From Cupriavidus sp. MP-37 (GTDB lineage Bacteria; Pseudomonadota; Gammaproteobacteria; Burkholderiales; Burkholderiaceae): a DNA stretch of 64,000 nt. The translations under genes were made by a program, and so were the position numbers. The stretch is taken from positions 1,612,001 through 1,676,000 of the forward strand of contig NZ_CP085345.1 in assembly GCF_020618415.1 (NCBI RefSeq), written 5' to 3'. The notes below the pieces were generated by a model that was not told the origin of the DNA, did no database searches, and was given only the letters and a program-made list of their open reading frames with translations. How positions within the stretch are numbered: the stretch's first letter is position 1; the number at the start of each line of letters is the position of its first letter. Below are positions 1 to 64,000 of the stretch, in pieces.

Positions 1-1
1 G

Positions 2-832
2 ATCTGGCTGCGGGTGCCGGACACCATCCGGCTGCAATGGGACGGGCAGCTCGCGCCCGGGGTGTGCGCCAAGGACATGATGCTGTTCCTGTGCGCCACG
101 CTGGGCATGGGCGGCGGGCGCTACCAGGCGCTCGAATACACCGGCAGCGCCGTCGCCGCGCTGCCGCTGCAGGAACGCATGACGCTCACCAACATGAGCA
201 CCGAACTCGGCGCGCAGACCGGGCTGGTGGCGCCCGACGCGGTCACGCTGGAGTGGCTGGCGCAGGCCGGCGTGCCGACGCAGACGCTGGCGTCCATCGA
301 CCTGGACCACTGGCGCACCGATGCCGGCGCGCCGCTGCTGGCGGCGCATCGCTTCGACGCCGCGGCGCTGGTGCCGCAGGTGGCCGCGCCGCACTCGCCC
401 GCCAACAGCGCGCCGGTCGACCGCGCCGCCGGCGAGCCGGTGCAGATTGCCTACCTGGGCGCCTGCACCGGCGCCAAGCTGGAAGACCTGCGCATGGCCG
501 CGCGCGTGCTGCGCGGGCGCCGCGTGGCCGCCGGCGTGACGCTGCAGGTGGCGCCGGCCTCGCGCCGCGACCAGCTGCAGGCCGAGCAGGAAGGCACGCT
601 CGGCATCCTGGCCGACGCCGGCGCCATGCTGCTGCCCAATGCCTGCGGCGCCTGCGCGGGCTATGGCGCGGCCCGCTTCCCGGCGGGCAGCCGCGCCATC
701 GCCTCGACCGCGCGCAACTTCTCGGGCCGCATGGGCGACGCCGGCAGCGCCGTGTGGCTCGGCTCGCCGATGACGGTCGCCGCCAGCGCGGTCACCGGCC
801 GCATCACCGATCCGCGCACCCTGCTGGAGTAA
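2..832 (+). CDS. Aconitase/3-isopropylmalate dehydratase large subunit (LeuC-like), 3' part only
   Basis: The reading frame is open to the first base of the window, so this is the C-terminal ~276 residues of a longer gene (full-length LeuC is ~420-470 aa). It resembles the [4Fe-4S] aconitase-superfamily large subunit: the stretch GACTGAKLEDLRMAARVLRG near the middle and NACGACAGYG further on, where CxxC would supply two iron-sulfur cluster cysteines, followed by STARNFSGRMG and SPMTVAASAVTGRITDPR typical of the LeuC C-terminus. It is followed 49 bp downstream by the matching small subunit, so the two should form one dehydratase/isomerase. The true substrate (isopropylmalate, citraconate, homoaconitate or another 2-hydroxyacid) cannot be told from this fragment. 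Family is confident; specificity is not. Confidence 0.85.
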   Translation: MWLRVPDTIRLQWDGQLAPGVCAKDMMLFLCATLGMGGGRYQALEYTGSAVAALPLQERMTLTNMSTELGAQTGLVAPDAVTLEWLAQAGVPTQTLASIDLDHWRTDAGAPLLAAHRFDAAALVPQVAAPHSPANSAPVDRAAGEPVQIAYLGACTGAKLEDLRMAARVLRGRRVAAGVTLQVAPASRRDQLQAEQEGTLGILADAGAMLLPNACGACAGYGAARFPAGSRAIASTARNFSGRMGDAGSAVWLGSPMTVAASAVTGRITDPRTLLE

Positions 833-881
833 CGCCGCGGCCCCCACCTCGTGCCCGCCGCCGGCGGGACAGACTTCCCGC

Positions 882-1403
882 ATGACCTCTGCCTCCGCCC
901 CCGCCCCTGCCGGCCGCCTCTGGCGCTTCGGCGACAACATCGACACCGATGCCATGGCCCCGGCCGTGCTGATGAAAGCGCCGCTGCCGGTGCTGGCCCG
1001 GCATTGCCTGGCCGCGCTGCGCCCGGAGTTTCCCGAGCGCGTGCGCCCCGGCGACGTGCTGGTGGCGGGCGCCAACTTCGGCATCGGCTCCTCGCGCGAG
1101 CAGGCGCCGCAGGCGCTGCGCGAACTGGGCGTAGGCGCGGTGGTGGCGCAATCGTTCGGGGGGCTGTTCTATCGCAACGCCATCAACCTGGGCCTGCCGG
1201 TGCTGGTCTGCGCCGACACCAGCCGTCTGACCGACGGCGCGCACGCGGTGCTGGACCTGGATAGCGCGCAGTTGCGGCTGGACGATGGCAGCGTGGCGGC
1301 GTGCGAACCGATCCCGGCGTTCCTGCGCGCCATCCTGGCCGCGGGCGGGCTGGTGCCGCACCTGAAGGCGCGCCTGGCGCGCGAACGCGGCCGCCCGGAC
1401 TGA
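882..1403 (+). CDS. Aconitase-family small subunit (LeuD-like)
   Basis: 173-residue protein of the swivelling small-subunit fold of 3-isopropylmalate dehydratase. Diagnostic motifs are FGDNIDTDAMAPA at the N-terminus (substrate-binding loop), GANFGIGSSREQAPQAL in the middle (the GSSREQAP serine/arginine loop) and QSFGGLFYRNAINLGLPVL. It completes the dehydratase with the upstream large subunit and is presumably co-transcribed with it (49-bp gap). LeuD proteins of the leucine pathway are usually ~200 aa; this shorter form is typical of the LeuC2/LeuD2-type paralogues, so a role outside leucine biosynthesis is possible. No leuB or leuA lies next to it here. Confidence 0.85.
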   Translation: MTSASAPAPAGRLWRFGDNIDTDAMAPAVLMKAPLPVLARHCLAALRPEFPERVRPGDVLVAGANFGIGSSREQAPQALRELGVGAVVAQSFGGLFYRNAINLGLPVLVCADTSRLTDGAHAVLDLDSAQLRLDDGSVAACEPIPAFLRAILAAGGLVPHLKARLARERGRPD

Positions 1404-1418
1404 AGCCGGCGCGGCCGC

Positions 1419-2117
1419 TCAGGCCGTGGGTGGCGTGCGCAGCAGCGCCAGCGCCTCTTCGTCGCTGGTCTGGCTGAAGTCGAGATAGAAGGCGCCGACC
1501 GCGCCGAAGCTGGGCGGCGTGTTCAGGCAGATCACTTCGTCGGCGGCCGATGCCAGGCTGGCCAGCCCGTCCTGCGAACCCACCGGGGTAGCCGCGATCA
1601 CGCGCGCCGCGCCGGCCATGCGCACGCCTTCGAGCGCGGCGCGCATGGTGGCGCCGGTGGCGACGCCGTCATCGACCACGATCACCACGCGTCCGGCGCG
1701 CGCCGGCACCGGCTTGCCGCCGCGGTAGCGCTGCTGGCGCCGCGCGATCTCGTCGAGCTGGCGCCCGCGCTCGGCATCGAAGCTGCCGCTGTCGACGGCG
1801 CGGCGGGCCCACGGATCGTCATTGACCACCGTGTGCGGTCCGCCGCCGCCGGCATCGCCCTCCACCACCGCGCCCAGTGCCAGCTCCGGGTAGCCCAGCG
1901 CGCCGATCTTGCGCACCAGCAGCACGTCGAGCTGCCCATCGAGCGCGCGTGCCACCTCGAACGCCACCGGCACGCCGCCGCGCGGCAACGCCAGCACCAG
2001 CGGCGGCTGGCCCAGTTGCGCGGCGCCAAAGCCCAGCCCGGCCAGGTGGCGGCCGAGGTATTGGCCGGCCTCGCGGCGGTCGGCAAAGCACGGGGGCAAG
2101 GACATGGCGGTTTCCAT
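1419..2117 (-). CDS. Phosphoribosyltransferase-domain protein
   Basis: 232-residue protein with a type I PRTase fold. The PRPP-binding motif is clear: VVIVVDDGVATGATM at about residues 140-154. The N-terminal half has LALPRGGVPVAFEVARAL and DVLLVRKIGALGYPELALGAV, the usual signature of the predicted phosphoribosyltransferases (COG1926 type) whose substrate is unknown. The C-terminus (GAVGAFYLDFSQTSDEEAL) matches that subgroup. The start at 2117 has no good Shine-Dalgarno; an internal ATG at 2105 (MSLPPCF) is an alternative. It is convergent with the LeuD-like gene (15-bp gap). Function in nucleotide salvage or nucleobase modification is only a family-level guess. Confidence 0.8.
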   Translation of the reverse strand: METAMSLPPCFADRREAGQYLGRHLAGLGFGAAQLGQPPLVLALPRGGVPVAFEVARALDGQLDVLLVRKIGALGYPELALGAVVEGDAGGGGPHTVVNDDPWARRAVDSGSFDAERGRQLDEIARRQQRYRGGKPVPARAGRVVIVVDDGVATGATMRAALEGVRMAGAARVIAATPVGSQDGLASLASAADEVICLNTPPSFGAVGAFYLDFSQTSDEEALALLRTPPTA

Positions 2118-2371
2118 GGGGGGAGGGGGGACAGCCAGCGCAGGCGGTCCCTCCGCCCAATATAGACCCTGGCGCTGCCCGCGGCGGCGGCGTACGGACC
2201 ACAGGCAGCGGCGAGCCAGCGTGACCGGGCGCCATTAGGCGCACGCGTGCAACAGTGTGTTGAGGCTGGGGTGGCTGACTACGCCGCAGTGCAGCATTAC
2301 GATGGCGGCTGGCACTGACAACGCCGCACCGACATTGCCGGGCAGCCATAGCCTGCGCCCGGCCCGATCGC

Positions 2372-2572
2372 ATGAGCCCTGACATGACCACACCCTCCCC
2401 CGCCCGCGCCGCGACGGCGCAACCCCAGCACGACGCCACCGCAGACATTTCCCCGCTGGCCGCCCCCGACATTCCGTTCGGTTCGCTCGAAGCCGCCGCG
2501 ATGGCCGAGCTGCCCTACACCTTCCGCCCGGCCGGCACCTGCACCCGCTACTACAACGAGTTCTTCGGCTAA
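2372..2572 (+). CDS. Small hypothetical protein (66 aa)
   Basis: Short frame with coding-like GC3 and no recognisable domain. The N-terminal half is low-complexity (Pro/Ala/Thr); the C-terminal half is more ordered and aromatic (PYTFRPAGTCTRYYNEFFG). A second ATG lies at 2384. Its stop codon overlaps the stop codon of the convergent LysR gene by 2 bp, which supports a real gene boundary. The start has no strong ribosome-binding site. It could be a small regulatory or secreted peptide, or chance; I do not recognise it. Confidence 0.4.
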   Translation: MSPDMTTPSPARAATAQPQHDATADISPLAAPDIPFGSLEAAAMAELPYTFRPAGTCTRYYNEFFG

Positions 2573-3459
2573 GGCGCGGACGGCGCGGGCGGCGCGCCCG
2601 CCGCCATCACGGTCTCGCACAGCGCGGCCAGCCGCGCCGCCATGTCCCGCGCGGCGGCCGGCAGGTCAGGCTGCGCGTGCAGGCTCAGTTCGATATCCGG
2701 CACCGTGGCGGGCCAGCCGTGCTCCAGCACGGTGTGATGCGCCGTGGCCAGCCGCCGCGGCAGCAGCGTCACGCCCAGGCCGTCGGCCACCGCCGCCAGG
2801 ATGCTGGCCAGGCTGGCGCTGACAAAGGCCACGCGCCAGCGCCGGCCGCCGGCGTCGAGCGCGTGCGTCATCTCGCCGCGATACAGGCCGCCCACCGGAA
2901 ACGCCACCAGCGGCACCGGGTCGCGCGCCACCGCGGGGCGGCTGCGGCTGTCGATCCAGCACAGCGGCTCGGGCCAGCTGGCCAGCCCCTGCGCCTGGCC
3001 GGTGCGCTGCTTGACCAGCACCAGGTCCAGCTCGCGGTCCTGGAAGCGCTGCCACAGCTCGTGGCTCATGCCGCTGGTCACCTCCAGCCGCATGCCCGGC
3101 CAGTCATCGGCAAACCCGGCCAGCACCGGCGTCAGCGGCCGCGCGGCAAAGTCCTCGGGCACGCCCAGCCGGATCTCGCCCTGGCCCGCGCTCTGGCGCA
3201 GCTGCCCCACCGCCTCGGCCATCAGTTGCTGCAACCGGCGCGCATAGCCGAGCAGGCGCTCGCCTTCCGGCGTGGTGGTGACATAGCGGCCGCCGCGGTC
3301 CAGCAGCACGCAGCCCAGCTGCTCCTCCAGCCGGCGCACCTGCTGGCTGACGGTGGACTGGGTCAGGTGCACGCGTTGGGCGGCGCGGGTAAAGCTGCCG
3401 CTCTCGGCGACGGCGACGAAGCTCTGCAGCAGCACAGGGTCGAGACGGCAATCTTGCAT
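2569..3459 (-). CDS. LysR-family transcriptional regulator
   Basis: 296 residues. The N-terminal winged helix-turn-helix is standard for LysR: LLQSFVAVAESGSFTRAAQR, then HLTQSTVSQQVRRLEEQLGC, then DRGGRYVTTTPEGERLLGYA. The rest is a periplasmic-binding-protein-like effector domain (EIRLGVPEDFAARPLTPVLA at about residues 95-115; VADGLGVTLLPRRLA near 225). It is divergently transcribed from the deaminase/MFS pair that starts at 3636, and the 176-bp AT-richer gap between them (around 3470-3540) probably holds its operator. LysR regulators commonly control the divergent operon, so a purine or related nitrogen-compound signal is a reasonable guess, not shown by sequence. Confidence 0.9.
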   Translation of the reverse strand: MQDCRLDPVLLQSFVAVAESGSFTRAAQRVHLTQSTVSQQVRRLEEQLGCVLLDRGGRYVTTTPEGERLLGYARRLQQLMAEAVGQLRQSAGQGEIRLGVPEDFAARPLTPVLAGFADDWPGMRLEVTSGMSHELWQRFQDRELDLVLVKQRTGQAQGLASWPEPLCWIDSRSRPAVARDPVPLVAFPVGGLYRGEMTHALDAGGRRWRVAFVSASLASILAAVADGLGVTLLPRRLATAHHTVLEHGWPATVPDIELSLHAQPDLPAAARDMAARLAALCETVMAAGAPPAPSAP

Positions 3460-3635
3460 GGCGGCGGAGGTATTGGTTTATCCACTGCCGGCGATTTCAT
3501 CATTTAATTTCCCAATTACCAAGGGCGGCGCTACAGTTCGGCACGATGGCCGGCCTGGCGTCCGGGCTGCCATCGGTCTGACTTCAAGCACCATGCCGCG
3601 TTGCGCGCGAGCATGTACCCACTTTTCTGCCAACC

Positions 3636-4094
3636 ATGACGACTCACCAGGATTTCATGCGGGAGGCGGTGCGCCTCGCGGTGGCCAACCGCGACCGCGG
3701 CGCGCGCCCGTTCGGCGCCGTACTGGTGCTCGACGGCGAAGCCGTCGCCACCGGCGTCAACGACATCGTCCACAGCCACGATCCCACCACCCATGCCGAG
3801 ATGGAGGCGCTGCGCGCCGCCGCGCGCAAGCTGGGCCGGCCCGACCTGCGCGGCAGCGTGGTCTATGCCAGCGGCCATCCGTGCCCGATGTGCCTGGCGG
3901 CGATGACCATGGCCGGGGTGCAGGCGGTCTACTACGCCTTCGACAACCAGGATGCCGCGCCCTACGGCATGTCGAGCGAGGCCGCCTACCAGGCGCTGCG
4001 CCTGCCGCTCGACCCGCCGCCGCTGCCGCTGACGCGGGTGCCGGTCGACCTCTCCGCCGCGCAGCTCTACGGCATGCGCGCGCGCCGTGGCTGA
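3636..4094 (+). CDS. Nucleoside/guanine deaminase (cytidine-deaminase fold)
   Basis: 152-residue zinc hydrolase of the cytidine/deoxycytidylate deaminase superfamily. The zinc-binding and catalytic motifs are intact: HAEME (zinc His plus proton-shuttle Glu) around residue 53 and PCPMC (two zinc cysteines) around residue 85. The protein is close in length and motif layout to bacterial guanine deaminases (GuaD) and tRNA-adenosine deaminases. Absence of the TadA RNA-binding tail, presence of YYAFDNQDAAPYGM and pairing with a transporter favour a free-base deaminase. The next gene overlaps it by 8 bp, so they are translationally coupled. Guanine deaminase is the best guess; substrate not proven. 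Confidence 0.8.
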   Translation: MTTHQDFMREAVRLAVANRDRGARPFGAVLVLDGEAVATGVNDIVHSHDPTTHAEMEALRAAARKLGRPDLRGSVVYASGHPCPMCLAAMTMAGVQAVYYAFDNQDAAPYGMSSEAAYQALRLPLDPPPLPLTRVPVDLSAAQLYGMRARRG

Positions 4095-5355
4095 GGGCGC
4101 CCGGCCGGCGCATTGCGCGCCACCGCGCTGGCTGGTGCTGGCGGCCGTGGCCGGCATCGGCCTGAACCTGCGGCCGTTCCTGACCGCGGTGGGGCCGCTG
4201 GCGCCGGCCATCCGCGGCGGCACCGGCCTCAGCTACCAGGGCATGGCGTGGCTGACGCTGCTGCCGATGCTGCTGATGGGGGTGGGGGCGTTCTTCGGCC
4301 CCGCCATCCGCGCGCGGCTGGGCGCGCGCACCGCGGTGCTGGGCGCGCTGGCCCTGCTTGGCGCCGGCTGCGCGCTGCGGCTGGGCGTGGCCGGCGGCGC
4401 CTGGCTGATCGCCTCGGCGGCGCTGTGCGGGCTGGGCGTGGCGGTGGTGCAGGCGGCGTGCCCGGGACTGGTCAAGCAGGAATTCCCGGCGCGTGTGGCG
4501 CCGGTGATGGGCCTGTATTCGGCGGCCCTGATGGGCGGCGGCGCGCTGGGCGCGCAGCTGTCGCCGTATGTGACCGAGCTGGCCGGCAGCTGGCGCGAGG
4601 CGCTGGCGCTGTGGACCGTGCCCGCGCTGGCGGCGCTGGCACTGGCGTGGGTGGCGCTGCCGCGCGGCCCGGCCCGCCAGCCGGCCCTGGCCGCGGCTGC
4701 ACTGGCAGGCCGCCCGGCCTGCGCCGCCGGCAAGACGCGCGCGCTGCTGCGGCGGCCGCGCACCTGGCTGCTGATGGCCTGCTTCGGCGTGATGAACGGC
4801 GGCTATGCCTCGCTGGTGGCATGGCTGGCGCCGTTCTACCAGAGCCATGGCTGGAGCGCGCCGGCCAGCGGCTCGCTGGTGGCGCTGATGGCCGTGGCGC
4901 AGGCCGCGGCGGCGCTGCTGCTGCCGGCGCTGGCGGCGCGCCGCCTGGACCGGCGCGCGTGGATGGCACTGGCGCTGGCCCTGCAGGTCGCCGGCTTCGC
5001 CGGGCTGGCGCTGTGGCCGGACGCCGCCCCGCACGCCTGGGCCGTGATCGGCGGCGCCGGCCTGGGCGGCTGCTTTGCGCTGTACCTGGTGGTAGCGCTG
5101 GACCACCTGCCCGATCCCGACAGCGCCGGCGCGCTGAGCGCGGTGATGCAGGGCGGCGGCTTCCTGCTGGCGTCGCTGGCACCGTGGCTCACCGCCATGC
5201 TGCAGGCCCGCACCGGCAGCTTTGCCGCAGGCTGGTGGTACCACCTGGCGTGTGCGGCGGTGGTCGGCGTCCTGACCATGCGGCTGGACCCGGCGCGCTA
5301 CGGCGCGTCCTTTGCGTTGCCGGCGCCCGCCGGCTGTGCGCGGCAGGCGGGATGA
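4087..5355 (+). CDS. MFS transporter, CynX/NimT family
   Basis: 422-residue inner-membrane protein with about 12 hydrophobic segments. The N-terminus (GIGLNLRPFLTAVGPLAPAI, then GLSYQGMAWLTLLPM) matches the CynX/NimT (cyanate or 2-nitroimidazole) branch of the major facilitator superfamily. It starts with GTG overlapping the deaminase stop codon by 8 bp, so it is co-expressed with the deaminase and probably moves its substrate or product. The pair is divergent from the LysR gene, a likely regulator. The family is clear from the motif; the actual substrate cannot be read from sequence. Confidence 0.85.
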   Translation: MAEGARPAHCAPPRWLVLAAVAGIGLNLRPFLTAVGPLAPAIRGGTGLSYQGMAWLTLLPMLLMGVGAFFGPAIRARLGARTAVLGALALLGAGCALRLGVAGGAWLIASAALCGLGVAVVQAACPGLVKQEFPARVAPVMGLYSAALMGGGALGAQLSPYVTELAGSWREALALWTVPALAALALAWVALPRGPARQPALAAAALAGRPACAAGKTRALLRRPRTWLLMACFGVMNGGYASLVAWLAPFYQSHGWSAPASGSLVALMAVAQAAAALLLPALAARRLDRRAWMALALALQVAGFAGLALWPDAAPHAWAVIGGAGLGGCFALYLVVALDHLPDPDSAGALSAVMQGGGFLLASLAPWLTAMLQARTGSFAAGWWYHLACAAVVGVLTMRLDPARYGASFALPAPAGCARQAG

Positions 5356-5440
5356 AACCGGCTTGGCCGCGCTGAGGGCGGACGGCTGATACCAGTCTGG
5401 CCTTCAATCCGCTCAACCGCTGCGCGCGGCAGACGCGCGG

Positions 5441-5578
5441 TCAGCGCGCCGGTGCGGCCTCCACCATGGCGGTGGCATCGGCCGGCACCGGTGCCTGCGG
5501 CAGCGCGAACAATGCCGCGGCCGGCGGCGACAGACCCTGCAGCCATTGCAGGGCAAGCACGATAAGCATGACCGGCAT
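5441..5578 (-). CDS. Small hydrophobic hypothetical protein (45 aa)
   Basis: A 45-codon frame whose ATG at 5578 has an excellent ribosome-binding site (aaggagg, 5 nt upstream). It begins MPVMLIVLALQWLQGL, one hydrophobic segment, then a Pro/Ala-rich tail. The longer frame upstream to 5626 lacks a Shine-Dalgarno and is not preferred. It could be a small membrane protein or a cleaved signal-peptide product. No family is recognised. Support is the SD and hydrophobic start only. Confidence 0.45.
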   Translation of the reverse strand: MPVMLIVLALQWLQGLSPPAAALFALPQAPVPADATAMVEAAPAR

Positions 5579-5667
5579 GGCGCCTCCTTCCCGCGTACGT
5601 GGCCACTTCCCACTGGTATAGCGCATTGCGCCCGGGCGGCGCCATGCCGACGACCGGCATCGTCACT

Positions 5668-5684
5668 GCGTACCTGTTTCTGCG
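5668..5684 (+). repeat. Outlying origin-type 17-bp box
   Basis: GCGTACCTGTTTCTGCG, an exact member of the 17-bp box family that fills the replication origin ~48 kb away. It lies in the intergenic gap between the small hydrophobic gene and the His-tailed lipoprotein gene. By analogy it should be a binding site for the replication initiator. Confidence 0.7.
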
Positions 5685-5889
5685 TCCCTGCCGGGCAGTC
5701 CCGGCCACGGTAGCGGCCGCGCCCGGCGCGCCCGCCTTGCGAGATTTATTTCGCATGTAACGTCACATTACCTTCAAGGCTGTGCCCGCGGGCCGTCCGT
5801 GAGGTCCGCCACGGTACCCGCAAAGCCTTGCCTGGCAACGGTTTCTGGCGGGGCATGCGGGCCTGGCGGGGGTTCGCGCGTGCAGGCAC

Positions 5890-5914
5890 CACTTGTGAGA
5901 CAGGCTTACAAGTG
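5890..5914. promoter_or_regulatory. Inverted repeat CACTTGT-N11-ACAAGTG, candidate operator
   Basis: Perfect 7-bp arms separated by 11 bp, about 70 bp upstream of the lipoprotein start at 5984. The 18-bp centre-to-centre arm spacing would place both arms on one DNA face for a dimeric regulator. The arm ACAAGTG also recurs twice near 60.63-60.66 kb. Regulator unknown. Confidence 0.4.
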
Positions 5915-5983
5915 CAAGCGCGCAGCGCGGGGACCGGCCGCTACATTGAAGCCGTGTCCAACGCGATCCCGCCAGGAGCCAAG

Positions 5984-6106
5984 ATGAAACGAGCCCTCTC
6001 GCTGGTGGTGCTGCTGTCTACCACCGCCGCACTGCTGTCCGCCTGCATCGTGGTGCCCCCGCGCGGCGGCCCGCCGCCGCGCCACCACCATCATCACCAC
6101 TACTGA
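5984..6106 (+). CDS. Small lipoprotein with histidine tail (40 aa)
   Basis: A 40-residue protein starting MKRALSLVVLLSTTAALLSA and then Cys, a classic lipoprotein signal with lipobox LSAC. The mature part would be only ~20 residues: CIVVPPRGGPPPR followed by six histidines and Tyr. The ATG at 5984 is preceded by caggagcc, a good ribosome-binding site; longer in-frame starts upstream are not supported. A natural polyhistidine tail on a tiny lipoprotein suggests metal (Ni/Zn/Cu) binding in the periplasm, an inference only. It lies 40 bp upstream of the next secreted-protein gene and may be co-transcribed with it. Confidence 0.7.
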   Translation: MKRALSLVVLLSTTAALLSACIVVPPRGGPPPRHHHHHHY

Positions 6107-6146
6107 TTCCACTACTGATTCCGTCACCGCCCAAAGGAGCCCTCCC

Positions 6147-6464
6147 ATGAAACGCCAACTCCTGCTTGCTGCAGCCGTCCTTGCCACGGGCGGCGCCTTC
6201 GGACTGACCGCCCCTGCCGAAGCCCATCCGGCGCCCGCCGCCCACGGCTACGGCCACCCGCCGCCGCCGCCGCGCTACGAGCCGCACCCGGCCGCGCGCC
6301 GCGGCCAGGTCTGGGTGCCAGGCCACTGGGAAGCCCGCGGCGGGCGCTACGCCTGGCGCGGTGGCTACTGGCAGCCGCAGCGCGTCGGCTACCGCTACGT
6401 GCCCGAGCGCTGGGTGCGCGGCCCGCACGGCTGGGTCATGCGCCCGGGCCGCTGGGTACGCTGA
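6147..6464 (+). CDS. Secreted YXWGXW-repeat-like protein
   Basis: 105 residues with a cleavable signal peptide (MKRQLLLAAAVLATGGAFGL, cleavage probably after AEA). The mature protein is Pro/His-rich, then has tandem aromatic-Gly-Arg units: VWVPGHWEARGGRYAWRGGY, WQPQRVGYRYVPERWV and HGWVMRPGRWVR. This is the pattern of the YXWGXW repeat family of small periplasmic/outer-surface proteins common in beta-proteobacteria, whose function is unknown. The start has an excellent Shine-Dalgarno (aaaggag) 9 nt upstream. Probably one transcription unit with the lipoprotein before it. Confidence 0.8.
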   Translation: MKRQLLLAAAVLATGGAFGLTAPAEAHPAPAAHGYGHPPPPPRYEPHPAARRGQVWVPGHWEARGGRYAWRGGYWQPQRVGYRYVPERWVRGPHGWVMRPGRWVR

Positions 6465-7189
6465 GCCGGGCGGCCGGCGCCATCATCCCGCCTCGCGGCC
6501 TGCTCCCCACCGATGGGTGGTGGCAAGCCCCGCGCGGGCGGTGGCGCCGGCGCCGCAGCGTTCATCCATGGTTGCAACCGCGCCTCATCCAGAAGCACTA
6601 GACCATGTGCGCGAAGTGGCGGTAAATCTGCCGCATTGATTTCACAACCATTCTTTCCGCAGCGCGTTTCATAATTGGAGCAGCGCCGCTGAGGGTGTAT
6701 TCCGGACACCCCTCAATAGGGTTATAAAATCGTCATACGGGGCTATGGATAATAGAATCTGTTTCAGATTTGCAACCAATTAAATTCTGAATGTCACATC
6801 GGTGAAACCACCCAGAACGGCGCCGGCGCGCCGTTCCCGGAACCTGGCAGGTATAAATACGATATATTTGAAGGGATTATGAAGGTCCTTTCATTCCCGC
6901 CTTCATTCCACCCCGGACCCACTTGCTTGCATTCCCCTCCCCCAGCCCATAAGATGAATTCCAACTGATTTAGGAGCAAGCAGCACCCGGGTTCGGGTTT
7001 CGGGGTCATCCTTCCAGTCATGGGCAAGTTCCCGCCACAACAACGGAACCGTCCGGCATGGAAGCATGGGGGTCAGCCACAGCGCCAGCCACCAGTCACC
7101 AGCCATCGCGGTGACGGCGGTCCTGTCACGTCTTCCATACGCAAAGTGCCCCGTAGTCCGCCCCCGGGTAAAAACGGGGAGTGAAGTTC
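6465..7189. other. Long AT-rich intergenic region upstream of the first LuxR gene
   Basis: About 725 bp without a convincing gene. Around 6720-6800 it is clearly AT-richer than the rest of the window (ggttataaaatcg, ggataatagaat, caattaaattctg), so promoter elements for the regulator at 7190 probably lie here. It also holds the symmetrical element at 6815-6836. Frames that cross it have no Shine-Dalgarno and no family match. Confidence 0.5.
6815..6836. promoter_or_regulatory. Palindromic element gaacggcg-N6-cgccgttc
   Basis: Perfect 8-bp arms around a 6-bp centre in the long leader before the LuxR-type regulator gene. It has no following T-run, so it is more likely an operator or RNA hairpin than an intrinsic terminator. 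Confidence 0.35.
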
Positions 7190-8167
7190 ATGAATGCGTT
7201 GCTGATCGAGGAGCATCCGCTGCTCCGGCTCGGGCTATTGCAGATGCTCGAGAACATCGAGGAATCCGCGCAGGTGGCAGCCATTGCACCCGCGGATATC
7301 GCCAGGCTGGACGCCCGGCACCATCATGCGGACCTGCTCGTGTTCGGCATGCCCGCCGACCCCGGGCCCGGCTGGGGGTTGCTGGAACAGGCCCGGCAGA
7401 CGCTCGCGCCGCAACGCATCCTGATCCTTGCCGACACCCTGCCCCTGCACGTGCCGAGCGCAGACAGCGCGCGCGGCATCTGCGGCTGCCTGCCCAAGTC
7501 CGCTTCGCTGGCGGTGATCGAGGCCGCCATCCGCATGGCCGTGTCCGGCGTCCAGGGGCTGGTCTTCGCGGCCGAAACCGGCACCCTGCCCTCGGCGTCG
7601 CGCTCGGCGATGCCGGCCACGCAATCACTCGCCTCGGCTGCGCCGCTGCCGCTCAGCGCCGCGCATCCGGCCCAACCGCCGGGGGAGCAGCTGGCGCTGG
7701 CGTCCTGCGCCAGCACCCCGCGCGCCGCCTTGCGTACCACCGTGGCGCTGCGCGACCTGACCGAATTGCGGCCCGGCCAGCCGCTGTCCGCACCGGCCCC
7801 GGCGGTCTCGCCAACGCCCGCTGCCATGCCGCTGAGCGAGGAAGAACCCGGCTACGACGAGGCTGAGATGCTGAAGATCACGCCGCGCCAGTACGAGGTG
7901 CTGGTGCTGCTGGCGCGCGGTTATCCGATCAAGACCGTCAGCCGCATGCTCAATATCTCGGTGGCAACGGTGAAGAGCCACGCCTGCACGCTGTACCAGC
8001 GGCTCAAGGTGCGCAACAAGGGCGAAGCCGTCTACGCGGCCCTGCAGCGCGGCGCCACGCTGGAATGGGTCAGCGGCGACGAACGCATCACGCGCGAAAC
8101 CAATGGCGCCGGGTTGGCGCCAAGGCGCAACGAACCGCCGTGCCAGGCGGTCAGGCCGGCGGTCTGA
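7190..8167 (+). CDS. Orphan LuxR/NarL-type regulator with degenerate receiver (left flank of EPS locus)
   Basis: 325 residues. The N-terminal ~120 residues are receiver-like (NALLIEEHPLLRLGLLQML, ADLLVFGMPAD, ILILAD, GCLPKSAS). The phosphoacceptor Asp expected in a DLVLLDxxMP pattern is missing (VFGMP) and the acidic pair is EE. A ~110-residue Ala/Pro-rich linker leads to a GerE/LuxR helix-turn-helix: KITPRQYEVLVLLARGYPIK, then MLNISVATVKSHACTLYQRL and VRNKGEAVYAAL. ATG at 7190 has ggggag 9 nt upstream. It is a close paralogue of the regulator at 47018-47842 on the far side of the EPS genes, and directly precedes the first EPS operon. No cognate histidine kinase is nearby, so phosphorylation-independent control of EPS is inferred. 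Confidence 0.85.
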   Translation: MNALLIEEHPLLRLGLLQMLENIEESAQVAAIAPADIARLDARHHHADLLVFGMPADPGPGWGLLEQARQTLAPQRILILADTLPLHVPSADSARGICGCLPKSASLAVIEAAIRMAVSGVQGLVFAAETGTLPSASRSAMPATQSLASAAPLPLSAAHPAQPPGEQLALASCASTPRAALRTTVALRDLTELRPGQPLSAPAPAVSPTPAAMPLSEEEPGYDEAEMLKITPRQYEVLVLLARGYPIKTVSRMLNISVATVKSHACTLYQRLKVRNKGEAVYAALQRGATLEWVSGDERITRETNGAGLAPRRNEPPCQAVRPAV

Positions 8168-8253
8168 ATGACGGCCTGAGAGATTTGCCGCGCGCCGCGC
8201 CCGCACAGACGGGCCGGCGCCAACCCGGCGCTTGCCGGACGGGAGGGGTCATC

Positions 8254-9207
8254 ATGCAAGCCAGCACGTTCTTGCCCAGCTTTTCCGTGTGCGTCAGCAC
8301 GCGCGACCATCCGGACGGCCTGCGCCGGACCTTGCAGTCGATCGCGGCGTCGACCATGCCGCCGCACCAGCTGATCGTCTGCGACGACAGCAGCCACGAC
8401 ACCACGCGCGCGCTGATGCGCGAGGCCTACCCCGACATCCCCTGCCTGGACGGCCCCCGCCGCGGCGCTGCCGCCAGCCGCAACCGGCTGCTGCGCGCGG
8501 CCACCGGCACCCACGTGCTGTTTCTCGACGACCGCGCCACGCTGGGGCCGACCTTCCTGCAGCAGATGGGCGAACGCCTCGCCGACGACTTCATCTACCG
8601 GGTCGCCGCGGGCGGCGACGCCGACGCGCTGGTGCTGACCGGCACGGCGATGTGCGCCGGCGAATGCCTGCGTCCGCAGCGCGAGGACTTCCTCGGGCAG
8701 CCGTTGCGGCGGCCGCGGGGCCGGGCCGCGCGGACGCGGCCGCTGTGCGCGGTGGTGCTGTCGAGCACGGTGTTCCCGCGCGCGCTGCTGGAGCGGCTGC
8801 CGTTCGACGAGTGCCTCGATGCCGATTACGACGTCGCCGACCTGACCGGGCGCGCGGTCTACGGTTGCGGCTGCCGCATCGAGCTGGTCCCGAGCGCGAT
8901 AAACCAGCTGCATGCGCAGCGCGCGGCGCCCTGCGGCGGCAATCCCGCCGCCGATGCCGCGCGCATGGTCACCATGCTGCACCGCTACGGCCGCAGCCAG
9001 CACCGCCACGACAAGGCCGCGCTGTTCCTGATGCTGGCGCTGCCGCACAACCTGGGCCAGCACCTGCATCGCAGCGGCTGGCGCGGCGTGGCGCCGTTCT
9101 GGGCCACCACGCGCCTGCTGTGGCAGCACTTGCGGCTTGCGCCCGGCCACGACGGCACCGCCGAGCGCGCCCGCGCCGAGGTCACGGCGCCGATGCCGCG
9201 CACCTGA
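8254..9207 (+). CDS. Family 2 glycosyltransferase
   Basis: 317 residues with a GT-A fold. The N-terminus FSVCVSTRDHPDGLRRTLQS carries the family 2 nucleotide-sugar pocket. ASTMPPHQLIVCDDSS gives the acidic loop, RGAAASRNRLLRAATGTHVL the conserved RN segment, and FLDDRATL the DDx metal site. ATG at 8254 follows gggagggg. It is the first gene of a + strand EPS set (GT2, gmd, fcl, GT4, methyltransferase). Donor and acceptor sugars are not readable from sequence. Probably cytoplasmic, peripheral to the inner membrane, adding a sugar to the undecaprenol-linked repeat unit. Confidence 0.85.
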   Translation: MQASTFLPSFSVCVSTRDHPDGLRRTLQSIAASTMPPHQLIVCDDSSHDTTRALMREAYPDIPCLDGPRRGAAASRNRLLRAATGTHVLFLDDRATLGPTFLQQMGERLADDFIYRVAAGGDADALVLTGTAMCAGECLRPQREDFLGQPLRRPRGRAARTRPLCAVVLSSTVFPRALLERLPFDECLDADYDVADLTGRAVYGCGCRIELVPSAINQLHAQRAAPCGGNPAADAARMVTMLHRYGRSQHRHDKAALFLMLALPHNLGQHLHRSGWRGVAPFWATTRLLWQHLRLAPGHDGTAERARAEVTAPMPRT

Positions 9208-9314
9208 TCCGTGGCGGTGCGCCCACACCGCCAGCCGCCGTTGTGTGGGGTAGCAGACGGTGCGCCGCCGGAGCGCGGCGCTACAGTCGCCCCACTTGCT
9301 AACGGATCAGAGCC

Positions 9315-10526
9315 ATGGGCGCAAACGAGCTGGACACACTCGGTCATATCACCGGCACCGGGCCTGAGCGGGCCGCGCCGCGCGGGCGCAACGGCGTCCG
9401 CCGCGCGCTGATCACCGGCATCACCGGGCAGGACGGCTCGTACCTGTGTGAACTGCTGCTGGGCAAGGGCTATGAAGTCCACGGCATCAAGCGGCGCAGC
9501 TCGCTGTTCAACACCGAGCGCATCGACCACCTGTACCAGGACCCGCAGGCGCAGGAGCGCCGGCTGATCCTGCACCACGGCGACATGACCGACACCGCCA
9601 GCCTGGTGCGCGTGGTGCAGCAGTCGCAGCCGGACGAGATCTACAACCTCGCCGCGCAGAGCCACGTGCAGGTCTCGTTCGAAGAGCCCGAATACACCGC
9701 CAACACCGACGCCATCGGCACGCTGCGCCTGCTGGAAGCGATCCGCATCCTGGGGATGGAAAAGCTCACGCGCTTCTACCAGGCCTCGACCTCCGAACTC
9801 TACGGGCTGGTGCAGGAGATCCCGCAGAAGGAAACCACGCCGTTCTATCCGCGCAGCCCGTATGCCGCCGCCAAGCTCTATGCCTACTGGATCACGGTGA
9901 ACTACCGCGAGGCCTATGGCATGTATGCCTGCAACGGCATCCTGTTCAACCATGAAAGCCCGGTGCGCGGCGAGACCTTCGTCACCCGCAAGATCACGCG
10001 CGCGATCGCGCGCATCGCGCTGGGCCTGCAGGAAACGCTGTACCTGGGCAACCTGTCGGCGCTGCGCGACTGGGGCCATGCGCGCGACTACGTCGAGATG
10101 CAGTGGCTGATGCTGCAGCAGCCCGCGGCGGAAGACTTCGTCATCGCCAGCGGCGAACAGCACAGTGTGCGCGAGTTCGTGCAGCGCGCGGCGCGCGAGC
10201 TCGGCATCACCATCACCTTCCATGGCAGCGGCGTTGACGAGGTCGGCATCGTCGAGCATGTCGATCCGCCCGCGCGCGGCGGTGCGATCGCGCCGGCGTG
10301 CAAGCCGGGCGAGATCGTGGTGCGAGTCGATCCGCGCTACTTCCGCCCGACCGAGGTGGAAACGCTGCTCGGCGATGCCAGCCGCGCGCGCGAGCGCCTG
10401 GGCTGGAGCCCGCGCATCGGCTTTGCCGAACTGGTCCGGGAAATGATCGAGGCCGACTACGCCGCGGCGCGCCGCGACGCGCTGGTCAGACTGGCCGGTT
10501 TCCAGGCCTTCAACCATCTTGAGTAG
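9315..10526 (+). CDS. gmd: GDP-mannose 4,6-dehydratase
   Basis: 403 residues of the short-chain dehydrogenase/epimerase type; converts GDP-D-mannose to GDP-4-keto-6-deoxy-D-mannose using bound [23 protein letters not shown] is the Rossmann GxxGxxG loop, [18 protein letters not shown] the cofactor-specific Arg/Ser segment, TSELYG plus [10 protein letters not shown] the catalytic Ser/Thr-Tyr-Lys set, and [16 protein letters not shown] a Gmd-specific stretch. It has ~30 extra N-terminal residues compared with E. coli Gmd; the ATG at 9315 is the only plausible early start. Followed 28 bp later by fcl, its partner in GDP-L-fucose synthesis. Confidence 0.95.
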
Positions 10527-10554
10527 CCGCTGGCACGGCCACCGCGAGGATCCC

Positions 10555-11547
10555 ATGAACCAGGCCCTGGCAGCGCGCCCGCGCATCTTTGTCGCCGGCC
10601 ACCGCGGCATGGTCGGCTCGGCCATCGAGCGCGCGCTGCGCGCGCAGGGCGGCGCCGACATCGTCACGCGCACGCACGCCGAGCTGGACCTGTGCGAGCA
10701 GGCGCAGGTGCAGGCGTTCTTCGCCAGCCAGCGCATCGACGCGGTCTACCTGGCCGCCGCGCGGGTCGGCGGCATCCATGCGAACAACACCTACCCCGCC
10801 GAGTTCATCCACCAGAACCTCGCCATCGCCACCAACGTGATCCATGCCGCGTGGCAGGCCGGCGTGCGGCGGCTGCTGTTTCTGGGATCGAGCTGCATCT
10901 ACCCGCGCCTGGCGCCGCAGCCGATCCGCGAAGCGGCGCTGCTGACCGGCGCGCTGGAGCCGACCAATGCGCCCTACGCCATCGCCAAGATCGCCGGCAT
11001 CATGCTGTGCGACAGCTACAACCGCCAGTACGGCACCGATTACCGCTGCGTGATGCCGACCAACCTCTATGGGCCCGGCGACAACTACCACCCCGACAAC
11101 AGCCACGTGATACCGGGCCTGGTGCGCCGCTTCCACGACGCCCGCCTGGCCGGCAGCGCGCGCGTGCCGGTGTGGGGCACCGGCAAGCCCTTGCGCGAAT
11201 TCCTGCATGCGGACGACCTGGCGCGCGCCTGCCTGCATGTGATGGCGCTGCCCGCGCCGGCCTACCGCGAGGCAGCGCCCGCGGGCTTCCTCAACGTCGG
11301 CAGCGACGACGAGGTCTCGATCGGCGCGCTCGCGGCACTGGTGGCGCAGGTCACCGGCTATCGCGGCAGCATCGCCTTCGAAGCCGACAAGCCCGACGGC
11401 ACGCCGCGCAAGCGGCTCGACAGCAGCGCCATCATGGGCACCGGCTGGCGCCCGCGCATTGCGCTGCAGGACGGCCTGCGCAGCGTGTACGAAGAGGCCT
11501 GCCGCACCGGCACCTTGCCGGGCGGCGTCGCGGCCGCGCTGGCCTGA
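10555..11547 (+). CDS. fcl: GDP-L-fucose synthase (GDP-4-keto-6-deoxymannose 3,5-epimerase-4-reductase)
   Basis: 330 residues, also called WcaG. Motifs: [17 protein letters not shown] (NADPH-binding), [40 protein letters not shown] with catalytic Ser/Cys, [20 protein letters not shown] with the Tyr-Lys pair, and [18 protein letters not shown]. Converts the Gmd product to GDP-L-fucose. ATG at 10555 follows gaggatccc. With gmd and manC elsewhere in the locus it supplies fucose, a colanic-acid-type sugar, for the EPS. Confidence 0.95.
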
Positions 11548-11570
11548 CCCCGGACACGCGCGGAGCGGCC

Positions 11571-12821
11571 ATGAAGATCCTGATCTACTGCCAGAACTAC
11601 GCGCCCGAACTGACCGGCATCGGCAAGTACACCGGCGAGCAGGCGCAATGGCTGGCCGCGCGCGGGCACGAGGTGCGCGTCATCTGCGCGCCGCCGTACT
11701 ACCCCGCGTGGCGCGTCGGCGAGGGCTACAGCGCCCGGCGCTATGCCCGCGAGGCGCACGGCGGCGTCACGGTCTACCGCGCGCCGGTGTGGGTGCCGCG
11801 CAAGCCTTCCGGACTGCTGCGCATCCTGCATCTGATGAGCTTTGCGCTGAGCAGCCTGCCATGCATGGCGGCGCAGCTGCGCTGGCGCCCGGACGTGATC
11901 TTCGCGGTCGAGCCCACGCTGATGTGCAGCCCGGCGGCGCTGCTGCTGGGCAGCTGCACGCGCGCCCGTACCTGGCTGCACGTGCAGGACCTCGAGGTCG
12001 ATGCCGCGTTCGCGCTGGGCGTGCTGCGCCATCCGCTGCTGCGCCGCCTGGCCACGCGCTTCGAGCGCGCGCTGACCACGCGCTATCACCGGGTCTCGAC
12101 CATCTCGCACGCGATGGCGGACGCGCTGCGCGCCAAGGGCGTCAGCCCCGCGCGCCTGCAGCTGCTGCCCAACTGGGCCGACCTGCACGAGGCCCCGGCC
12201 GACGCGGCGCTGGCGTTCCGGCACGGCCTGGGCATTGCCGCCGACGCGGTGATCGCGCTGTACGCCGGCAACATGGGCAACAAGCAGGGCCTGGAAGTGC
12301 TGGGCGATGCCGCGCAGGCGCTGCAGGGCCACCCGCGCATCCACATGGTGCTGTGCGGCGACGGCAGCGGCCGCGCCGCGCTGCAGGCGCGCTGCGCCGG
12401 CCTGGCGCGCGTGCATTTCCTGCCGCTGCAGCCGCAGGCGCAGTTCCACGCGATGATGGCCGCCGCCGACCTCCACCTGCTGCCACAGCGCGCCGATGCC
12501 GCCGACCTGGTCATGCCGTCCAAGCTCACCGGCATGCTGGCGAGCCGGCGCGCGGTCATTGCCACCGCGCAGCCCGATACCGAGCTGGGCCGACTGGTGG
12601 CGCGCGTGGGCGTGCTGGTGCCGCCCGGTGACGCCAGCGCGCTGGCGCACGCCATTGCCACCCTCGCCTGCCAGCCGCAGCGGCGCGCCATGCATGCCGC
12701 CGCGGGCCGCGCCTGGGCCGAAGCCCACCTCGGCCGCGACGCGGTGCTGGCGCAACTGGAAACCGCACTGCAGGCACTGGTATCGCCGCCTGCCGCGCAA
12801 GACGCCTCCGCGGTGGCCTGA
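11571..12821 (+). CDS. Family 4 glycosyltransferase, WcaI-like
   Basis: 416 residues with a GT-B fold. KILIYCQNYAPELTGIGKYT followed by RGHEVRVICAPPYYPAWRV is highly typical of WcaI, the colanic acid glycosyltransferase that is often paired with gmd/fcl. The C-terminal nucleotide-binding half has LYAGNMGNKQGLEVLGDAA, LPQRADAADLVMPSKLTGML and AVIATAQPDTELG. In E. coli WcaI is thought to add fucose or the second sugar, so a fucosyltransferase role is a fair inference. Start ATG at 11571, 23 bp after fcl. Confidence 0.85.
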   Translation: MKILIYCQNYAPELTGIGKYTGEQAQWLAARGHEVRVICAPPYYPAWRVGEGYSARRYAREAHGGVTVYRAPVWVPRKPSGLLRILHLMSFALSSLPCMAAQLRWRPDVIFAVEPTLMCSPAALLLGSCTRARTWLHVQDLEVDAAFALGVLRHPLLRRLATRFERALTTRYHRVSTISHAMADALRAKGVSPARLQLLPNWADLHEAPADAALAFRHGLGIAADAVIALYAGNMGNKQGLEVLGDAAQALQGHPRIHMVLCGDGSGRAALQARCAGLARVHFLPLQPQAQFHAMMAAADLHLLPQRADAADLVMPSKLTGMLASRRAVIATAQPDTELGRLVARVGVLVPPGDASALAHAIATLACQPQRRAMHAAAGRAWAEAHLGRDAVLAQLETALQALVSPPAAQDASAVA

Positions 12822-12861
12822 GCGCCGCCGCGGCCAACGCAACGCCCAAGGGGAACCCGCC

Positions 12862-13641
12862 ATGAGTCCTGACACCGCCAACACGCAAGCCGCGCTGGCG
12901 CAACGCCTGATGCAGACCATCAAACCCCTGGTGCCCGCCTGGCTGCGCAAGTACTACCACGTGCGCCGCGAGCAGCAGCATGACGCTCGCTACGGCGCCA
13001 GGCCGCCGGGCGAGGTCTTCTCCGACGTCTACCACAGCAGCCTGTGGGGCGAGGCCGACGAGCCGGGCTTCTTCAGCGGCACCGGCTCGCACGATCCGCG
13101 CATCGTCGCGCCCTACGCCGAGGCGGTCACCGCGCTGCTGCGCGAGCTGCCGCGCAAGCCCGACGTGGTCGACCTGGGCTGCGGCGACTTCCATATCGGC
13201 AGCCACATCCGCCCGGCCTGCGGGCGCTATGTGGCCTGCGACGTGGTGGCGCCGCTGATCGCGGCCAACCGCGCGCGCTATGCCCATCTCGATGTGGAGT
13301 TCCGCTGCCTCGACATCGCCGGCGACGAGCTGCCCGCCGGCGACGTGGTGTTCCTGCGCCAGGTGCTGCAGCACCTGGACAACGACAGGATCGCGCGCGT
13401 GCTGGCCAAGCTGCACCGCTACCAGGTGCTGGTGCTGACCGAACACCTGCCGCTGGCGCCAGACTTTCCGCCCAATGCCAAGAAGCGGCTGGGGGCGTCG
13501 ACGCGGCTGGCGCGCATGGTGCCGAGCGGCGTGGTGCTGACCGCGCCGCCGTTCAACCTGAAGCCGGTGCACAGCCGCGTGCTGTGCGAGGTGCGCGAAG
13601 GCGCGGGCGTGATCCAGACCGTCGCCTACACCCTGCATTGA
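12862..13641 (+). CDS. Class I SAM-dependent methyltransferase
   Basis: 259 residues. The SAM-binding motif I is VVDLGCGDFHIGSHIRPAC at about residues 100-118, followed by YVACDVVAPLI (acidic motif II) and DIAGDELPAGDVVFLRQVLQ HLDNDRIA-type motif IV. The N-terminal 50 residues form a positively charged helix (IKPLVPAWLRKYYHVRREQQ). As last gene of the + strand EPS set it may O-methylate a sugar of the repeat unit. Acceptor unknown; ATG at 12862 with gggg upstream. Confidence 0.8.
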   Translation: MSPDTANTQAALAQRLMQTIKPLVPAWLRKYYHVRREQQHDARYGARPPGEVFSDVYHSSLWGEADEPGFFSGTGSHDPRIVAPYAEAVTALLRELPRKPDVVDLGCGDFHIGSHIRPACGRYVACDVVAPLIAANRARYAHLDVEFRCLDIAGDELPAGDVVFLRQVLQHLDNDRIARVLAKLHRYQVLVLTEHLPLAPDFPPNAKKRLGASTRLARMVPSGVVLTAPPFNLKPVHSRVLCEVREGAGVIQTVAYTLH

Positions 13642-13647
13642 GCCGGC

Positions 13648-13675
13648 GCCCGCGCAACGGCTGCGTTGCGCGGGC
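13648..13675. terminator. Hairpin between convergent genes
   Basis: 11-bp perfect stem gcccgcgcaac / gttgcgcgggc with a 6-nt loop, 6 bp after the methyltransferase stop. No strong T-run, so it is only a likely transcription stop for both converging units. Confidence 0.55.
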
Positions 13676-13698
13676 TTGCCACCGGCCGAATCCAGTTT

Positions 13699-13738
13699 CA
13701 GCCGGTCTCAGCCGGTCCCAGCCGGTCTCAGCCGGCCT
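13699..13738. repeat. Tandem 10-bp repeat, four copies
   Basis: Four head-to-tail near-identical decamers cagccggtct (third-last and last bases vary). The array runs over the last codons of the minus-strand glycosyltransferase gene that ends at 13728 and into the convergent gap. Copy number may vary by slippage. Confidence 0.7.
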
Positions 13739-14942
13739 CGGCCTCCGTGGTCGCGGCGGCCGAGGCCGGGGCCAGCGCCGCCAGGTAGATGGCCTCGTAC
13801 TGGTCCAGCGCGCGTTCCGCCGAGAAATGCCGCACCCACGCCAGCGAGTCGGCCGAGAGCTGGTCGAGCCGTGCCTGCGGCCACGACAGCAAGTCCAGCA
13901 GCACGCCCACGTTGCGCCGGGCCCAGGCCTGCGCCTGGCCCGGTTCCATCGGCTCCATCAGCAGCGCCAGCCCGCCGCCGATTTCCTGCATCGGCGCGCG
14001 CGCCGTGGTCAGCACCGGGATGCCGCATGCCATGGCTTCGATCACGGGCCAGCCGAAGCCCTCTTCCAGGCTCGGGAACAGCAGCACCGCCGCGAGCGCA
14101 TAGGCGGCGTGCACGGCCGCGGTGGACATGCCCTCCAGGAAGCGCACCTTGCCGCCCAGCCGCTCGGCGCCGGCGGCCAGCTCGCGCATGGCGGGGGTCG
14201 GCTCTGGGCCAATCATCCACAGCGGCCGCGGCGCCGCGGCGGCACCGGCCGCACCACTGGCTTCGCAATATGCCTGGTAGAGCGCCAGCACGCCCTCGCG
14301 GTTCTTGTACCACTGGTTGCCGCCGATATGGACCAGCATGCCGGGCTGGATGTCGTCGATGCCGGCCGCGTGCAGCCGGCGCATGGCGACATCGGGCGCG
14401 AGCGGGCGGAACGGGTAGTTGAGGCCGTTGTGCACCACCCGTACCCGCGGTGTCGGTCCCGGATGCAGGCGCAGCAGGTCTTGCGCGGTCTTCTCCGACA
14501 CCGCGACAAAGTTCCGGCCCAGCGCGACGCCGCGCAGGATCAGCGCCTGGTAGAGGCGCCCGCTGGCCGACAGCTGGCGGCCGGGAAACTCGCCCGCGGC
14601 GGTGCGCTGCGCGATGAAATCGTGGCAGTGGATCACATGCGGGCGGCGATGCAGCAGCCACATCCACATCCCCAGCGAATGATCGGTCAGCACCACCAGC
14701 GCGCCCGCGCCCTCGCGCCGCAGCCGCCACCACGCCCACGCGGGGAACAGCATGTACTGGTCGACATAGCCGAGCCACTTGCGCAGGCCCGGGCGCGTCG
14801 ACAGCCGCACCAGCACCGCGGGCGGGGTCCACAGCCGGGCCTCGTGGCCGCGCTCGCGCATGCCTTCGACGATCATGGCCGCGAAGCGGTCCATGCTGTG
14901 GCTGCCGAAAAAGACGGGGTGACCGAACAGGATGAGCCTCAT
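13728..14942 (-). CDS. Family 4 glycosyltransferase
   Basis: 404 residues, GT-B fold. N-terminal acceptor half: LILFGHPVFFGSHSMDRFAA, HRRPHVIHCHDFIAQRTAAG. C-terminal donor half: VVHNGLNYPFRPL, LVHIGGNQWYKNREGVLALY, then the family 4 EX7E motif region SLEEGFGWPVIEAMACGIPV. The start at 14942 (MRLILFGH) is the family-typical start. The C-terminus is low-complexity (ALAPASAAATTEAEAG) and overlaps the tandem decamers at 13699-13738. Last gene of the minus-strand block 20029 to 13728 (GT, Wzx, GT, polymerase, GT). Linkage formed is unknown. Confidence 0.85.
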   Translation of the reverse strand: MRLILFGHPVFFGSHSMDRFAAMIVEGMRERGHEARLWTPPAVLVRLSTRPGLRKWLGYVDQYMLFPAWAWWRLRREGAGALVVLTDHSLGMWMWLLHRRPHVIHCHDFIAQRTAAGEFPGRQLSASGRLYQALILRGVALGRNFVAVSEKTAQDLLRLHPGPTPRVRVVHNGLNYPFRPLAPDVAMRRLHAAGIDDIQPGMLVHIGGNQWYKNREGVLALYQAYCEASGAAGAAAAPRPLWMIGPEPTPAMRELAAGAERLGGKVRFLEGMSTAAVHAAYALAAVLLFPSLEEGFGWPVIEAMACGIPVLTTARAPMQEIGGGLALLMEPMEPGQAQAWARRNVGVLLDLLSWPQARLDQLSADSLAWVRHFSAERALDQYEAIYLAALAPASAAATTEAEAG

Positions 14943-15004
14943 ATTGCTTTTGTTTTGCGGATCGATGTGGAGGTCCGATGACGTGCCTGGCCCGCGGCTT
15001 GCCG

Positions 15005-16381
15005 CTAGCGTGCGTGTCGTCGCCGCGGCAATGCGCGCTTGTTCGCGCCCGTCAGCCGCCCCTGCCGCTCCAGCCGCGTGACCGCCATGGTGAAGCCGAC
15101 AAAGAGAAAGCCCAGCACGTTGGCGGTCAGCTGGCCGATCAGCGACCACGTCAGCAGGCATAGCGTGCTCACCAGCCACAGCAGGATGGCGAAGCAGTTG
15201 CCGGTGCGCCGCGCCGCGCCGATGGCGAGCCACATGCCGGCCACGCACACGGCGAACTTCAGCGCCACGTACAGGTAGCCGAGCAGGCCGGCTTCCTCGA
15301 TGGTGCGGCCGGTCTCGGTCTCGGACAGCATGAAGGTGATTTCGCCGCGCTCGAGGTAGCTGGCCAGGTTGCTGCCGCGCCCGAGTCCCGCGCCCAGCAG
15401 GCTTGGCTTGGCGTAGGCTTCGCTCTCGCCCAGGAACATGGTGCCGACGCGGTCGCCGAAGTCTTCGTCTTCCGCGGCGTCGTGGAAGCGCTGCACCGTG
15501 CTTTCGACGGACTCGCTGAACACGGCCATGCCGACGGCCCCCATCAGCACCGCCGCGCCGACCCAGACCAGCACGCGGCGCTTGGCCACGCTGCGCCCGA
15601 ACATCAGCGTGCACAGCGCCGCCACCGCGAACAGGCCCGGCAGCAGCAGCACGGTGGCGCGCGAACCGCTGACCAGCGCGCTGACCAGCAGGCTGCCCAG
15701 CACCACCAGCGCATACAGCCAGTGCCGCTTGCCCTCGCCACCGAGCACGTATTGCAGCGCCATCGGCATGGCGATCGCCAGGAAGGTGGTGTAGCCGAGC
15801 GTGAACGAGAAGGTGCCGGTGGTGCGCACGATGTCGCCGACCATCATGAAGACCCGGTCTTCGTCGCCGTCGACCTGCCGGTTCAGGAAGCTGCCGGGGG
15901 GCAGGAAATGCTGCATCACCACCAGCGGCGCCATCAGCACCATCAGCACCAGCGTGGTCTTGCAGATCGCGGCAACGTCCTCGGGCTCGAGCAGCAGCGC
16001 CGCGGCCACGCCGAACCACACATAGAGCAGCCAGAAGCGCAGCCCGACCAGCATGATCGCGAGGGAGCCGTCGCCGGCAATGGTCTGCACCAGCCCCCAT
16101 GCCAGCACCAGCCCGCTCCACAGCAGCAGCAGCCGCATCGCCGGCCGCGCCGGCGTGAAGCCGCCATAGCGCATGGCGTAGTAGATGCCATAGACCGCCA
16201 GCAGGTCGCGCAGCAGCACCAGCGGCAGGCTCAGCGAGCCCGCCACCCACTTGCGCGCCGCGCCTTCGAGCACGGCCACCAGGAACACCAGCAGGAACAC
16301 GGTGCCGAAGGTGGTGCGGGCCTGCCGGCGGAGGCGCGGGCGCGCCGGCGGCGCCAGGGGTGCGGCGGAGTGGCTCAGCAT
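15005..16381 (-). CDS. O-antigen ligase/polymerase-type membrane protein (Wzy candidate)
   Basis: 458 residues with roughly 11-12 transmembrane segments and a large periplasmic loop, the architecture of Wzy polymerases and WaaL ligases. The loop between about residues 300 and 360 holds polar sequence (FHDAAEDEDFGDRVGTMFLG, then LLGAGLGRGSNLASYLERGE) where this superfamily keeps its catalytic Arg/His residues. It sits between two glycosyltransferase genes in a Wzx/Wzy-type EPS locus and is the only polymerase-like gene in the window, so it probably joins repeat units on the periplasmic face of the inner membrane. Its stop-side neighbour at 16375 overlaps by 7 bp. Poor sequence conservation in this family limits certainty. 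Confidence 0.75.
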   Translation of the reverse strand: MLSHSAAPLAPPARPRLRRQARTTFGTVFLLVFLVAVLEGAARKWVAGSLSLPLVLLRDLLAVYGIYYAMRYGGFTPARPAMRLLLLWSGLVLAWGLVQTIAGDGSLAIMLVGLRFWLLYVWFGVAAALLLEPEDVAAICKTTLVLMVLMAPLVVMQHFLPPGSFLNRQVDGDEDRVFMMVGDIVRTTGTFSFTLGYTTFLAIAMPMALQYVLGGEGKRHWLYALVVLGSLLVSALVSGSRATVLLLPGLFAVAALCTLMFGRSVAKRRVLVWVGAAVLMGAVGMAVFSESVESTVQRFHDAAEDEDFGDRVGTMFLGESEAYAKPSLLGAGLGRGSNLASYLERGEITFMLSETETGRTIEEAGLLGYLYVALKFAVCVAGMWLAIGAARRTGNCFAILLWLVSTLCLLTWSLIGQLTANVLGFLFVGFTMAVTRLERQGRLTGANKRALPRRRHAR

Positions 16382-17565
16382 AGCGTCGCGATGGTTGCGA
16401 CCGCGGCGTGGCGATACCTGGCCCAGGTGTACTTCTCCCCGGCCAGGCTCGCGTAGGGGCGCGCCTCGTCCAGGCTGGCGCGCACCGTGGCAAGCTCCAG
16501 CATGCGGTCATACAAGGATTGCGCGCTGACCTGGACGACCCAGCCCGCGCGCGGGAATTCCTGCAGGATCTCCTTGGCCCCGACCCGCTCCGACACCAGC
16601 GCGGGGGTGCCGCAGGCCAGCGCCTCGGCCACCACCATGCCGAACGAATCGAAGCGCGACGGCAGCACCAGGCAATCGGCATCGGCCAGCTCCTGGTAGA
16701 GCGCCGGCTGCGGCAGCGCGCCGAGCAGCGTGACCCCGGGGGTCGACGCCAGTGCCGCCGCCAGCCCGGGCTCGGCGCCGCCGCCGGCCACGGCGAGCTC
16801 CGCCTCCGGGACACGCGCGCGCACCATGGCGAAGGCCTGCTGCAGCAGGTCGACGGCCTTGAGCGTGGTCAGCCCGCCGGCATACAGGAAGCGCGTGCCG
16901 GCGCGCGTGCGCCGGCGCTGCACGTTGCCGGGCAGGCTGGCGCCGAGCAGGATCGGCCTGAGCTTGGCGTCCGGCACGCCGGCCTGGGCGTAGGTCTGCG
17001 CGGCGAATTCGGAGCAGGTGATGACCAGGTCCGCCAGCTCCACCTCGCGGTCCTTGCGCGCGTCGATGCACGCCAGGTAGGGGTCGGGCTGCAGGCCCAG
17101 CAGGGCCGCCGCGGTCGCGCGATGCACCGCCGGCGCGTCGAGCACGCAGCGCGCGCCGATGCGGCGCGCCGCCTCGAAGGTCTGCATCGCCGAGTTCTCG
17201 TAGGCCACCACCACGTCGGGACGCAGCGCCTCGACGCGCCGCGCCGCCCAGGCATCGAACAGGTGGAACACGCGGTGCGCATAGGCCGACTGCGACATGC
17301 GCAGATAGCGGTTGAGCCCGACGCGGCGGTGCAGCCCCAGCTTGAGCATGACCGGGAAGCACAGCGGATGGCGGCGCAGGGCCTGCGGGATGCCGACCTC
17401 GCGCACCTTGGCGCGCAGCGCGGGCGGCAGCCACCACGGCACCGGCTCGCCCGGACCGCGCACCGGCACGCCCGACCAGTACTGGCACAGCAGCCCCTGC
17501 TCGTGCAGCGCCTGCGCCATCTGGTGCGAATGCTGCAGGCCAGGGTGGGTGACCAGGACCTTCAT
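16375..17565 (-). CDS. Family 4 glycosyltransferase
   Basis: 396 residues. Begins MKVLVTHPGLQHSHQMAQAL. GT-B fold with RFLYAGGLTTLKAVDLLQQA (donor-domain start) and the conserved SRFDSFGMVVAEALACGTPA followed by LVSERVGAKEIL, the family 4 nucleotide-sugar site. It overlaps both neighbours by a few bases (polymerase gene downstream by 7 bp, flippase gene upstream by 4 bp, ATGA type), so the block is translationally coupled. Sugar specificity unknown. Confidence 0.85.
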   Translation of the reverse strand: MKVLVTHPGLQHSHQMAQALHEQGLLCQYWSGVPVRGPGEPVPWWLPPALRAKVREVGIPQALRRHPLCFPVMLKLGLHRRVGLNRYLRMSQSAYAHRVFHLFDAWAARRVEALRPDVVVAYENSAMQTFEAARRIGARCVLDAPAVHRATAAALLGLQPDPYLACIDARKDREVELADLVITCSEFAAQTYAQAGVPDAKLRPILLGASLPGNVQRRRTRAGTRFLYAGGLTTLKAVDLLQQAFAMVRARVPEAELAVAGGGAEPGLAAALASTPGVTLLGALPQPALYQELADADCLVLPSRFDSFGMVVAEALACGTPALVSERVGAKEILQEFPRAGWVVQVSAQSLYDRMLELATVRASLDEARPYASLAGEKYTWARYRHAAVATIATLC

Positions 17566-18827
17566 GGGCGGCTCCCGTCGACGCTCAGCACGGGCGGCGG
17601 CAGCAGCCGCCCGGCACGGATCGCGCCCGCCAGCTCGCACAGCACCGCGGCGCCAAGCCCGGAAGCCAGCCCGGCCTCGAACCACAGCACGCCCCGCAGC
17701 GTGGTCAGGTCCAGCAGGTGGGGCGCGACCAGGCACCAGCCGATCACCACCGGCACCTGCATGTAGTTGAAGTGGTTCAGGCCGCGGTTGGCCAGCAGTT
17801 CCCACGCCACGCCGGCAATGCTGTAGGCGCCGGCGCCCAGGCAGGCGATCAGCAGTTCCGAGGTCAGGCCGGCGTAGTTGGCGCCGACCAGGCGCAGCAG
17901 CAGCTCCGGCCACAGCCAGGCCAGCAGCACCAGCGTGCCGGCCGGCAGCGAACCAAGCAGCAGCCAGCCCAGGTACTGGCGCAGCACGTGCTCGCGCGCC
18001 TGCGCGAAGCGCGGCACCACATACGCGCCCACCACGATGCTGACCGGCACCAGCAGCTGGCCGATGCGCGACAGCGCGCCGATCGCCGCGGTCTGGCTGA
18101 CCGCGCCGTAGAACGCGACGATGCCGAAGGCGAACTGCGACTGCAGGCAGTAGAACGCGTCAATGGGAATCTGGCGGCGCGTGATGGCGCGGATCGAACG
18201 CTGGTCCTCGGCCACCGGCTCGGCCGCCTGCGCCGGCAGTTCGCGGCGCAGCCAGCGGCGCACGAACGGCACGCGCAGGCCGGCGAACAGGGTGTTGACC
18301 AGGCTGGCGGCCAGCGCGCTCTGCAGCCCCAGCAGGTAGACGCCCCATGACAGCAGCAGCCGCGCGCCCGACAGGCTGGCATCGAGCGCCTGCAGCGCCG
18401 GCGCCCGGTTGGCGAACAGCAGCACCTGGTCCACCACGCGCGACTGCATGTCGAAATACCACATCGTCAGCAGCGTCAGCAGTAACGCGGCAATGAGCGC
18501 CAGCGAGGCATGGTTGCGGTACATCAGCACGCCCGCGACGATCAGCAGCGGCGGCAGCAGGAAGGCCGAGATGCGCTTGCGCTGCGCCAGCGCCGCGCGC
18601 GTGGCCTGCGCCGCGCGCGCGCGGTCGGGCCAGGTGCGCCCGAGGATGGCATTCAGGCCGAAATGGATCCCGCCCTTGGTGATGATTGACATGGCGCCGA
18701 CGATGGCCCCCGTGACCGTGTAGATCGCGTAGTCGCCCACGCTGAGCCAGTGCGCCAGCAGCAGGCCGGTGATGGCGCCGAGCCCCTGCGACAGCACCGC
18801 GAAGACAAAGATGCGCAGCGCTTTCAT
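17562..18827 (-). CDS. Polysaccharide flippase, Wzx/PST family
   Basis: 421 residues with about 12 hydrophobic helices. The N-terminal pattern (VFAVLSQGLGAITGLLLAHW, LSVGDYAIYTVTGAIVGAMS) is typical of the MATE-like polysaccharide transporter family that flips undecaprenol-linked repeat units across the inner membrane. It partners the Wzy-type protein and the Wza/Wzc export set. Its start ATG at 18827 overlaps the stop of the upstream glycosyltransferase by 4 bp (ATGA). It is the only Wzx-like gene seen in the window. Confidence 0.8.
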   Translation of the reverse strand: MKALRIFVFAVLSQGLGAITGLLLAHWLSVGDYAIYTVTGAIVGAMSIITKGGIHFGLNAILGRTWPDRARAAQATRAALAQRKRISAFLLPPLLIVAGVLMYRNHASLALIAALLLTLLTMWYFDMQSRVVDQVLLFANRAPALQALDASLSGARLLLSWGVYLLGLQSALAASLVNTLFAGLRVPFVRRWLRRELPAQAAEPVAEDQRSIRAITRRQIPIDAFYCLQSQFAFGIVAFYGAVSQTAAIGALSRIGQLLVPVSIVVGAYVVPRFAQAREHVLRQYLGWLLLGSLPAGTLVLLAWLWPELLLRLVGANYAGLTSELLIACLGAGAYSIAGVAWELLANRGLNHFNYMQVPVVIGWCLVAPHLLDLTTLRGVLWFEAGLASGLGAAVLCELAGAIRAGRLLPPPVLSVDGSRP

Positions 18828-20029
18828 GGCGTGCCGCCCGGGGTGGCGCTGGTGACGGCATCGGCGGCAGGCGTGGGCGCCGGCCGCTCGCTGACGATGT
18901 CGAGCAGCCGCTGGGCGCTCTGGCGCACCTCGAAGCGCCGCAGGAAGCAGGCTTGCGCCTGCATCCGCATGCGCGCCTGCGCCGCGGGCTCGGCCTGCAG
19001 CCACTGGCGCAGGCAGGCGCCGGTGCCCTCGGCGGTATCGGCGCCGGCCAGCCCGGCGCCATCGGCAACGATTTCACGCCAGATGTTGACCTTGTCCGAG
19101 ATCAGCACCGGCACGCCGCAGCCCAGCGCCTCGGCCACCGCCACGCCAAAGTTCTCCTGGTGCGACGGCAGGCAGAAGACTTCGGCCGCGTGATAGGCGC
19201 CCCATTTCAGGTCGCCCGACAGCATGCCGGTCCAGCTGAGCCGCTGGGCCAGCCCCAGGCGCCCGGCCTGCCGCGCCAGGCGCTCGCGCAGCGCCGCCTC
19301 GACCGGGCCCGCCAGCACCAGCTGCAGCCGCGGGTCGGCACCGGCGACGCCGGCAAAGGCCTCGATCAGCAGGTCGCACCCCTTCTTCTCGTGGATCCGG
19401 CCCAGGAACAGCACGATGCGCTTGCCGCGCAGCGCCGGGAACGCGGCGAGGAAGACCTCGCGCAGCGGCGCGGCCGCGGTGGGCGGCTGCGCGGTGCCGT
19501 ATCCCGCCACCAGCTCGCGGCAGCGATAGGGCCAGAACGCATTGCGCGAACGGCGCTGCTCTTCCTCGCAGGTGAACAGCACCGCGCGCGCGCCGCGCAG
19601 CACCCAGTAGTCGCCGAGCAGCCAGTACAGGCTCTTCTTGATGTGCTTGAGCGGATAGCGCTCGCGGAACCACGGATCGAGCATGCCGTGGGTAAACACA
19701 AAGTACGGCACCGGACCGCCGCGCAGCGCGAGGCAGGTGGCGAGCGCATGGAACTGCCACAGGCCTTCGACCAGCACGGCGTCGTAGTCGCGCGCATGGG
19801 CGCGCAGCCACGCCAGCATCCTGGGGTTGAAGCCGTATTTGGTCGAGGTCGGCCCCAGGGCGATCACGTTCATCTCGCTGGCGCGCACGAACGGTGCGTC
19901 AGGTGCGTCGCCGCAGCACACGTCGATGTCGGCGCCACGTTCGCGCAGCGGCAGGCGCAATTGGCGGATGCCTTCGATGGGACCGCCCCCGGCGGGGTCG
20001 ATGGAGGGTATGACGTGCAGCAATCTCAT
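18824..20029 (-). CDS. Family 4 glycosyltransferase
   Basis: 401 residues. N-terminus MRLLHVIPSIDPAGGGPIEG then IRQLRLPLRERGADIDVCCG; FVFTHGMLDPWFRERYPLKH marks a subgroup common in Burkholderiales EPS loci. Donor half: IVLFLGRIHEKKGCDLLIEA and LPSHQENFGVAVAEALGCGV then PVLISDKVNIWREIV. First gene of the minus-strand block that runs to 13728, so the promoter for that block should lie in the 20030-20298 divergent gap. Specificity unknown. Confidence 0.87.
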   Translation of the reverse strand: MRLLHVIPSIDPAGGGPIEGIRQLRLPLRERGADIDVCCGDAPDAPFVRASEMNVIALGPTSTKYGFNPRMLAWLRAHARDYDAVLVEGLWQFHALATCLALRGGPVPYFVFTHGMLDPWFRERYPLKHIKKSLYWLLGDYWVLRGARAVLFTCEEEQRRSRNAFWPYRCRELVAGYGTAQPPTAAAPLREVFLAAFPALRGKRIVLFLGRIHEKKGCDLLIEAFAGVAGADPRLQLVLAGPVEAALRERLARQAGRLGLAQRLSWTGMLSGDLKWGAYHAAEVFCLPSHQENFGVAVAEALGCGVPVLISDKVNIWREIVADGAGLAGADTAEGTGACLRQWLQAEPAAQARMRMQAQACFLRRFEVRQSAQRLLDIVSERPAPTPAADAVTSATPGGTP

Positions 20030-20298
20030 GGTGCAGGGCGATCTCCGGAATCCGCGCGTCGTGCCCGCACTGTGCCTGGCACTGGTCCCAGGCTGGCGCC
20101 AATGGCAAGCGGGGCCATACGTCCTCGTGCCCGCAGCATGAGCCAGCGCGCCCGCGGGCTCTGTTCGCTGCCACACACCCGCGTGGCCAGCGCCGGCGCC
20201 GCCCGGCCAATGTGGACCAGCGCACCGAGCCGGCCCCCGCAGCGCACCAGAATGGCCTGCACTGGCGCCATCCGCATGGCGCGCACCGGGTCCCTGCC

Positions 20299-21024
20299 AT
20301 GCCGATTCCGATCCTGATGTACCACCAGATCGACGCGCCGCCGCCACGCCGCTCGCCCGGGCGCGGGCTGTGGGTGCCGCCCGCGCGCTTTCGCCGGCAG
20401 ATGCGGCTGATGCACCGGCTCGGCTATCGCGGCCTGAGCATGCGCGACCTGATGCCGTACCTGCACGGCGAGCGCAGCGGCAAGGTGTTCGGCATCACCT
20501 TCGACGACGGCTTCCGCAACGTGTTCGAGCACGCCATGCCCGCGCTGGATGCGCTGGGCTTCACCGCCACCAATTACTTTGTCTCGCGCCAGCTGTCGGG
20601 CAGCAATGTCTGGGACCGCGACCTGGGCATCCGCCCCGCGGCGCTGATGAGCGTGGCGCAGATGCGCGCCTGGCACCAGCGCGGCCATGAGGTCGGATCG
20701 CATACGCTGGATCATGTCGACCTGCGCCGCATGGCGCCGCACGAGGCGCGCCGGCAGATCGCCGCGTCCAAGGACGAGCTGGAGCAGTGGCTGGGCGTGC
20801 CGGTGACGGCCTTCTGCTATCCCTACGGCAGCCAGGATGCCGCGCACCGGGAGATGGTGCGCGAGGCAGGCTACGCCAACGCCACCATCACCGCGCGCGG
20901 CCTGGCCCGCGCCAGCGACGACCCGTTCGGCCTGCCCCGCGTCAGCGTCTATTGCGCCACCGGCATGCTCGGCTTCCTGCGCAAGTGCCTGACCGCGCAT
21001 GAGGACCGCTGGCGCGAAGCCTAG
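20299..21024 (+). CDS. Polysaccharide deacetylase (NodB/CE4 domain)
   Basis: 241 residues. CE4 motif 1 is ITFDDGFRNVF (catalytic Asp plus metal Asp), motif 2 SHTLDHVDL (HxxxH metal histidines, SHTLDH), motif 3 YPYGSQDA. Homologues remove N-acetyl groups from polysaccharide or from a sugar intermediate. No signal peptide is visible (MPIPILMYHQIDAPPPRRSP), so it would act in the cytoplasm on the lipid-linked unit, unlike exported PgaB-type enzymes. Start at 20299; it is divergent from the glycosyltransferase at 20029 and its stop overlaps the stop of the convergent gene at 21021 by 4 bp. Confidence 0.87.
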   Translation: MPIPILMYHQIDAPPPRRSPGRGLWVPPARFRRQMRLMHRLGYRGLSMRDLMPYLHGERSGKVFGITFDDGFRNVFEHAMPALDALGFTATNYFVSRQLSGSNVWDRDLGIRPAALMSVAQMRAWHQRGHEVGSHTLDHVDLRRMAPHEARRQIAASKDELEQWLGVPVTAFCYPYGSQDAAHREMVREAGYANATITARGLARASDDPFGLPRVSVYCATGMLGFLRKCLTAHEDRWREA

Positions 21025-22151
21025 CGGCCTGCTTCGGAACCCTGCTGCTCGGTGTTGAACGGTACCTGCTCGTGCGGCTCGCTGGGATGCTGCGTGAAGC
21101 GCGCGATGGCCTCGGCATAGCGCTGCGCCACCGCCTTGCGTTCATGCTCGCGCAGGAACTGGCGCGTGCCGGCTTCGTCCCGGCGCGACGCGCCGGCCAG
21201 CACGGCGGCCATGGCCGCGTGCAGCGGCTCGGGCGCCGGCTCGACCACCCAGCCGAAGTCGCCGACCGCTTCGGGCAGGCCGCCGCGCTGGCTGACGATC
21301 ACTTCGCAACCCGCCGCCAGGCCTTCCAGCGCGACGATGCCAAACGACTCATAGCCCAGCGACGGCGCCACCAGGCATTGATGCCGCCCCAGCAGCGCGG
21401 CCACGCCGGCGGCGCACTGGCAGCCGGCAAAGTGCACCGCGGCCGCGCAGCCAAGCCCGGCGGCCAGCCGCGCCAGGGCCTCGCGCTCGGGCCCGTCGCC
21501 GACGATGGTCAGGCGCGCGTGCGGCTGCCGCGCGTGCAGGCGCGCGAAGCTGCGCATTAGCAGGTCCACGCCTTTTTCGGACACCAGCCGCCCGACGAAG
21601 ATAAAGCTTCCCGCCGGCCGCGTGCCGGCTGGCGGCGGCGCGGCGAACAGTTCGTCGCGATAGCCGTTGTGGATCACCAGCGGCTGGCCCGGCAGCCAGC
21701 CGGCCAGGTAGTGGCTGACGCAGATGCCGTCATAGAAGCGCGACAGCCAGCGCTTGATCGCACCGCTCCAGGCGCCGCGCGTGTGGCCATGGACCACGTA
21801 GGGGCCGTGGTGCGTCAGCACGATGCGCCGGCGCAGCGCGCTGGCCAGCATCACGTCGTAAAAGGTCAGGCCGACGAACAGCACGCGCCGGTGGCGCAGC
21901 ATGGCGCGCGCGAGCTGCAGCTTGCCGCTGACCCGGGTCACGGTGAACGGGAACGTGGTGGCGTCGCCGGGCGCGGCCGGCGTGCGCGTGGCCAGCTCCA
22001 CCGGATAGCCCAGTTCCGCCAGCCCGCTTGCCAGCTCTTCGGCGAACCGCTCCATGCCGCCGATCAACGGATGGAAGGGGGCGCTGTAGATCAGGATGCT
22101 TGGCAGCGGCGCAGGCGCAGGGGTCTCGCGCAGCCGCAAGGGATGCATCAT
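21021..22151 (-). CDS. Family 4 glycosyltransferase
   Basis: 376 residues; MMHPLRLRETPAPAPLPSIL then IYSAPFHPLIGGMERFAEEL, a typical GT4 opening with the GGxER glycine loop. RIVLTHHGPYVVHGHTRGAW; donor half SFIFVGRLVSEKGVDLLMRS and SLGYESFGIVALEGLAAGCE then VIVSQRGGLPEAV. Two adjacent ATGs (22151, 22148) are possible starts; the long frame upstream has no coding character. Stands alone on the minus strand between two plus-strand genes, so it has its own promoter. Specificity unknown. Confidence 0.85.
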   Translation of the reverse strand: MMHPLRLRETPAPAPLPSILIYSAPFHPLIGGMERFAEELASGLAELGYPVELATRTPAAPGDATTFPFTVTRVSGKLQLARAMLRHRRVLFVGLTFYDVMLASALRRRIVLTHHGPYVVHGHTRGAWSGAIKRWLSRFYDGICVSHYLAGWLPGQPLVIHNGYRDELFAAPPPAGTRPAGSFIFVGRLVSEKGVDLLMRSFARLHARQPHARLTIVGDGPEREALARLAAGLGCAAAVHFAGCQCAAGVAALLGRHQCLVAPSLGYESFGIVALEGLAAGCEVIVSQRGGLPEAVGDFGWVVEPAPEPLHAAMAAVLAGASRRDEAGTRQFLREHERKAVAQRYAEAIARFTQHPSEPHEQVPFNTEQQGSEAGR

Positions 22152-22387
22152 CGCGTCATGGCTCCGGTGGCGCAGCATGCAAGCACGCCTGTGCACGCTG
22201 TGTCCTGCCTGCAGCATGCGCCAGCACCGGGTGCCGTTCCGTGCGCTGGCGCACCTGCGTGGAGCGTGACGGCGGTCACGCCACGCGCTAGCGCTTCCCG
22301 CCCGGCTTCTGTGGCACGGCGCACCGATGCGCCGGCCGGCTTCGCGCGAGCATCGCCGCAATGCCCGCCGTCCCCGGAACGCTCCGT

Positions 22388-22942
22388 ATGATCATCCAGC
22401 ACACCCACCGCACCTCCGGCCCGTCGTTTTCGCTGTCCAACCGTGTGCGCCGGCAGCTATGGAACTGGGTATGGCTGTGGCTGTTCCGCCCCAGCCTGCG
22501 CCCGATGCATGCCTGGCGCGCCGCGCTGCTGCGGCTGTTCGGCGCCCGCCTCGGCCGCGACGCGAGGGTCTATCCCGCGGCGCGGATCTGGGCGCCGTGG
22601 AACCTGGTGATGGGCGAGCATACCGCCGTTGCCGACGGCGTGACCCTCTACAACATCAGCCCGATCACGCTGGGCGACTACGCCATCGTGTCACAAGGCT
22701 CGCACCTGTGCACCGGCTCGCACGACTACAACAGCGAGACCTTCCAGCTGATCGCGTCGCCGATCACGCTGGAGCGCCATGTGTGGGTGTGCGCCGAAGC
22801 GTTCATCTCGCCGGGCGTGACCTTGCCCGAAGGCGCGGTGATTGCGCCGCGCACGGTGGTGACCAAGCCGCTGCGCGAAGCCTGGACGGTGTATGGCGGC
22901 ACCCCCGCGCGCCCCATCGGCCAGCGCCGCCCGCAGCCATGA
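22388..22942 (+). CDS. WcaF-like acetyltransferase (left-handed beta-helix)
   Basis: 184 residues from the ATG at 22388 (MIIQHTHRTSG); an ATG at 22361 would add nine residues with no better ribosome-binding site. LLRLFGARLGRDARVYPAAR, NLVMGEHTAVADGVTLYNIS and SQGSHLCTGSHDYNSETFQL match WcaF, the colanic-acid acetyltransferase of the hexapeptide-repeat family. The catalytic His is in the TGSHDY segment. The end, GGTPARPIG, is the normal family end. First gene of the plus-strand set acetyltransferase, wza, wzb, wzc. It probably O-acetylates a sugar of the repeat unit. Confidence 0.88.
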   Translation: MIIQHTHRTSGPSFSLSNRVRRQLWNWVWLWLFRPSLRPMHAWRAALLRLFGARLGRDARVYPAARIWAPWNLVMGEHTAVADGVTLYNISPITLGDYAIVSQGSHLCTGSHDYNSETFQLIASPITLERHVWVCAEAFISPGVTLPEGAVIAPRTVVTKPLREAWTVYGGTPARPIGQRRPQP

Positions 22943-23118
22943 GCCGCGCGTGCGGCGCCATGCCTGCGGCGCAATCGACCAGTGCGCGGCAGGCCACCCA
23001 AGGCGCCCGCGTCAGTGTGCGAGAGCGCACCGATTCACGCTACCCGCCGCCCTAGGCTGGGAGCATCGGGGGCCTGCCGTCCGAGCGCGGGCGCGCCCCA
23101 ATGTGCAGGAGGAATGTC

Positions 23119-24306
23119 GTGGAAACCAGTCAATGCCGCACCGCTTGCCGCACCGCCAGCCTTACCCACCGCACCCGCCGGTCGCGCCAGCGCTCGCTGC
23201 CGGGCCTGTGCGCCATGCTCGGCGCCGCCCTGCTGCTGGGCGGCTGCGCCGCGTCGCCGGGGATGCACTTCAGCCCGAGTGCGAACGTCGACGCCGTCGG
23301 CCCGGACGCCAAGCCGGACATCACGCCCATCACCATGGACCTGGTGCGCGAGCTGCGCGCCAAGAGCAAGCCCACCAATGACCGTGTCGAAGAACTGTTC
23401 GCCACGCCCAAGCCCTACGTGATCGGCCCCGGCGACATCATCTCGGTGGTGGTGTGGGACCACCCGGAACTGGTGTTCCCGACGCAGACCTACAGCATCG
23501 GCGCCGGCTTCGAGGTCCCGGCCTCGACCGGCGGCTCCAACATGCCGGGCTATGTGGTCAGCCCGAATGGCGACATCCAGTTCCCCTATGCCGGCGTGAT
23601 GAAGGTCTCCGGCAAGACCGCCAACCAGGTCCGCGACGAAATGGCGCGCGTGCTCTCGCGCGTGGTGCGCAATCCGCAGATGACGGTGCGCGTGCTGGGC
23701 TTCCGCAGCCAGCGCGTCTATGTCGACGGCGAGGTCCGCACGCCCGGCATGCTCGCCATCGACGACGCGCCGATGACGCTGGTCGAAGCGCTGAACCGCG
23801 CCGGCGGCGTGCTCAACAACACCGGCGACAACAGCCGCGTGCGCGTCACCCGCGGCGAGCGCAGCTGGTACGTGAATATTCCCGCGATGCTGGCCAAGGG
23901 CATCGATCCGTCGCGCATCCTGCTGCGCTCGGGCGACATCGTGCGCGTCGAGCAGCGCGAGGACAGCAAGGTCTTCGTCACCGGCGAAGTGGTCCGGCCG
24001 AGTTCGCTGCTGATGCGCAACGGGCGCATGACGCTGAACGAGGCGCTGGGCGATGCCGGCGGCGTGAACCCCAACTCCGCCAACGCCGAGCAGATCTACG
24101 TGATCCGCAAGACCGCCAACGATGCGCCCAAGGTGTTCCACCTCGACGGCACCTCGCCGGTGGCGCTGGCGATCGCCGAGGGCTTCGAGCTGGAGCCCAA
24201 GGACGTGGTCTACGTCGACGCGCGCGAAGTGGTGCGGTGGAGCCGTGTCATGAGCCTGCTGGTGAGCCCGATCGTGGGCGTCAACAGCCTGACTACGCGG
24301 CCGTGA
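23119..24306 (+). CDS. wza: Polysaccharide export outer-membrane lipoprotein Wza
   Basis: About 395 residues. GTG at 23119 is chosen because aggagg lies 6 nt before it; an ATG at 23101 would overlap that ribosome-binding site. A long basic leader precedes the lipoprotein signal (LGAALLLGGCAASPG, lipobox LGGC). Then the polysaccharide export domain (YVIGPGDIISVVVWDHPELV, YVVSPNGDIQFPYAGVMKVS) and two SLBB beta-grasp domains (RVYVDGEVRTPGMLAIDDAP; KVFVTGEVVRPSSLLMRNGR). Forms the octameric outer-membrane channel that works with Wzc. Followed 42 bp later by the phosphatase gene. Confidence 0.93.
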   Translation: METSQCRTACRTASLTHRTRRSRQRSLPGLCAMLGAALLLGGCAASPGMHFSPSANVDAVGPDAKPDITPITMDLVRELRAKSKPTNDRVEELFATPKPYVIGPGDIISVVVWDHPELVFPTQTYSIGAGFEVPASTGGSNMPGYVVSPNGDIQFPYAGVMKVSGKTANQVRDEMARVLSRVVRNPQMTVRVLGFRSQRVYVDGEVRTPGMLAIDDAPMTLVEALNRAGGVLNNTGDNSRVRVTRGERSWYVNIPAMLAKGIDPSRILLRSGDIVRVEQREDSKVFVTGEVVRPSSLLMRNGRMTLNEALGDAGGVNPNSANAEQIYVIRKTANDAPKVFHLDGTSPVALAIAEGFELEPKDVVYVDAREVVRWSRVMSLLVSPIVGVNSLTTRP

Positions 24307-24348
24307 GCCATGCTGCCGGCGCCGCCCCTAGTCTCCGATGAAGCCGCG

Positions 24349-24813
24349 ATGATCCGCTCGATCCTGGTGGTGTGCCTGGGCAACCGCTGCCGCAGCCCGA
24401 TGGCCGCCGACCTGCTGCGCCAGGCCTTGCCCGGCTGCAGCATCAGTTCCGCCGGGCTGGCGCCGCCGGTGGGTGCCGGCGCCGATCCGCGCGTGATCCG
24501 GCTGCTGGCCAAGGACGGGCTGGACCTGGCCGCGCACCGCGCGCGCGAACTCGACGACGACATGGTCGACGGCGCCGACCTGGTGCTGGTGATGGACAGC
24601 GAGCAGCGCGAATGGCTGGAGCAGCGCTTCCCGCGGGCGCGCGGCAAGACCTTCCGCCTGTGCGAGGCCGCGCAGGCGGATATTCCCGATCCCTACGGCG
24701 GCTCGCAGGCAATGTTCCTGATCGTGCTGGGGCTGATCCGCGAGGGCGTGCAGGCATGGACGGCACAGATTCAATCCGAAGCACAGGCAACCCGCTACGG
24801 GGAGGCAACATGA
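24349..24813 (+). CDS. wzb: Low-molecular-weight protein tyrosine phosphatase Wzb
   Basis: 154 residues. P-loop VCLGNRCRSPMAADLL (CX5R with catalytic Cys and Arg, then Ser) and the general-acid loop DIPDPYGGS. This is the Wzb-type phosphatase that dephosphorylates the BY-kinase Wzc and so tunes EPS polymerisation and export. ATG at 24349 (MIRSILVVCLGN) is the family start; ATG 24310 would add 13 residues. The stop overlaps the wzc start (ATGA), tight coupling expected for a phosphatase/kinase pair. Confidence 0.93.
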   Translation: MIRSILVVCLGNRCRSPMAADLLRQALPGCSISSAGLAPPVGAGADPRVIRLLAKDGLDLAAHRARELDDDMVDGADLVLVMDSEQREWLEQRFPRARGKTFRLCEAAQADIPDPYGGSQAMFLIVLGLIREGVQAWTAQIQSEAQATRYGEAT

Positions 24814-27059
24814 GCAACATCAAGAACCTGCGAGACTACGAGGCCCAGGCCCCGGAAGGCGAGGAGACGTCGTCGGACCTGACTTCGTATGTCGACGTGC
24901 TGGTCCGTTACCGCTGGACCTTCCTCGCGGTTGCCGCGGCGGTGATTGCCGCGGGCCTGCTGTTCGCGTTGCTGTCCAAGCCGGTCTACCGCGCCGACAT
25001 CCTGGTGCAGGTGGAGGACCAGAACAGCGGCAACGTCAACAACACCAACAAGCCCACCGCCACGGTGTCGCCGGTGTATGACGTCAGGCCCGCCCCTTCG
25101 ACCGAGATCGAGCTGCTGCGCTCGCGCATGGTGGTGGGCAAGGCGGTCGACGCGCTGCAGCTGGACGTGTCCGCGTCGCCGTCCTACTTTCCGGTGATCG
25201 GCGCGGCCGTGGCCGGCTTCAACCGCGAGCTGTCGCAGCCGGGCCTGTTCGGCCGGGGCGGCTATGCGTGGGGCAGCGAGGCGATCACGGTATCGCGCCT
25301 GGAGGTGCCGCCCGCGATGGAGCGCCGGCTGATCACGGTGACCGCGCTGGGCAACGACAAATACCGGGTGGCCTTCGCCAGCGACAATGCCGTGGCCGAA
25401 GGCAGCGTCGGCGTGCCGCTGACGGTGGCGACCCACAGCGGCAAGGTCACCATCGAGGTGACCCAGCTCGAAGGCCGCCCCGGCGCGGTGTTCCATGTCT
25501 CGCGCGTGCCGCGCGCGGTGGCCATTGCCGACCTGCAGAGCAAGCTGATGATCACCGAGCGCGGCAAGCAGAGCGGCGTGATCGGCGTGGCGCTGGAGGG
25601 TACTTCAGCAGAGAAGACCGCCGCCATCCTGAACGAGATCGGCAACGAGTATGTCGAGCAGAACCTGCGCCGCAAGGCGGCCGAGGCCGAGAAATCGCTG
25701 GCTTTCCTGGAGGCGCAGCTGCCGCAGCTCAAGCAGCAGCTGGAAAGCGCCGAGTCGCGCTACAACAACATGCGCAACCAGCGCGGCACCATCGACCTGA
25801 ACGAAGAATCGCGGCTGGTGCTGTCGCAGTCGGTGGCCGCCCAGACCAAGCTGGCCGACCTGCGCCAGCGGCGCCAGGAACTGATTGCGCGCTTCACCCC
25901 CAACCATCCGGCGATCGAGATCATGGACAAGCAGATCGCCGATGTGAACGCCGAGATCGGCGCGGTCGGCAGCAAGATCCAGCGCCTGCCGGATATCGAG
26001 CAGAACGTGCTGCGGCTGATGCGCGATGTCCGGGTCAGCACCGAGATGTACCAGTCGCTGCTGAATGACGTGCAGCAGCTCAGGCTGGTCAAGGCCAGCA
26101 AGATCGGCACGGCGCGGCTGGTGGACCCGGCCGAGGTGCCGATCCGCCCGGTCAAGCCCAACCGCAAGCTGATCGCCGCGGCCTCGGTGCTGCTGGGCCT
26201 GCTGGCCGGCACCGCGGTGGTGGTGCTGCGCCGGCTGTTCGACGGCGGCGTCGCCGATGCGGACGAGATCGAGCGCGAAACCGGCATGACGGTGTACGCC
26301 ACCGTGCCCTACAGCGCCGCGCAGTCGCGCCTGCGCGGCGGGCCCGACATCGACAAGCTGCTCGCCCGGCGCATGCCGGACGACCCGGCGGTGGAAAGCC
26401 TGCGCAGCTTCCGCACCTCGCTGCAGTTTGCCCTGCTCAACAGCGACAGCAACAATGTGGTGGTGATCACCGGTCCGGCGCCGGAGGTGGGCAAGTCGTT
26501 CATCTCGGCCAACTTCGCCACGGTGCTGGCCACCGCCGGGCGCCGCGTGGTGCTGGTCGACGCCGACCTGCGGCGCGGCGGGCTCAACCACCATTTCGGC
26601 AAGCCGCGCGTGCCGGGGCTGACCGAGCTGCTGACCGGCACGCCGCTGGAGCAGGTACTGCAGCGCGACGTGGTGCCAGGACTCGATTTCATCGCCACCG
26701 GTTCCGAACCGCCGCTGGCGGCCGACCTGCTGCAGACGCGCGGCATGGATACGCTGCTGGCCACGCTCCGGAACCGCTACGACGTGGTGCTGCTCGATAC
26801 CCCACCGGTGCTGGCCACTTCCGACGCCGGCGTGCTGGCGACCAAGGCCGGGGCTGTGTTCCTGGTGGCGCGGGCCGATGCCAGCACGGCATCAGAGCTC
26901 AAGGCCACGCGGCGCGCGATCGTGCAGGCGGGGAGCGATATCAAGGGGGTGATTTTCAATGGGCTGAAGGTGGAGGGGCGGTGGTATCGGGCGCATTATC
27001 ACTTCGGGAAGTACCGGTATATGAATCAGTATGGGGGGGCTAGTTCTAAGAGGGCTTAG
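24810..27059 (+). CDS. wzc: Tyrosine-protein kinase/chain-length regulator Wzc
   Basis: 749 residues; ggggagg lies 6 nt before the ATG. Layout: N-terminal Wzz domain with membrane segment TFLAVAAAVIAAGLLFALLS (about 35-55), long periplasmic coiled-coil region (EAEKSLAFLEAQLPQLKQQL and ELIARFTPNHPAIEIMDKQI), second membrane segment LIAAASVLLGLLAGTAVVVL, then the BY-kinase domain with Walker A TGPAPEVGKSFISANFA, Walker A' VVLVDADLRRGGLNHHF and Walker B VVLLDTPPV. The tail is tyrosine-rich (five Tyr in about 17 residues, RWYRAHYHFGKYRYMNQY), the autophosphorylation cluster. The Wzb phosphatase precedes it. Wzc controls chain length and opens the Wza channel. Confidence 0.95.
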   Translation: MSNIKNLRDYEAQAPEGEETSSDLTSYVDVLVRYRWTFLAVAAAVIAAGLLFALLSKPVYRADILVQVEDQNSGNVNNTNKPTATVSPVYDVRPAPSTEIELLRSRMVVGKAVDALQLDVSASPSYFPVIGAAVAGFNRELSQPGLFGRGGYAWGSEAITVSRLEVPPAMERRLITVTALGNDKYRVAFASDNAVAEGSVGVPLTVATHSGKVTIEVTQLEGRPGAVFHVSRVPRAVAIADLQSKLMITERGKQSGVIGVALEGTSAEKTAAILNEIGNEYVEQNLRRKAAEAEKSLAFLEAQLPQLKQQLESAESRYNNMRNQRGTIDLNEESRLVLSQSVAAQTKLADLRQRRQELIARFTPNHPAIEIMDKQIADVNAEIGAVGSKIQRLPDIEQNVLRLMRDVRVSTEMYQSLLNDVQQLRLVKASKIGTARLVDPAEVPIRPVKPNRKLIAAASVLLGLLAGTAVVVLRRLFDGGVADADEIERETGMTVYATVPYSAAQSRLRGGPDIDKLLARRMPDDPAVESLRSFRTSLQFALLNSDSNNVVVITGPAPEVGKSFISANFATVLATAGRRVVLVDADLRRGGLNHHFGKPRVPGLTELLTGTPLEQVLQRDVVPGLDFIATGSEPPLAADLLQTRGMDTLLATLRNRYDVVLLDTPPVLATSDAGVLATKAGAVFLVARADASTASELKATRRAIVQAGSDIKGVIFNGLKVEGRWYRAHYHFGKYRYMNQYGGASSKRA

Positions 27060-27147
27060 GGGTGAGGTCTATTTTGGGTACTGGTGACGACTTCGCTCCT
27101 GGCACGCGTGGCGATTTTCTTGGGCCAGATTCGCGGCATTGCGACGG

Positions 27148-27620
27148 CGTTATCGCTCTTGGCGAGCGCGGCTGTTTCGCCGGCGCAGCCGGCGACCTCC
27201 TTTCTGTCCGAGCGACAGAAAGGAGGCAAAGAGCGCGTCGCCTGAGCGGCTGGCTAAGGCGGTGTTGGTGGTTCGATCGGTGGTGACTCGCGGCCGGGCT
27301 TCTGGTGGCTCCAGCCTGCTGACGCTACCTGGAGGTGCCTGGCGTTCGAGGTCGGATGGACGAACCCGACTTTAGGTCGGTGGCCGCCTGCTTATCACGT
27401 TATTGGTGGGACGCCTTCGGCTGCGCTGCGCGCGCTCCCAATCTCAGGTCTACGGCTCGGGCACGGAGTGCGTCGCTGCGCTCGCACGCGTTATCGCGTG
27501 CGATCCCGACTACTGCCTGTCTCCTCCCGTATGTTTTCTCCCCTCTCCCGCGTGCGGGAGAGGGGCGGGGGTGAGGGCCAGGCGCATCCACGAAGTCAGG
27601 CGTCCAAATCCCCACGACGA
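27148..27620. repeat. Left arm of a ~1.1-kb inverted repeat
   Basis: This stretch is repeated in inverted orientation at 27800-28260 with strong but imperfect identity over ~460 bp. Landmarks in this arm: a hairpin at about 27209-27239 (cctcctttctgtccgagcga then its complement), gaggtcggatggacgaaccc near 27350, ttatcacgttattggtggga near 27393, and a hairpin ctctcccgcgtgcgggagag near 27543. Short frames inside have no ribosome-binding sites or family match, so the arm is read as a non-coding repeat. Confidence 0.8.
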
Positions 27621-27799
27621 AGAGGCTGTAAGACCGACGCAAACCACCATGCCGGCCAGCCAGGCTTGTCCGTGGCCCCGTGTCCGGCCCACCATGGATT
27701 GGAAGTTTGTATGCGCAGATAGGCTGCGTCGCAGATGCCGTTCTGGCGTGCTTGCAGATCGGATTTTCACGTGAGGTCACGGTTCGGTGCGATGACCGC

Positions 27800-28260
27800 G
27801 TCGGGTGGATTGGAGGCTTGACTTCGTGGATACTCCGGCCCTCACCCCCGCCCCTCTCCCGCTTGCGGGAGAGGGGAGAAAACAGGCGGGAAGCAAAACG
27901 TTGTTGGGCTCGCCCGCGACGACGCCGTGCGAGCGCAGCGAGGCACTCCGTGCCCGAGCCGGAGACCTGAGATTGAGAGCGCGCGCAGCGCAGCCGAAGG
28001 CGTCCCACCAATAACGTGATAAGCAGGCGGCCACCAACCTAAAGTCGGGTTCGTCCATCCGACCTCGAACGCCAGGCACTTCCAGGTAGCGTCAGCAGGG
28101 TCGAACCACCAACCGCCTGACCGCAAGTCACCACCACTGGAACCACCAACGCCGCCTTGGCCAGCCGCCCAGGCGACGCGCTCTTTGCCTCCTTTCTGTC
28201 GCTCGGACAGAAAGGAGGTCGCCGGCTGCGCCGGCGAAACAGCAGCGCCAGCCAAGAACG
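27800..28260. repeat. Right arm of the ~1.1-kb inverted repeat
   Basis: Inverted copy of 27148-27620. It carries the same two nested hairpins (ctctcccgcttgcgggagag near 27855; the cctcctttctgtcgctcgga stem near 28190) and the same tcccaccaataacgtgataa segment near 28003. The ~180-bp spacer 27621-27799 is unique. It lies between wzc (+) and the convergent double-hydrolase gene. It may serve as a strong two-way terminator or be a copy of an interspersed genomic repeat. Confidence 0.8.
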
Positions 28261-28295
28261 AAAACAGCCAACACGCCCCGCATTCAGAGCCACCA

Positions 28296-30107
28296 CTAAA
28301 CCCCCACCTTCACCTCCCGCGGCAACTCATCCCGCACCACCTCCATCTCAGCCAGATGCCCCGCCACATGCTTCACCACGTGGTCACAGAAAATCTGCCT
28401 CCCCCCCGCCAGAAACAACGCATGGTCCATACACCCATGCCGATGCACAGTGATATGCGTGAACGCCGCGAGCGCTTCCAGATCTCTGCCAAAGCGCAGC
28501 CGCGCCTCATCGAGCCCGACGTCCTCGGTCCCGTAAAACATGTCCGTCTGCACCCCACGCTCATTCAGGCACCGCATCGCGGCCCGCGCGTAAGCCGTGG
28601 CTGACGCCAGGTCTTCGCCACCGCGCAGCCGCGTCAGGCGGAACGCCACGCGCTCGGTGGCGTGCCGGTATGCGTGGCGCGCCATGGCCGCGGCGAGCGC
28701 GCCGATCCGCACCTGCCCCTGCAGCATCCGTTGCCAGTTGCCGCCACGGCGCGCGGCCGACAGCCAGCCCTGCCACGATCGCGCGCCCTTGCCCTCGCTC
28801 CGGTCGTCGGCGCGGTCCCAGCGGAATTTCACCAGGTTGGCCAGCACCAGGCCGTTCACGCCGGGGTTGGCCAGCGCGGCGTGCAGGCTCAGGAAAGCGC
28901 CGGAGCACACGCCGGCCAGCACGATGCAGCGGAAGCCGCGCGCGCGCATCCAGTCGACCGCGGCGCTCACGTCCGCGCGCGGACCGGGCGCGTAGATTTC
29001 AGGAATGCTCATGCTGCGCGGCGCGCGCGGGCTGTCGCCGAGGGCGGACACGTCCAGCCGCAGCGAGACCACGCCCAGCCTTGCCAGCCGGCGCGACAGC
29101 GTGACGAACATGCGGCCATCGCCGACATGGTGGTTGCCGCCGGTATTCGGGAAGATCACCGCGACCGGCGCGGGCGCCGCGTCGCGCGGCAGGCACAGGA
29201 TGCCGAACTGGCGCCGCGCGTCGAGCCAGACCGACTCTTCGATCACGCCATCGACGGCGACGCGCAGCGACGCCGCGCCGGGCATGGACCGCCGCGCCGG
29301 CAGCGCGGCCGACGCGACCGGTACCGGTGCCAGCCACTGCACCAGTTGCCGCCAGGCCTGCGCCGGCACCCCGGCATACTCGGCCGATTGCATCATGTCG
29401 GCGTATTCGGGGAACGCGGCGGCCTCGACCTTGACGCCGCCGTCGGTGTAGTACTGCGCCAGCGCGCCGGCCGCGGAACTGGCGCCGGGCCAGGGGTCGA
29501 GCACCAGCACGCGCGGCGCGGGGCAGGTCGTGCCGCGGTCGAGGCGCAGCGCCTCGAGTTCGCGCACGGTGTCGGCGGTGAAGCGGAATGCCAGCACGTC
29601 GAGCGCGCCAGCCGGCGGCAGCGGGGTTTCGGTCGGCCCGACGCTGTTGAGCCAGTTCAGATGCAGCGCGCGCAGCTCGCGCAGGTAGGCGCGCCCATTG
29701 ACCACGGGCGCGATCAGCACCAGCGCGGCAACGCCGCCCTGCCATGCCGGGTGCGAGCGCATCGCCTCGGCGGCCTGCACCGCGAGGCTGGCACCGGCGC
29801 GCAGCCCGCACAGCACGATGCGCTCGACTCCGGCCAGCGCGCGCAGCTGCGCGGCCGCGGCGACGATGCTCGAGGCGGCGCGGCCGAGGAAATGCGCGGC
29901 CTCGCAGGCGCCGGCGGAGTCGCCGGTGCAGGGATAGTCGAAGCGCAGCACCGGCATGCCGGCCGCGGCGAGGTCGTCGGCAAGATGCCGCCATGCCCGG
30001 TGCGACCACATGGCCTCGTGGCCCAGCGGCGCGCACAGTACCACGCCGGTCTTTCCATGTGCCTCGTGCAGCCAGCCGGCACAGCCTTCGAACATCAGGC
30101 GCCTCAT
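28296..30107 (-). CDS. Double-domain alpha/beta hydrolase with non-serine nucleophile elbows
   Basis: 603 residues in two tandem alpha/beta-hydrolase domains. Domain 1 (about 1-270): VVLCAPLGHEAMWSHRAWRH, MPVLRFDYPCTGDSAGACEA, and the elbow CGLRAGAS where Arg103 replaces the usual Ser. Domain 2 (about 300-603): VAVIFPNTGGNHHVGDGRMF, VSLRLDVSALGDSPRAPRSM and the elbow AGVCSGAF with Cys401 in the nucleophile place. A candidate catalytic His is in HRHGCMDHALF near the end. caggagg lies 6 nt before the ATG. Similar stand-alone hydrolases accompany carrier-protein genes in EPS loci of the exosortase A type, so a thioesterase or acyl-transfer role with the carrier protein at 42751 is a plausible inference. 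Domain 1 looks catalytically dead. Confidence 0.75.
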   Translation of the reverse strand: MRRLMFEGCAGWLHEAHGKTGVVLCAPLGHEAMWSHRAWRHLADDLAAAGMPVLRFDYPCTGDSAGACEAAHFLGRAASSIVAAAAQLRALAGVERIVLCGLRAGASLAVQAAEAMRSHPAWQGGVAALVLIAPVVNGRAYLRELRALHLNWLNSVGPTETPLPPAGALDVLAFRFTADTVRELEALRLDRGTTCPAPRVLVLDPWPGASSAAGALAQYYTDGGVKVEAAAFPEYADMMQSAEYAGVPAQAWRQLVQWLAPVPVASAALPARRSMPGAASLRVAVDGVIEESVWLDARRQFGILCLPRDAAPAPVAVIFPNTGGNHHVGDGRMFVTLSRRLARLGVVSLRLDVSALGDSPRAPRSMSIPEIYAPGPRADVSAAVDWMRARGFRCIVLAGVCSGAFLSLHAALANPGVNGLVLANLVKFRWDRADDRSEGKGARSWQGWLSAARRGGNWQRMLQGQVRIGALAAAMARHAYRHATERVAFRLTRLRGGEDLASATAYARAAMRCLNERGVQTDMFYGTEDVGLDEARLRFGRDLEALAAFTHITVHRHGCMDHALFLAGGRQIFCDHVVKHVAGHLAEMEVVRDELPREVKVGV

Positions 30108-30166
30108 GTCGCCTCCTGGCCAGCGAATAGCCCGCCGCCGAGCCGGTGGAAACGCCCACCGATCCA

Positions 30167-30183
30167 CGCAGAAACGGGTACGC
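30167..30183 (-). repeat. Outlying origin-type 17-bp box
   Basis: CGCAGAAACGGGTACGC on the plus strand, i.e. a perfect GCGTACCCGTTTCTGCG on the minus strand. It lies in the 106-bp gap between the hydrolase start and the second Wzc-like stop, over 20 kb from the origin. Confidence 0.75.
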
Positions 30184-30213
30184 TCAGGCTGCGCTGCCCG
30201 CTTCTGCGCCCCC

Positions 30214-32553
30214 TTATTCTTTTTTCTCTTCGCGGTGCAGCGCCTGCCCGATCCGGCGCGAGATCGGCGCGGTCGCCGGCATGCCGAGATACGGGTTGAC
30301 GCTGTTGAACTCCGCCCGGTTGCTGCGCTTGGCGATCACACAGTTGAGGATGCCGCCCAGCAGGCGGGCATCGGCCCGTTGCAGGCGCTTGAGCGTTTCA
30401 TCGACCTGGCCGGGCAGGGTAGCGTCGGCACGCAGCACCACCAGGGTCGACCCCGCCAGGTTCGCGACCAGGCTGGCATCGGCCACCGCCAGCACCGGCG
30501 GCGTGTCGATCAGCACCAGGTCGAAGCGGGCGGCGCACTGGCGCAGCGCTTCGGCCATGCCCGGGCGCATCAGCAGTTCGGACGGATTCGGCGGCGGCAA
30601 GCCCGCCGGCAGGATCGACAGCCCGTTGACCACCGTGGGCCGCACCGCGGCGGACAGCGGCACGCGCCCGGTCAGCAGTTCGGCCAGGCCGGATTCGGCG
30701 GGCTGGTCGAACCAGCTCGCCACGCGGCCGCGGCGCAGGTCGGCATCGATCAGCAGCACGCGCTGGCCGGCTTCGGCGAACAGCACGGCCAGGTTCACCG
30801 ACGCGAAGGTCTTGCCCGCGCCCGGCGCCGGGCTGGTGACGGCGATGACATGGTCGGGCGCGCTGCGCAGCGCGAAATGCACCGCGGCGCGGATATTGCG
30901 CAGCCCTTCCACCGCCAGCGAGTGCGGCGCGTTGCGCGCCAGCAGGAACTGGTCGTGCAGGCCCAGCCGCAGCATGCGCTCGGCGCTGTCATCCTCCAGC
31001 GCGGATACGTCGATCACCGCGCTCGACGGCTGCGGCCGCTCCAGGCGCGCCGACGGCGGTGCGGCATAGCCCGCGGCCACGCCCAGCAGGGCCTTGGCCG
31101 AGACCATGCGCTCGAGCGCCGCCTGTTCGCGGCTGAAGGCAATGTCGCCCAGCATGGTGATGCCGAGCTTGTCCTCGGCGTCGTTGGCGGTGGCCACGGT
31201 GGGCCGCACGCGCTGGCGCAGCGTCAGCGCCCCGGCCGCCAGCAGCATGCCCAGCACGCCGCCGCCGGCGGCCGGCGTCCACGGTCCCATGCCGATCGGC
31301 ACGGTGGGCGTGAGCGCGTTGTCGACGATGCGCACCTGGCCGGTGCGGTCGAGCTGCGCCAGCGACAGCTGCTCGACCTTGTTGCGCAGCGTCATGTACA
31401 TGTCTTCGGCCACCTTGACGTCGCGCGTCAGCGCCACGGACTCACGCTCGGACGCCGACAGGTTCTGCATGCGCGCGTCCATTTCCTGGCGCTCGCGCGT
31501 GAGCTGCTGGATCTGGCTGTCGACGGTGCGGACCTCGTTGGCTTCGGTGGTGAAGCGCTGCAGCAGCTTGGTGCGCTCCAGGCGCAGCAGCGCGATCTGG
31601 CGCTGGTATTCCATGCTGCCGTTCAGGTACGACTGCACGTCCTGGCTTGGCGCGAGCGAGCCCGAGCGCGAGCGGTAACGCGTCAGCGCGCTCTCGGCGC
31701 GCTCCAGCTCGGCCTTCACGCGCGGCAGTTCGCCGGACAGGAAGGCCAGCGTCGCGGCGGTGTCGTCCTGGCGCTGATCGGCCTGGCCCTTGATATACGA
31801 ATCGGCAATGCCGTTGACCAGCGCGGCCGCGGTGGCGGGGTCGCGGTTCTGCCAGCTGATGCGCAGCGTGGTGGCGTCGCTCGATTCGCCTTCCACGCGC
31901 AACTCGCGCGTGACGGCATCGACGGTCAGCGTCAGGTCGCGCCGCGTGACCAGGAAGCGCGTACCCGGCCGCGCCTCGATCCGGCCCACCAGCATCGAGA
32001 TGCCACCGGCCTCGGCCACCTGGCCGGCACGGCCCTCGACCTGCGCCTCCGGCCCGCTCAGCCGGAAGCCGTTGTCGGGCAGGATCTCCAGCGTCAGCGA
32101 CACGTTGAGCAGGCGCGCCGGCACGTTCAGGCGCTCCACCGCCACGCGCTCGCCGCCCCATGCGTAGCCCAGCTCCGCCGGCCACGGCCCGCGCAGCTTG
32201 CCGGGCTCGGCGAAGTGGTTGACCAGGCTGCCCAGCAGCGGCGCGCGCAGCGGCTGGATCTCGATGTCCAGGTGCAGGCGCTCGACCACCGGGCCGACCA
32301 CGGCGCGGCTCTTCAGCATGCCCAGGTCGAGCTGCGGCGTGGCGGTGCGGCCGGCGCTGTCGCGGGTCTGCAGCTGCACCAGCGCCTTGGCGCGATACAG
32401 GTCAGGGGTGGACAGCCACGCCGTCCAGGCCAGGGCCGCGCCGGCCAGCCCGGCGGCAAGGATCCAGCCTGCGTGGTCCAGCAACACGCGCGCGTTCGCG
32501 CCGCTGCGCGGCGACACCTGGTCGGGTACCGGTACGGCTCCGGCAAATGACAT
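30214..32553 (-). CDS. Second Wzc-like chain-length determinant/BY-kinase ATPase, no tyrosine tail
   Basis: 779 residues from ATG 32553; GTG at 32562 has the better-placed gggagag and may be the true start. N-terminal Wzz domain (membrane segment near residues 28-48, AGWILAAGLAGAALAWTAWL), coiled-coil middle (LAFLSGELPRVKAELERAES; QQLTRERQEMDARMQNLSAS), then a BY-kinase domain: Walker A TSPAPGAGKTFASVNLA, Walker A' VLLIDADLRRGRVASWF, Walker B LVLIDTPPV. Unlike Wzc it lacks a C-terminal tyrosine cluster; the end NPYLGMPATAPISRRIG has one Tyr. It lies between manC and the double hydrolase on the same strand. Likely a chain-length/export partner that uses ATP without being a Wzb target. Confidence 0.85.
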   Translation of the reverse strand: MSFAGAVPVPDQVSPRSGANARVLLDHAGWILAAGLAGAALAWTAWLSTPDLYRAKALVQLQTRDSAGRTATPQLDLGMLKSRAVVGPVVERLHLDIEIQPLRAPLLGSLVNHFAEPGKLRGPWPAELGYAWGGERVAVERLNVPARLLNVSLTLEILPDNGFRLSGPEAQVEGRAGQVAEAGGISMLVGRIEARPGTRFLVTRRDLTLTVDAVTRELRVEGESSDATTLRISWQNRDPATAAALVNGIADSYIKGQADQRQDDTAATLAFLSGELPRVKAELERAESALTRYRSRSGSLAPSQDVQSYLNGSMEYQRQIALLRLERTKLLQRFTTEANEVRTVDSQIQQLTRERQEMDARMQNLSASERESVALTRDVKVAEDMYMTLRNKVEQLSLAQLDRTGQVRIVDNALTPTVPIGMGPWTPAAGGGVLGMLLAAGALTLRQRVRPTVATANDAEDKLGITMLGDIAFSREQAALERMVSAKALLGVAAGYAAPPSARLERPQPSSAVIDVSALEDDSAERMLRLGLHDQFLLARNAPHSLAVEGLRNIRAAVHFALRSAPDHVIAVTSPAPGAGKTFASVNLAVLFAEAGQRVLLIDADLRRGRVASWFDQPAESGLAELLTGRVPLSAAVRPTVVNGLSILPAGLPPPNPSELLMRPGMAEALRQCAARFDLVLIDTPPVLAVADASLVANLAGSTLVVLRADATLPGQVDETLKRLQRADARLLGGILNCVIAKRSNRAEFNSVNPYLGMPATAPISRRIGQALHREEKKE

Positions 32554-32664
32554 TCTGCTCACGACATCTCTCCCGCCACACGCTGCCTCTCGCCCATCAC
32601 GCAGCAACCGGTGCGTACCCGCGCGCCTGCCGGCGCCCGGGTGCATGCACTGGCCGCCGACCCC

Positions 32665-34242
32665 TTATTTGCGCCCGTAGTTGTCTTCGAACCTCACGAT
32701 GTCGTCTTCGCCCAGGTAGGCGCCCGACTGCACCTCGATGATCTCCAGCGGCGTCTTGCCCGGGTTCTCGAGCCGGTGCAGGGTACCGATGGGGATGTAG
32801 GTCGACTGGTTTTCCGAAAGAATGCTGATGTTGTCGCCGCAGGTCACGCGCGCGGTGCCCCGCACCACCACCCAGTGCTCGGCGCGGTGGTAGTGCATCT
32901 GCAGCGACAGGCTGGCGCCGGGCTCGACCACGATGCGCTTGACCTGGAAGCGGTCGCCGCGATCGATCGAGTCATAGCAGCCCCAGGGCCGGCGTACCTT
33001 GCGATGGTTCACCACTTCATTGCCATGCTCGGAGCGGATGCGCTGGACGATGTTCTTCACGTCCTGCACGTGGGCCTTGTCGACCACCAGCACCGCATCG
33101 GCGGTTTCCACCACCACCACGTCCTGCACCCCGACGCACGCGATCAGGCGGCCTTCGGAATGCGCCAGGCACGAGCTCGCGCCATCGAACAGCACGCGGC
33201 CGCGCCCGGCATTGCCGCTGGCGTCCTTGGGCGCGATATCCCAGATCGCCGCCCACGAGCCCACGTCGGACCAGCCCGCATCCAGCGGCACCAGCATGCC
33301 GGCGATATCCGGCAGGGTCTCGAGCTTCTCCATCACGGCGTAGTCGATCGAATCGGACGGGCAGGCGTGGAACGCTTCCTTGCCCAGGCACAGCACCTCG
33401 CCGGCGCAGGCGGCATGTTCGCTCGCCGCATAGGCGGCGCGGCACTGCCGCGCCATCTCGGGCTGCAGTTCGGCCACCGCGCGCAGCCACACCGAGGCCC
33501 GCACCACGAAGATGCCGCTGTTCCACCAGAACTCGCCGGACTCGACATAGTGCTTGGCCAGCTCCAGATGCGGCTTCTCGACGAAGCGGTCCAGCATGAA
33601 GGCGCCATGGTCGGCGCCGCCGGCCGCGCGGATGTAGCCGAAGCCGGTCTCGGGCGCCACCGGCTTCACGCCCAGCGTGACGATGGCACCGTGGTCTGCA
33701 TGCTGGATCGCGGTGGCGATGGCCTCGCGGAAGGACGCGACGTCGGCCACGCTGTGGTCGGCCGGCGTTACCACCAGCACCGCATCGCCACCCTCGCCCG
33801 CGGCCGCCAGCGCATGCAGCGCGGCCACCGTCAGCGCCGGCGCGGTATTGCGCCCGCACGGTTCGGACAGCACGCGCGCGGGCTTGCCGGCGCGCTTCAT
33901 CATGTCGGTGATCATGAAGCGGTGCTCTTCCCCGCAGACCACGATCTGCGCCGCTTCCATGCCGTCGGGGCGGCCCGCCAGCGCGGCCACGCCGGCGAGG
34001 CGGTTGGCCGTGGCTTCCAGCAGCGTGTCTTCGGCAATCAGGTTCAGCAGCTGCTTGGGAAACTGCTCGCGCGACAGCGGCCACAGGCGCGTACCGGCGC
34101 CGCCGGCAAGGATCACGGGCTGCACCACCGGCAACGCGGCGCAATGCGCCGCCCTGTCGCCCAGCCCTTGCAGCGCTGCATGGATTTCGCCGTTGACCGG
34201 CGGCGGCGTCTGGTTCTCTTCCCGGGTCCGAATTCGCATCAT
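32665..34242 (-). CDS. manC: Mannose-1-phosphate guanylyltransferase / mannose-6-phosphate isomerase (type II)
   Basis: 525 residues. Bifunctional sugar-nucleotide enzyme: N-terminal guanylyltransferase with VQPVILAGGAGTRLWPLSRE and QFPKQLLNLIAEDTLLEATA, ending with a C-terminal cupin phosphomannose isomerase (PGASLSLQMHYHRAEHWVVV with metal His residues, YIPIGTLHRLENPGKTPLEI). Makes GDP-mannose, the precursor used by Gmd and Fcl. caggagg lies immediately before ATG 34242; the adjacent ATG at 34239 is spaced better. ~45 residues precede the usual family start, so a shorter start is possible. No phosphomannomutase (manB) is in the window. Confidence 0.93.
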   Translation of the reverse strand: MMRIRTREENQTPPPVNGEIHAALQGLGDRAAHCAALPVVQPVILAGGAGTRLWPLSREQFPKQLLNLIAEDTLLEATANRLAGVAALAGRPDGMEAAQIVVCGEEHRFMITDMMKRAGKPARVLSEPCGRNTAPALTVAALHALAAAGEGGDAVLVVTPADHSVADVASFREAIATAIQHADHGAIVTLGVKPVAPETGFGYIRAAGGADHGAFMLDRFVEKPHLELAKHYVESGEFWWNSGIFVVRASVWLRAVAELQPEMARQCRAAYAASEHAACAGEVLCLGKEAFHACPSDSIDYAVMEKLETLPDIAGMLVPLDAGWSDVGSWAAIWDIAPKDASGNAGRGRVLFDGASSCLAHSEGRLIACVGVQDVVVVETADAVLVVDKAHVQDVKNIVQRIRSEHGNEVVNHRKVRRPWGCYDSIDRGDRFQVKRIVVEPGASLSLQMHYHRAEHWVVVRGTARVTCGDNISILSENQSTYIPIGTLHRLENPGKTPLEIIEVQSGAYLGEDDIVRFEDNYGRK

Positions 34243-34595
34243 GCCTCCTGACGTGTCGCCTGTTCCAAGCGTCCCGCGCGTCCGGCCCGGCCCTGCGCAA
34301 CCATCGCGACGGCCTCGCAGAAACGGGTACGCCCGGCAGCGGTCCCTGACCGCCATGACGGGGATGCCAGCCAGTCTAGGCAGGCGCCCTGGCGCAATCT
34401 GTTCGATTCCGCACACGCTACTTGCGCCGCCGCAGCGGGCCGCGGGCACGCGCGCCGCGGGCGTCCGCGATCGCGCGCGCTCTGTTGGAGAACGCACCGA
34501 TAGCCGCGGCCGCCGGCGTTGCAATACAGTGGGCCGTGCAGGCGCAGCGCTTGCCATCGCGGCCCGGCGGCATGCGCGCACGGCGCAGGAACGAC
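34243..34595. other. Divergent intergenic region manC / DUF1839-1
   Basis: About 350 bp between two divergent genes. It holds an outlying origin-type box (34316-34332) and presumably both promoters; a caatacagt element near 34531 could be a -10 region for the plus-strand gene. Nothing else is recognisable. Confidence 0.5.
34316..34332 (-). repeat. Outlying origin-type 17-bp box
   Basis: CGCAGAAACGGGTACGC on the plus strand, identical to the copy at 30167 and the consensus of the origin cluster. Lies about 75 bp upstream of the manC start. Confidence 0.75.
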
Positions 34596-35687
34596 ATGGA
34601 GCGGGCGGTGGCAATGACGGCAGCGATCTCGCCAGGAACGGCAACCACGGCAACCACGGACATTGACCGCGGCGGCTACCACTACTCGCGCCAGTCGCCG
34701 TGCCGCGTGGCCAGGCCGGTGCAGCGCTGGCTGCACGATGAAGCCTCGGTCTGGCAGGAGACCAATTGCTACATGGACCTGTGGATCGAGCTGCTGTATG
34801 GCTGGGGACTCGACCCGCGCGCGGCGCTGGCATTCACCGTGGCGCAGGACTACGAGGGCGACCATTTCACCTTCTTCAAGTACCCGCAGGCGGATATCGA
34901 GCTGCTGTACGGCACGGTGGTGCAGGAGATGGCGGTCTACGACACACTGCAGGCCCACCTGGTCGAACAGGTCGGGCGCGGCCATACCGTGCTGGTCGAG
35001 ATGGACAGCTACTACCTGCCCGACACGCGCGCCACCGCCTACCGCCAGGCACACGTGAAGACCACCGTCGCCATCGACCGGATCGACCCGGCCGCGCAGC
35101 GGCTGTCCTACTACCACAGCCTTGGGTACCACACCGCCGAGGATGAGGACTACCGCGGCCTGTTGCGCCTGACGCCCGCACTGCGCGACGGCAACATCCT
35201 GTTTCCGTACGCCGAATGCGCCAAGCGCGTGCGCGCGCCGCTGCGGGGCGCGGCCGCGGCCGATGCGGCCGCGATGCTGATGCGCCACCACCTGGGCCGC
35301 CGCCCCGCGCTGAACCCGGTGACGCGCTGGCGCGCCGACTTCGACCAGCACGTCGCGGTGATCCTGGCGCGCGGCGATGCCTACTTCCATCACTACGGCT
35401 TCAACCTGCCGCGCCAGCTGGGGGCGAACTTCGAGATGCTGCATCACTGCCTCGCTTGGTTCGGCGAGCATGGTTACGATGTGCCCGCGCGCATCGCGCG
35501 GGCGGCCAACAGCATGGCCGAGCAAAGCAAGGTGCTGCAGTTCCGCCTGGCCCGGGCCATGGCGCGCGGCCGTCCGGACCGCTGCGCCGAATGCCTGGAC
35601 ACGATGGAGTCCGCTTATGAAACGGTCATCGCCGGCCTGCTGTCGTCGTTCGGCGCCGCCGATCGGGCGCAGCCGGCATACGCCTGA
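34596..35687 (+). CDS. DUF1839-family protein, copy 1
   Basis: 363 residues from ATG 34596 (MERAVAMTAAISPGTATTAT), which has caggaa 6 nt upstream. The core starts at YHYSRQSPCRVARPVQRWLH, then NCYMDLWIELLYGWGLDPRA, FTVAQDYEGDHFTFFKYPQA, VLVEMDSYYLPDTRATAYRQ and KTTVAIDRID. This matches the DUF1839 family as I remember it. A paralogue is encoded at 39556-40536 next to the amino acid:[carrier protein] ligase, and DUF1839 proteins are repeatedly neighbours of such ligases. The papain-like pattern of conserved Asp/His/Tyr hints at an enzyme that handles carrier-bound aminoacyl groups, but no function is established. No signal peptide. Confidence 0.75.
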   Translation: MERAVAMTAAISPGTATTATTDIDRGGYHYSRQSPCRVARPVQRWLHDEASVWQETNCYMDLWIELLYGWGLDPRAALAFTVAQDYEGDHFTFFKYPQADIELLYGTVVQEMAVYDTLQAHLVEQVGRGHTVLVEMDSYYLPDTRATAYRQAHVKTTVAIDRIDPAAQRLSYYHSLGYHTAEDEDYRGLLRLTPALRDGNILFPYAECAKRVRAPLRGAAAADAAAMLMRHHLGRRPALNPVTRWRADFDQHVAVILARGDAYFHHYGFNLPRQLGANFEMLHHCLAWFGEHGYDVPARIARAANSMAEQSKVLQFRLARAMARGRPDRCAECLDTMESAYETVIAGLLSSFGAADRAQPAYA

Positions 35688-35763
35688 GGCCATCCGCCAG
35701 CGCCGCCAGCGTCAGCGGTACCGCGGGCGCACGGCCCCTGCCGTGCCGCGCGCCCGTGGCACC

Positions 35764-36486
35764 TCAGGCGTGGGCCAGCGCTGGCAACAGGCGGTCGTAC
35801 TCGCGCTTGACCAGCTTGTAGCATTCGCAGGAATGCTTCTCGAGCCCGCAATGATCGAGGATGGTGATATGGCCGCGGCTGTGGTGGATCAGCCCCAGGT
35901 TTTCCAGCTTGCCGGCCGCTTCGGTAACGCCTTCGCGGCGCACGCCCAGCATGTTGGCGATGACCTGCTGGGTGATGACCAGCTCGTCGGAGTTCATGCG
36001 GTCGCGTGCCAGCAGCAGCCAGCGGCACAGCTGCTTGTTCAGCGAATGGTGGCGGTTGCATGCCGCGGTCTGCGCGATCTGCGTCAGCACCGCCTGCACA
36101 TACAGCAGCGTGACGCGCTGCAGGGTCGGCAGGTAGGACAGTTCGGCGCGCAGCGCGCGCGCGGGAATGCGGTAGGCAAAGCCCGGGCTGCGCACTTCGA
36201 CGCGGCTGGGCATGGTATCGCCGCCCGTCACCACCGGAATGCCGACCAGGCCTTCATTGCCGACCGCGGCAAACTCGACCGTGGCGCCGTCCTCGAGCAG
36301 CGACAGCAGCGACACCACCGAGGTGGTCGGGAAATACACATGCACGATGCGCTGGCTGGTGTCAGTCAGCAGTTCGCCGGCACGCAGCCGGACCAGTTCA
36401 AAGTGGCGCGACAGCGTTTCCCATTCCTGCCGCGGCAAGGCATTGAGCAGATGATTGACATGCAGGTCCGACCGTTGCGTGATCAT
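35764..36486 (-). CDS. Crp/Fnr-family transcriptional regulator
   Basis: 240 residues. N-terminal cyclic-nucleotide-binding-like beta roll (RLRAGELLTDTSQRIVHVYF, EDGATVEFAAVGNEGLVGIP) and a C-terminal Crp winged helix: DELVITQQVIANMLGVRREG followed by VTEAAGKLENLGLIHHSRGH. The last ~25 residues hold Cys/His (LDHCGLEKHSCECYKLV). The missing canonical cAMP-binding arginine/serine motif suggests a different signal. ggggag lies ~8 nt before ATG 36486. It lies just downstream of the five-gene carrier-protein operon on the same strand, separated by a long hairpin, and may regulate it. Confidence 0.88.
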   Translation of the reverse strand: MITQRSDLHVNHLLNALPRQEWETLSRHFELVRLRAGELLTDTSQRIVHVYFPTTSVVSLLSLLEDGATVEFAAVGNEGLVGIPVVTGGDTMPSRVEVRSPGFAYRIPARALRAELSYLPTLQRVTLLYVQAVLTQIAQTAACNRHHSLNKQLCRWLLLARDRMNSDELVITQQVIANMLGVRREGVTEAAGKLENLGLIHHSRGHITILDHCGLEKHSCECYKLVKREYDRLLPALAHA

Positions 36487-36940
36487 GCTGATTCTCCCCG
36501 TTGACCCGGGACCGGCACTGGGCCGCCGCTCGCGCACTGGCTGCGTGGTGCAAAGCCCGGCTGTACCGCTCCACCCGTGACTGATGCTTACCGACTTGTT
36601 GACACCGCGTATGACTGACTGATGACGGCTGCCATCCGCTTTCCGTCCCGACGCGCAAGCCCTGCGGTGCGCTGTGTGCCTGCCTCGTCGTTTGACTGTA
36701 TTAAGTGCTATGGCGCACTGAAGCGACAGTAGGCAGACGGTTGGTACTCGTTCATCCTTTGGTTGGTTGGTAGCAGGCCGCCGGGTACCCGCATTCGCCG
36801 CCAAGGCTGGCGGCGAATGCAAGTACCCGGCGGCGGCATGCACGGGACTTGCCGGCAGCGACACGCTGCCAGGCAAGGCATGACAAGGGAGGAACCGGCC
36901 GGCGGGGGGCGGCTGGTGGGGCCTGTGCGCCCTATGCGTC
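36487..36940. other. Intergenic region with long hairpin upstream of the Crp-type regulator
   Basis: About 450 bp between the GH2 stop and the Crp-type start. The part 36640-36770 is AT-richer (cgtttgactgtattaagtgc; ttcatcctttggttggttgg) and likely promoter-bearing for the regulator. The hairpin is listed separately. No gene seen. Confidence 0.5.
36777..36834. terminator. 26-bp-arm hairpin downstream of the GH2 operon
   Basis: Arms 36777-36802 and 36809-36834 pair over 26 bp with only two mismatched positions and a 6-nt loop. It lies ~105 bp beyond the stop of the GH2 gene that closes the carrier-protein operon. No T-run follows on either strand, so it could be an RNA-stabilising or transcription-attenuating hairpin, or a large operator for the downstream Crp-type gene. 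Confidence 0.6.
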
Positions 36941-39559
36941 CTATGCGCCCGGCGCGGCGTAGCTGGCCGGCCGGTCGGCGTTGACGGCGTAGATCTCGCC
37001 CGAAGGGATGGCGCCGGCCGCCACGCCCGGGCCGCTCTCATGCATCAGGCGGATACGCCGCGTTTCACCGGGCCCCAGGTGGAACCAGTCCTGCTCCGGC
37101 AGGAAGGCGTGGTCCTCGATATGCACCCAGCGCGCAAAGCGGCGCGTGCCGAGGTGCAGCCACCACTGGCCCTGCACGCATTCGACGCGGCCATGCAGTT
37201 CGGGCGGCGCCAGCGCGGCGGCGCTGCGGTCGGGCAGGTAGACCGCCTGGCTCAGCGGCGTGCCGGCGCCGTCGTCATCGGCATGCAGCGTGGCCAGCAC
37301 CACGTCGTGGGCCGGCGGCCCGAAGCGGTAGGCGTAGGTGAAATCGAAGAACTGGTCGAGCATCGCCGCCGCGGCGATCCGGCAGGATTCGCGCGGCCGC
37401 AGCGCCAGCACCTGCCGCGCCTGCGCCGCCACCGCCTCGCCGTCGCGCAGGCAGCGCAGCGTCAGCAGCACCGTGCGCGGCTGCGCGGTTTCATTGATGA
37501 CATGCACATGCAGGCCGTTCAGGCCCTCGTCGGTCAGCAGCACCTGCAGCGGCTGCCACACCGCGCGCAAGGCATGCCAGGGCGACTTGGGGCGCCCGCG
37601 CGCGTCGACGATGCCCCAGCCGGCGCCGGGCAGCAGGTCCTGCAACTGCCACACCAGCCCGCCGGCGCAGCTGGAACCCACGCGGCGCCATTCGCTGAAC
37701 ACCTCGGTCATGACTTCCGCCACCACCGCGCGCGACAACTCCAGGTAGCGCGCCGGGCGCTCATAGCGCAGACACGGCGGATCGACCTGGTACAGCGCGC
37801 GCAGGTAGAAGTCGCGAATATCCTCGAAGTCCCACGCCGCGCCGGCATCGCGCGGCACCCGCGCCTTCCAGCGCGGGTCGTGCAGCGGCTGGCTCAGGCC
37901 GTGTTCGCGCAGCGTGCGCGCGCCTGGCACGTTGGCAAAGGCCAGGCACTCGGAAGCAAAGCGCACGTTGGCCAGCCGCGCATCCGCCAGCGGGCGCTGG
38001 TAGGCGCCCACGCCGTAGTAATGGGTGACGCCGGTGTCGGGCTGGAACGGCCACGCGCCTTCGCTGGGCGAGTTGCGCACATAGACCACGTCGGCACGGT
38101 GCCGGGCCACCAGGCCGGGGATCAGCTCGTCGAACAGCGGCTGGCGCCAGTCGCCGCGCGGCGTGCCCAGCATGGCGGCCTGCTGCTCGGCTTCGCTGCC
38201 GCCGCACAGCACCGCGATGGCCGGGTGCGCGCGCGTCGACTGCAGCCACTGGCCGACTTCGAGCGCGGCATCGTCCATCAGCCCGCGCGACGCTTGCGGA
38301 TCCGCGCCGTAGTCGAAATTGGCGAACATGAAGTCCTGCCACACCAGCAGCCCCAGCGCATCGCAGCAACGGTAGAAGGCCTCGCCGGGATAGCAGGTGA
38401 CGCCGCTGACCCGCACCATGTTCATGCCCGCGTCGCGCGCCAGCCGCAGCCAGCCGGCGACGGCCTCGTCGCTGTCGGCCAGTCCGGGCAAATCATGGCT
38501 GGACACGCAGGCGCCGCGGCAGAAGATGCGCTCGCCGTTGACGCGCAGCGCAAAGGCGCCGGGCTCGCCGTCGCGGTCTTCCTCGACCGTGCGGAAGCCC
38601 ACTTGCGCGCAATGCAGCGCCTGCGTGCCGAGACGGGCCTCGACGCGATACAGCGCAGGCTCGCCATGCGTATGCGGCCACCAGCGGCGCGCATGCGGCA
38701 CGCGCAGCGTGCCGGCCAGCACATGCGCCGACGTACGCGTCAGGCTGCCCCAGATTTCACTGTCGCCATGCGCAGCCAGCCAGCGCGCCTGGGCCGGCGC
38801 CGGCCCCGGGAAGTGCAGCGTCAGCGCAATGATGCCGTCGGCGCCGTCGGTGCCGTCCAACCGCGCGCTGGCCTCGGCGCGCACGCCGTGCAGCGGATCG
38901 GCGCTGGCCGGATCGAGCAGCTCGATGCTGCGCCACGGCCCCACCGCATGGACCGGCGGACACCAGCCCGGCATATGGCCCAGCAGCGTGGTGCGGACCG
39001 CGCGCAGCGTCGGCGGCACGATCATGCGCGGCTTCCAGCGGACCTGGCCGCGCTGCTTGCGCAGCCACGGATGCAACGCGCGGAAGCACAGGTGCAGCGT
39101 GTTGTCGCCAGCCAGCTGCACCGCCACCTGGTGGGCGGCGAACATATGGCGCGTGGTCAGCACCAGCACCCCGTTGAGCCATACCTCGGCCAGCGTCGCC
39201 AGGCCATTGCAGCGCAGCGTGCGCGCGCCGCTGCCGGCAAAGCGCACGCAATACCAGTAGTCATGCCGGTGCAGCGGCGGCGGCGCGCTGTCGTCCCAGC
39301 GGCCCGCCGCGCGCAGGGCCGCGGCCACGGTGCCGGGCACCGGCGCGGGCAGCCACGGCGCATCGGGGGCGAGGTCTGCCGGCGCCTGCGCCGCGCCCGC
39401 GAGCGTTTCCAGCCAGCGCCATTCGCCGGCGAGATCGCATGGGCCCACGGCGACGCCGGGGGCAAGCGTCGTGCCGGTCGCCGCCGTTGCAACGGATGTG
39501 GCGTGGGTCATTGCCGCGGACTGGCCTTGCGCCAGGGCCGCCGCGTCGCGTGCGCTCAT
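36941..39559 (-). CDS. GH2 beta-mannosidase-like glycoside hydrolase
   Basis: 872 residues. Standard GH2 layout: N-terminal galactose-binding-like domain (APVPGTVAAALRAAGRWDDS; CNGLATLAEVWLNGVLVLTT), Ig-like domain, then a TIM barrel. The probable acid/base is Glu456 in LCGGSEAEQ and the nucleophile Glu537 in RFASECLAF, matching the GGNE and FxSE signatures of beta-mannosidases (GGSE here). No signal peptide, so it acts in the cytoplasm. Its ATG overlaps the stop of the DUF1839 gene by 4 bp, which puts it in the same translationally coupled operon as an amino acid:carrier ligase. A glycosyl hydrolase in such an operon suggests the acceptor is a mannoside. Hydrolase versus transferase activity is unresolved. 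Confidence 0.85.
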   Translation of the reverse strand: MSARDAAALAQGQSAAMTHATSVATAATGTTLAPGVAVGPCDLAGEWRWLETLAGAAQAPADLAPDAPWLPAPVPGTVAAALRAAGRWDDSAPPPLHRHDYWYCVRFAGSGARTLRCNGLATLAEVWLNGVLVLTTRHMFAAHQVAVQLAGDNTLHLCFRALHPWLRKQRGQVRWKPRMIVPPTLRAVRTTLLGHMPGWCPPVHAVGPWRSIELLDPASADPLHGVRAEASARLDGTDGADGIIALTLHFPGPAPAQARWLAAHGDSEIWGSLTRTSAHVLAGTLRVPHARRWWPHTHGEPALYRVEARLGTQALHCAQVGFRTVEEDRDGEPGAFALRVNGERIFCRGACVSSHDLPGLADSDEAVAGWLRLARDAGMNMVRVSGVTCYPGEAFYRCCDALGLLVWQDFMFANFDYGADPQASRGLMDDAALEVGQWLQSTRAHPAIAVLCGGSEAEQQAAMLGTPRGDWRQPLFDELIPGLVARHRADVVYVRNSPSEGAWPFQPDTGVTHYYGVGAYQRPLADARLANVRFASECLAFANVPGARTLREHGLSQPLHDPRWKARVPRDAGAAWDFEDIRDFYLRALYQVDPPCLRYERPARYLELSRAVVAEVMTEVFSEWRRVGSSCAGGLVWQLQDLLPGAGWGIVDARGRPKSPWHALRAVWQPLQVLLTDEGLNGLHVHVINETAQPRTVLLTLRCLRDGEAVAAQARQVLALRPRESCRIAAAAMLDQFFDFTYAYRFGPPAHDVVLATLHADDDGAGTPLSQAVYLPDRSAAALAPPELHGRVECVQGQWWLHLGTRRFARWVHIEDHAFLPEQDWFHLGPGETRRIRLMHESGPGVAAGAIPSGEIYAVNADRPASYAAPGA

Positions 39560-40536
39560 GCCACGCTCGCGCCGAAGTGCGAGGCCAGGGCCGGCACCGT
39601 GCCCTGGTAGGCCTGCTCGAGCTGGTCCAGGCAGTCCTGGCAGGGATCGGACTTGCGGCTGATCACCGCGCGCATCAGCCGGAACTGCATCACCATGGCT
39701 TCGGACGCCATGGTGTAGCAGGCCTCGCCGATGCAATCGGGCAGCGAGTGCCCGTGCAGCACCAGCCAGCGCAGGTAACGCCCGAGCAGTTCGAAATTGA
39801 CGCCCAGCTGGCGCAGCACGCTGGCCGCATAAACCTGGAAGTTGGGCTCGCCGCGCGCCATCAGGTGTTCGAGATGGCCTGGGAACGCCATGCGGAACAC
39901 GCTGATCGGGTTGTGCTGCGGACGGCGCGACAGGTGATGGCGCAGCAGTTCCAGCGAAGTCCGCATCAGCGCGGCATCGGTCAGCGCGGCAAAGCGCCGC
40001 CGCGCCACCGACGCATGCGGAAACGCCGCGAGCTCGCCGTAGCCCACCGTCGCCGGGCGGAAGATGGCGGCATAGTCCTCGCCGCTGGCGGTGTGGTAGC
40101 CGTCGCCGTGGAAGTAGCCGACGGCGGCGGCCTCGGGCACCAATACGTCAATGCCGATGCACGAGCGCATATGCTGGCGGCGATAGGTGCCGGCCGGCTG
40201 CGGCAGCTGGTAGCTGTCGACTTCCAGCAGCACCACGTTGCCGCGCGCGGTCTGGGTGGCCACATGCGCCTCGAGCCGGTCGTACATCGACAGCTCGTGC
40301 GTGACGATGCCGTACAGGCGTTCGAGGTCGTTGGCGGGGAAGGCCGAGAGCGTGAACTGGTCGCCCTCGAAGTCCTGTGCCACGGTGAACGGCAACGCGG
40401 CAATCGGCTCGAGGTCCCAGCCCTGCAGCAACTCGACCCACAGGTCGATCTGCTGGTTCGCATGGGACCAGACCGGATTGCCGCCATGCCAGGTGGAGCG
40501 GCCTGCGCGAACCCTGGCCCTGCCGTCGCCGTACAT
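39556..40536 (-). CDS. DUF1839-family protein, copy 2
   Basis: 326 residues; paralogue of the protein at 34596-35687. Shared core: QQIDLWVELLQGWDLEPIAA, FTVAQDFEGDQFTLSAFPAN, LYGIVTHELSMYDRLEAHVA, VVLLEVDSYQLPQPAGTYRR, EALRQLGVNFELL-type ending and a C-terminal CQDCLDQLEQAY. Its ATG abuts the stop codon of the ligase gene with no gap, and it overlaps the GH2 start, so ligase, DUF1839 and GH2 are one translation unit. It begins about 30 residues later than copy 1 relative to the shared core, so an upstream non-ATG start is possible. Function unknown; DUF1839 genes typically accompany amino acid:[carrier protein] ligases. Confidence 0.8.
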   Translation of the reverse strand: MYGDGRARVRAGRSTWHGGNPVWSHANQQIDLWVELLQGWDLEPIAALPFTVAQDFEGDQFTLSAFPANDLERLYGIVTHELSMYDRLEAHVATQTARGNVVLLEVDSYQLPQPAGTYRRQHMRSCIGIDVLVPEAAAVGYFHGDGYHTASGEDYAAIFRPATVGYGELAAFPHASVARRRFAALTDAALMRTSLELLRHHLSRRPQHNPISVFRMAFPGHLEHLMARGEPNFQVYAASVLRQLGVNFELLGRYLRWLVLHGHSLPDCIGEACYTMASEAMVMQFRLMRAVISRKSDPCQDCLDQLEQAYQGTVPALASHFGASVA

Positions 40537-41538
40537 TTACCCCCCCCACAGCGTGTCGCGGACGGTTTGGGGCCAGCGTGCGGGATCCAGCCCGTGGTGG
40601 CGCAGCAGCGCCAGCGCCATGCGCTCGACGCCGATGCCAACGCAGCCCGTGTGCGCAATAGCGCCGTCCGCGCTGCGCAGGTTCCACATATGGCCGAAGT
40701 GGTCCATGTGGTAGTTGAAGCTCATGCACGCCGAGGGCGGCGCGCCGTCGTTGATCGGTATCAGCAGCTCGAACTTGAGCCTGAGCTCGCGCTGGCTTTC
40801 GGCGACGAGCTTGCCGCCGCGCCCGAAGAACGGGTCGTTGGCAACGTCGATCTCCACCGGCAACTGCAGCGCCGTGCCCAGTTCGGGCACGCGTTCGAGC
40901 CACTGCTCGCGGAACGCGGCGATGCGCTGCGGGGTTCCCAGGCAGACGTACTCGCGCTGGCGGAACAGCTGCATGCGGGTCGGCTCCCGCGAGGACTCGT
41001 GGCGGAAGCAGTACGACATCACGTCGACCACCTTGCCGTCTTCGGGCAGCGGCCCGCGCCGCGCGATCACCGGGTAGACCGGATAGCACGCGGCCGGGGT
41101 CAGCACCACGCCGGTCGGCTGCTGCTGGTCGGTCCAGTCGTCCTTGTCCTCCAGGCGCGCGAGCAGGCGGCGGTGGCCCTTGTCGTCGCCGCAGAAGCTG
41201 TGGACGGTGCCAGCCAGCTGCGGAAAGCTCTTCATGTAGCCGCTGGTTTCGAAGTCCGCCTGGCCCATGGCCGGCGGGAAGTGCAGCGTCTCCGCGCCGA
41301 GGCCGTGCCCCAGGCGCGTCATGACGTGGTTCATGCCTTCGCAGATCGATTCGAAGGTGGTGTTGCGACCATAGAGGCCGGGCACGCCGGTCGGGATCAT
41401 CAGGCCCTCGGCCACCAGCTGCTCGAGGAACGTGGGGCCGGAGGCGCCCGGCGCCGGCTTGCTGCGCCGCGCGGCGGCGCCGGACTCGGCCGCGGCGCCG
41501 CCCTGGGCAGCGCCGTCGGTCAGGGTATGGACGTCCAT
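40537..41538 (-). CDS. Amino acid:[carrier protein] ligase (class II aaRS-like)
   Basis: 333 residues. A truncated, atypical seryl-tRNA-synthetase-like class II core without any tRNA-binding N-terminal coiled coil. Motif 2: SYCFRHESSREPTRMQLFRQ then REYV (Arg179). Motif 3: TGCVGIGVERMALALLRHHG (Arg306). Zinc-ligand triad is Cys151, Glu196, Cys299; the spacing (45 and 103) equals that of the Bradyrhizobium aa:CP ligase triad Cys131/Glu176/Cys279 as I recall it. Known homologues load glycine or alanine onto the phosphopantetheine of a small carrier protein with ATP. The cognate carrier protein is encoded two genes upstream. The amino acid here is not predictable with certainty. Confidence 0.85.
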   Translation of the reverse strand: MDVHTLTDGAAQGGAAAESGAAARRSKPAPGASGPTFLEQLVAEGLMIPTGVPGLYGRNTTFESICEGMNHVMTRLGHGLGAETLHFPPAMGQADFETSGYMKSFPQLAGTVHSFCGDDKGHRRLLARLEDKDDWTDQQQPTGVVLTPAACYPVYPVIARRGPLPEDGKVVDVMSYCFRHESSREPTRMQLFRQREYVCLGTPQRIAAFREQWLERVPELGTALQLPVEIDVANDPFFGRGGKLVAESQRELRLKFELLIPINDGAPPSACMSFNYHMDHFGHMWNLRSADGAIAHTGCVGIGVERMALALLRHHGLDPARWPQTVRDTLWGG

Positions 41539-41548
41539 GCGATCCCCC

Positions 41549-42754
41549 TCAGGAACGGTCGGCCAGCAACAGATTGGCCGTGTTGGTCAGGATGCGATCG
41601 TTGTTGATCATCAGCGGCGCCGACCACAGATCGCGCAAGTGGCGGCCCAGGCTGAACGGCGTGCCGTGCTTGTAGCCCGCCATGCCGCACACCAGCATGG
41701 CCTGCTGCACCGCCTCCAGCGCCAGCGTGGACACCGCGGTCTTGAGCCCGTTCATGCCCGCGGCCAGCGCGAATGCGCTCGACACCGACGGCTCGGCATG
41801 GCGCCGGCGCTGCTGTTCCAGCGCCAGTTCCAGGCGCCCTTCGATCAGCTGCAGCAGGCTCACCGCTTCTGCCACGCGCGCCGCCGACGGCGGCAGCGCG
41901 CCGGGCCGCACGCGTGCCTGCCCCTGGAAGAAGGTCTTGGCGCGCGCCACCGCATCGCTGCAGATGCCGAGCCACAGCGCACTCCACAGGATGTGCGACA
42001 CCGGCGTCATGGTGGCGTCGGCAATCTCGCCGAACGGCACCGGCAGCACCTGCGCCAGTGTCCCGCTGGCCTCGAGCCGGAAGCCGTTGCTGCAGGTGCC
42101 GCGCATGCCCAGCGTGTCCCACGCGTTCAGGCTTTGCAGCGTGTAGTCCGGTTTCAGTGCGCACACCAGTACCTGGTCCGACGGCGCGGCATCGGCATGG
42201 CGGCGCGCCGTGATCAGGATGCCGTCGGCATGCGCGCCGTACGAAATCGTCGGCGCCATCTTGAGCAGGTGGAAGCGCTCGCCGTCGAGGTTGAGCGCGC
42301 AGCCACTGCTGCGCAGCGCGCCGCCGATGGCTTCCTCGGAGGTGGCCGAAGCCAGCAGCAACTGCTCGGCGGCAATCCGCGCCAGCAAGTCCTGGTGCCA
42401 GGCGCTGCCGCTGCCGTGTTCGAGCACGCAGGCCACCTGGATCTGGTGCATGGCGTAGATCATGCCGGTCGACGCGCACGCCGCGCCAAGCACGCGGCAG
42501 ATTGCCGCCACCGTGGCCAGCGAGGCGCCGGCACCGCCGTGCGCGGCCGGCACCATGGCGCCGATCAGGCCATGCTCGCGCAGGCTGTCGCAGGCTTCCT
42601 GCGGGAAGCGCGCGTCGCGGTCGACGGCGTCGGCATGCGCCTGTGCCACCGCGGCAGCGGCCTGGGCGGCGGCGAGCAGCGCCTCGCTGCTCGCCTGCAC
42701 GGCATCCGGGCCCGCGCTGGAATGCGCCAGTGCCACCCTGGCCATGGGGATCAT
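41549..42754 (-). CDS. Acyl-CoA dehydrogenase-family flavoprotein
   Basis: 401 residues of the acyl-CoA dehydrogenase fold: DAVDRDARFPQEACDSLREH (N-terminal helical), LIGAMVPAAHGGAGASLATV, GMIYAMHQIQVACVLEHG, middle beta domain MAPTISYGAHADGILITARR, and LNAWDTLGMRGTCSNGFRLE (the WDxxGMRGTxS flavin-site segment). C-terminal FSLGRHLRDLWSAPLMINND matches the family Arg-Asp end. Start overlaps the carrier-protein stop (ATGA) and its stop is 10 bp before the ligase start. Relatives act on CoA esters or on aminoacyl/acyl groups bound to carrier proteins; the setting argues for the carrier-bound aminoacyl thioester. The catalytic Glu was not located with certainty. Confidence 0.82.
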   Translation of the reverse strand: MIPMARVALAHSSAGPDAVQASSEALLAAAQAAAAVAQAHADAVDRDARFPQEACDSLREHGLIGAMVPAAHGGAGASLATVAAICRVLGAACASTGMIYAMHQIQVACVLEHGSGSAWHQDLLARIAAEQLLLASATSEEAIGGALRSSGCALNLDGERFHLLKMAPTISYGAHADGILITARRHADAAPSDQVLVCALKPDYTLQSLNAWDTLGMRGTCSNGFRLEASGTLAQVLPVPFGEIADATMTPVSHILWSALWLGICSDAVARAKTFFQGQARVRPGALPPSAARVAEAVSLLQLIEGRLELALEQQRRRHAEPSVSSAFALAAGMNGLKTAVSTLALEAVQQAMLVCGMAGYKHGTPFSLGRHLRDLWSAPLMINNDRILTNTANLLLADRS

Positions 42755-43002
42755 GCCGCCTCCTGCTGCTGCCGGATCTGCTCGACCGCGGCGGCCAGGG
42801 AATCGACGCTGCGGAACAGCTGGCGCGTCAGCATCTGGTCCGGGATCTCGATGTCGAAAGCGTTCTCGAGCGCGAGCATCACGTGCACGGTGGCCAGCGA
42901 CGACAGGCCGGCGGCATACAGGTCATCGCTGTCTGCCAGATTGGCGAGCGGCACATCGAGCCGGGCAACTTCGCCCAGGATGCTGCGGATGGTTGCTTTC
43001 AT
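42751..43002 (-). CDS. Small acyl/peptidyl-carrier-like protein
   Basis: 83 residues, acidic, four-helix carrier fold. DDLYAAGLSSLATVHVMLAL is the phosphopantetheine site; Ser35 (the Ser of SSL) is the expected attachment residue. cggaggcgttcc precedes the ATG at 43002, a strong ribosome-binding site. It heads the minus-strand operon carrier protein, ACAD, ligase, DUF1839, GH2, all linked by overlaps or gaps of 10 bp or less. It should be the substrate of the amino acid ligase. Needs a phosphopantetheinyl transferase encoded elsewhere. Confidence 0.9.
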   Translation of the reverse strand: MKATIRSILGEVARLDVPLANLADSDDLYAAGLSSLATVHVMLALENAFDIEIPDQMLTRQLFRSVDSLAAAVEQIRQQQEAA

Positions 43003-43110
43003 GGAACGCCTCCGGTTTTATGGGTGCGGCCTATTGCACGCTTAACAGGCTGCGGCTTCGGTACGTTTGCGCACCAATCCGTGCGCCCCCCGGGCACCAC
43101 CGCAGCTGCC

Positions 43111-44514
43111 TCAATACGCACTGGCGCCGGTCCAGCCGTGCAGCGCGGTGCGCAGGATGATCTGCAGGTCGAGCTGGAACGACCAGTGCTGGATGTAGTA
43201 GATGTCGAACTCGATACGCCGGCGCATCTTCTCGACGGTATCGGTCTGGCCGCGCAGGCCGTTGATCTGGGCCCAGCCGGTGATGCCCGGCTTGACCCGG
43301 TGCCGCAGCATGTAGCGGTCGATCAGCTCCTTGTAGAGCTCGTTGTGCTCCATCGCATGGGGGCGCGGGCCCACCACCGACATCTCGCCGCGCAGCACAT
43401 TCAGGAACTGGGGCAGCTCGTCCAGGCTGGTGCGGCGCAGGAAGGCGCCGACCCGCGTCACGCGCGCATCGCCGCGTACCGCCTGCGTCACGCCCACGTC
43501 GGCGTGCTGGCGCATGGTGCGGAACTTGAAGACATCGAACGGGCGCCCGTCCATGCCGAGGCGCCGCTGGCGGAACAGCACCGGCCCGGGCGACGACAGC
43601 TTCACCAGCACCGCCACCACCAGCAGCAGCGGCGCCAGTCCGACCAGCGCCGCCAGCGCGAAGGCGCGGTCGAAGCTGGCCTTGAGCAGGCCGGTGATGC
43701 CCGACACCGGCGGGCTGTTCAGGTCGATCACGGGCAGGCCGAGGAACTCGCTGAAGCGGTGGCCGAGCAGCTCCACCGACATGACGTCGGGGATCCAGCG
43801 GATGTCGATCAGCTCATTGCGGAACTGCCGCACCACGTCGTACAGGTCGCGGCATGCCACCATCGGCAGCGTCAGCCAGATCTCCCTGACCGCCTGGCTG
43901 CGCACGAACAGGTTGACCTCCTCCATGGTGCGCAGCGATACCACGCCGTCGGGTACCGCGATCGGCTCCTCATGGTAGATGCCGACCACGCGATAGCCCG
44001 CGGCGCGGATCTGGTCCACGCGCAGGTACATCTCGCGCCCCAGCGGGCCGTAGCCGAAGATCACCACGCGCTTGGCGTTGATGCCCTGCTCGCGCACATT
44101 GCCCAGCATGCGGAACATGACGGCACGCACCCCCGCCAGCGCCAGCAGGCTGGAGCCGAACCAGCCCAGCGACCAGACCCGCGACACCGCGGCGATCTGG
44201 TGCATCAGGAACGCGGTCATCAGCCCGACGATAAACACCGTGGCCCACGCGGCGAGCAGGCGCAGCACCAGCGCCGCGCGGCTGCGCCCGCGCCACGATT
44301 CATAGATGCCGAAGGCGGGAAACACCGCCAGCACCCCGATTGAGCACAGCGCGGCCAGGAAGCCGTGCACCGGCGCGGCGCCGCGGATGCCCTCCGGAAA
44401 GTACAGCGCACCGATCATGACCGCGCAGGCGCCTACCAGCACCGCGTCGGCGAGCCGGTACAACAAGTGCAGCGCCGTGTGGCGCTCTGCCGCAAAGGTC
44501 GAACTGGATGCCAT
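43111..44514 (-). CDS. Undecaprenyl-phosphate glycosyl-1-phosphate transferase, WcaJ-like
   Basis: 467 residues. N-terminal membrane helices and a CoA-binding-like domain (VVIFGYGPLGREMYLRVDQI), then the bacterial sugar transferase domain: SSPGPVLFRQRRLGMDGRPF, DVFKFRTMRQHAD, LRRTSLDELPQFLNVLRGEM and SVVGPRPHAMEHN, and KPGITGWAQINGLRGQTDTV. Matches WcaJ, which transfers glucose- or galactose-1-phosphate to undecaprenyl phosphate and starts EPS repeat-unit assembly. ATG at 44514; the frame continues seven codons upstream without a better start. It precedes the carrier-protein operon by 108 bp on the same strand. Confidence 0.92.
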   Translation of the reverse strand: MASSSTFAAERHTALHLLYRLADAVLVGACAVMIGALYFPEGIRGAAPVHGFLAALCSIGVLAVFPAFGIYESWRGRSRAALVLRLLAAWATVFIVGLMTAFLMHQIAAVSRVWSLGWFGSSLLALAGVRAVMFRMLGNVREQGINAKRVVIFGYGPLGREMYLRVDQIRAAGYRVVGIYHEEPIAVPDGVVSLRTMEEVNLFVRSQAVREIWLTLPMVACRDLYDVVRQFRNELIDIRWIPDVMSVELLGHRFSEFLGLPVIDLNSPPVSGITGLLKASFDRAFALAALVGLAPLLLVVAVLVKLSSPGPVLFRQRRLGMDGRPFDVFKFRTMRQHADVGVTQAVRGDARVTRVGAFLRRTSLDELPQFLNVLRGEMSVVGPRPHAMEHNELYKELIDRYMLRHRVKPGITGWAQINGLRGQTDTVEKMRRRIEFDIYYIQHWSFQLDLQIILRTALHGWTGASAY

Positions 44515-44630
44515 GGCTGCCCACCGCGAATGCAATGCTCGATGCAGCGATGGTTGCCGAGCCGCCCGCCAGTGTCTGTTGGCGGGCGCACACAGCCCAT
44601 GGCGCGGGAATCCGCCCGGCGCGGCCGCAT

Positions 44631-45296
44631 TCAGCAGTGTCCGCAGCGCACCGCGGCGTGGATGTCAGCGGGCGCCGGCGCGCGCCGGTGCATGGCCCAT
44701 TCGCCGCGCTGGAAGGGGCGGTCGCGGCCGGACAGCAGCATGGCAAGTTGCTGGATCAGCGCGTGCGACGCGCCCACCGTGCCGGTCATCGGCATCACCA
44801 GCGCGGTGGCCAGCACCACGCTCGCCAGCACCATCGCCAGCGGTCCGTGCGGCGTGGTGCGCCGCAGGATGAACGGCAGGCTCACGCACAGGCCCACGCC
44901 CAGGCCGCCCGCCACCTCGGACACCGAGTGCGCATGCAGCGCCAGCCGCGACACCCCCACCAGCAGCGCCAGGCCCACGCCCGCGGCGGCCGCGATCCAG
45001 CCCAGGCGCTGCCACGCGGCCGGCACCGCCAGGTAGAGCAGCACCGGCAGCACCGCCGCCGCCATCATCGCGTGGCCGGAGAAGCCGGTGAAGTTAAGCG
45101 CCGCGCTGCCGATGCCCCAGCCCAGGAACGCGAGCTTGGACACCAGCACCAGCAGCGCCGCCGCGGCGAACGCCAGCACCCAGTGGCGCGCGCTGCCAGG
45201 CGCGCCGCGCCAGTACAGCCACAGCGCCAGGAACACGGCGCAAGGCAGCAGGTACGCGGATTCGCCGAACAGGGAAACGAGATGCCAGTGGCTCAT
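44631..45296 (-). CDS. PAP2-family phosphatase
   Basis: 221-residue membrane protein with ~6 hydrophobic helices. The three phosphatase motifs are partly degenerate: KLAFLGWGIG (motif 1, without RP), FSGHAM (motif 2, PSGH-like with Phe) and SRLALHAHSVSEV (motif 3, with Glu where Asp is usual). Family members dephosphorylate undecaprenyl pyrophosphate or phosphatidic acid. Upstream of the WcaJ-like gene on the same strand (~116-bp gap), it may recycle the lipid carrier for EPS synthesis. The altered residues make activity uncertain. Confidence 0.78.
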   Translation of the reverse strand: MSHWHLVSLFGESAYLLPCAVFLALWLYWRGAPGSARHWVLAFAAAALLVLVSKLAFLGWGIGSAALNFTGFSGHAMMAAAVLPVLLYLAVPAAWQRLGWIAAAAGVGLALLVGVSRLALHAHSVSEVAGGLGVGLCVSLPFILRRTTPHGPLAMVLASVVLATALVMPMTGTVGASHALIQQLAMLLSGRDRPFQRGEWAMHRRAPAPADIHAAVRCGHC

Positions 45297-45439
45297 GGGC
45301 GTGCGCAAGCAGTAAGCGTCAGGGGCTGGTGGCGCAGCGTACCACCGCGCCGCGGGTGGCGGCATCGGCCGCCGGGTCCAGCGCCGCACGCGCGCGCAGC
45401 GCCGCCCGGCCGGACGTCGGTCAGGGTGCAGACAGGTTG

Positions 45440-45582
45440 AGAGTGCATGACTGCATTGGCCGTCTGGTGGATAGAGAGTCTTTGCGCAATTCGATATGTT
45501 CAATCGGGATCGCTGCCCTTGCATCACCGGGGCAGCGTTTTCAAAGCCCGCATGGTCCCCCGGTCGGCGGGCTTCTTTTTTT
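45440..45582 (+). ncRNA. Candidate small RNA ending in an intrinsic terminator
   Basis: The 480-bp gap 45297-45776 holds no clear gene on the plus strand, yet a good intrinsic terminator for plus-strand transcription is at its 3' end (45544-45582). The only upstream plus-strand start in range is within the same gap, so a short RNA of at most ~150 nt is plausible. The AT-richer part near 45478-45505 (gtctttgcgcaattcgatat) could hold promoter elements. No Rfam family is recognised. An encoded short peptide from ATG 45447 is an alternative. Confidence 0.3.
45544..45582 (+). terminator. Intrinsic terminator
   Basis: Stem aagcccgc / gcgggctt (8 bp) with a 15-nt loop, followed directly by ctttttttt. 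Clear plus-strand terminator without a recognised plus-strand gene before it. Confidence 0.7.
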
Positions 45583-45638
45583 GCCGGCCGGGCACGCGTC
45601 GTCGAAGCGGCGGCGGCAAGGGCGCGACCATCCGGCAC

Positions 45639-45705
45639 GCGATGCGGCCCCGCGATGCGACCCCTGCAATGCGCCCCATGCAATGCGGCCCTCGCGTTGC
45701 GGCCC
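45639..45705. repeat. Imperfect tandem repeats (~13 bp, five units)
   Basis: Consecutive units of the type gcgatgcggcccc: gcgatgcggcccc, gcgatgcgacccc, tgcaatgcgcccca, tgcaatgcggccc, tcgcgttgcggccc. Lies just downstream of the terminator and ~70 bp beyond the stop of the minus-strand gene at 45777. Probably a slippage-prone spacer. Confidence 0.6.
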
Positions 45706-45776
45706 GCACAAACGCACAGCGGCACCGGGCGCTCGCGCCGGGTGCCGCTGCACAACAGCTGCGCGTGCCTGCAGGT

Positions 45777-46091
45777 TCAGGTCACCAGTGACGGCGGCAC
45801 GCGGTGCCGATGCTGCGCGATGATCAGCGCCTTGAGGCTCTCCACGCGCAGCAGGGCTTCGCGTTCGCCGGCCGCGCGCGCGGCATCGGCGGCGGCCAGC
45901 TCGCAATCGAACTGGCGCCCGTGCAGTTCTCCCCGGTACAGCAGCGGCTCATCGCTGCCGGCAGCGCCATCCGCGCCACAACCTTCGTCACGATGGGCGG
46001 CGAGCCGGATCTCGAAGCAGCACGCCCACTTTCCCCGGCCCTCGCGCACCGCAAAGCCGCGCACGACGAGGAACTCCATTCCGGCCTCCAT
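45777..46091 (-). CDS. Hypothetical protein (104 aa)
   Basis: 104 residues from ATG 46091 (MEAGMEFLVVRGFAVREGRG), with gaagaaggggg ~7-16 nt upstream. Contains a two-Cys stretch KWACCFEIRLAAHRDEGCGA and an alpha-helical C-terminal half rich in Ala/Arg. No signal peptide, no recognised domain. Lies downstream of the receiver-like gene on the same strand. The compact size and regular codon use suggest a real gene; function unknown. Confidence 0.55.
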   Translation of the reverse strand: MEAGMEFLVVRGFAVREGRGKWACCFEIRLAAHRDEGCGADGAAGSDEPLLYRGELHGRQFDCELAAADAARAAGEREALLRVESLKALIIAQHRHRVPPSLVT

Positions 46092-46186
46092 ACGACCCCC
46101 TTCTTCCCGGGACGGCCAGCCTGCAAATGAGGGCCAGCTTCTGCCTCCGGGCGAATCAAGCATAGGCCATCCGCAACATTGCGCCC

Positions 46187-46744
46187 TCATCCGGTGGTTG
46201 TAGGAGGGGTCGCACAAAGGAGGGAGGGAGCGGTCGCACGCGCTGCGCCCAGCGACAGCGCCATGCGCGGAAAACACTGGCCGCCGGCCCATACCAGCGC
46301 GGTGGCCGCGCACACCAGGTCCATCGCCGCGGGCAACGCCAGGCAACCGCTGGCGCCGAGCAGCGCGGCATGCAGGATCAACGCGGGATCGAGGCGATCC
46401 GACAACACCAGCCAGCGCCGCGGCGCCAGGCGCGCGTGCAGCTGGTCGAGCCAGGCGCGGGGATCGCCTTCCAGGCCGCTGCAATCGATCACGGCGATAT
46501 CCGCGGGGTCGGGCGGCAGCGCTGCGGCGCGATGCGCGCCGGCGTGCGCAGCGATCCGGCCCGGGACGGTCAGGGAGTTTTGCGTTGCGGTCTGCGCCGG
46601 CGCAGCCGATGCCGGGGCGTGCGCCGGTGTCTGCAGCCATTGCGGCGTGAGGCAGTTGATCGGCTTGGGCAGGTCCAGCGCGTGCAGGCGTCGTGCCAGG
46701 ACCCGGCACATCATTTCATTGCTGGCGATCAGGTAGGTCGGCAT
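46187..46744 (-). CDS. Stand-alone receiver-like protein
   Basis: 185 residues from ATG 46744 (MPTYLIASNEMMCRVLARRL). The latter part reads like the alpha/beta part of the receiver domains of the two LuxR-type proteins in this window: ADIAVIDCSGLEGDPRAWLD, RRWLVLSDRLDPALILHAAL, GASGCLALPAAMDLVCAATA, VWAGGQCFPRMALSLGA, compared with LVLAGGECFPAS in the neighbouring regulator. A helix-turn-helix is absent. It could be an inert or anti-regulatory partner of the adjacent LuxR-type regulator. Distant homology is judged by eye. Confidence 0.55.
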   Translation of the reverse strand: MPTYLIASNEMMCRVLARRLHALDLPKPINCLTPQWLQTPAHAPASAAPAQTATQNSLTVPGRIAAHAGAHRAAALPPDPADIAVIDCSGLEGDPRAWLDQLHARLAPRRWLVLSDRLDPALILHAALLGASGCLALPAAMDLVCAATALVWAGGQCFPRMALSLGAARATAPSLLCATPPTTTG

Positions 46745-47017
46745 TGACTCGGTCCGGCGGCAACCCGCGCGGCCATGGCAGGGTCCGCGCGGTCGGATCC
46801 GGGCTGGCTGCGGCCCGGCGGGGAAGGCATCGAGCCAGCGCCAATCCGCCGGCGTCGGTCTGTGCGGATGTCTTCCCTCAGAAGGTAGCAAGCCGCTGCC
46901 ACCCCTGCCTCATGCTTTTGGCGGAGCGCCGTGCGGCAGAAGGATGAGGCGCTGGCGAGCTTGCCACCACCGCCCGTGTCGCTGGCGCAGGCAACCGGCT
47001 CAAGCCGCTCAAGGCGC

Positions 47018-47842
47018 TCAAGCCGCCTGGCTCACCGGCGCCGGCACCCGCGCCGACAGCGCCGCCGCGTCGGGTCCCGCCCAGTTGAGCGTGGCGCCCT
47101 TTTGCAGGGCCACATAGACCGCTTCGCCCTTGTTGCGCACATGCAGGCGCTGATACAGGGTGCAGGCATGCGTCTTGGCGGTGGCGATCGAGATGTTCAG
47201 CATGCGGCTGACGGTCTTGATCGGATAGCCCCGCGCCAGCAACGCCAGCACTTCGTACTGGCGCTCGGTGATGTTGAGCAGGTGCGCGCCCGCCGATGGC
47301 GTTTCGTAGGCGGTGGCGTGCGCGGCGAAGTGGCGTTGCGCCACCGGCGCCGCGCTGTCGTGCCCGGCGTCGTCCACCGCAGGGCGCAGCGCCACCACCC
47401 GGGCATCGCCGGGGGCAGCGGTTTCCATGCCGGCGTGCCGGCCCGGCAGCGGCTGGCTGGACGCCGGGAAGCATTCGCCGCCGGCCAGCACCAGCCGCAC
47501 CGCCGCATCCAGCGCGTCGGCGCTGCAATGCTTCGGCACGCAGCCACGCACCGGCTCCGGCAGTCCGGCCTCGGGCAGCGCCGGCAGCGCCTGCTCGCTG
47601 AGGACCAGCACCCGCTGCGGCCGCAGCCGCTGGCACAGCTGCTCCAGCATGGACCAGCCGCTGGCGTGGTCGGCCGGCAGTCCGTAGACCATCAGGTCGG
47701 CATCGTTGAGCCACAGGTCGGAATCGACGGGCGCCAGCGGATCGATGTCCAGCAGGTCGCCCTGGAGGTGTGCTTGGGCCAGCAGGTGGCGCAGACCCAG
47801 GCGCAGGAGGGGGTGAGGCTCGATCAAGAGGATGGTGGCCAT
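47018..47842 (-). CDS. Orphan LuxR/NarL-type regulator with degenerate receiver (right flank of EPS locus)
   Basis: 274 residues from ATG 47842. Receiver-like start TILLIEPHPLLRLGLRHLL; the phosphoacceptor region reads ADLMVYGLPADHASGWSMLE, without the Asp. The C-terminal helix-turn-helix (NITERQYEVLALLARGYPIK; MLNISIATAKTHACTLYQRL; VRNKGEAVYVALQKGATLNW) is nearly the same as in the 7190-8167 protein. The pair brackets the EPS genes. gagagcgg before the ATG is a fair ribosome-binding site. No histidine kinase is nearby. Confidence 0.85.
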   Translation of the reverse strand: MATILLIEPHPLLRLGLRHLLAQAHLQGDLLDIDPLAPVDSDLWLNDADLMVYGLPADHASGWSMLEQLCQRLRPQRVLVLSEQALPALPEAGLPEPVRGCVPKHCSADALDAAVRLVLAGGECFPASSQPLPGRHAGMETAAPGDARVVALRPAVDDAGHDSAAPVAQRHFAAHATAYETPSAGAHLLNITERQYEVLALLARGYPIKTVSRMLNISIATAKTHACTLYQRLHVRNKGEAVYVALQKGATLNWAGPDAAALSARVPAPVSQAA

Positions 47843-48371
47843 GGCCGCTCTCTTATTATTGCGGCAAGCACGGACCCCGCGAAAATCCGTACTTGCTTGT
47901 CGGACGTGCCCCGCTATCCTGCGGTTGCACCTCCATACGATCCGCCAGTGCTCCAGGGCCGCCGTACAGCCTTCCCGTCTGGCTGCAGGTCGTCCTGATC
48001 TGGAGATACCGGATCGCCCCGGTTTGCGTGTGAAACGCTTATGTTGCAAGAGCCTTAGATTCGGCTGAAGTCTGATCTAAGTATTTATAACTCCTGAGCT
48101 GCAGCATATGAAACGCGCCCGGCGAATGCAAGGTCATGGTGCGCTGCAGCGGGTAATCCCCAACCGGCGCTGTGCGCCGCCAGACTTGCCGGGCGCATGC
48201 CGGCTGACTGGAGCATACGGGCCGAAACCTGGCGGCGGGCCTGTGCATTCCGCGCCATCGCGCATAAAATTATCGGCATTGCATTTTGCTATGCATTTCG
48301 GGCCGGACGATTCCTGCCTCTGCCTGGGTGCCTTATAAATCAATAAGTTAGCGATACTGCGCAAGCTGCCT
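47843..48371. other. Divergent intergenic region
   Basis: About 530 bp between the LuxR-type regulator (-) and the recombinase-like gene (+). Several AT-rich stretches (tcttattattgcgg at 47850; gatctaagtatttataactc at 48074; gcgcataaaattatcggcat at 48260; cttataaatcaataag near 48332, itself an inverted repeat) suggest promoters in both directions. Short frames lack ribosome-binding sites. Confidence 0.5.
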
Positions 48372-49985
48372 ATGATTCCTGCCGCGCCCTCTGTCAGCCT
48401 GACCCGCAGTGAGTTCGCCGCCGTGCGTGCCTATGTCCAGGGCATGCCGGCCGCCATGGTGGTCCCCCGCTATCTCGCCGACGACACCGACGACGACGAC
48501 GCCGGTGCGGAGTCGGCGCTGCGCATCCTGCTGGCCTTGCGCGACCGCATGGTGCAGCTCGCGCACCTGCACGGTCGCGCGGACCTGGCCGACCTGCTGC
48601 TGGCCGGCCCCGGGCGCTCGAACCGCGGGATGGACCGCCGGGTGGATGCACTGGGTGAACTGGAACGGCTTGGCACGGCGGCTCCCCAGGCGCAGCACAG
48701 TGTGGAATTGTGGTTTGCCCCGGCACTGGCCCGGCGCCTGCGAAATGCCGGTATTGTGACGCTTAAAGCTCTTCTGGATCTGGCCAATCAGCGTGGCACC
48801 GCTTGGTGGCGGGCCGTGCCGCGCATTGGCGCGCTCGCCGGCGCTGCCATCAACCGCTGGCTCGGCGAGCATCGCACGGTATTCAAGGGCGCTGATGGCG
48901 CGCCGCTGTTGCATGCACACGTCGGCAATAGAGCGCCGCTGCAAGCGGCGGCGCTGAGTCCGGCACTGCGCCAGCCGTTGCCGCTCGAGTGGCTGAGCGA
49001 GGCGCCGGCCGCCGCTACCGGCGCGATTGGCGCGATCGGCGGCGCCTGCCCGTACAGCCACGGCGTAGCGGTGGTCAAGGCGTGGCTGCGCGAAACCGCT
49101 GGCGGCCAGGGCAGCACCTTTGCCGCGTATCGCAAGGAAGCGGAGCGGTTGTTGCTGTGGGCGGCGCTGGAGCGCAGCAAGGGCCTGTCGCAACTGGACC
49201 TTGACGACCGCCAGGCCTACCTGGCGTTCCTGGCCCACCCGGAGCCCGCCAGCCGCTGGTGCGGGCCGCGGGCGCCACGCCACCAGGCCGCGTGGCGCCC
49301 GCTGACCGGCGCGCTGAGCCCGGCCAGCCAGCGCCACAGCCTGCGCGTGCTGGCTGCCTTGTTCCGGTGGATGCACGATAACGGCTACCCGTGCGCGGCG
49401 CGCTGGCCGGCTCAGGCCGGGACGGAACTGGCTGCGGCGCCGGCAGCGGTGGCGGCTATGCCGCCCGCCCGCGCCTCGCTGCCGGACGACAGCGTTGCCG
49501 CGTTCCTGTCATGGCTGGCGGCGCAAGCCGAGGCCAGCGGCGGGCAGCGCTACCGCGCCGCGCACGCCGCCATCCTGCTGTTGCGCGAGCAACGGCTCGG
49601 CCTGGCTCAGTTGAGTTCGGCGACGTTACGATCGCTGTCCGCATCGGGGCCCGCGGACGGCATGACCGTCGAATCCGGTGACGTCAAGGATGTGGACGCG
49701 TCCCGGCCGGGGATCGGCCTTGCCCCAGCGACACGGATGGCTCTGGCGCGCCACTGGCAGGACCGCCAGCTGCAATGGGAGGGTCCGGGCATGGAAAACG
49801 CCTGCCTGATCGGCCCGGCGACGGCGCCGCCCACCGGTCGTGCCCGCCGCAAGCGCGCGGCACAGCCTCTGGGCGGCTATTCGGTGCGCGGCCTGCACGC
49901 CTTGCTGGCCGCGACCCTGGAGCGCTATCGCAAGCGCTGTGATCCGGCATTCGCAGCACGTTCGCCGCGCGACCTGATGGCTTGA
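48372..49985 (+). CDS. Tyrosine-recombinase-like protein with degenerate catalytic domain
   Basis: 537 residues. The N-terminal part resembles the DUF3701/phage-integrase N-terminal domain: FAAVRAYVQGMPAAMVVPRY, LARRLRNAGIVTLKALLDLA, NQRGTAWWRAVPRIGALAGA. Then a core-binding (SAM-like) domain: FAAYRKEAERLLLWAALERS. In the catalytic region the expected TGLR arginine, the HxLRH box and the nucleophile tyrosine are not recognisable (RLGLAQLSS, YSVRGLHALLAATLERYRKR) and the protein ends early (SPRDLMA). Family members near parAB of secondary replicons in this group are common. Probably not a working integrase; a replicon-maintenance role is inferred. Confidence 0.75.
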   Translation: MIPAAPSVSLTRSEFAAVRAYVQGMPAAMVVPRYLADDTDDDDAGAESALRILLALRDRMVQLAHLHGRADLADLLLAGPGRSNRGMDRRVDALGELERLGTAAPQAQHSVELWFAPALARRLRNAGIVTLKALLDLANQRGTAWWRAVPRIGALAGAAINRWLGEHRTVFKGADGAPLLHAHVGNRAPLQAAALSPALRQPLPLEWLSEAPAAATGAIGAIGGACPYSHGVAVVKAWLRETAGGQGSTFAAYRKEAERLLLWAALERSKGLSQLDLDDRQAYLAFLAHPEPASRWCGPRAPRHQAAWRPLTGALSPASQRHSLRVLAALFRWMHDNGYPCAARWPAQAGTELAAAPAAVAAMPPARASLPDDSVAAFLSWLAAQAEASGGQRYRAAHAAILLLREQRLGLAQLSSATLRSLSASGPADGMTVESGDVKDVDASRPGIGLAPATRMALARHWQDRQLQWEGPGMENACLIGPATAPPTGRARRKRAAQPLGGYSVRGLHALLAATLERYRKRCDPAFAARSPRDLMA

Positions 49986-49992
49986 AAACAAA

Positions 49993-50016
49993 GGGGGCAG
50001 TGTTGCCACTGCCCCC
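49993..50016. terminator. Perfect 10-bp hairpin between convergent genes
   Basis: gggggcagtg-ttgc-cactgccccc, 8 bp after the recombinase-like stop and 80 bp from the parB stop. Works in both directions as a stem; only weak T content follows. Confidence 0.6.
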
Positions 50017-50095
50017 GCATGCTTGTCCCGCCCGCCTGGCATGTCGGCGGCCGCGTCAGCGCGAAGCCGAACAGGCGGCCGCCCGCTCCAGTGTT

Positions 50096-51112
50096 TCAGA
50101 GCAAGGTCTTGTCGAGTCCGAAGCGAGACTTCAGCGCTTCAACCAGGGCCTCGCGCGCACTGCGGTCGGTCAGTTGCACGTCCAGCATCACGCGTCCGGA
50201 ATCCCATTCCTTGATGGTGCCGAGCAGCTGGCCGCTGTCGGTGCGAATCTTGTACTGCCGGCTGATCTCCTTGACCTTGCGCGCCTTGCCTTCCTGCGCC
50301 TGCTTGCGGATCGCCTCGACTTCGCGGCTGGACAGCCCGTCGTGGATGATCCGCCCCGCCAGCTCGCGCGTCCGCTCTTCGCCGGCCAGCTTGAAGTACA
50401 GCGTCAGTTCGTAGCCGGCGGCAATGCCGATCGCGCTCGGGCATTCGCGCATCACGCCCAGCACCGACTCCGGCAGGCGCAGCAACGCGAGCGTCTTGTT
50501 CACGGTGCCCGCGGAGATGCCGGTCAGCTCGCAGATCTCCTCTTCCTTCTGGACCTTGCCTTCATCGAGCAGCTGGCGCCAGGCAATGGCATTGTCGAGC
50601 GCGGACTGGTCCGAGCGCTGCTCGTTCAGCATGAACGACAGCCGGTAGAAATCCAGGTCGCTCAGGTCGTTCTCGACAAAACATTCCATTTCGAGCTTGC
50701 CGGCGGACGCCAGGGCTCGCTTGCGGTAATGGCCGTCGATCAGGATGTAGTGGCCCGGGCGCGCCGGATCCGGCGCCGCCAGGCCCGGCGTCTTCTGGCC
50801 GTGCGTGGCGATCGACGCGGCGCGTTCCTGCACCACGGCAGGATCGTAGATACGGCGCGCATTCAGCGGGTTGTCATGCAGCTGCGCCAGCGGAATACGG
50901 ATCAGTTGCCGGCCCGCGGCGACGTCGTCGAGACTTTCAGCGCTGAAACCCGGGGCGGTTTCTGCAGCTGCCCTGCCCTGCAGCAGGCCGTTGGGATGCT
51001 GGGAAATGGCCGCTTCCGCCCGCGCGAAGCGGTCCATCGTATCGTTGCGGCTCTTCTCGGCCGCCATGCCGGCGAGCATGCCTGCCTTGAGGCTTTTTAG
51101 TTTGGTAGCCAT
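50096..51112 (-). CDS. parB: ParB-family partition protein
   Basis: 338 residues. ParB/Sulfiredoxin N-terminal domain: RIPLAQLHDNPLNARRIYDP and GHYILIDGHYRKRALASAGK (the conserved DGHxR-type stretch), then a KorB/SpoOJ helix-turn-helix: VQKEEEICELTGISAGTVNK, ALLRLPESVLGVM. Binds parS and works with ParA to segregate the replicon. It starts two bases downstream of the parA stop (51115), so they form one operon. A copy of the palindrome TTTCAGCGCTGAAA (50935-50948) lies inside its coding region, a common place for parS. Confidence 0.93.
   Translation of the reverse strand: MATKLKSLKAGMLAGMAAEKSRNDTMDRFARAEAAISQHPNGLLQGRAAAETAPGFSAESLDDVAAGRQLIRIPLAQLHDNPLNARRIYDPAVVQERAASIATHGQKTPGLAAPDPARPGHYILIDGHYRKRALASAGKLEMECFVENDLSDLDFYRLSFMLNEQRSDQSALDNAIAWRQLLDEGKVQKEEEICELTGISAGTVNKTLALLRLPESVLGVMRECPSAIGIAAGYELTLYFKLAGEERTRELAGRIIHDGLSSREVEAIRKQAQEGKARKVKEISRQYKIRTDSGQLLGTIKEWDSGRVMLDVQLTDRSAREALVEALKSRFGLDKTLL
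50935..50948. promoter_or_regulatory. Candidate parS site in parB
   Basis: TTTCAGCGCTGAAA, a perfect 14-bp palindrome, identical to the core of the one upstream of parA. Two copies within 850 bp of each other next to parAB make it a strong candidate ParB target. Confidence 0.6.
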
Positions 51113-51114
51113 GC

Positions 51115-51774
51115 CTATTGCTCAATCAAAGACAACACTTCATCGACCATCATGTCGACCTCCTGCACCGCCTCGCGCGCGCCTGCGACGCCATGGACGG
51201 TGCAGCCGATCGCCTGGCATTCGCGAAACGCCGATCGCGAGCCGATCATCGAATTCAACAACGGGACGTCGCCATCATCACCCAGGATTTCAATCGCCTG
51301 GCGTGCGATCGACACCCGGCGCTGGACCATATTGGCCATGACGCGGATCAGCAGCGATTCGTTCTGTACCTGGGCGTGCTGGGCCAGCGTCTTGGCGGCC
51401 ACGGCCGCCCACAGGTCCGGCGGGGACGGTACGACGGGAATGATGGCAAGGTCGGAGATCAGCAACGCGCTGGATGGCGCCGCCGAATGGACGGCCGGCG
51501 GGCAATCGACCACGATGTAGTCATAATCCTGGACGAATTTGCGGACCTCGCGGTGCATGGCACCACCAGATGGCGCCAGGCCGATTACCGACGCCGGAAA
51601 CGGCCGTTCATCGCTGGCCTGGGCCGCCCACCGGGTGGCGGTGCCTTGTTCGTCCATGTCGACCAGCATCGAGCGCGCACCACGCAGGCCCAGCGTGCCG
51701 GCAAGATGCATGCTGACCGTGGTCTTGCCGCAACCGCCTTTCTGGTTAAAGACCGTAATGATTTTGGCTGGCAC
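51115..51774 (-). CDS. parA: ParA-family partition ATPase
   Basis: 219 residues. Deviant Walker A: TVFNQKGGCGKTTVSMHLAG; Walker A' segment SMLVDMDEQGTATRW; Walker B DYIVVDCPPAVHSAAPSSAL. A short (type Ib-like, or small chromosomal-type) ParA without an N-terminal DNA-binding helix-turn-helix. First gene of the parAB operon; the palindromic element 51784-51799 sits 10 bp before its start, in the right place for autorepression by ParB. Confidence 0.93.
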   Translation of the reverse strand: MPAKIITVFNQKGGCGKTTVSMHLAGTLGLRGARSMLVDMDEQGTATRWAAQASDERPFPASVIGLAPSGGAMHREVRKFVQDYDYIVVDCPPAVHSAAPSSALLISDLAIIPVVPSPPDLWAAVAAKTLAQHAQVQNESLLIRVMANMVQRRVSIARQAIEILGDDGDVPLLNSMIGSRSAFRECQAIGCTVHGVAGAREAVQEVDMMVDEVLSLIEQ

Positions 51775-51783
51775 GCGACCTCT

Positions 51784-51799
51784 CTTTCAGCGCTGAAAG
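51784..51799. promoter_or_regulatory. Candidate parS / parAB operator
   Basis: CTTTCAGCGCTGAAAG, a perfect 16-bp palindrome directly upstream of parA, sharing a 14-bp core with 50935-50948. The 16-bp palindromic form is like parS sites of secondary chromosomes in Burkholderia. Confidence 0.65.
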
Positions 51800-52150
51800 C
51801 GCGGTTGATTCTTAAGGCGCAACTGTAGCCAAAACAAGGTGACGTATCAACCGTTTTCCAATTTAACAAAATTTGTGTTTCGACTCGAGGAATGCGCAAA
51901 TGTCGCCCCGAGGCCTGAAAACACGCAAGACGGTAAAATTGCTTGAAAATCCGGGCGGAATGTGCCTAAAGTATCTGTAGTGCGCATTACGCCGCACATG
52001 ACACCGTAATCCAAAGTGGTTATGATGCGCGCTACAGTCGAGTCAAGTCGTGTCACCTCGTCGGCTTCCGTTCGGTATCTACGAGAACTCAACGTGCTTG
52101 AACGGTTGTTTGCGTTGTGTACAAGAACTTGCTTCGAAAAGGAAATTCCT
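51800..52150. other. parA-cspA divergent region and cspA leader
   Basis: About 350 bp, AT-rich at 51830-51960 (ttccaatttaacaaaatttg; gacggtaaaattgcttgaaa), probably bearing the parA promoter and the cspA promoter. Cold-shock genes usually have long structured leaders; the region 52000-52150 up to the ribosome-binding site (aggaaattcct) fits that pattern. No gene recognised. Confidence 0.5.
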
Positions 52151-52354
52151 ATGGCAACCGGTACGGTCAAGTGGTTCAACGAGACCAAGGGCTTTGGCTT
52201 CATTACCCCGGACGACGGTGGTGCAGATCTGTTCGCGCACTTCTCGGAAATCCAGGGCTCGGGCTTCAAGACCCTGAAGGACGGGCAGCGCGTGACGTTT
52301 GAAGTCAAGCAAGGCCCGAAGGGCCTGCAGGCTTCGGCGATCAAGCCGGCCTGA
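52151..52354 (+). CDS. CspA-family cold-shock protein 1
   Basis: 67 residues. [20 protein letters not shown] and [20 protein letters not shown] carry RNP1 (KGFGFI) and RNP2 (DLFAHFS), followed by [20 protein letters not shown]. An RNA/ssDNA chaperone. Start at 52151 after ggaaattcct. A bidirectional terminator follows at 52406-52438. It lies between parA and rep and has a paralogue on the other side of the origin. Confidence 0.93.
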
Positions 52355-52405
52355 TCCAGTCTCGGCTGACCTCTCCCCCGCCGCGACGCGTTCGTGGCGG
52401 GCAAC

Positions 52406-52438
52406 AAAAAAGGCAAGCGTTTCGCGCTTGCCTTTTTT
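52406..52438. terminator. Bidirectional intrinsic terminator (csp / rep)
   Basis: aaaaaaggcaagcg, short loop, then cgcttgcctttttt. T-runs in both directions, so it stops both the plus-strand csp gene and the convergent minus-strand rep gene. Confidence 0.9.
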
Positions 52439-52468
52439 GCATCCGGGCCGCTCCGCCCGGAGTGCGTT

Positions 52469-53563
52469 TCAACCCAGCTTGCGCACGCTGGTGCGCGACG
52501 GCTGCAGGATCAGCGCCTTGGACGAATCCGCGTCCACCTTGGCACCGGGGTATACCACCAGCACGTCCTTAAGCGCTTTGCGGAACAGTGCCCGGAACTT
52601 GCGTTCGCTTTCGGTTTCCGTGCCGAACTGCATCTGCAGCGCTTCCCAAGGGATCTCGGTGCGGCGCTGGATCGTAAAGAACCGGTAAGTCAGCCACGAA
52701 TACACGTCGAGCGCGAACGGCGACTGCTTGAGGGCCTTCAGCGCGCGCATGTCCACCGGCACCGGCCGGTTGACCAGCTCGTTGAAGAACGGTTCGGACA
52801 GCACCACGAAGCTTTCGAACATCGAGCCCTGGCCCGGCTGCATCGGATCCCACCAGGTCGACAGCTGATCGGCCAGCAGGTAGCCCACGCGGTCGATCGA
52901 CAGCGGCTCGTGGTTGGGATTCTGGTTCTGGCTCGGCGTCGACTTGTTCTGCACGATGGCGATCGTCGCCGAGAACAGGCGGATCATCTGCTGGCGTACC
53001 AGCGTCATGGTGCCGCGCTTGCCGCCGGTGGCCATCGGGATGCCGAGGTTGTACATGAACTCGGACAGCGAGTTTCCAAGCGAGATACGCCGGTCTTCCA
53101 CCGTGCCGGTGAATTCGCCGCGCTTTTTCTTCGCCATGATCTCCTTGCCGATCCAGGCCAGCATCAGGCGCGGATAGGAGCCGTACGGATATCCCAGCGA
53201 CACCGTCTCCGAAACCAGCTTCTGGCGCCCGTTGGAGGCGCGCTCGGAGCGTTGCTGCGTGAAATAGCCCGGCTGGATCATCAGCGAAATATTGCCGCTG
53301 GTGCGGGTCCAGACCGGCGGCGCGCCCTTGGGCGCGCGATAGGGCAGCGTGACCTGGACGCTGGCCCGGCTGAGGAAGCCGACCTCGCCGCTTTGCCAGG
53401 CGTCTTCCCGCTCCATGGCCTGCGCCTCGTCGAACAGGCGCTGGAATTTCTCGGACGGAACCAGGTTGTTCTCGTTGCCGGGAACAATGATGCGGGAGGG
53501 TTCGGCGTCCAGGTCGAGGACGCTTCGATCCCCCGTGGCGGCCGGGGAGCGTTTGATGGGCAT
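52469..53563 (-). CDS. rep: Replication initiator protein (plasmid RepA family)
   Basis: 364 residues from ATG 53563 (MPIKRSPAATGDRSVLDLDA). The central part LVSETVSLGYPYGSYPRLML then AWIGKEIMAKKKRGEFTGTV and LGNSLSEFMYNLGIPMATGG matches the RepA_C (plasmid-encoded RepA) family, and TYRFFTIQRRTEIPWEALQM plus FRKALKDVLVVYPGAKVDAD continue it. The protein would bind the iterons that start ~280 bp upstream (53840). An outlying copy of the box (53617-53633) sits 54 bp upstream of the start, consistent with autorepression. It is the initiator for this replicon. Confidence 0.9.
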   Translation of the reverse strand: MPIKRSPAATGDRSVLDLDAEPSRIIVPGNENNLVPSEKFQRLFDEAQAMEREDAWQSGEVGFLSRASVQVTLPYRAPKGAPPVWTRTSGNISLMIQPGYFTQQRSERASNGRQKLVSETVSLGYPYGSYPRLMLAWIGKEIMAKKKRGEFTGTVEDRRISLGNSLSEFMYNLGIPMATGGKRGTMTLVRQQMIRLFSATIAIVQNKSTPSQNQNPNHEPLSIDRVGYLLADQLSTWWDPMQPGQGSMFESFVVLSEPFFNELVNRPVPVDMRALKALKQSPFALDVYSWLTYRFFTIQRRTEIPWEALQMQFGTETESERKFRALFRKALKDVLVVYPGAKVDADSSKALILQPSRTSVRKLG

Positions 53564-53616
53564 AGTGGCTTGCTTCGGATTACCCGCCTTTGTACTCGAA
53601 GCCGCAAAGCTTGTCA

Positions 53617-53633
53617 CGCAGAAACAGGTACAC
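53617..53633 (-). repeat. Origin-type box at the rep promoter
   Basis: cgcagaaacaggtacac on the plus strand: one box in minus orientation, 54 bp before the rep start codon. A good place for initiator autorepression. Confidence 0.65.
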
Positions 53634-53787
53634 AAGCAACCGCATTGCTCGCGGGGTTCTTGCCAGCCGGGAGGATCTAATGGCTGGTCGCATGGTGGCG
53701 GACGGTGGGCAACCCGGCAGGGTTGTCCACGGTTCGCCAGCCATCAGCTACCAGTAAACGATATCGATACGGGTTAACTACTTGTAA

Positions 53788-53799
53788 ACCGTATACGTG
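53788..53799. promoter_or_regulatory. ACCGTATACGTG element, copy 1
   Basis: Identical dodecamer also at 54436-54447; its core CGTATACG is a perfect palindrome. The two copies bracket the phased iterons and a string of boxes. Possible second protein-binding site of the origin. Confidence 0.4.
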
Positions 53800-53839
53800 A
53801 AGCCAGGCCCGTTGATTCGTAAGGGGAAATCACCGCCCG

Positions 53840-53945
53840 GCGAACCAGATTCTGCGGCGATCCGTACCCGATTCAGCGAAGGACCGAACCCGAATCTGCG
53901 ACCACCCGAACCTGTATCTGCGGCCGGGGCGAACCGGATTCTGCG
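53840..53945 (+). repeat. Phased iteron array, five copies (22-23 bp period)
   Basis: Five directly repeated 17-bp boxes start at 53840, 53862, 53884, 53906 and 53929. Sequences vary (gcgaaccagattctgcg; ccgtacccgattcagcg; ccgaacccgaatctgcg; ccgaacctgtatctgcg; gcgaaccggattctgcg). The two-turn phasing is the classic arrangement of RepA iterons in an origin. Confidence 0.85.
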
Positions 53946-54086
53946 GGGATAACACGCGTCGCCCACAGGCTTCTCCACAGGCCAGACCGCGCAAAGCGTA
54001 CCCGATTCTGCGAGATCGTTGCCTGCCAGGCGTGCCGAGTCGCAGGTTCCCGTCCAAAAACGGTGGATAACTACGCCGGCAGGCGG

Positions 54087-54095
54087 TTATCCACG
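54087..54095 (+). promoter_or_regulatory. DnaA-box-like site TTATCCACG
   Basis: One mismatch from TTATCCACA; a second site in the opposite orientation lies at 54062-54070 (GGTGGATAA) and a third at 54696-54704 (TGTGGATAG). Host DnaA assistance is usual at iteron origins. Confidence 0.5.
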
Positions 54096-54435
54096 CAGAA
54101 ACAAGTTCGCGTCCGCGCACCCAGTTGGCGCTCCGGCCCGCGCTGCGTACCGATTTCTGCGAAAACCCTGGTCAAAGCGTACCCGTTTCTGCGCTGGCCT
54201 CAAGTCGACTGCATCCGGCGGCGCCAGCGTACCTGTTTCTGCGGCGTACCCATTTCTGCGCCGGGCCCTGGCGGCCGGTTTCATCTCGCGCGTACCTGTT
54301 TCTGCGGGCACGGAAGATGGTGCAGCCGTTTGATGCGTACCCGTTTCTGCGTTGCGGCCGCCTGAATTTTGCGCGGAGCTTCCACCAAGTTTCCATTATA
54401 GCAGCGCATTAGCCAAAAAGCTAGTACTCACACCC

Positions 54436-54447
54436 ACCGTATACGTG
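54436..54447. promoter_or_regulatory. ACCGTATACGTG element, copy 2
   Basis: Same dodecamer as 53788-53799, next to the AT-rich stretch 54375-54430. Confidence 0.4.
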
Positions 54448-55064
54448 TTGAAACACGGTCGTTGCACCGGCGTACCCATTTCTGCGGATCCGTCGAGAGA
54501 ACCCTGGCATGCATAACGACCCGGATGGCGATGATTCGCCGAGGCGTACCTGTTTCTGCGGACGCGCGTGCCAGCCAAGGGGCGCAAATCCGTACCCGAT
54601 TCTGCGAACGCACCGGCGCGGCGAGGCCCCGCAGCCGGCTTCCGCGTTGCAACAGGGCGCGTACCCGTTTCTGCGCCGGCCGCCGAGTCCGGTCATGTGG
54701 ATAGATCAGGGCCTGGACGGCGCATCGAAGGGCAGGCAGACACAAAAAAATATTTCGCGGCGTACCCGTTTCTGCGTGGCCAGGCGAGGCAGGGCCCGAG
54801 GCGGCGGAGTCATGCGTACCTGTTTCTGCGTCGCTGATTGCCGGAATGGGGAGGTTCAGCGGATGGGCCGTACCCGTTTCTGCGAGCTGCGGCGAAGCCT
54901 CCTGTCGCTTTGCGGCGCAGCATTGCGTACCCGTTTCTGCGAAACGGGGCGATGCGCTGACGTGCGGCTCCCGGCAGGCAGGACAGGCAGGGGAGAGGGA
55001 AGGGCGTGAAGAACGGCCGCGGCGAACAGGGCCGGAAACCGGGGCCGCGCGGTGACGCTGCGGC

Positions 55065-55096
55065 AGAAAACAAAAAACCCCGCCTGGGGCGGGGTT
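55065..55096 (-). terminator. Intrinsic terminator of csp 2
   Basis: aaccccgcc-tgg-ggcggggtt stem at 55076-55096; on the minus strand it is followed by a T-rich run (55065-55075). Ends the minus-strand csp transcript. Confidence 0.85.
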
Positions 55097-55138
55097 CTAC
55101 GCTGTGCGGCGCACACTGAGTGCGCCGGCGGTCAACGC

Positions 55139-55342
55139 TTACAGCGGGGTGATGTTCGCGGCCTGCAGGCCCTTCGGGCCATTCTTGACTTCGAACTGCA
55201 CGCGCTGGTTTTCCTGCAGCGACTTGAAGCCGTCGGCACGGATTTCCGAGAAATGGGCGAAGAGGTCGTCACCACCCGCGTCCGGCTTGATGAAGCCGAA
55301 GCCCTTGGCGTCGTTGAACCACTTGACGATACCGGTTTGCAT
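55139..55342 (-). CDS. CspA-family cold-shock protein 2
   Basis: 67 residues. [40 protein letters not shown], then [23 protein letters not shown]1 and RNP2 are intact. Start ATG at 55342. Transcribed away from the azgA-like gene and toward the origin. Its paralogue is at 52151, on the other side of rep and the iterons. Intergenic 55343-55757 has no further gene that I can support. Confidence 0.93.
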
Positions 55343-55757
55343 GATTTGCTTTCCAGAAAAAGGACAGAAAAGATCGCATGACGAAAACGCCATCCGACAC
55401 GGGGAACTCAAGGAAAGGACACCATGGACAACCGAAGTACCAGACGGTGGCTAACGAATGAACTGTTGCCTCGTCGCTTGAATCTAGGCGGGTTTATACG
55501 GGGGATTGCGGCCAGCGTCAAGATAGGGCCGGCCCCATGCCGCGCGCCACCCCGGGCTCGCGCGCCGCATGCACGTCGTGGGATCATCACGCCTTTTGCA
55601 TGTTGCTTATTCGTGCCCGCCGTGACGGCGCCGGGCCGGCCGGTACAGAGTACGCTTGCCGATCTGGTCGTGCGCGGGGATGGCCGAGCCGCCCGGCACC
55701 TGTACCGCGCCACGGGCCGCGCCGCAGCGGACACGATAAGACACCAGGAGACCATTC

Positions 55758-57122
55758 ATGTCGATGCCGGATCCCGCTTCCAAGCCGGGTACCTCCAACC
55801 CCGCCGCGCCCCAGGCCGCGCCGTCGCTGCTCGAGCGGGTATTCAGGCTGCGCGAGCACCATACCGATGTCCGTACCGAGATCCTGGCCGGCATCACCAC
55901 GTTCCTGACGATGGCGTACATCATCTTCGTCAACCCCTCCATCCTCGGCGATGCGGGCATGCCCAAGGACGCGGTGTTTGTCGCCACCTGCGTGGCCGCG
56001 GCGATCGGCACGCTGATCATGGGCTTCTACGCCAACTATCCGATCGCGATGGCGCCCGGCATGGGGCTGAACGCGTATTTCGCCTACACGGTGGTCAAGG
56101 GCATGGGCTTCCCCTGGGAAGCGGCGCTGGGCGCGGTCTTCATCTCCGGCTGCCTGTTCCTGCTGGTGACGCTGTTCCGCGTGCGCGAGATGATCGTCAA
56201 TGGCATCCCGCACTCGATCCGCGTGGCGATCACCGCCGGCATCGGCTTGTTCCTGGCCATCGTGGCGCTGAAGAACGCCGGCATCGTCACCGCCAGCCCG
56301 GCCACGCTCGTGACCATCGGTGACCTGCACCAGCCGTCGGCGGTGCTGGCGATCATCGGCTTCTTCGTGATCGTGGCGCTCGACCACCTGCGCGTGAAGG
56401 GCGCCATCCTGATCGGCATCCTGCTTACCACGCTGCTCAGTTTCGCCTTTGCCGGCAACACCTTCCACGGTGTCTTCTCGGCGCCGCCGTCGCTCAGCCC
56501 GACGCTGTTCAAGCTCGATATCTCCGCGGCATTGTCGATCGGCATCATCAACGTGGTGCTGGTGTTCTTCCTGGTGGAGCTGTTCGATGCGACCGGCACG
56601 CTGATGGGCGTCGCCAACCGCGCGGGCCTGCTCAAGGCCGGCAAGATGGACCGGCTCAACAAGGCGCTGATGGCCGACAGCACCGCCATCATGGCGGGCT
56701 CGTTCCTGGGCACGTCGTCGACCACCGCGTACATCGAAAGCGCCTCGGGCGTGCAGGCGGGCGGACGTACCGGCCTGACCGCGGTGACGGTGGCGGTGCT
56801 GTTTCTCGCGGCGCTGTTCATCGCGCCGCTGGCGGGAACGGTGCCCGCCTATGCCACCGCGCCGGCGCTGTTGTATGTGTCGTGCCTGATGTTGCGCGAA
56901 CTGCTGGAAATCGACTGGAACGACGTCACCGAGGTGGTGCCCGCGGTGATGACGGCGCTCGGCATGCCGTTCACCTATTCCGTCGCCAACGGCGTGGCGT
57001 TCGGCTTTATCAGCTATGCGGCGCTCAAGCTGCTGACCGGGCGCGCACGCAGCGTGCCGGTGATGGTGTGGATCATTGCCGCCGTCTTTATCTTCAAGTT
57101 TTATTACCTTCCGGGACACTGA
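55758..57122 (+). CDS. Purine (hypoxanthine/guanine) permease, AzgA-type NCS2
   Basis: 454 residues with ~13 transmembrane segments. EILAGITTFLTMAYIIFVNP, PIAMAPGMGLNAYFAYTVVK, LVELFDATGTLMGVANRAGL and LGTSSTTAYIESASGVQAGG are the conserved motifs of the AzgA/PbuG branch of nucleobase:cation symporters, including the ESASG substrate-site region. Imports purine bases; a guanine-deaminase-like enzyme lies at 3636. Ends with an intrinsic terminator. Start at 55758 (MSMPDPASK); MPDP at 55764 is an alternative. Confidence 0.9.
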   Translation: MSMPDPASKPGTSNPAAPQAAPSLLERVFRLREHHTDVRTEILAGITTFLTMAYIIFVNPSILGDAGMPKDAVFVATCVAAAIGTLIMGFYANYPIAMAPGMGLNAYFAYTVVKGMGFPWEAALGAVFISGCLFLLVTLFRVREMIVNGIPHSIRVAITAGIGLFLAIVALKNAGIVTASPATLVTIGDLHQPSAVLAIIGFFVIVALDHLRVKGAILIGILLTTLLSFAFAGNTFHGVFSAPPSLSPTLFKLDISAALSIGIINVVLVFFLVELFDATGTLMGVANRAGLLKAGKMDRLNKALMADSTAIMAGSFLGTSSTTAYIESASGVQAGGRTGLTAVTVAVLFLAALFIAPLAGTVPAYATAPALLYVSCLMLRELLEIDWNDVTEVVPAVMTALGMPFTYSVANGVAFGFISYAALKLLTGRARSVPVMVWIIAAVFIFKFYYLPGH

Positions 57123-57151
57123 CCGCGCGGACCGCGGCAGCACCTGATAGC

Positions 57152-57178
57152 AAGGCGGCCCAGGGGCCGCCTTTTTTG
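57152..57178 (+). terminator. Intrinsic terminator of the purine permease gene
   Basis: aaggcggcc-cagg-ggccgcctt (9-bp stem) followed by a T-run. Confidence 0.9.
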
Positions 57179-57216
57179 TCGCCATGGCAAACCAGCGTCG
57201 CGCTCCGCCCGCTGCC

Positions 57217-57359
57217 GCGTACCCGTTTCTGCGAGCAAACGATTGTGCGCGGCCGGCTTGGCGTACCCGATTCTGCGTGCAGGCCCGGACTGTCGGCGCA
57301 GCACTGCAGCGACTCATGTCCCTGCCGCGGTGGGGTGTCGGAGCGTACCCGATTCTGCG
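57217..57359 (+). repeat. Three outlying origin-type boxes
   Basis: Boxes at 57217-57233, 57261-57277 and 57343-57359 (gcgtacccgtttctgcg and gcgtacccgattctgcg twice) in the ~660-bp gap between the permease gene and the next gene, ~2.3 kb from the last core box. The rest of this gap (57360-57781) shows no further element. Confidence 0.8.
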
Positions 57360-57781
57360 TAGTATGGTTGCGCCATATGCGCACTGGGGCACGCTCTGGC
57401 GTGCCGCTGCCCGCGCTCTCGCGTGTGTGCGCGAGGGCTCATACCAATGGATGAGATTGGCTGTAAGTCACCCACTCGGGGCTGGACAAACCGCCGCAAA
57501 TGCACTGAACTATAGGCGTGGCAAAGAGGGGCGCGGCAAGCGCCCCTTCTTGACTCCGGTGTATGCGGCAGGGTGCCGGAGCCAGGCCGAAAGCGCGTCG
57601 GCGCAATGCGCCAGGGCGGCAGCGCCTTCGGGACAGAGATCGTCAATATCGATGACGGCGCCGTCCACAATCCGGGAGCGTGCGGACAACATGCGCGCCA
57701 CGCAGACAAGAAAATTCCAAGACTGAAAAGTGGTAAACGTAGACGTGCAGTGCCGGGGGATGTTGTTCAACGGGGATAATC

Positions 57782-58252
57782 ATGACCGCAGGAGAGATCC
57801 GGCGACCCGTCATCGGGCCTGTCAGGGAGTCCAGTAACCGATCCATCCAATCTATGCGTCCAGCCTGGGCTGCCGTGGGGGAGGCTGCAGGCGAGGTGCC
57901 CGCCAAGCGGTTCGTGAGGGACGCTGTCAGCGCGGAGGTTGACGCCCTGCTCGCCGACGACAGCGAACTCAGTGACAGCGCCCGTGCGGCCGTGTCCAAC
58001 CTGCTGCGCCGCCATCGGTTGCTCGAGGGGGAACTGGCGCGCCAGCGCGCGCTGCTGCAGGAATGGATCCTGAGCCAGCTGACCTACAAGACGCTCTACT
58101 TTCAATACTCCGGCCAGTCGCCGCAGGCGCCGCGCGTGGAGTTGATGCGCGAGAAGGAGACCGTGCGGCGGCGCATCCGCGAGCAGCTTCAGTCGGGGAC
58201 GGATTACCTCGCCACGCCTGATGAATCCACCCGCAGTCTGTCCAGCTCGTGA
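57782..58252 (+). CDS. Hypothetical protein (156 aa), partner of sigma-54 activator gene
   Basis: 156 residues, mostly helical: VSAEVDALLADDSELSDSAR, NLLRRHRLLEGELARQRALL, MREKETVRRRIREQLQSGTD. No signal peptide, no known domain. ggataatc precedes the ATG, a weak ribosome-binding site. It lies 125 bp upstream of the sigma-54-dependent activator gene on the same strand, so the two may form a unit. Function unknown. Confidence 0.55.
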   Translation: MTAGEIRRPVIGPVRESSNRSIQSMRPAWAAVGEAAGEVPAKRFVRDAVSAEVDALLADDSELSDSARAAVSNLLRRHRLLEGELARQRALLQEWILSQLTYKTLYFQYSGQSPQAPRVELMREKETVRRRIREQLQSGTDYLATPDESTRSLSSS

Positions 58253-58377
58253 CACCGACGTCGACCGCGGGCCCATGCCCGCAGCCAGTTCAGCCCCACC
58301 GTCCGCCACGGACGCGCGCCGCTGCGGCGGCCACGGGTGCCGGCACCAAGAACAAGCCTAACGTCCGGGAGATCGTG

Positions 58378-59745
58378 ATGGACCGACTGTGCAAGGCGTC
58401 ACGCACTGCACAGCTCGTGGTCGTGTCGCGTCATGAAGATTTTGGTTTTGATCCGTCCGTGATCGGCACGGAATGGGAAATCCGCCGCGTGGCGCAGGTG
58501 CGCGACGCCGAGCGCGCGGTGCGCGCCTGCCCGCCCACGGCCGGCGTGATCGATTTGCAGTCCGACTACAGCGAGGCCGAGTTCGCGCAGCTGGAGCAGG
58601 CACTGCAGTACCTGCATATCACCTGGGTGGCGATTACCTCCGATGCGATGCTCGCCAACGAGCGCGTACGGCGGATGATCCGCGACTATTGCGTCGACTA
58701 CGTGCGCCTGCCGTTCTCGATGCCGGAGCTGCTGTACACGCTGCGCCATGCGCGCGGCATGGCTGCGCTGCACGGCACGCGCCCGCAGGAAAGCGCGTCG
58801 CGCGGCACCATGATCGGCGAATGTGCCGCCATGCGCGCGATGTTCCGCTCGCTCGCCAAGGTTGCGCACAACGAAGCGCCGGTGTTCATCTCGGGCGAAT
58901 CCGGCACCGGCAAGGAGCTGGCCGCGCAGGCGATCCACGATGCCTCGAGCCGGCGCAAGGGCCCGTTCATAGCCATCAACTGCGGCGCCATTCCCTCGCA
59001 CCTGGTGCAGTCAGAGCTGTTCGGCTATGAAAAGGGCGCCTTTACCGGTGCCAACCAGCGCAAGATCGGCTGGATCGAACAGGCAGAGGGCGGCACGCTG
59101 TTTCTGGATGAAATCGGCGACCTGCCGCTCGAAAGCCAGGTGGCGCTGCTGCGCTTCCTGCAGCAGGGCATGATCACGCGGCTGGGCGGCCACCAGTCGA
59201 TCCCGCTGAACCTGCGCATCATCTCGGCCACGCACGTGGACCTGGTTGCGGCGCAGGGCGCCGGGCGCTTCCGTTCGGACCTGTTCCACCGGCTATGCGT
59301 GCTGACGCTGTCGATCCCGGCGCTGCGCGAGCGCGGCGAGGACATCCTGCTATTGGCCAATGCCGTGCTGGCCGAGCACGGCCATGAGGCGCACCGGCGC
59401 ATCCGCGGTTTCTCCGCCTGTGCGACGCAGGCGATGATGCAGTACGCGTGGCCAGGCAATGTGCGCGAACTGATCAACCGCGTGCGCCGTGCCATCGTGA
59501 TGACCGACAACCGCAAGATCACCGCCGAAGACCTGCAGCTGCACGGCGGCGCCGAACTGCCGCGCAAGACTCTCGACGCGATCCGCGAAGAGGCCGAGCG
59601 CGAAGCGATCCGCACCGTCATGGCCAGCCACGGCTTTCACGTGGTGCCGGCCGCGCGTGAGCTCAACGTGTCGCGCGTGACGCTGTACCGGCTCATGCAC
59701 AAGCACAACATCCGTGTGGAGAGCCACGCTTCGGCGGGAGAGTAG
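58378..59745 (+). CDS. Sigma-54-dependent activator, VpsR-like
   Basis: 455 residues. N-terminal ~150 residues are receiver-like (AQLVVVSRHEDFGFDPSVIG, AGVIDLQSDYSEAEFAQLEQ). Then a complete AAA+ domain: Walker A ISGESGTGKELAAQAIHD, GAFTGA loop (GYEKGAFTGANQRKIGWIEQ), Walker B GGTLFLDEIGDLPL, and arginine finger region RFRSDLFHRLCVLTLSIPAL. C-terminal Fis helix-turn-helix: AARELNVSRVTLYRLMHKHN. The layout matches VpsR, the EPS activator of Vibrio. ATG 58378 follows cgggagatcgtg. Lies ~13 kb from the EPS locus; control of EPS is inference. Confidence 0.88.
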   Translation: MDRLCKASRTAQLVVVSRHEDFGFDPSVIGTEWEIRRVAQVRDAERAVRACPPTAGVIDLQSDYSEAEFAQLEQALQYLHITWVAITSDAMLANERVRRMIRDYCVDYVRLPFSMPELLYTLRHARGMAALHGTRPQESASRGTMIGECAAMRAMFRSLAKVAHNEAPVFISGESGTGKELAAQAIHDASSRRKGPFIAINCGAIPSHLVQSELFGYEKGAFTGANQRKIGWIEQAEGGTLFLDEIGDLPLESQVALLRFLQQGMITRLGGHQSIPLNLRIISATHVDLVAAQGAGRFRSDLFHRLCVLTLSIPALRERGEDILLLANAVLAEHGHEAHRRIRGFSACATQAMMQYAWPGNVRELINRVRRAIVMTDNRKITAEDLQLHGGAELPRKTLDAIREEAEREAIRTVMASHGFHVVPAARELNVSRVTLYRLMHKHNIRVESHASAGE

Positions 59746-59793
59746 CGGCATGGGTCGTGCCGCCCGGTTGCGCACGGCCGCACAGGCGCCAGC

Positions 59794-59839
59794 GGGAAAG
59801 GGGAACCAGCGACGTCCGCTCGCCGGTTCCGCCTTTCCC
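59794..59839. terminator. Hairpin between convergent genes
   Basis: gggaaagg ggaacc pairs with ggttcc gcctttccc around a ~17-nt loop, between the activator stop (59745) and the minus-strand gene stop (59856). No T-run; possible shared terminator. Confidence 0.4.
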
Positions 59840-59855
59840 CGTGCCGGCCGGCACG

Positions 59856-60254
59856 TCAGCGCACTACCCGCGGGGGCCGTGAGGTCCCCGTCCCGCCCGC
59901 GAACCCGCCGCCGGCCGCTTGCGCGGGCACGGTGGCAAGGTTCATGCTGATCTTGCCGCGGGCGCGCCGCGGCGGCTCGCGTGCATCCTGCCGCGGCCAC
60001 GGCGCGATGTCGCGGCGGCGCTGGCCGTCGCATGCATGCCGCGCGCGCGGCGCCACCGCTTCGCTGCCGGTCGTGTCCGGGTCGAGCCGCAGTTCTCCCC
60101 AGGCCCAGCCGAAGCCGCGCACATAGACGTCATTGCTGACCGCGGCGTGGCTGTTCGCGTCGGCCGCGTCGGGGCGGTCGAACCACGCGTAGCTGGCCGC
60201 CGCCGCGCTGCCCGTGCAGAGCGCCAGCACCGTGGCAAGCATTGCAGCCTTCAT
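59856..60254 (-). CDS. Small secreted hypothetical protein
   Basis: 132 residues from ATG 60254 (MKAAMLATVLALCTGSAAAA), with cagggag ~9 nt upstream; MPTMKAA at 60263 would start directly after the ribosome-binding site. Signal peptide with AxA cleavage. The mature part begins SYAWFDRPDAADANSHAAVS and has an Arg/Gly-rich tail. No domain recognised. Convergent with the sigma-54 activator gene. Confidence 0.55.
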   Translation of the reverse strand: MKAAMLATVLALCTGSAAAASYAWFDRPDAADANSHAAVSNDVYVRGFGWAWGELRLDPDTTGSEAVAPRARHACDGQRRRDIAPWPRQDAREPPRRARGKISMNLATVPAQAAGGGFAGGTGTSRPPRVVR

Positions 60255-60353
60255 GGTCGGCATCTCCCTGTGGAAAAAAAGTGCCCGCCGGGGGACGGAA
60301 CACTAAGCCGTGCGGACACGCTGGCTCGCGTCTCCGCTTGTTGTGTCGGGCCG

Positions 60354-60575
60354 TCATGCGCGCCGCTTGCCCGCATGACGGTGGCAGGCCGGACTGGCCC
60401 GTGCCGGTCGGCGGGTCGCCACGCAAGCCGTACCCTGCGCGCGATAGGTGACTTGCGGCCGCGCCCGCGGATAGGGCAACAGGGGCGCAGACACCAGGTC
60501 CACCTCTGACGGCGGCGGCCCGGCCAGGCGGTACGCGCGCCGGCGCGCCGTCATGCGGGAAGGCGGGTGACGCAT
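60354..60575 (-). CDS. Hypothetical basic protein (73 aa)
   Basis: A 73-codon frame from ATG 60575 (MRHPPSRMTARRRAYRLAGP), with tggaga ~9 nt upstream. Arg- and Pro-rich, no signal peptide or domain. It may be a real small gene or only an open frame in GC-rich DNA. Low confidence. Confidence 0.3.
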   Translation of the reverse strand: MRHPPSRMTARRRAYRLAGPPPSEVDLVSAPLLPYPRARPQVTYRAQGTACVATRRPARASPACHRHAGKRRA

Positions 60576-61022
60576 GTGGTGTTCTCCAGCGCGCTTCGAC
60601 GGGTTTGAGGCTCGGCGCAGACATGTACAAGTGCGCCTGACACAGGCAGAGCGACAAGTGTGCCAAGGGCCGCAAACGCTTGTGCCGCGCGGCTTTGCGG
60701 GACGATTTGTGCCAACGCGGCGCGGCCGCGTCACGGCGGTGGACTAATCGGTTACGTCACTGCAACGCGGCGCAACGAATGCCGCGGCGGCCGACGCGGG
60801 GCAGCGGGGGGTGCTGGCCGTCGCCCGTGCGCACTGGCGGGCGCTTTGCCGGATGCGCGACGCGTGGCGCCGCCGTGCTCAGTCCGTTGCACGGTTGAAA
60901 CTGGCCTTACATCAGTCATGCACGCGACTAACGGTGGTGCGTCGGTGGTGCGTCGCGTCCACAGGCTTCAGCAAGCTGGCTACGCAGAAACGGGTACGCG
61001 CAGGAGCGCTGCGTGCGTGCGG
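60576..61022. other. Intergenic region with repeated ACAAGTG/TTGTGCC words and one origin-type box
   Basis: About 450 bp. ACAAGTG occurs at 60627-60633 and 60654-60660, and [C/T]TTGTGCC at 60679-60686 and 60706-60713, in a ~90-bp cluster with 20-27-bp spacing. The origin-type box lies at 60983-60999. No gene is supported here. Confidence 0.4.
60983..60999 (-). repeat. Outlying origin-type 17-bp box
   Basis: CGCAGAAACGGGTACGC on the plus strand; perfect consensus in minus orientation, ~6 kb from the core origin, in an intergenic region 24 bp from the lipoprotein stop. Confidence 0.75.
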
Positions 61023-61220
61023 TCAGCGCGGCTGGCCCGTGGTCCCCGCGGGATTGGCCGGGCTGCCAGGGCTGGCTGCCGGCGGTGCCGACGGCAGGAC
61101 GCCCGATGCGGTGCCGGAGATGGGCTTGGGGCCGGGCTGGCTGCGTTCGCAGCCGGCGCAGCCGAGCACGGCGACGATCGCCAGCACGGCTGCCGGGCGT
61201 GCGCGGAGGTTGCAGGTCAC
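61023..61220 (-). CDS. Small Pro-rich lipoprotein (65 aa), GTG start
   Basis: 65 residues, starting with GTG at 61220 (MTCNLRARPAAVLAIVAVLG then CAGC). aaggagg lies 5 nt upstream, an excellent ribosome-binding site. Lipoprotein signal with lipobox GCAGC; mature part ~40 residues, Pro/Ser/Gly-rich (ERSQPGPKPISGTASGVLPS). Outer- or inner-membrane anchored; function unknown. Confidence 0.65.
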   Translation of the reverse strand: MTCNLRARPAAVLAIVAVLGCAGCERSQPGPKPISGTASGVLPSAPPAASPGSPANPAGTTGQPR

Positions 61221-61453
61221 GGGTGCCTCCTTGCGCCGGCGCGCGGCAACGGATGCGCCGGCAGGTATGCCTGATCTTACTGTAGCAGGTCGCCTGCGGC
61301 GCGCCGCGCAAGGCCCGCCTTGGGCAAGCCGCGCAATGCGAAGTATGATGAACGCAGCGCCGGCCGCGCGGGCAGGCGCAGCCCATCCGCGGTCCCCGCG
61401 CCGGATCGCACTGGCTCGCGCCGGACCGCGCCGAACCGCGCCAGAACCAGGCC

Positions 61454-62422
61454 GTGACTGACAAGACCGAATCTTCCTCCTCGCCTGCGCCCGAAGGCGT
61501 GCCGCCGCCGCGCCGGCACCGCCCGCACTGGCTGCCCGACAGCCACACCGGCGCGCGCACGCTGCGGGTCGTGAGCGCCGCCATCACCTCGTGGTTTGCG
61601 CACCGCGCCGCCAGCAAGGGCGCTGCGCTGTCCTTCTACATGCTGTTCTCGCTGGCGCCGATCCTGGTGCTGGTGATTTCGATCGCCGGCCTGTTCTTCG
61701 GCGCCGAGGCGGCGCGCGGCGAGATCTTCGCGCAGCTCGAAGGCCTGGTCGGCGACCAGGGCGCCGCCGCCATCGAGGGCATCCTGGCCGCGACGCACCG
61801 TGCCGGCGGCAGCGGCATGGCGGCGCTGATTGCAACCGGCATCCTGTTGGTCGGCGCCACCAGCGCCTTTGCCGAACTGAAAAGCAGCCTCGACGATATC
61901 TGGCACGTGCCGGTGCCGGACACCGCCGGCTGGCGCCAGTTGCTGCGCACGCGGCTGCTGTCGTTCAGCCTGGTGCTGGTGCTGGCCTTCATGCTGCTGG
62001 TGTCGCTGATCGTCAATGCGGCGCTGGCGGTGGTCGAGCGCATCTGGGGCCAGTTGTGGACGCAGTCGTGGTTTGCGCCGGTGGCCGAAGCCCTTTCCTC
62101 GCTGTTTTCCTTCGCGGTGGTGACCGCGCTGTTCGCCGTGATCTTCAAGATGCTGCCCAATGCGCGCATCGCCTGGCGCGATGTCACCATGGGCGCGGTC
62201 ATCACCGCGCTGCTGTTCTCGATCGGCAAGCGGCTGATCGGGCTGTACCTGGGCAACAGCGCGGTGGCCTCATCGTATGGCGCCGCGGGGTCGGTGGTGG
62301 CGCTGATGTTGTGGGTGTATTACTCGGCACAGATCTTCTTCTTTGGCGCCGAGCTGACGCGCCAGTACGCCCTGCAGTTCGGCAGCCTGCGCGGCAAGCC
62401 GGCGGACAAGCTGGCTGCATAG
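61454..62422 (+). CDS. YihY/BrkB-family membrane protein
   Basis: 322 residues with ~6 transmembrane helices. Start GTG at 61454. AASKGAALSFYMLFSLAPIL then VLVISIAGLFFG, SLDDIWHVP, and the C-terminal AGSVVALMLWVYYSAQIFFF then GAELTRQYA are the family signatures of YihY (once misnamed ribonuclease BN). Function is unsettled (possible transporter or virulence factor BrkB-like). No operon partner on the same strand before prfC, 206 bp downstream. Confidence 0.9.
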   Translation: MTDKTESSSSPAPEGVPPPRRHRPHWLPDSHTGARTLRVVSAAITSWFAHRAASKGAALSFYMLFSLAPILVLVISIAGLFFGAEAARGEIFAQLEGLVGDQGAAAIEGILAATHRAGGSGMAALIATGILLVGATSAFAELKSSLDDIWHVPVPDTAGWRQLLRTRLLSFSLVLVLAFMLLVSLIVNAALAVVERIWGQLWTQSWFAPVAEALSSLFSFAVVTALFAVIFKMLPNARIAWRDVTMGAVITALLFSIGKRLIGLYLGNSAVASSYGAAGSVVALMLWVYYSAQIFFFGAELTRQYALQFGSLRGKPADKLAA

Positions 62423-62628
62423 CGGCAGGGCGCGGAGCGGGCATAGCGGGTTGGCGAGCAGCCGGGGGGACAAGGCAAATCCCGTAGCGGCGGCCAAACC
62501 GGTAAAATACCGCCCCATTCCCTTCGCGTGCCCGCAGGGCCCGGCCCCGCGGCCGCCCGCGGCGCTGCCGGTCCTGGTTCCGGCCACCGCCGGGCCACCC
62601 CATTGTTTCCCAGTCAAACTCCGCTGCC

Positions 62629-64000
62629 GTGAGCTCGCTCGTTCCTGAAATTGCGCGTCGTCGCACCTTCGCCATCATCTCCCACCCCGACGCGGGCAAG
62701 ACCACCCTGACCGAAAAGCTGCTGTGGTTCGGCGGCGCGATCCAGGTCGCGGGCGAAGTGCGGGCGCGCAAGGCCGACCGCCATGCCACCTCGGACTGGA
62801 TGGAGCTGGAAAAGCAACGCGGCATTTCGGTGACGTCGTCGGTGATGCAGTTCCCGTACCGCCGCGACAGCGCGGACGGCAAGGGGCAGGAGAACATCGT
62901 CAACCTGCTCGATACCCCGGGCCATGAGGACTTCTCCGAAGACACCTACCGCACCCTGACGGCGGTGGACTCGGCGGTGATGGTGATCGACTCGGTCAAC
63001 GGCGTGGAAGCGCAGACCATCAAGCTGCTGAACGTCTGCCGGCTGCGCGACACCCCCATCCTGACCTTCATCAACAAACTCGACCGCGAAGGCCGCTCGC
63101 CGATCGAACTGCTCGATGAAATCGAGGACGTGCTGCAGATCCAGTGCGCGCCGATGACCTGGCCGATCGGCATGGGCAAGGCCTTCCGCGGCGTGTACCA
63201 CCTGATCGACGACAAGGTGCAGCTGTTCGATCCGCATGGCGACAAGGGCACGGCCGCGATCCTGGACGGGCTGGACAATCCGGAGCTGGACCGCATCCTG
63301 GGCAGCCAGGCCGAAGAGCTGCGCATCGAGATCGAGCTGGTGCGCGGGGCTTCGCACACCTTCGACAAGGAAGCCTTCCTCAACGGCAAGCAGACGCCCG
63401 TGTATTTTGGCTCGGCCATCAACAACTTCGGCGTGCAGTCGCTGCTGGACGCCCTGTGCGAGCTGTCGCCGCCGCCGCTGGCGCGCAATACGGATTCGCG
63501 CGTGGTCGAGCCGCAGGAGCCGAAGTTCACCGGCTTCGTGTTCAAGATCCAGGCCAATATGGATCCGCGCCACCGCGACCGCATTGCCTTCGTGCGCGTC
63601 TGCTCGGGCCGCTTCGAGCGCGGCATGAAGCTGCTGCACGTGTCGGCGGGCAAGACCGTGGCGATCAACAACGCCATCACCTTCATGGCGCAGGACCGCA
63701 ACACCACCGAAGAGGCCTACGCCGGCGACATCATCGGCGTGCCCAACCACGGCACCATCCGCCTCGGCGATGTCTTCACCGAGGGCGAGCCGCTCAAGTT
63801 CACCGGCATCCCCTCGTTCGCGCCGGAATTCTTCCGCCGCGCGCGCCTGAACAACCCGCTCAAGGTCAAGCAGCTGCAGAAGGGCCTGCAGCAGCTGGCC
63901 GAAGAGGGCGCCACGCAGATGTTCCGCCCGCTCGCCTCCAACGACCTGGTGCTGGGTGCCGTCGGTATCCTGCAGTTCGATGTGGTGGCGCACCGGCTGG
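62629..64000 (+). CDS. prfC: Peptide chain release factor 3 (5' part)
   Basis: The frame is open to the window end, so ~457 of ~530 residues are present. Starts with GTG 62629 ([20 protein letters not shown]). G1 [20 protein letters not shown], switch [16 protein letters not shown]3 [21 protein letters not shown]4 [12 protein letters not shown] translational GTPase that releases RF1/RF2 after termination; the GTPase plus domain II fold are clear. A possible -10 element TAAAAT lies at about 62502. It is truncated by the window, not damaged. Confidence 0.95.

Follow-up and report, generated by a model that had tools for sequence, protein, structure and literature searches.

A probable assembly line for passing an amino acid from a carrier protein to a sugar in the exopolysaccharide genes of a soil Cupriavidus

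The genes analysed here belong to an exopolysaccharide (EPS) locus of Cupriavidus sp. MP-37, and were studied within a stretch of 64,000 nucleotides, referred to as the window. On the minus strand, from position 43002 down to 36941, five tightly packed genes encode a carrier protein (CP), an ACAD-fold flavoprotein, an amino acid:[carrier protein] ligase, a DUF1839 protein and a GH2 glycosidase (Table 1). Together they form one tight operon within the EPS locus. The CP and ACAD-like genes overlap by 4 bp, a 10-bp gap precedes the ligase gene, the ligase and DUF1839 genes abut with zero gap, and the DUF1839 and GH2 genes share a 4-bp ATGA overlap, provided that GH2 starts at the ATG at 39559, a start read by eye. 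The original prediction had described five genes joined by 4-bp overlaps or gaps of at most 10 bp, lying between WcaJ-like and ManC genes; all are present, the coordinates agree, and both flanking genes exceed their profile cut-offs. Three features come in addition to that prediction, namely the lost Cys of the operon DUF1839, a second DUF1839 gene and a fused double alpha/beta-hydrolase (ABH). A homologue of the Crp/Fnr-like regulator occurs in 75/116 loci and is thus a frequent neighbour of the operon.

Table 1. Features of the operon and its surroundings (positions in the window)
Feature	Position	Strand	Basis
WcaJ-type undecaprenyl-phosphate glucose phosphotransferase, EPS context	43111..44535	-	TIGR03023, 513.7 bits (cut-off 410.75)
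CP, 83 aa, GLSS motif	42751..43002	-	PF00550 (PP-binding); NF005480, 128.1 bits (cut-off 72)
ACAD-fold flavoprotein, 401 aa, neither canonical catalytic Glu	41549..42754	-	PF02771 (Acyl-CoA_dh_N)
Amino acid:[carrier protein] ligase, 333 aa, class II synthetase core	40537..41538	-	NF005479 (amino acid--[acyl-carrier-protein] ligase), 505.6 bits (curated cut-off 357)
DUF1839 operon copy, 326 aa, Gln28 instead of catalytic Cys	39556..40536	-	PF08893, 415.3 bits (cut-off 22.5)
GH2 glycosidase, no signal peptide by eye	36941..39559	-	GH2 family; nearest solved structures beta-mannosidases
Crp/Fnr-like regulator, 3' of GH2	35764..36510	-	HTH_Crp_2
Second (lone) DUF1839, 357 aa, alternative start 34596, Cys52 kept	34614..35687	+	
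Divergent intergenic region, manC to second DUF1839	34240..34613	.	Sequence; both starts read by eye
ManC, mannose-1-phosphate guanylyltransferase / mannose-6-phosphate isomerase, EPS context	32665..34239	-	TIGR01479, 602.5 bits (cut-off 372.95)
Fused double ABH	28296..30167	-	TIGR03101-like N half, TIGR03100-like C half

The ligase and the CP belong to the known amino acid:CP ligase pair, as had been proposed. Structurally, the CP conserves Ser35 of its GLSS motif and finds its best solved relatives in 4h2w chain C and 2jq4 (Atu2571), at E ~1e-18, while the ligase matches the Bll0957 structures 4h2w and 3mey at E 4e-89 and 2e-87. Conservation across 106 sequences is 93% or higher at Cys151, Glu196 and Cys299, which we take from the Bll0957 and SerRS structures to be zinc ligands. 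The alignment with Bll0957 is free of gaps over this stretch, so the known spacings of 45 and 148 are kept and the predicted Cys/Glu/Cys triad is borne out. The predicted lack of a tRNA-binding domain also holds, the matches to SerRS being restricted to its catalytic part. Eight ligase-only loci carry the ACAD-like and ligase genes without DUF1839 or GH2. Amino acid:carrier protein ligases were reported in 2010, as named in a note of PMC2922099; this note, added in proof, predicted that the amino acid is transferred to a cell-surface sugar amine. Their role was still called unknown in a passage of a 2022 review (PMC9437257).

The motifs HxLW and RHLRD...MINNDR are conserved in most of 106 ACAD-like sequences. 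By hand mapping, with reference motifs that we take to mark the MCAD-376 and IVD-254 positions, the first corresponds to Ile383, at least 93% conserved in the 106 sequences, and the second to Ser253, a site with either Ser or Ala among the rows listed. The catalytic Glu of an acyl-CoA dehydrogenase proper is thus absent from both places. The amino-sugar N-oxygenases and DszC-type monooxygenases of this fold are not known to carry this Glu either. The profile scores of the protein are near-equal for 7p98, KijD3, nitrososynthase and DnmZ. Foldseek ranks TdsC/DszC first for the predicted fold, dehydrogenases and monooxygenases tie in VIA-align, and dehydrogenase and monooxygenase were not separated by these two fold comparisons. 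The flavoprotein is possibly a CP-dependent oxidase or N-oxygenase.

The two DUF1839 proteins differ at the catalytic position, the operon copy reading NQQIDLW where intact copies read NCYVDLW. In the lone copy, Cys52 begins a predicted helix (52-63), and His168 is invariant in alignment set A3. The predicted DUF1839 fold is closest, over nearly the full length, to CcbD, AziU and CtaG, a fold found in enzymes that transfer acyl or aminoacyl groups from a CP to amines. A DUF1839 profile run against PDB sequences found neither CcbD nor CtaG, so the kinship rests on the predicted fold; by sequence, the residues of DUF1839 could not be mapped onto CcbD. DUF1839 is called papain-like in a passage of a 2023 paper (PMC10318531). 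Among the literature matches listed, which covered few subscription papers, none linked DUF1839 with CcbD or CtaG or reported a Cys-less DUF1839; the name DUF1839 itself appears in one of the papers covered. On its predicted fold and Cys position, the lone DUF1839 is probably an active amide synthase, with the operon copy a candidate for a non-catalytic partner subunit. The same arrangement is present at L268, given for the laboratory strain Cupriavidus metallidurans CH34, where the operon copy reads HANRHIDLW and the lone copy ETNCYMDLW.

The GH2 enzyme keeps its catalytic Glu residues; the Glu of the GGSE motif is retained in 91/91 and that of the second motif in 89/91 of the homologues covering the site. 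The Glu of GGSE and that of SE align with beta-mannosidase 6byc, and presumably serve as acid/base and nucleophile. A mannose-containing target, as originally suggested, is not supported as such because the GH2 substrate is not readable from sequence; the nearest solved structures are beta-mannosidases, and the motif is GGSE here and GNNE in 6byc. The ABH was found in 60/62 ligase genomes. Its N half mostly reads GLRxG and has no nucleophile, and its C half has a Cys elbow (GxCxG). Both halves remain below threshold, the C half with 85.6 bits for TIGR03100 (cut-off 168.45) and the N half with 76.8 bits for TIGR03101 (cut-off 202.75).

The operon is conserved. The complete five-gene order is present in 75/91 DUF1839 loci examined, and across 150 genomes of the window's family DUF1839 lies directly 3' of the ligase gene in 57/85 copies. 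Chance grouping is ruled out by the linkage and co-occurrence counts; the co-occurrence p-values ignore kinship, and positive genomes are confined to 9 or 10 of 25 genera. Within the family, a WcaJ, Wza, Wzc or ManC homologue accompanies 60/64 complete operons (about 20 kb of sequence each), and outside it the same homology test found such homologues at 0/11 loci. The outside-family flanks contain group-1 glycosyltransferases (7/94 flanking proteins, against at most 2/132 in control regions), and Wzx- or Wzz-like genes lie at three of the loci inspected there. In other families the ABH is fused to a Wzx-like domain, and in Shinella GumC and O-antigen ligase genes lie about 6-9 kb away. The expected co-occurrence of the operon with polysaccharide genes thus stands within the family and may or may not extend beyond it. 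As for the proposed aminoacylation of EPS, the ligase/CP family, the predicted DUF1839 fold and the linkage within the family speak for it, and the weaker linkage outside the family speaks against it. EPS as the target of the system is moderately supported.

These features suggest a CP-dependent amide-forming (aminoacylation) system with a sugar acceptor, here most likely an EPS building block or repeat unit, a reading to which we give about an even chance. The class II ligase, from a proven family, would adenylate a small amino acid and load it onto holo-CP. The ACAD-fold flavoenzyme may then oxidise the aminoacyl group carried by the CP, perhaps at its nitrogen. DUF1839, as a cysteine amide synthase of the CcbD/CtaG type by predicted fold, would accept the acyl group at its Cys before passing it to a sugar amine; here the working copy would be the separate gene, with the Cys-less operon copy as its partner subunit. 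The product may finally be trimmed or moved on by the GH2 enzyme and the Cys-type ABH. A polysaccharide deacetylase is encoded at 20212-21024, and can be named as a source of the acceptor amine only as a guess. Standing against this best explanation are loci elsewhere that lack annotated or homologous EPS assembly genes, the Cupriavidus-type two-copy genomes L094 and G542, in which both copies keep Cys, and the ligase-less genomes (8/18 DUF1839 genomes searched, most chosen as odd), of which 7/8 keep Cys. Likeness of fold, moreover, does not establish what a protein does.

Instead of decorating a polysaccharide, the system may make a small molecule that diffuses, an amino-acyl glycoside or a metabolite akin to it, and in Burkholderiaceae its place among EPS genes would then be regulatory or historical; we regard this as possible, yet doubtful. 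CcbD, CtaG and AziU, the closest fold relatives, belong to antibiotic pathways, and the records of Azospirillum lipoferum, Mycetohabitans and Rhizobium gallicum have no EPS assembly gene annotated beside the five genes. In R. gallicum, a gene annotated as an EPS production repressor lies just upstream of them. The window contains no amino-sugar aminotransferase (PF01041), which favours the small metabolite and counts against a sugar-amine acceptor. Against a diffusible product, however, stand the EPS genes at nearly all complete operons of the family, the ABH-Wzx-like fusion and glycosyltransferases in other families, and the second DUF1839, which is usually close to a manC or WcaJ homologue.

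The Cys-less operon DUF1839 might be a functionless, decaying relic left after the second copy took over. Both the Cys and the adjacent Thr motif are gone, the Cys residue changed at least six times on the tree, and in two ligase-less genomes the Cys-less copy alone remains. Decay is nevertheless improbable: the dN/dS of the operon copy is 0.02-0.10, below that of its Cys-intact partner (in only four close genomes), His143 and RQxGxN are invariant in 27 set-A1 sequences, Cys-less ones included, and the open frame is maintained in the operon across a clade of many species. The distant Cys-less copies L183, L184 and L234 vary at His143/RQxGxN. A Cys-bearing DUF1839 for the chemistry and a Cys-less one for CP or acceptor binding could form an obligate pair that joins an amino acid, perhaps N-oxidised, to an EPS sugar, a tentative idea that we hold to be rather unlikely. 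The Cys-less copy would then bind across the dimer interface, like the neighbouring monomer of CcbD; in Cupriavidus it is encoded together with the ligase and CP, and in a Caballeronia-like genus at a site apart from both. Least probable of all is that DUF1839 merely hydrolyses the aminoacyl-CP thioester and releases a modified free amino acid, which a papain-like fold with Cys (so called in part of PMC10318531) would suit equally well, but which leaves the linked GH2 idle and sits poorly with the nearly full-length likeness to CcbD, AziU and CtaG.

Taken together, the slime-coat gene set of this soil bacterium probably includes a conserved assembly line that loads an amino acid onto a CP and then passes it to a sugar. 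The ligase/CP pair, the 2010 prediction of sugar-amine transfer (in the note of PMC2922099) and the papain-like nature of DUF1839 (in the passage of PMC10318531) are already known. With DUF1839 as a CcbD/CtaG-like amide synthase, the role of the ligase becomes a defined assay of ligase, CP, DUF1839 and amine. If EPS is the target, this would be a tRNA-free bacterial route for aminoacylating surface sugars. If the repeated pairing of a live-looking with a dead-looking copy is functional, a carrier-protein enzyme would split catalysis and binding between paralogues, and an obligate pair would give the orphan amino acid:carrier protein ligases their first function.

Several known systems resemble this one in part. 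KijD3, ORF36 nitrososynthase, DnmZ and the DszC-type monooxygenases share the ACAD fold and are among the best profile or Foldseek matches, but identity to these amino-sugar N-oxygenases and monooxygenases is 18-24%, and VIA-align ties them with true dehydrogenases. The exosortase-A (XrtA) EPS-locus hydrolases 1 and 2 (TIGR03100, TIGR03101) are each matched by one half of the ABH, which differs in being sub-cut-off, fused and mostly without a nucleophile in its N half. CtaG of the closthioamide pathway and AziU3/U2 stand in other gene neighbourhoods, and their donors and products presumably differ from those of the DUF1839 system. The lincosamide condensing enzymes CcbD/LmbD show 12% identity to DUF1839 and no sequence-profile match; their donor is loaded by an adenylation domain, LmbC/CcbC (in a passage of PMC4351081), whereas a class II synthetase relative would do so here. 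The closest systems are the pairs of Bradyrhizobium Bll0957 and Agrobacterium Atu2571-2574, the ligase being nearest to the Bll0957 structures and the CP to Atu2571. The Agrobacterium genes also have a similar neighbourhood, with Atu2574 a conserved uncharacterised gene according to the 2010 note (PMC2922099), whereas in Cupriavidus DUF1839 is doubled and its operon copy is Cys-less.

The original prediction placed a five-gene amino acid loading operon inside an EPS locus, and the five-gene observation was confirmed in its order, its minus strand and its 4-bp overlaps and gaps of 0 and 10 bp. Both the ligase and the carrier protein exceed their NCBIfam cut-offs, and their closest solved relatives are, respectively, the structures of Bll0957, the Bradyrhizobium amino acid:carrier protein ligase, and chains of the type of Atu2571, an Agrobacterium carrier protein. 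The ligase zinc triad is conserved, with spacing equal to Bll0957 as had been claimed. The operon and the surrounding EPS locus are carried by a chromid of this Cupriavidus-like genome.

Features of the window and their positions
Feature	Positions	Strand	Remarks
Carrier protein	42751-43002	-	4-bp overlap with ACAD-like gene
ACAD-like flavoprotein	41549-42754	-	10 bp to ligase
Ligase	40537-41538	-	0-bp gap to DUF1839
DUF1839, operon copy	39556-40536	-	4-bp overlap with GH2
GH2	36941-39559	-	Start is ATG at 39559 by our own reading
Second DUF1839	34614-35687		Adjoins manC; motif NCYMDLW
Fused alpha/beta-hydrolase	28296-30167	-	
Two Wzc-like tyrosine autokinases	30214-32646; 24372-27059		Same EPS locus
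EPS locus around operon			WcaJ, ManC, GDP-mannose dehydratase, Wza, two Wzc-like proteins, glycosyltransferases, polysaccharide deacetylase
parA, parB, repA	50096-53635		Outside EPS locus; mark chromid replication region, close by
VpsR-domain sigma-54 activator	58249-59745		Close to EPS locus; candidate regulator
tRNA-Thr (ARAGORN)	43560-43652	-	Falls inside the WcaJ gene; probably a spurious call

The five-gene unit is real and widespread. Among 150 genomes of the family, 60 have DUF1839 and 62 have the ligase (above the cut-off in 61), with the ligase immediately upstream of 57 of the 85 DUF1839 copies. The phylum sample of 398 genomes, which takes in the window's genome and four relatives, holds DUF1839 in 16 and the ligase above the cut-off in 28, counting one frame with an internal stop (G345); all 16 are among the 28. 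The complete order of carrier protein, ACAD, ligase, DUF1839 and GH2 occurs at 18/27 Cupriavidus-like loci, 46/53 Paraburkholderia/Caballeronia-type loci, 11/11 loci of other families and 0/8 ligase-only loci; the loci with names stand for the 80 top-scoring among 552 relatives, which biases this sample towards close relatives. The full five-gene order is also seen on four of the five annotated plasmids inspected, those of Azospirillum lipoferum, Shinella, Rhizobium gallicum and Mycetohabitans, and in R. leguminosarum Vaf10, whose gene table is incomplete, DUF1839 is the sole annotated member. On R. gallicum pRGM101a (L200, 553-15449), nifHDK, nifN, nifX and an annotated exopolysaccharide production repressor precede the five genes. 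At L239 (genome G045) the ACAD-like and GH2 genes seem shortened, with the carrier protein, ligase and both DUF1839 copies kept. L182 (genome G048) represents a variant system, with an alpha/beta-hydrolase between two ligase genes and no DUF1839 match in the genome.

The fused alpha/beta-hydrolase was found in 60/62 ligase genomes versus 3/88 others (leaving out G145, a weak match, and taking G036 as a ligase genome though below cut-off), and is therefore counted as a sixth component. It resembles the two exosortase-A hydrolases, yet scores below both cut-offs. Among the motif rows listed, at least 23 of the 30 homologues that cover its second half carry a nucleophile elbow with Cys there. The ACAD-like protein has no Glu at either canonical base position, which we take to be Ile383 and Ser253 from reference positions mapped by hand; Ile383 is conserved, and position 253 is Ser or Ala among the rows listed. 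Its profile gives nearly the same score to a cyclohexene-carboxyl-CoA dehydrogenase as to four sequences that represent three sugar N-oxygenases, and other dehydrogenases score only slightly lower; the fold search shows no clear preference for either type. GH2 retains both catalytic Glu.

The operon DUF1839 carries NQQIDLW in place of the usual NCYVDLW, and RSC in place of KTT. The Cys occurs in 141 of 190 rows collected, some genes being present twice. A quick tree, built with the Cys column included from 80 sequences chosen to represent 158 distinct rows, and with some long branches, requires this residue to have been gained or lost at least six times. With duplicate genomes merged by hand, the Cys-less copy is present in 25 Cupriavidus-type genomes, 23 of which hold a Cys copy as well; G537 and G098, with the Cys-less copy only, are both without the ligase. 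L094 and G542 each have two copies, both with Cys. The arrangement is mirrored in a Caballeronia-like genus, where ligase-distant second copies, which have a WcaJ homologue and a Crp-like gene as neighbours, lack Cys in 12/12 genomes, and ligase-linked copies read NCYVDLW in 11/11, plus the twelfth genome G091 (L031), whose third copy stands outside these counts. Further Cys-less copies (L183, L184, L139, L190) have no adjoining ligase. Constraint is stronger on the Cys-less operon copies, with dN/dS of 0.02-0.10 versus 0.17-0.29 for Cys-bearing partners (six pairs, four genomes). An alignment of 27 sequences shows no variation at His143 or in the RQxGxN motif, though substitutions occur there in some of the more remote Cys-less copies (L183, L184, L234). 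By analogy with the shared interface of CcbD, the lincosamide condensing enzyme, the Cys-less copy may serve as a partner.

For 19 loci, selected mostly for being odd, 18 genomes could be searched; eight of these have DUF1839 and no ligase, and in seven of the eight the Cys is kept. Either DUF1839 can use another donor there, or the loci are decaying. At L160, L145, L130 and L101, DUF1839 lies close to a Crp-like gene and no ligase was found in the genome.

Co-occurrence with EPS genes held within the family, where 60/64 complete operons are accompanied in the fetched stretch by a homologue of WcaJ, Wza, Wzc or ManC; elsewhere the same test gives 0/11. Group-1 glycosyltransferases make up 7/94 flanking proteins of these 11 loci outside the family (94 of 110 candidates, the others being eight hydrolases and eight frames that were short or at an edge); in control regions of the same genomes, with short frames retained, they are absent among the 25 families listed and hence number at most 2 of 132 proteins. 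EF-P, radical SAM and class II tRNA-synthetase-like families each account for 4/94, a recurring group that looks like an EF-P modification set; at L162 and similar loci, these families lie close to the five genes. Ten neighbours were hand-picked from five loci outside the family: L162 has a Wzx-like domain fused to a hydrolase and preceded by a glycosyltransferase, L168 a Wzx-like protein, L170 Wzx- and Wzz-like proteins, and L161 and L171 transport proteins. Counting against the link, no EPS assembly genes are annotated beside the operon in the Azospirillum, Mycetohabitans and R. gallicum records, and no aminotransferase of family PF01041 is encoded in the window. EPS is a plausible target in the window's genome, and the likely chemistry of the system is now more sharply defined than before.

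The outline of the original prediction is already in print. The note added in proof by Aravind and co-workers in 2010 ties the ligase to a carrier protein and redox enzyme, links it also to Atu2574 (a conserved unknown gene), a glycosidase and saccharide genes, and predicts amino acid transfer to a sugar amine (PMC2922099). In a 2023 survey DUF1839 is grouped with papain-like proteins whose triad is Cys, Thr/Ser, His, and a part in glycan processing is proposed (PMC10318531). To these two accounts the analysis adds a sharper proposed mechanism and the unexpected pairing of live-looking and dead-looking DUF1839 copies.
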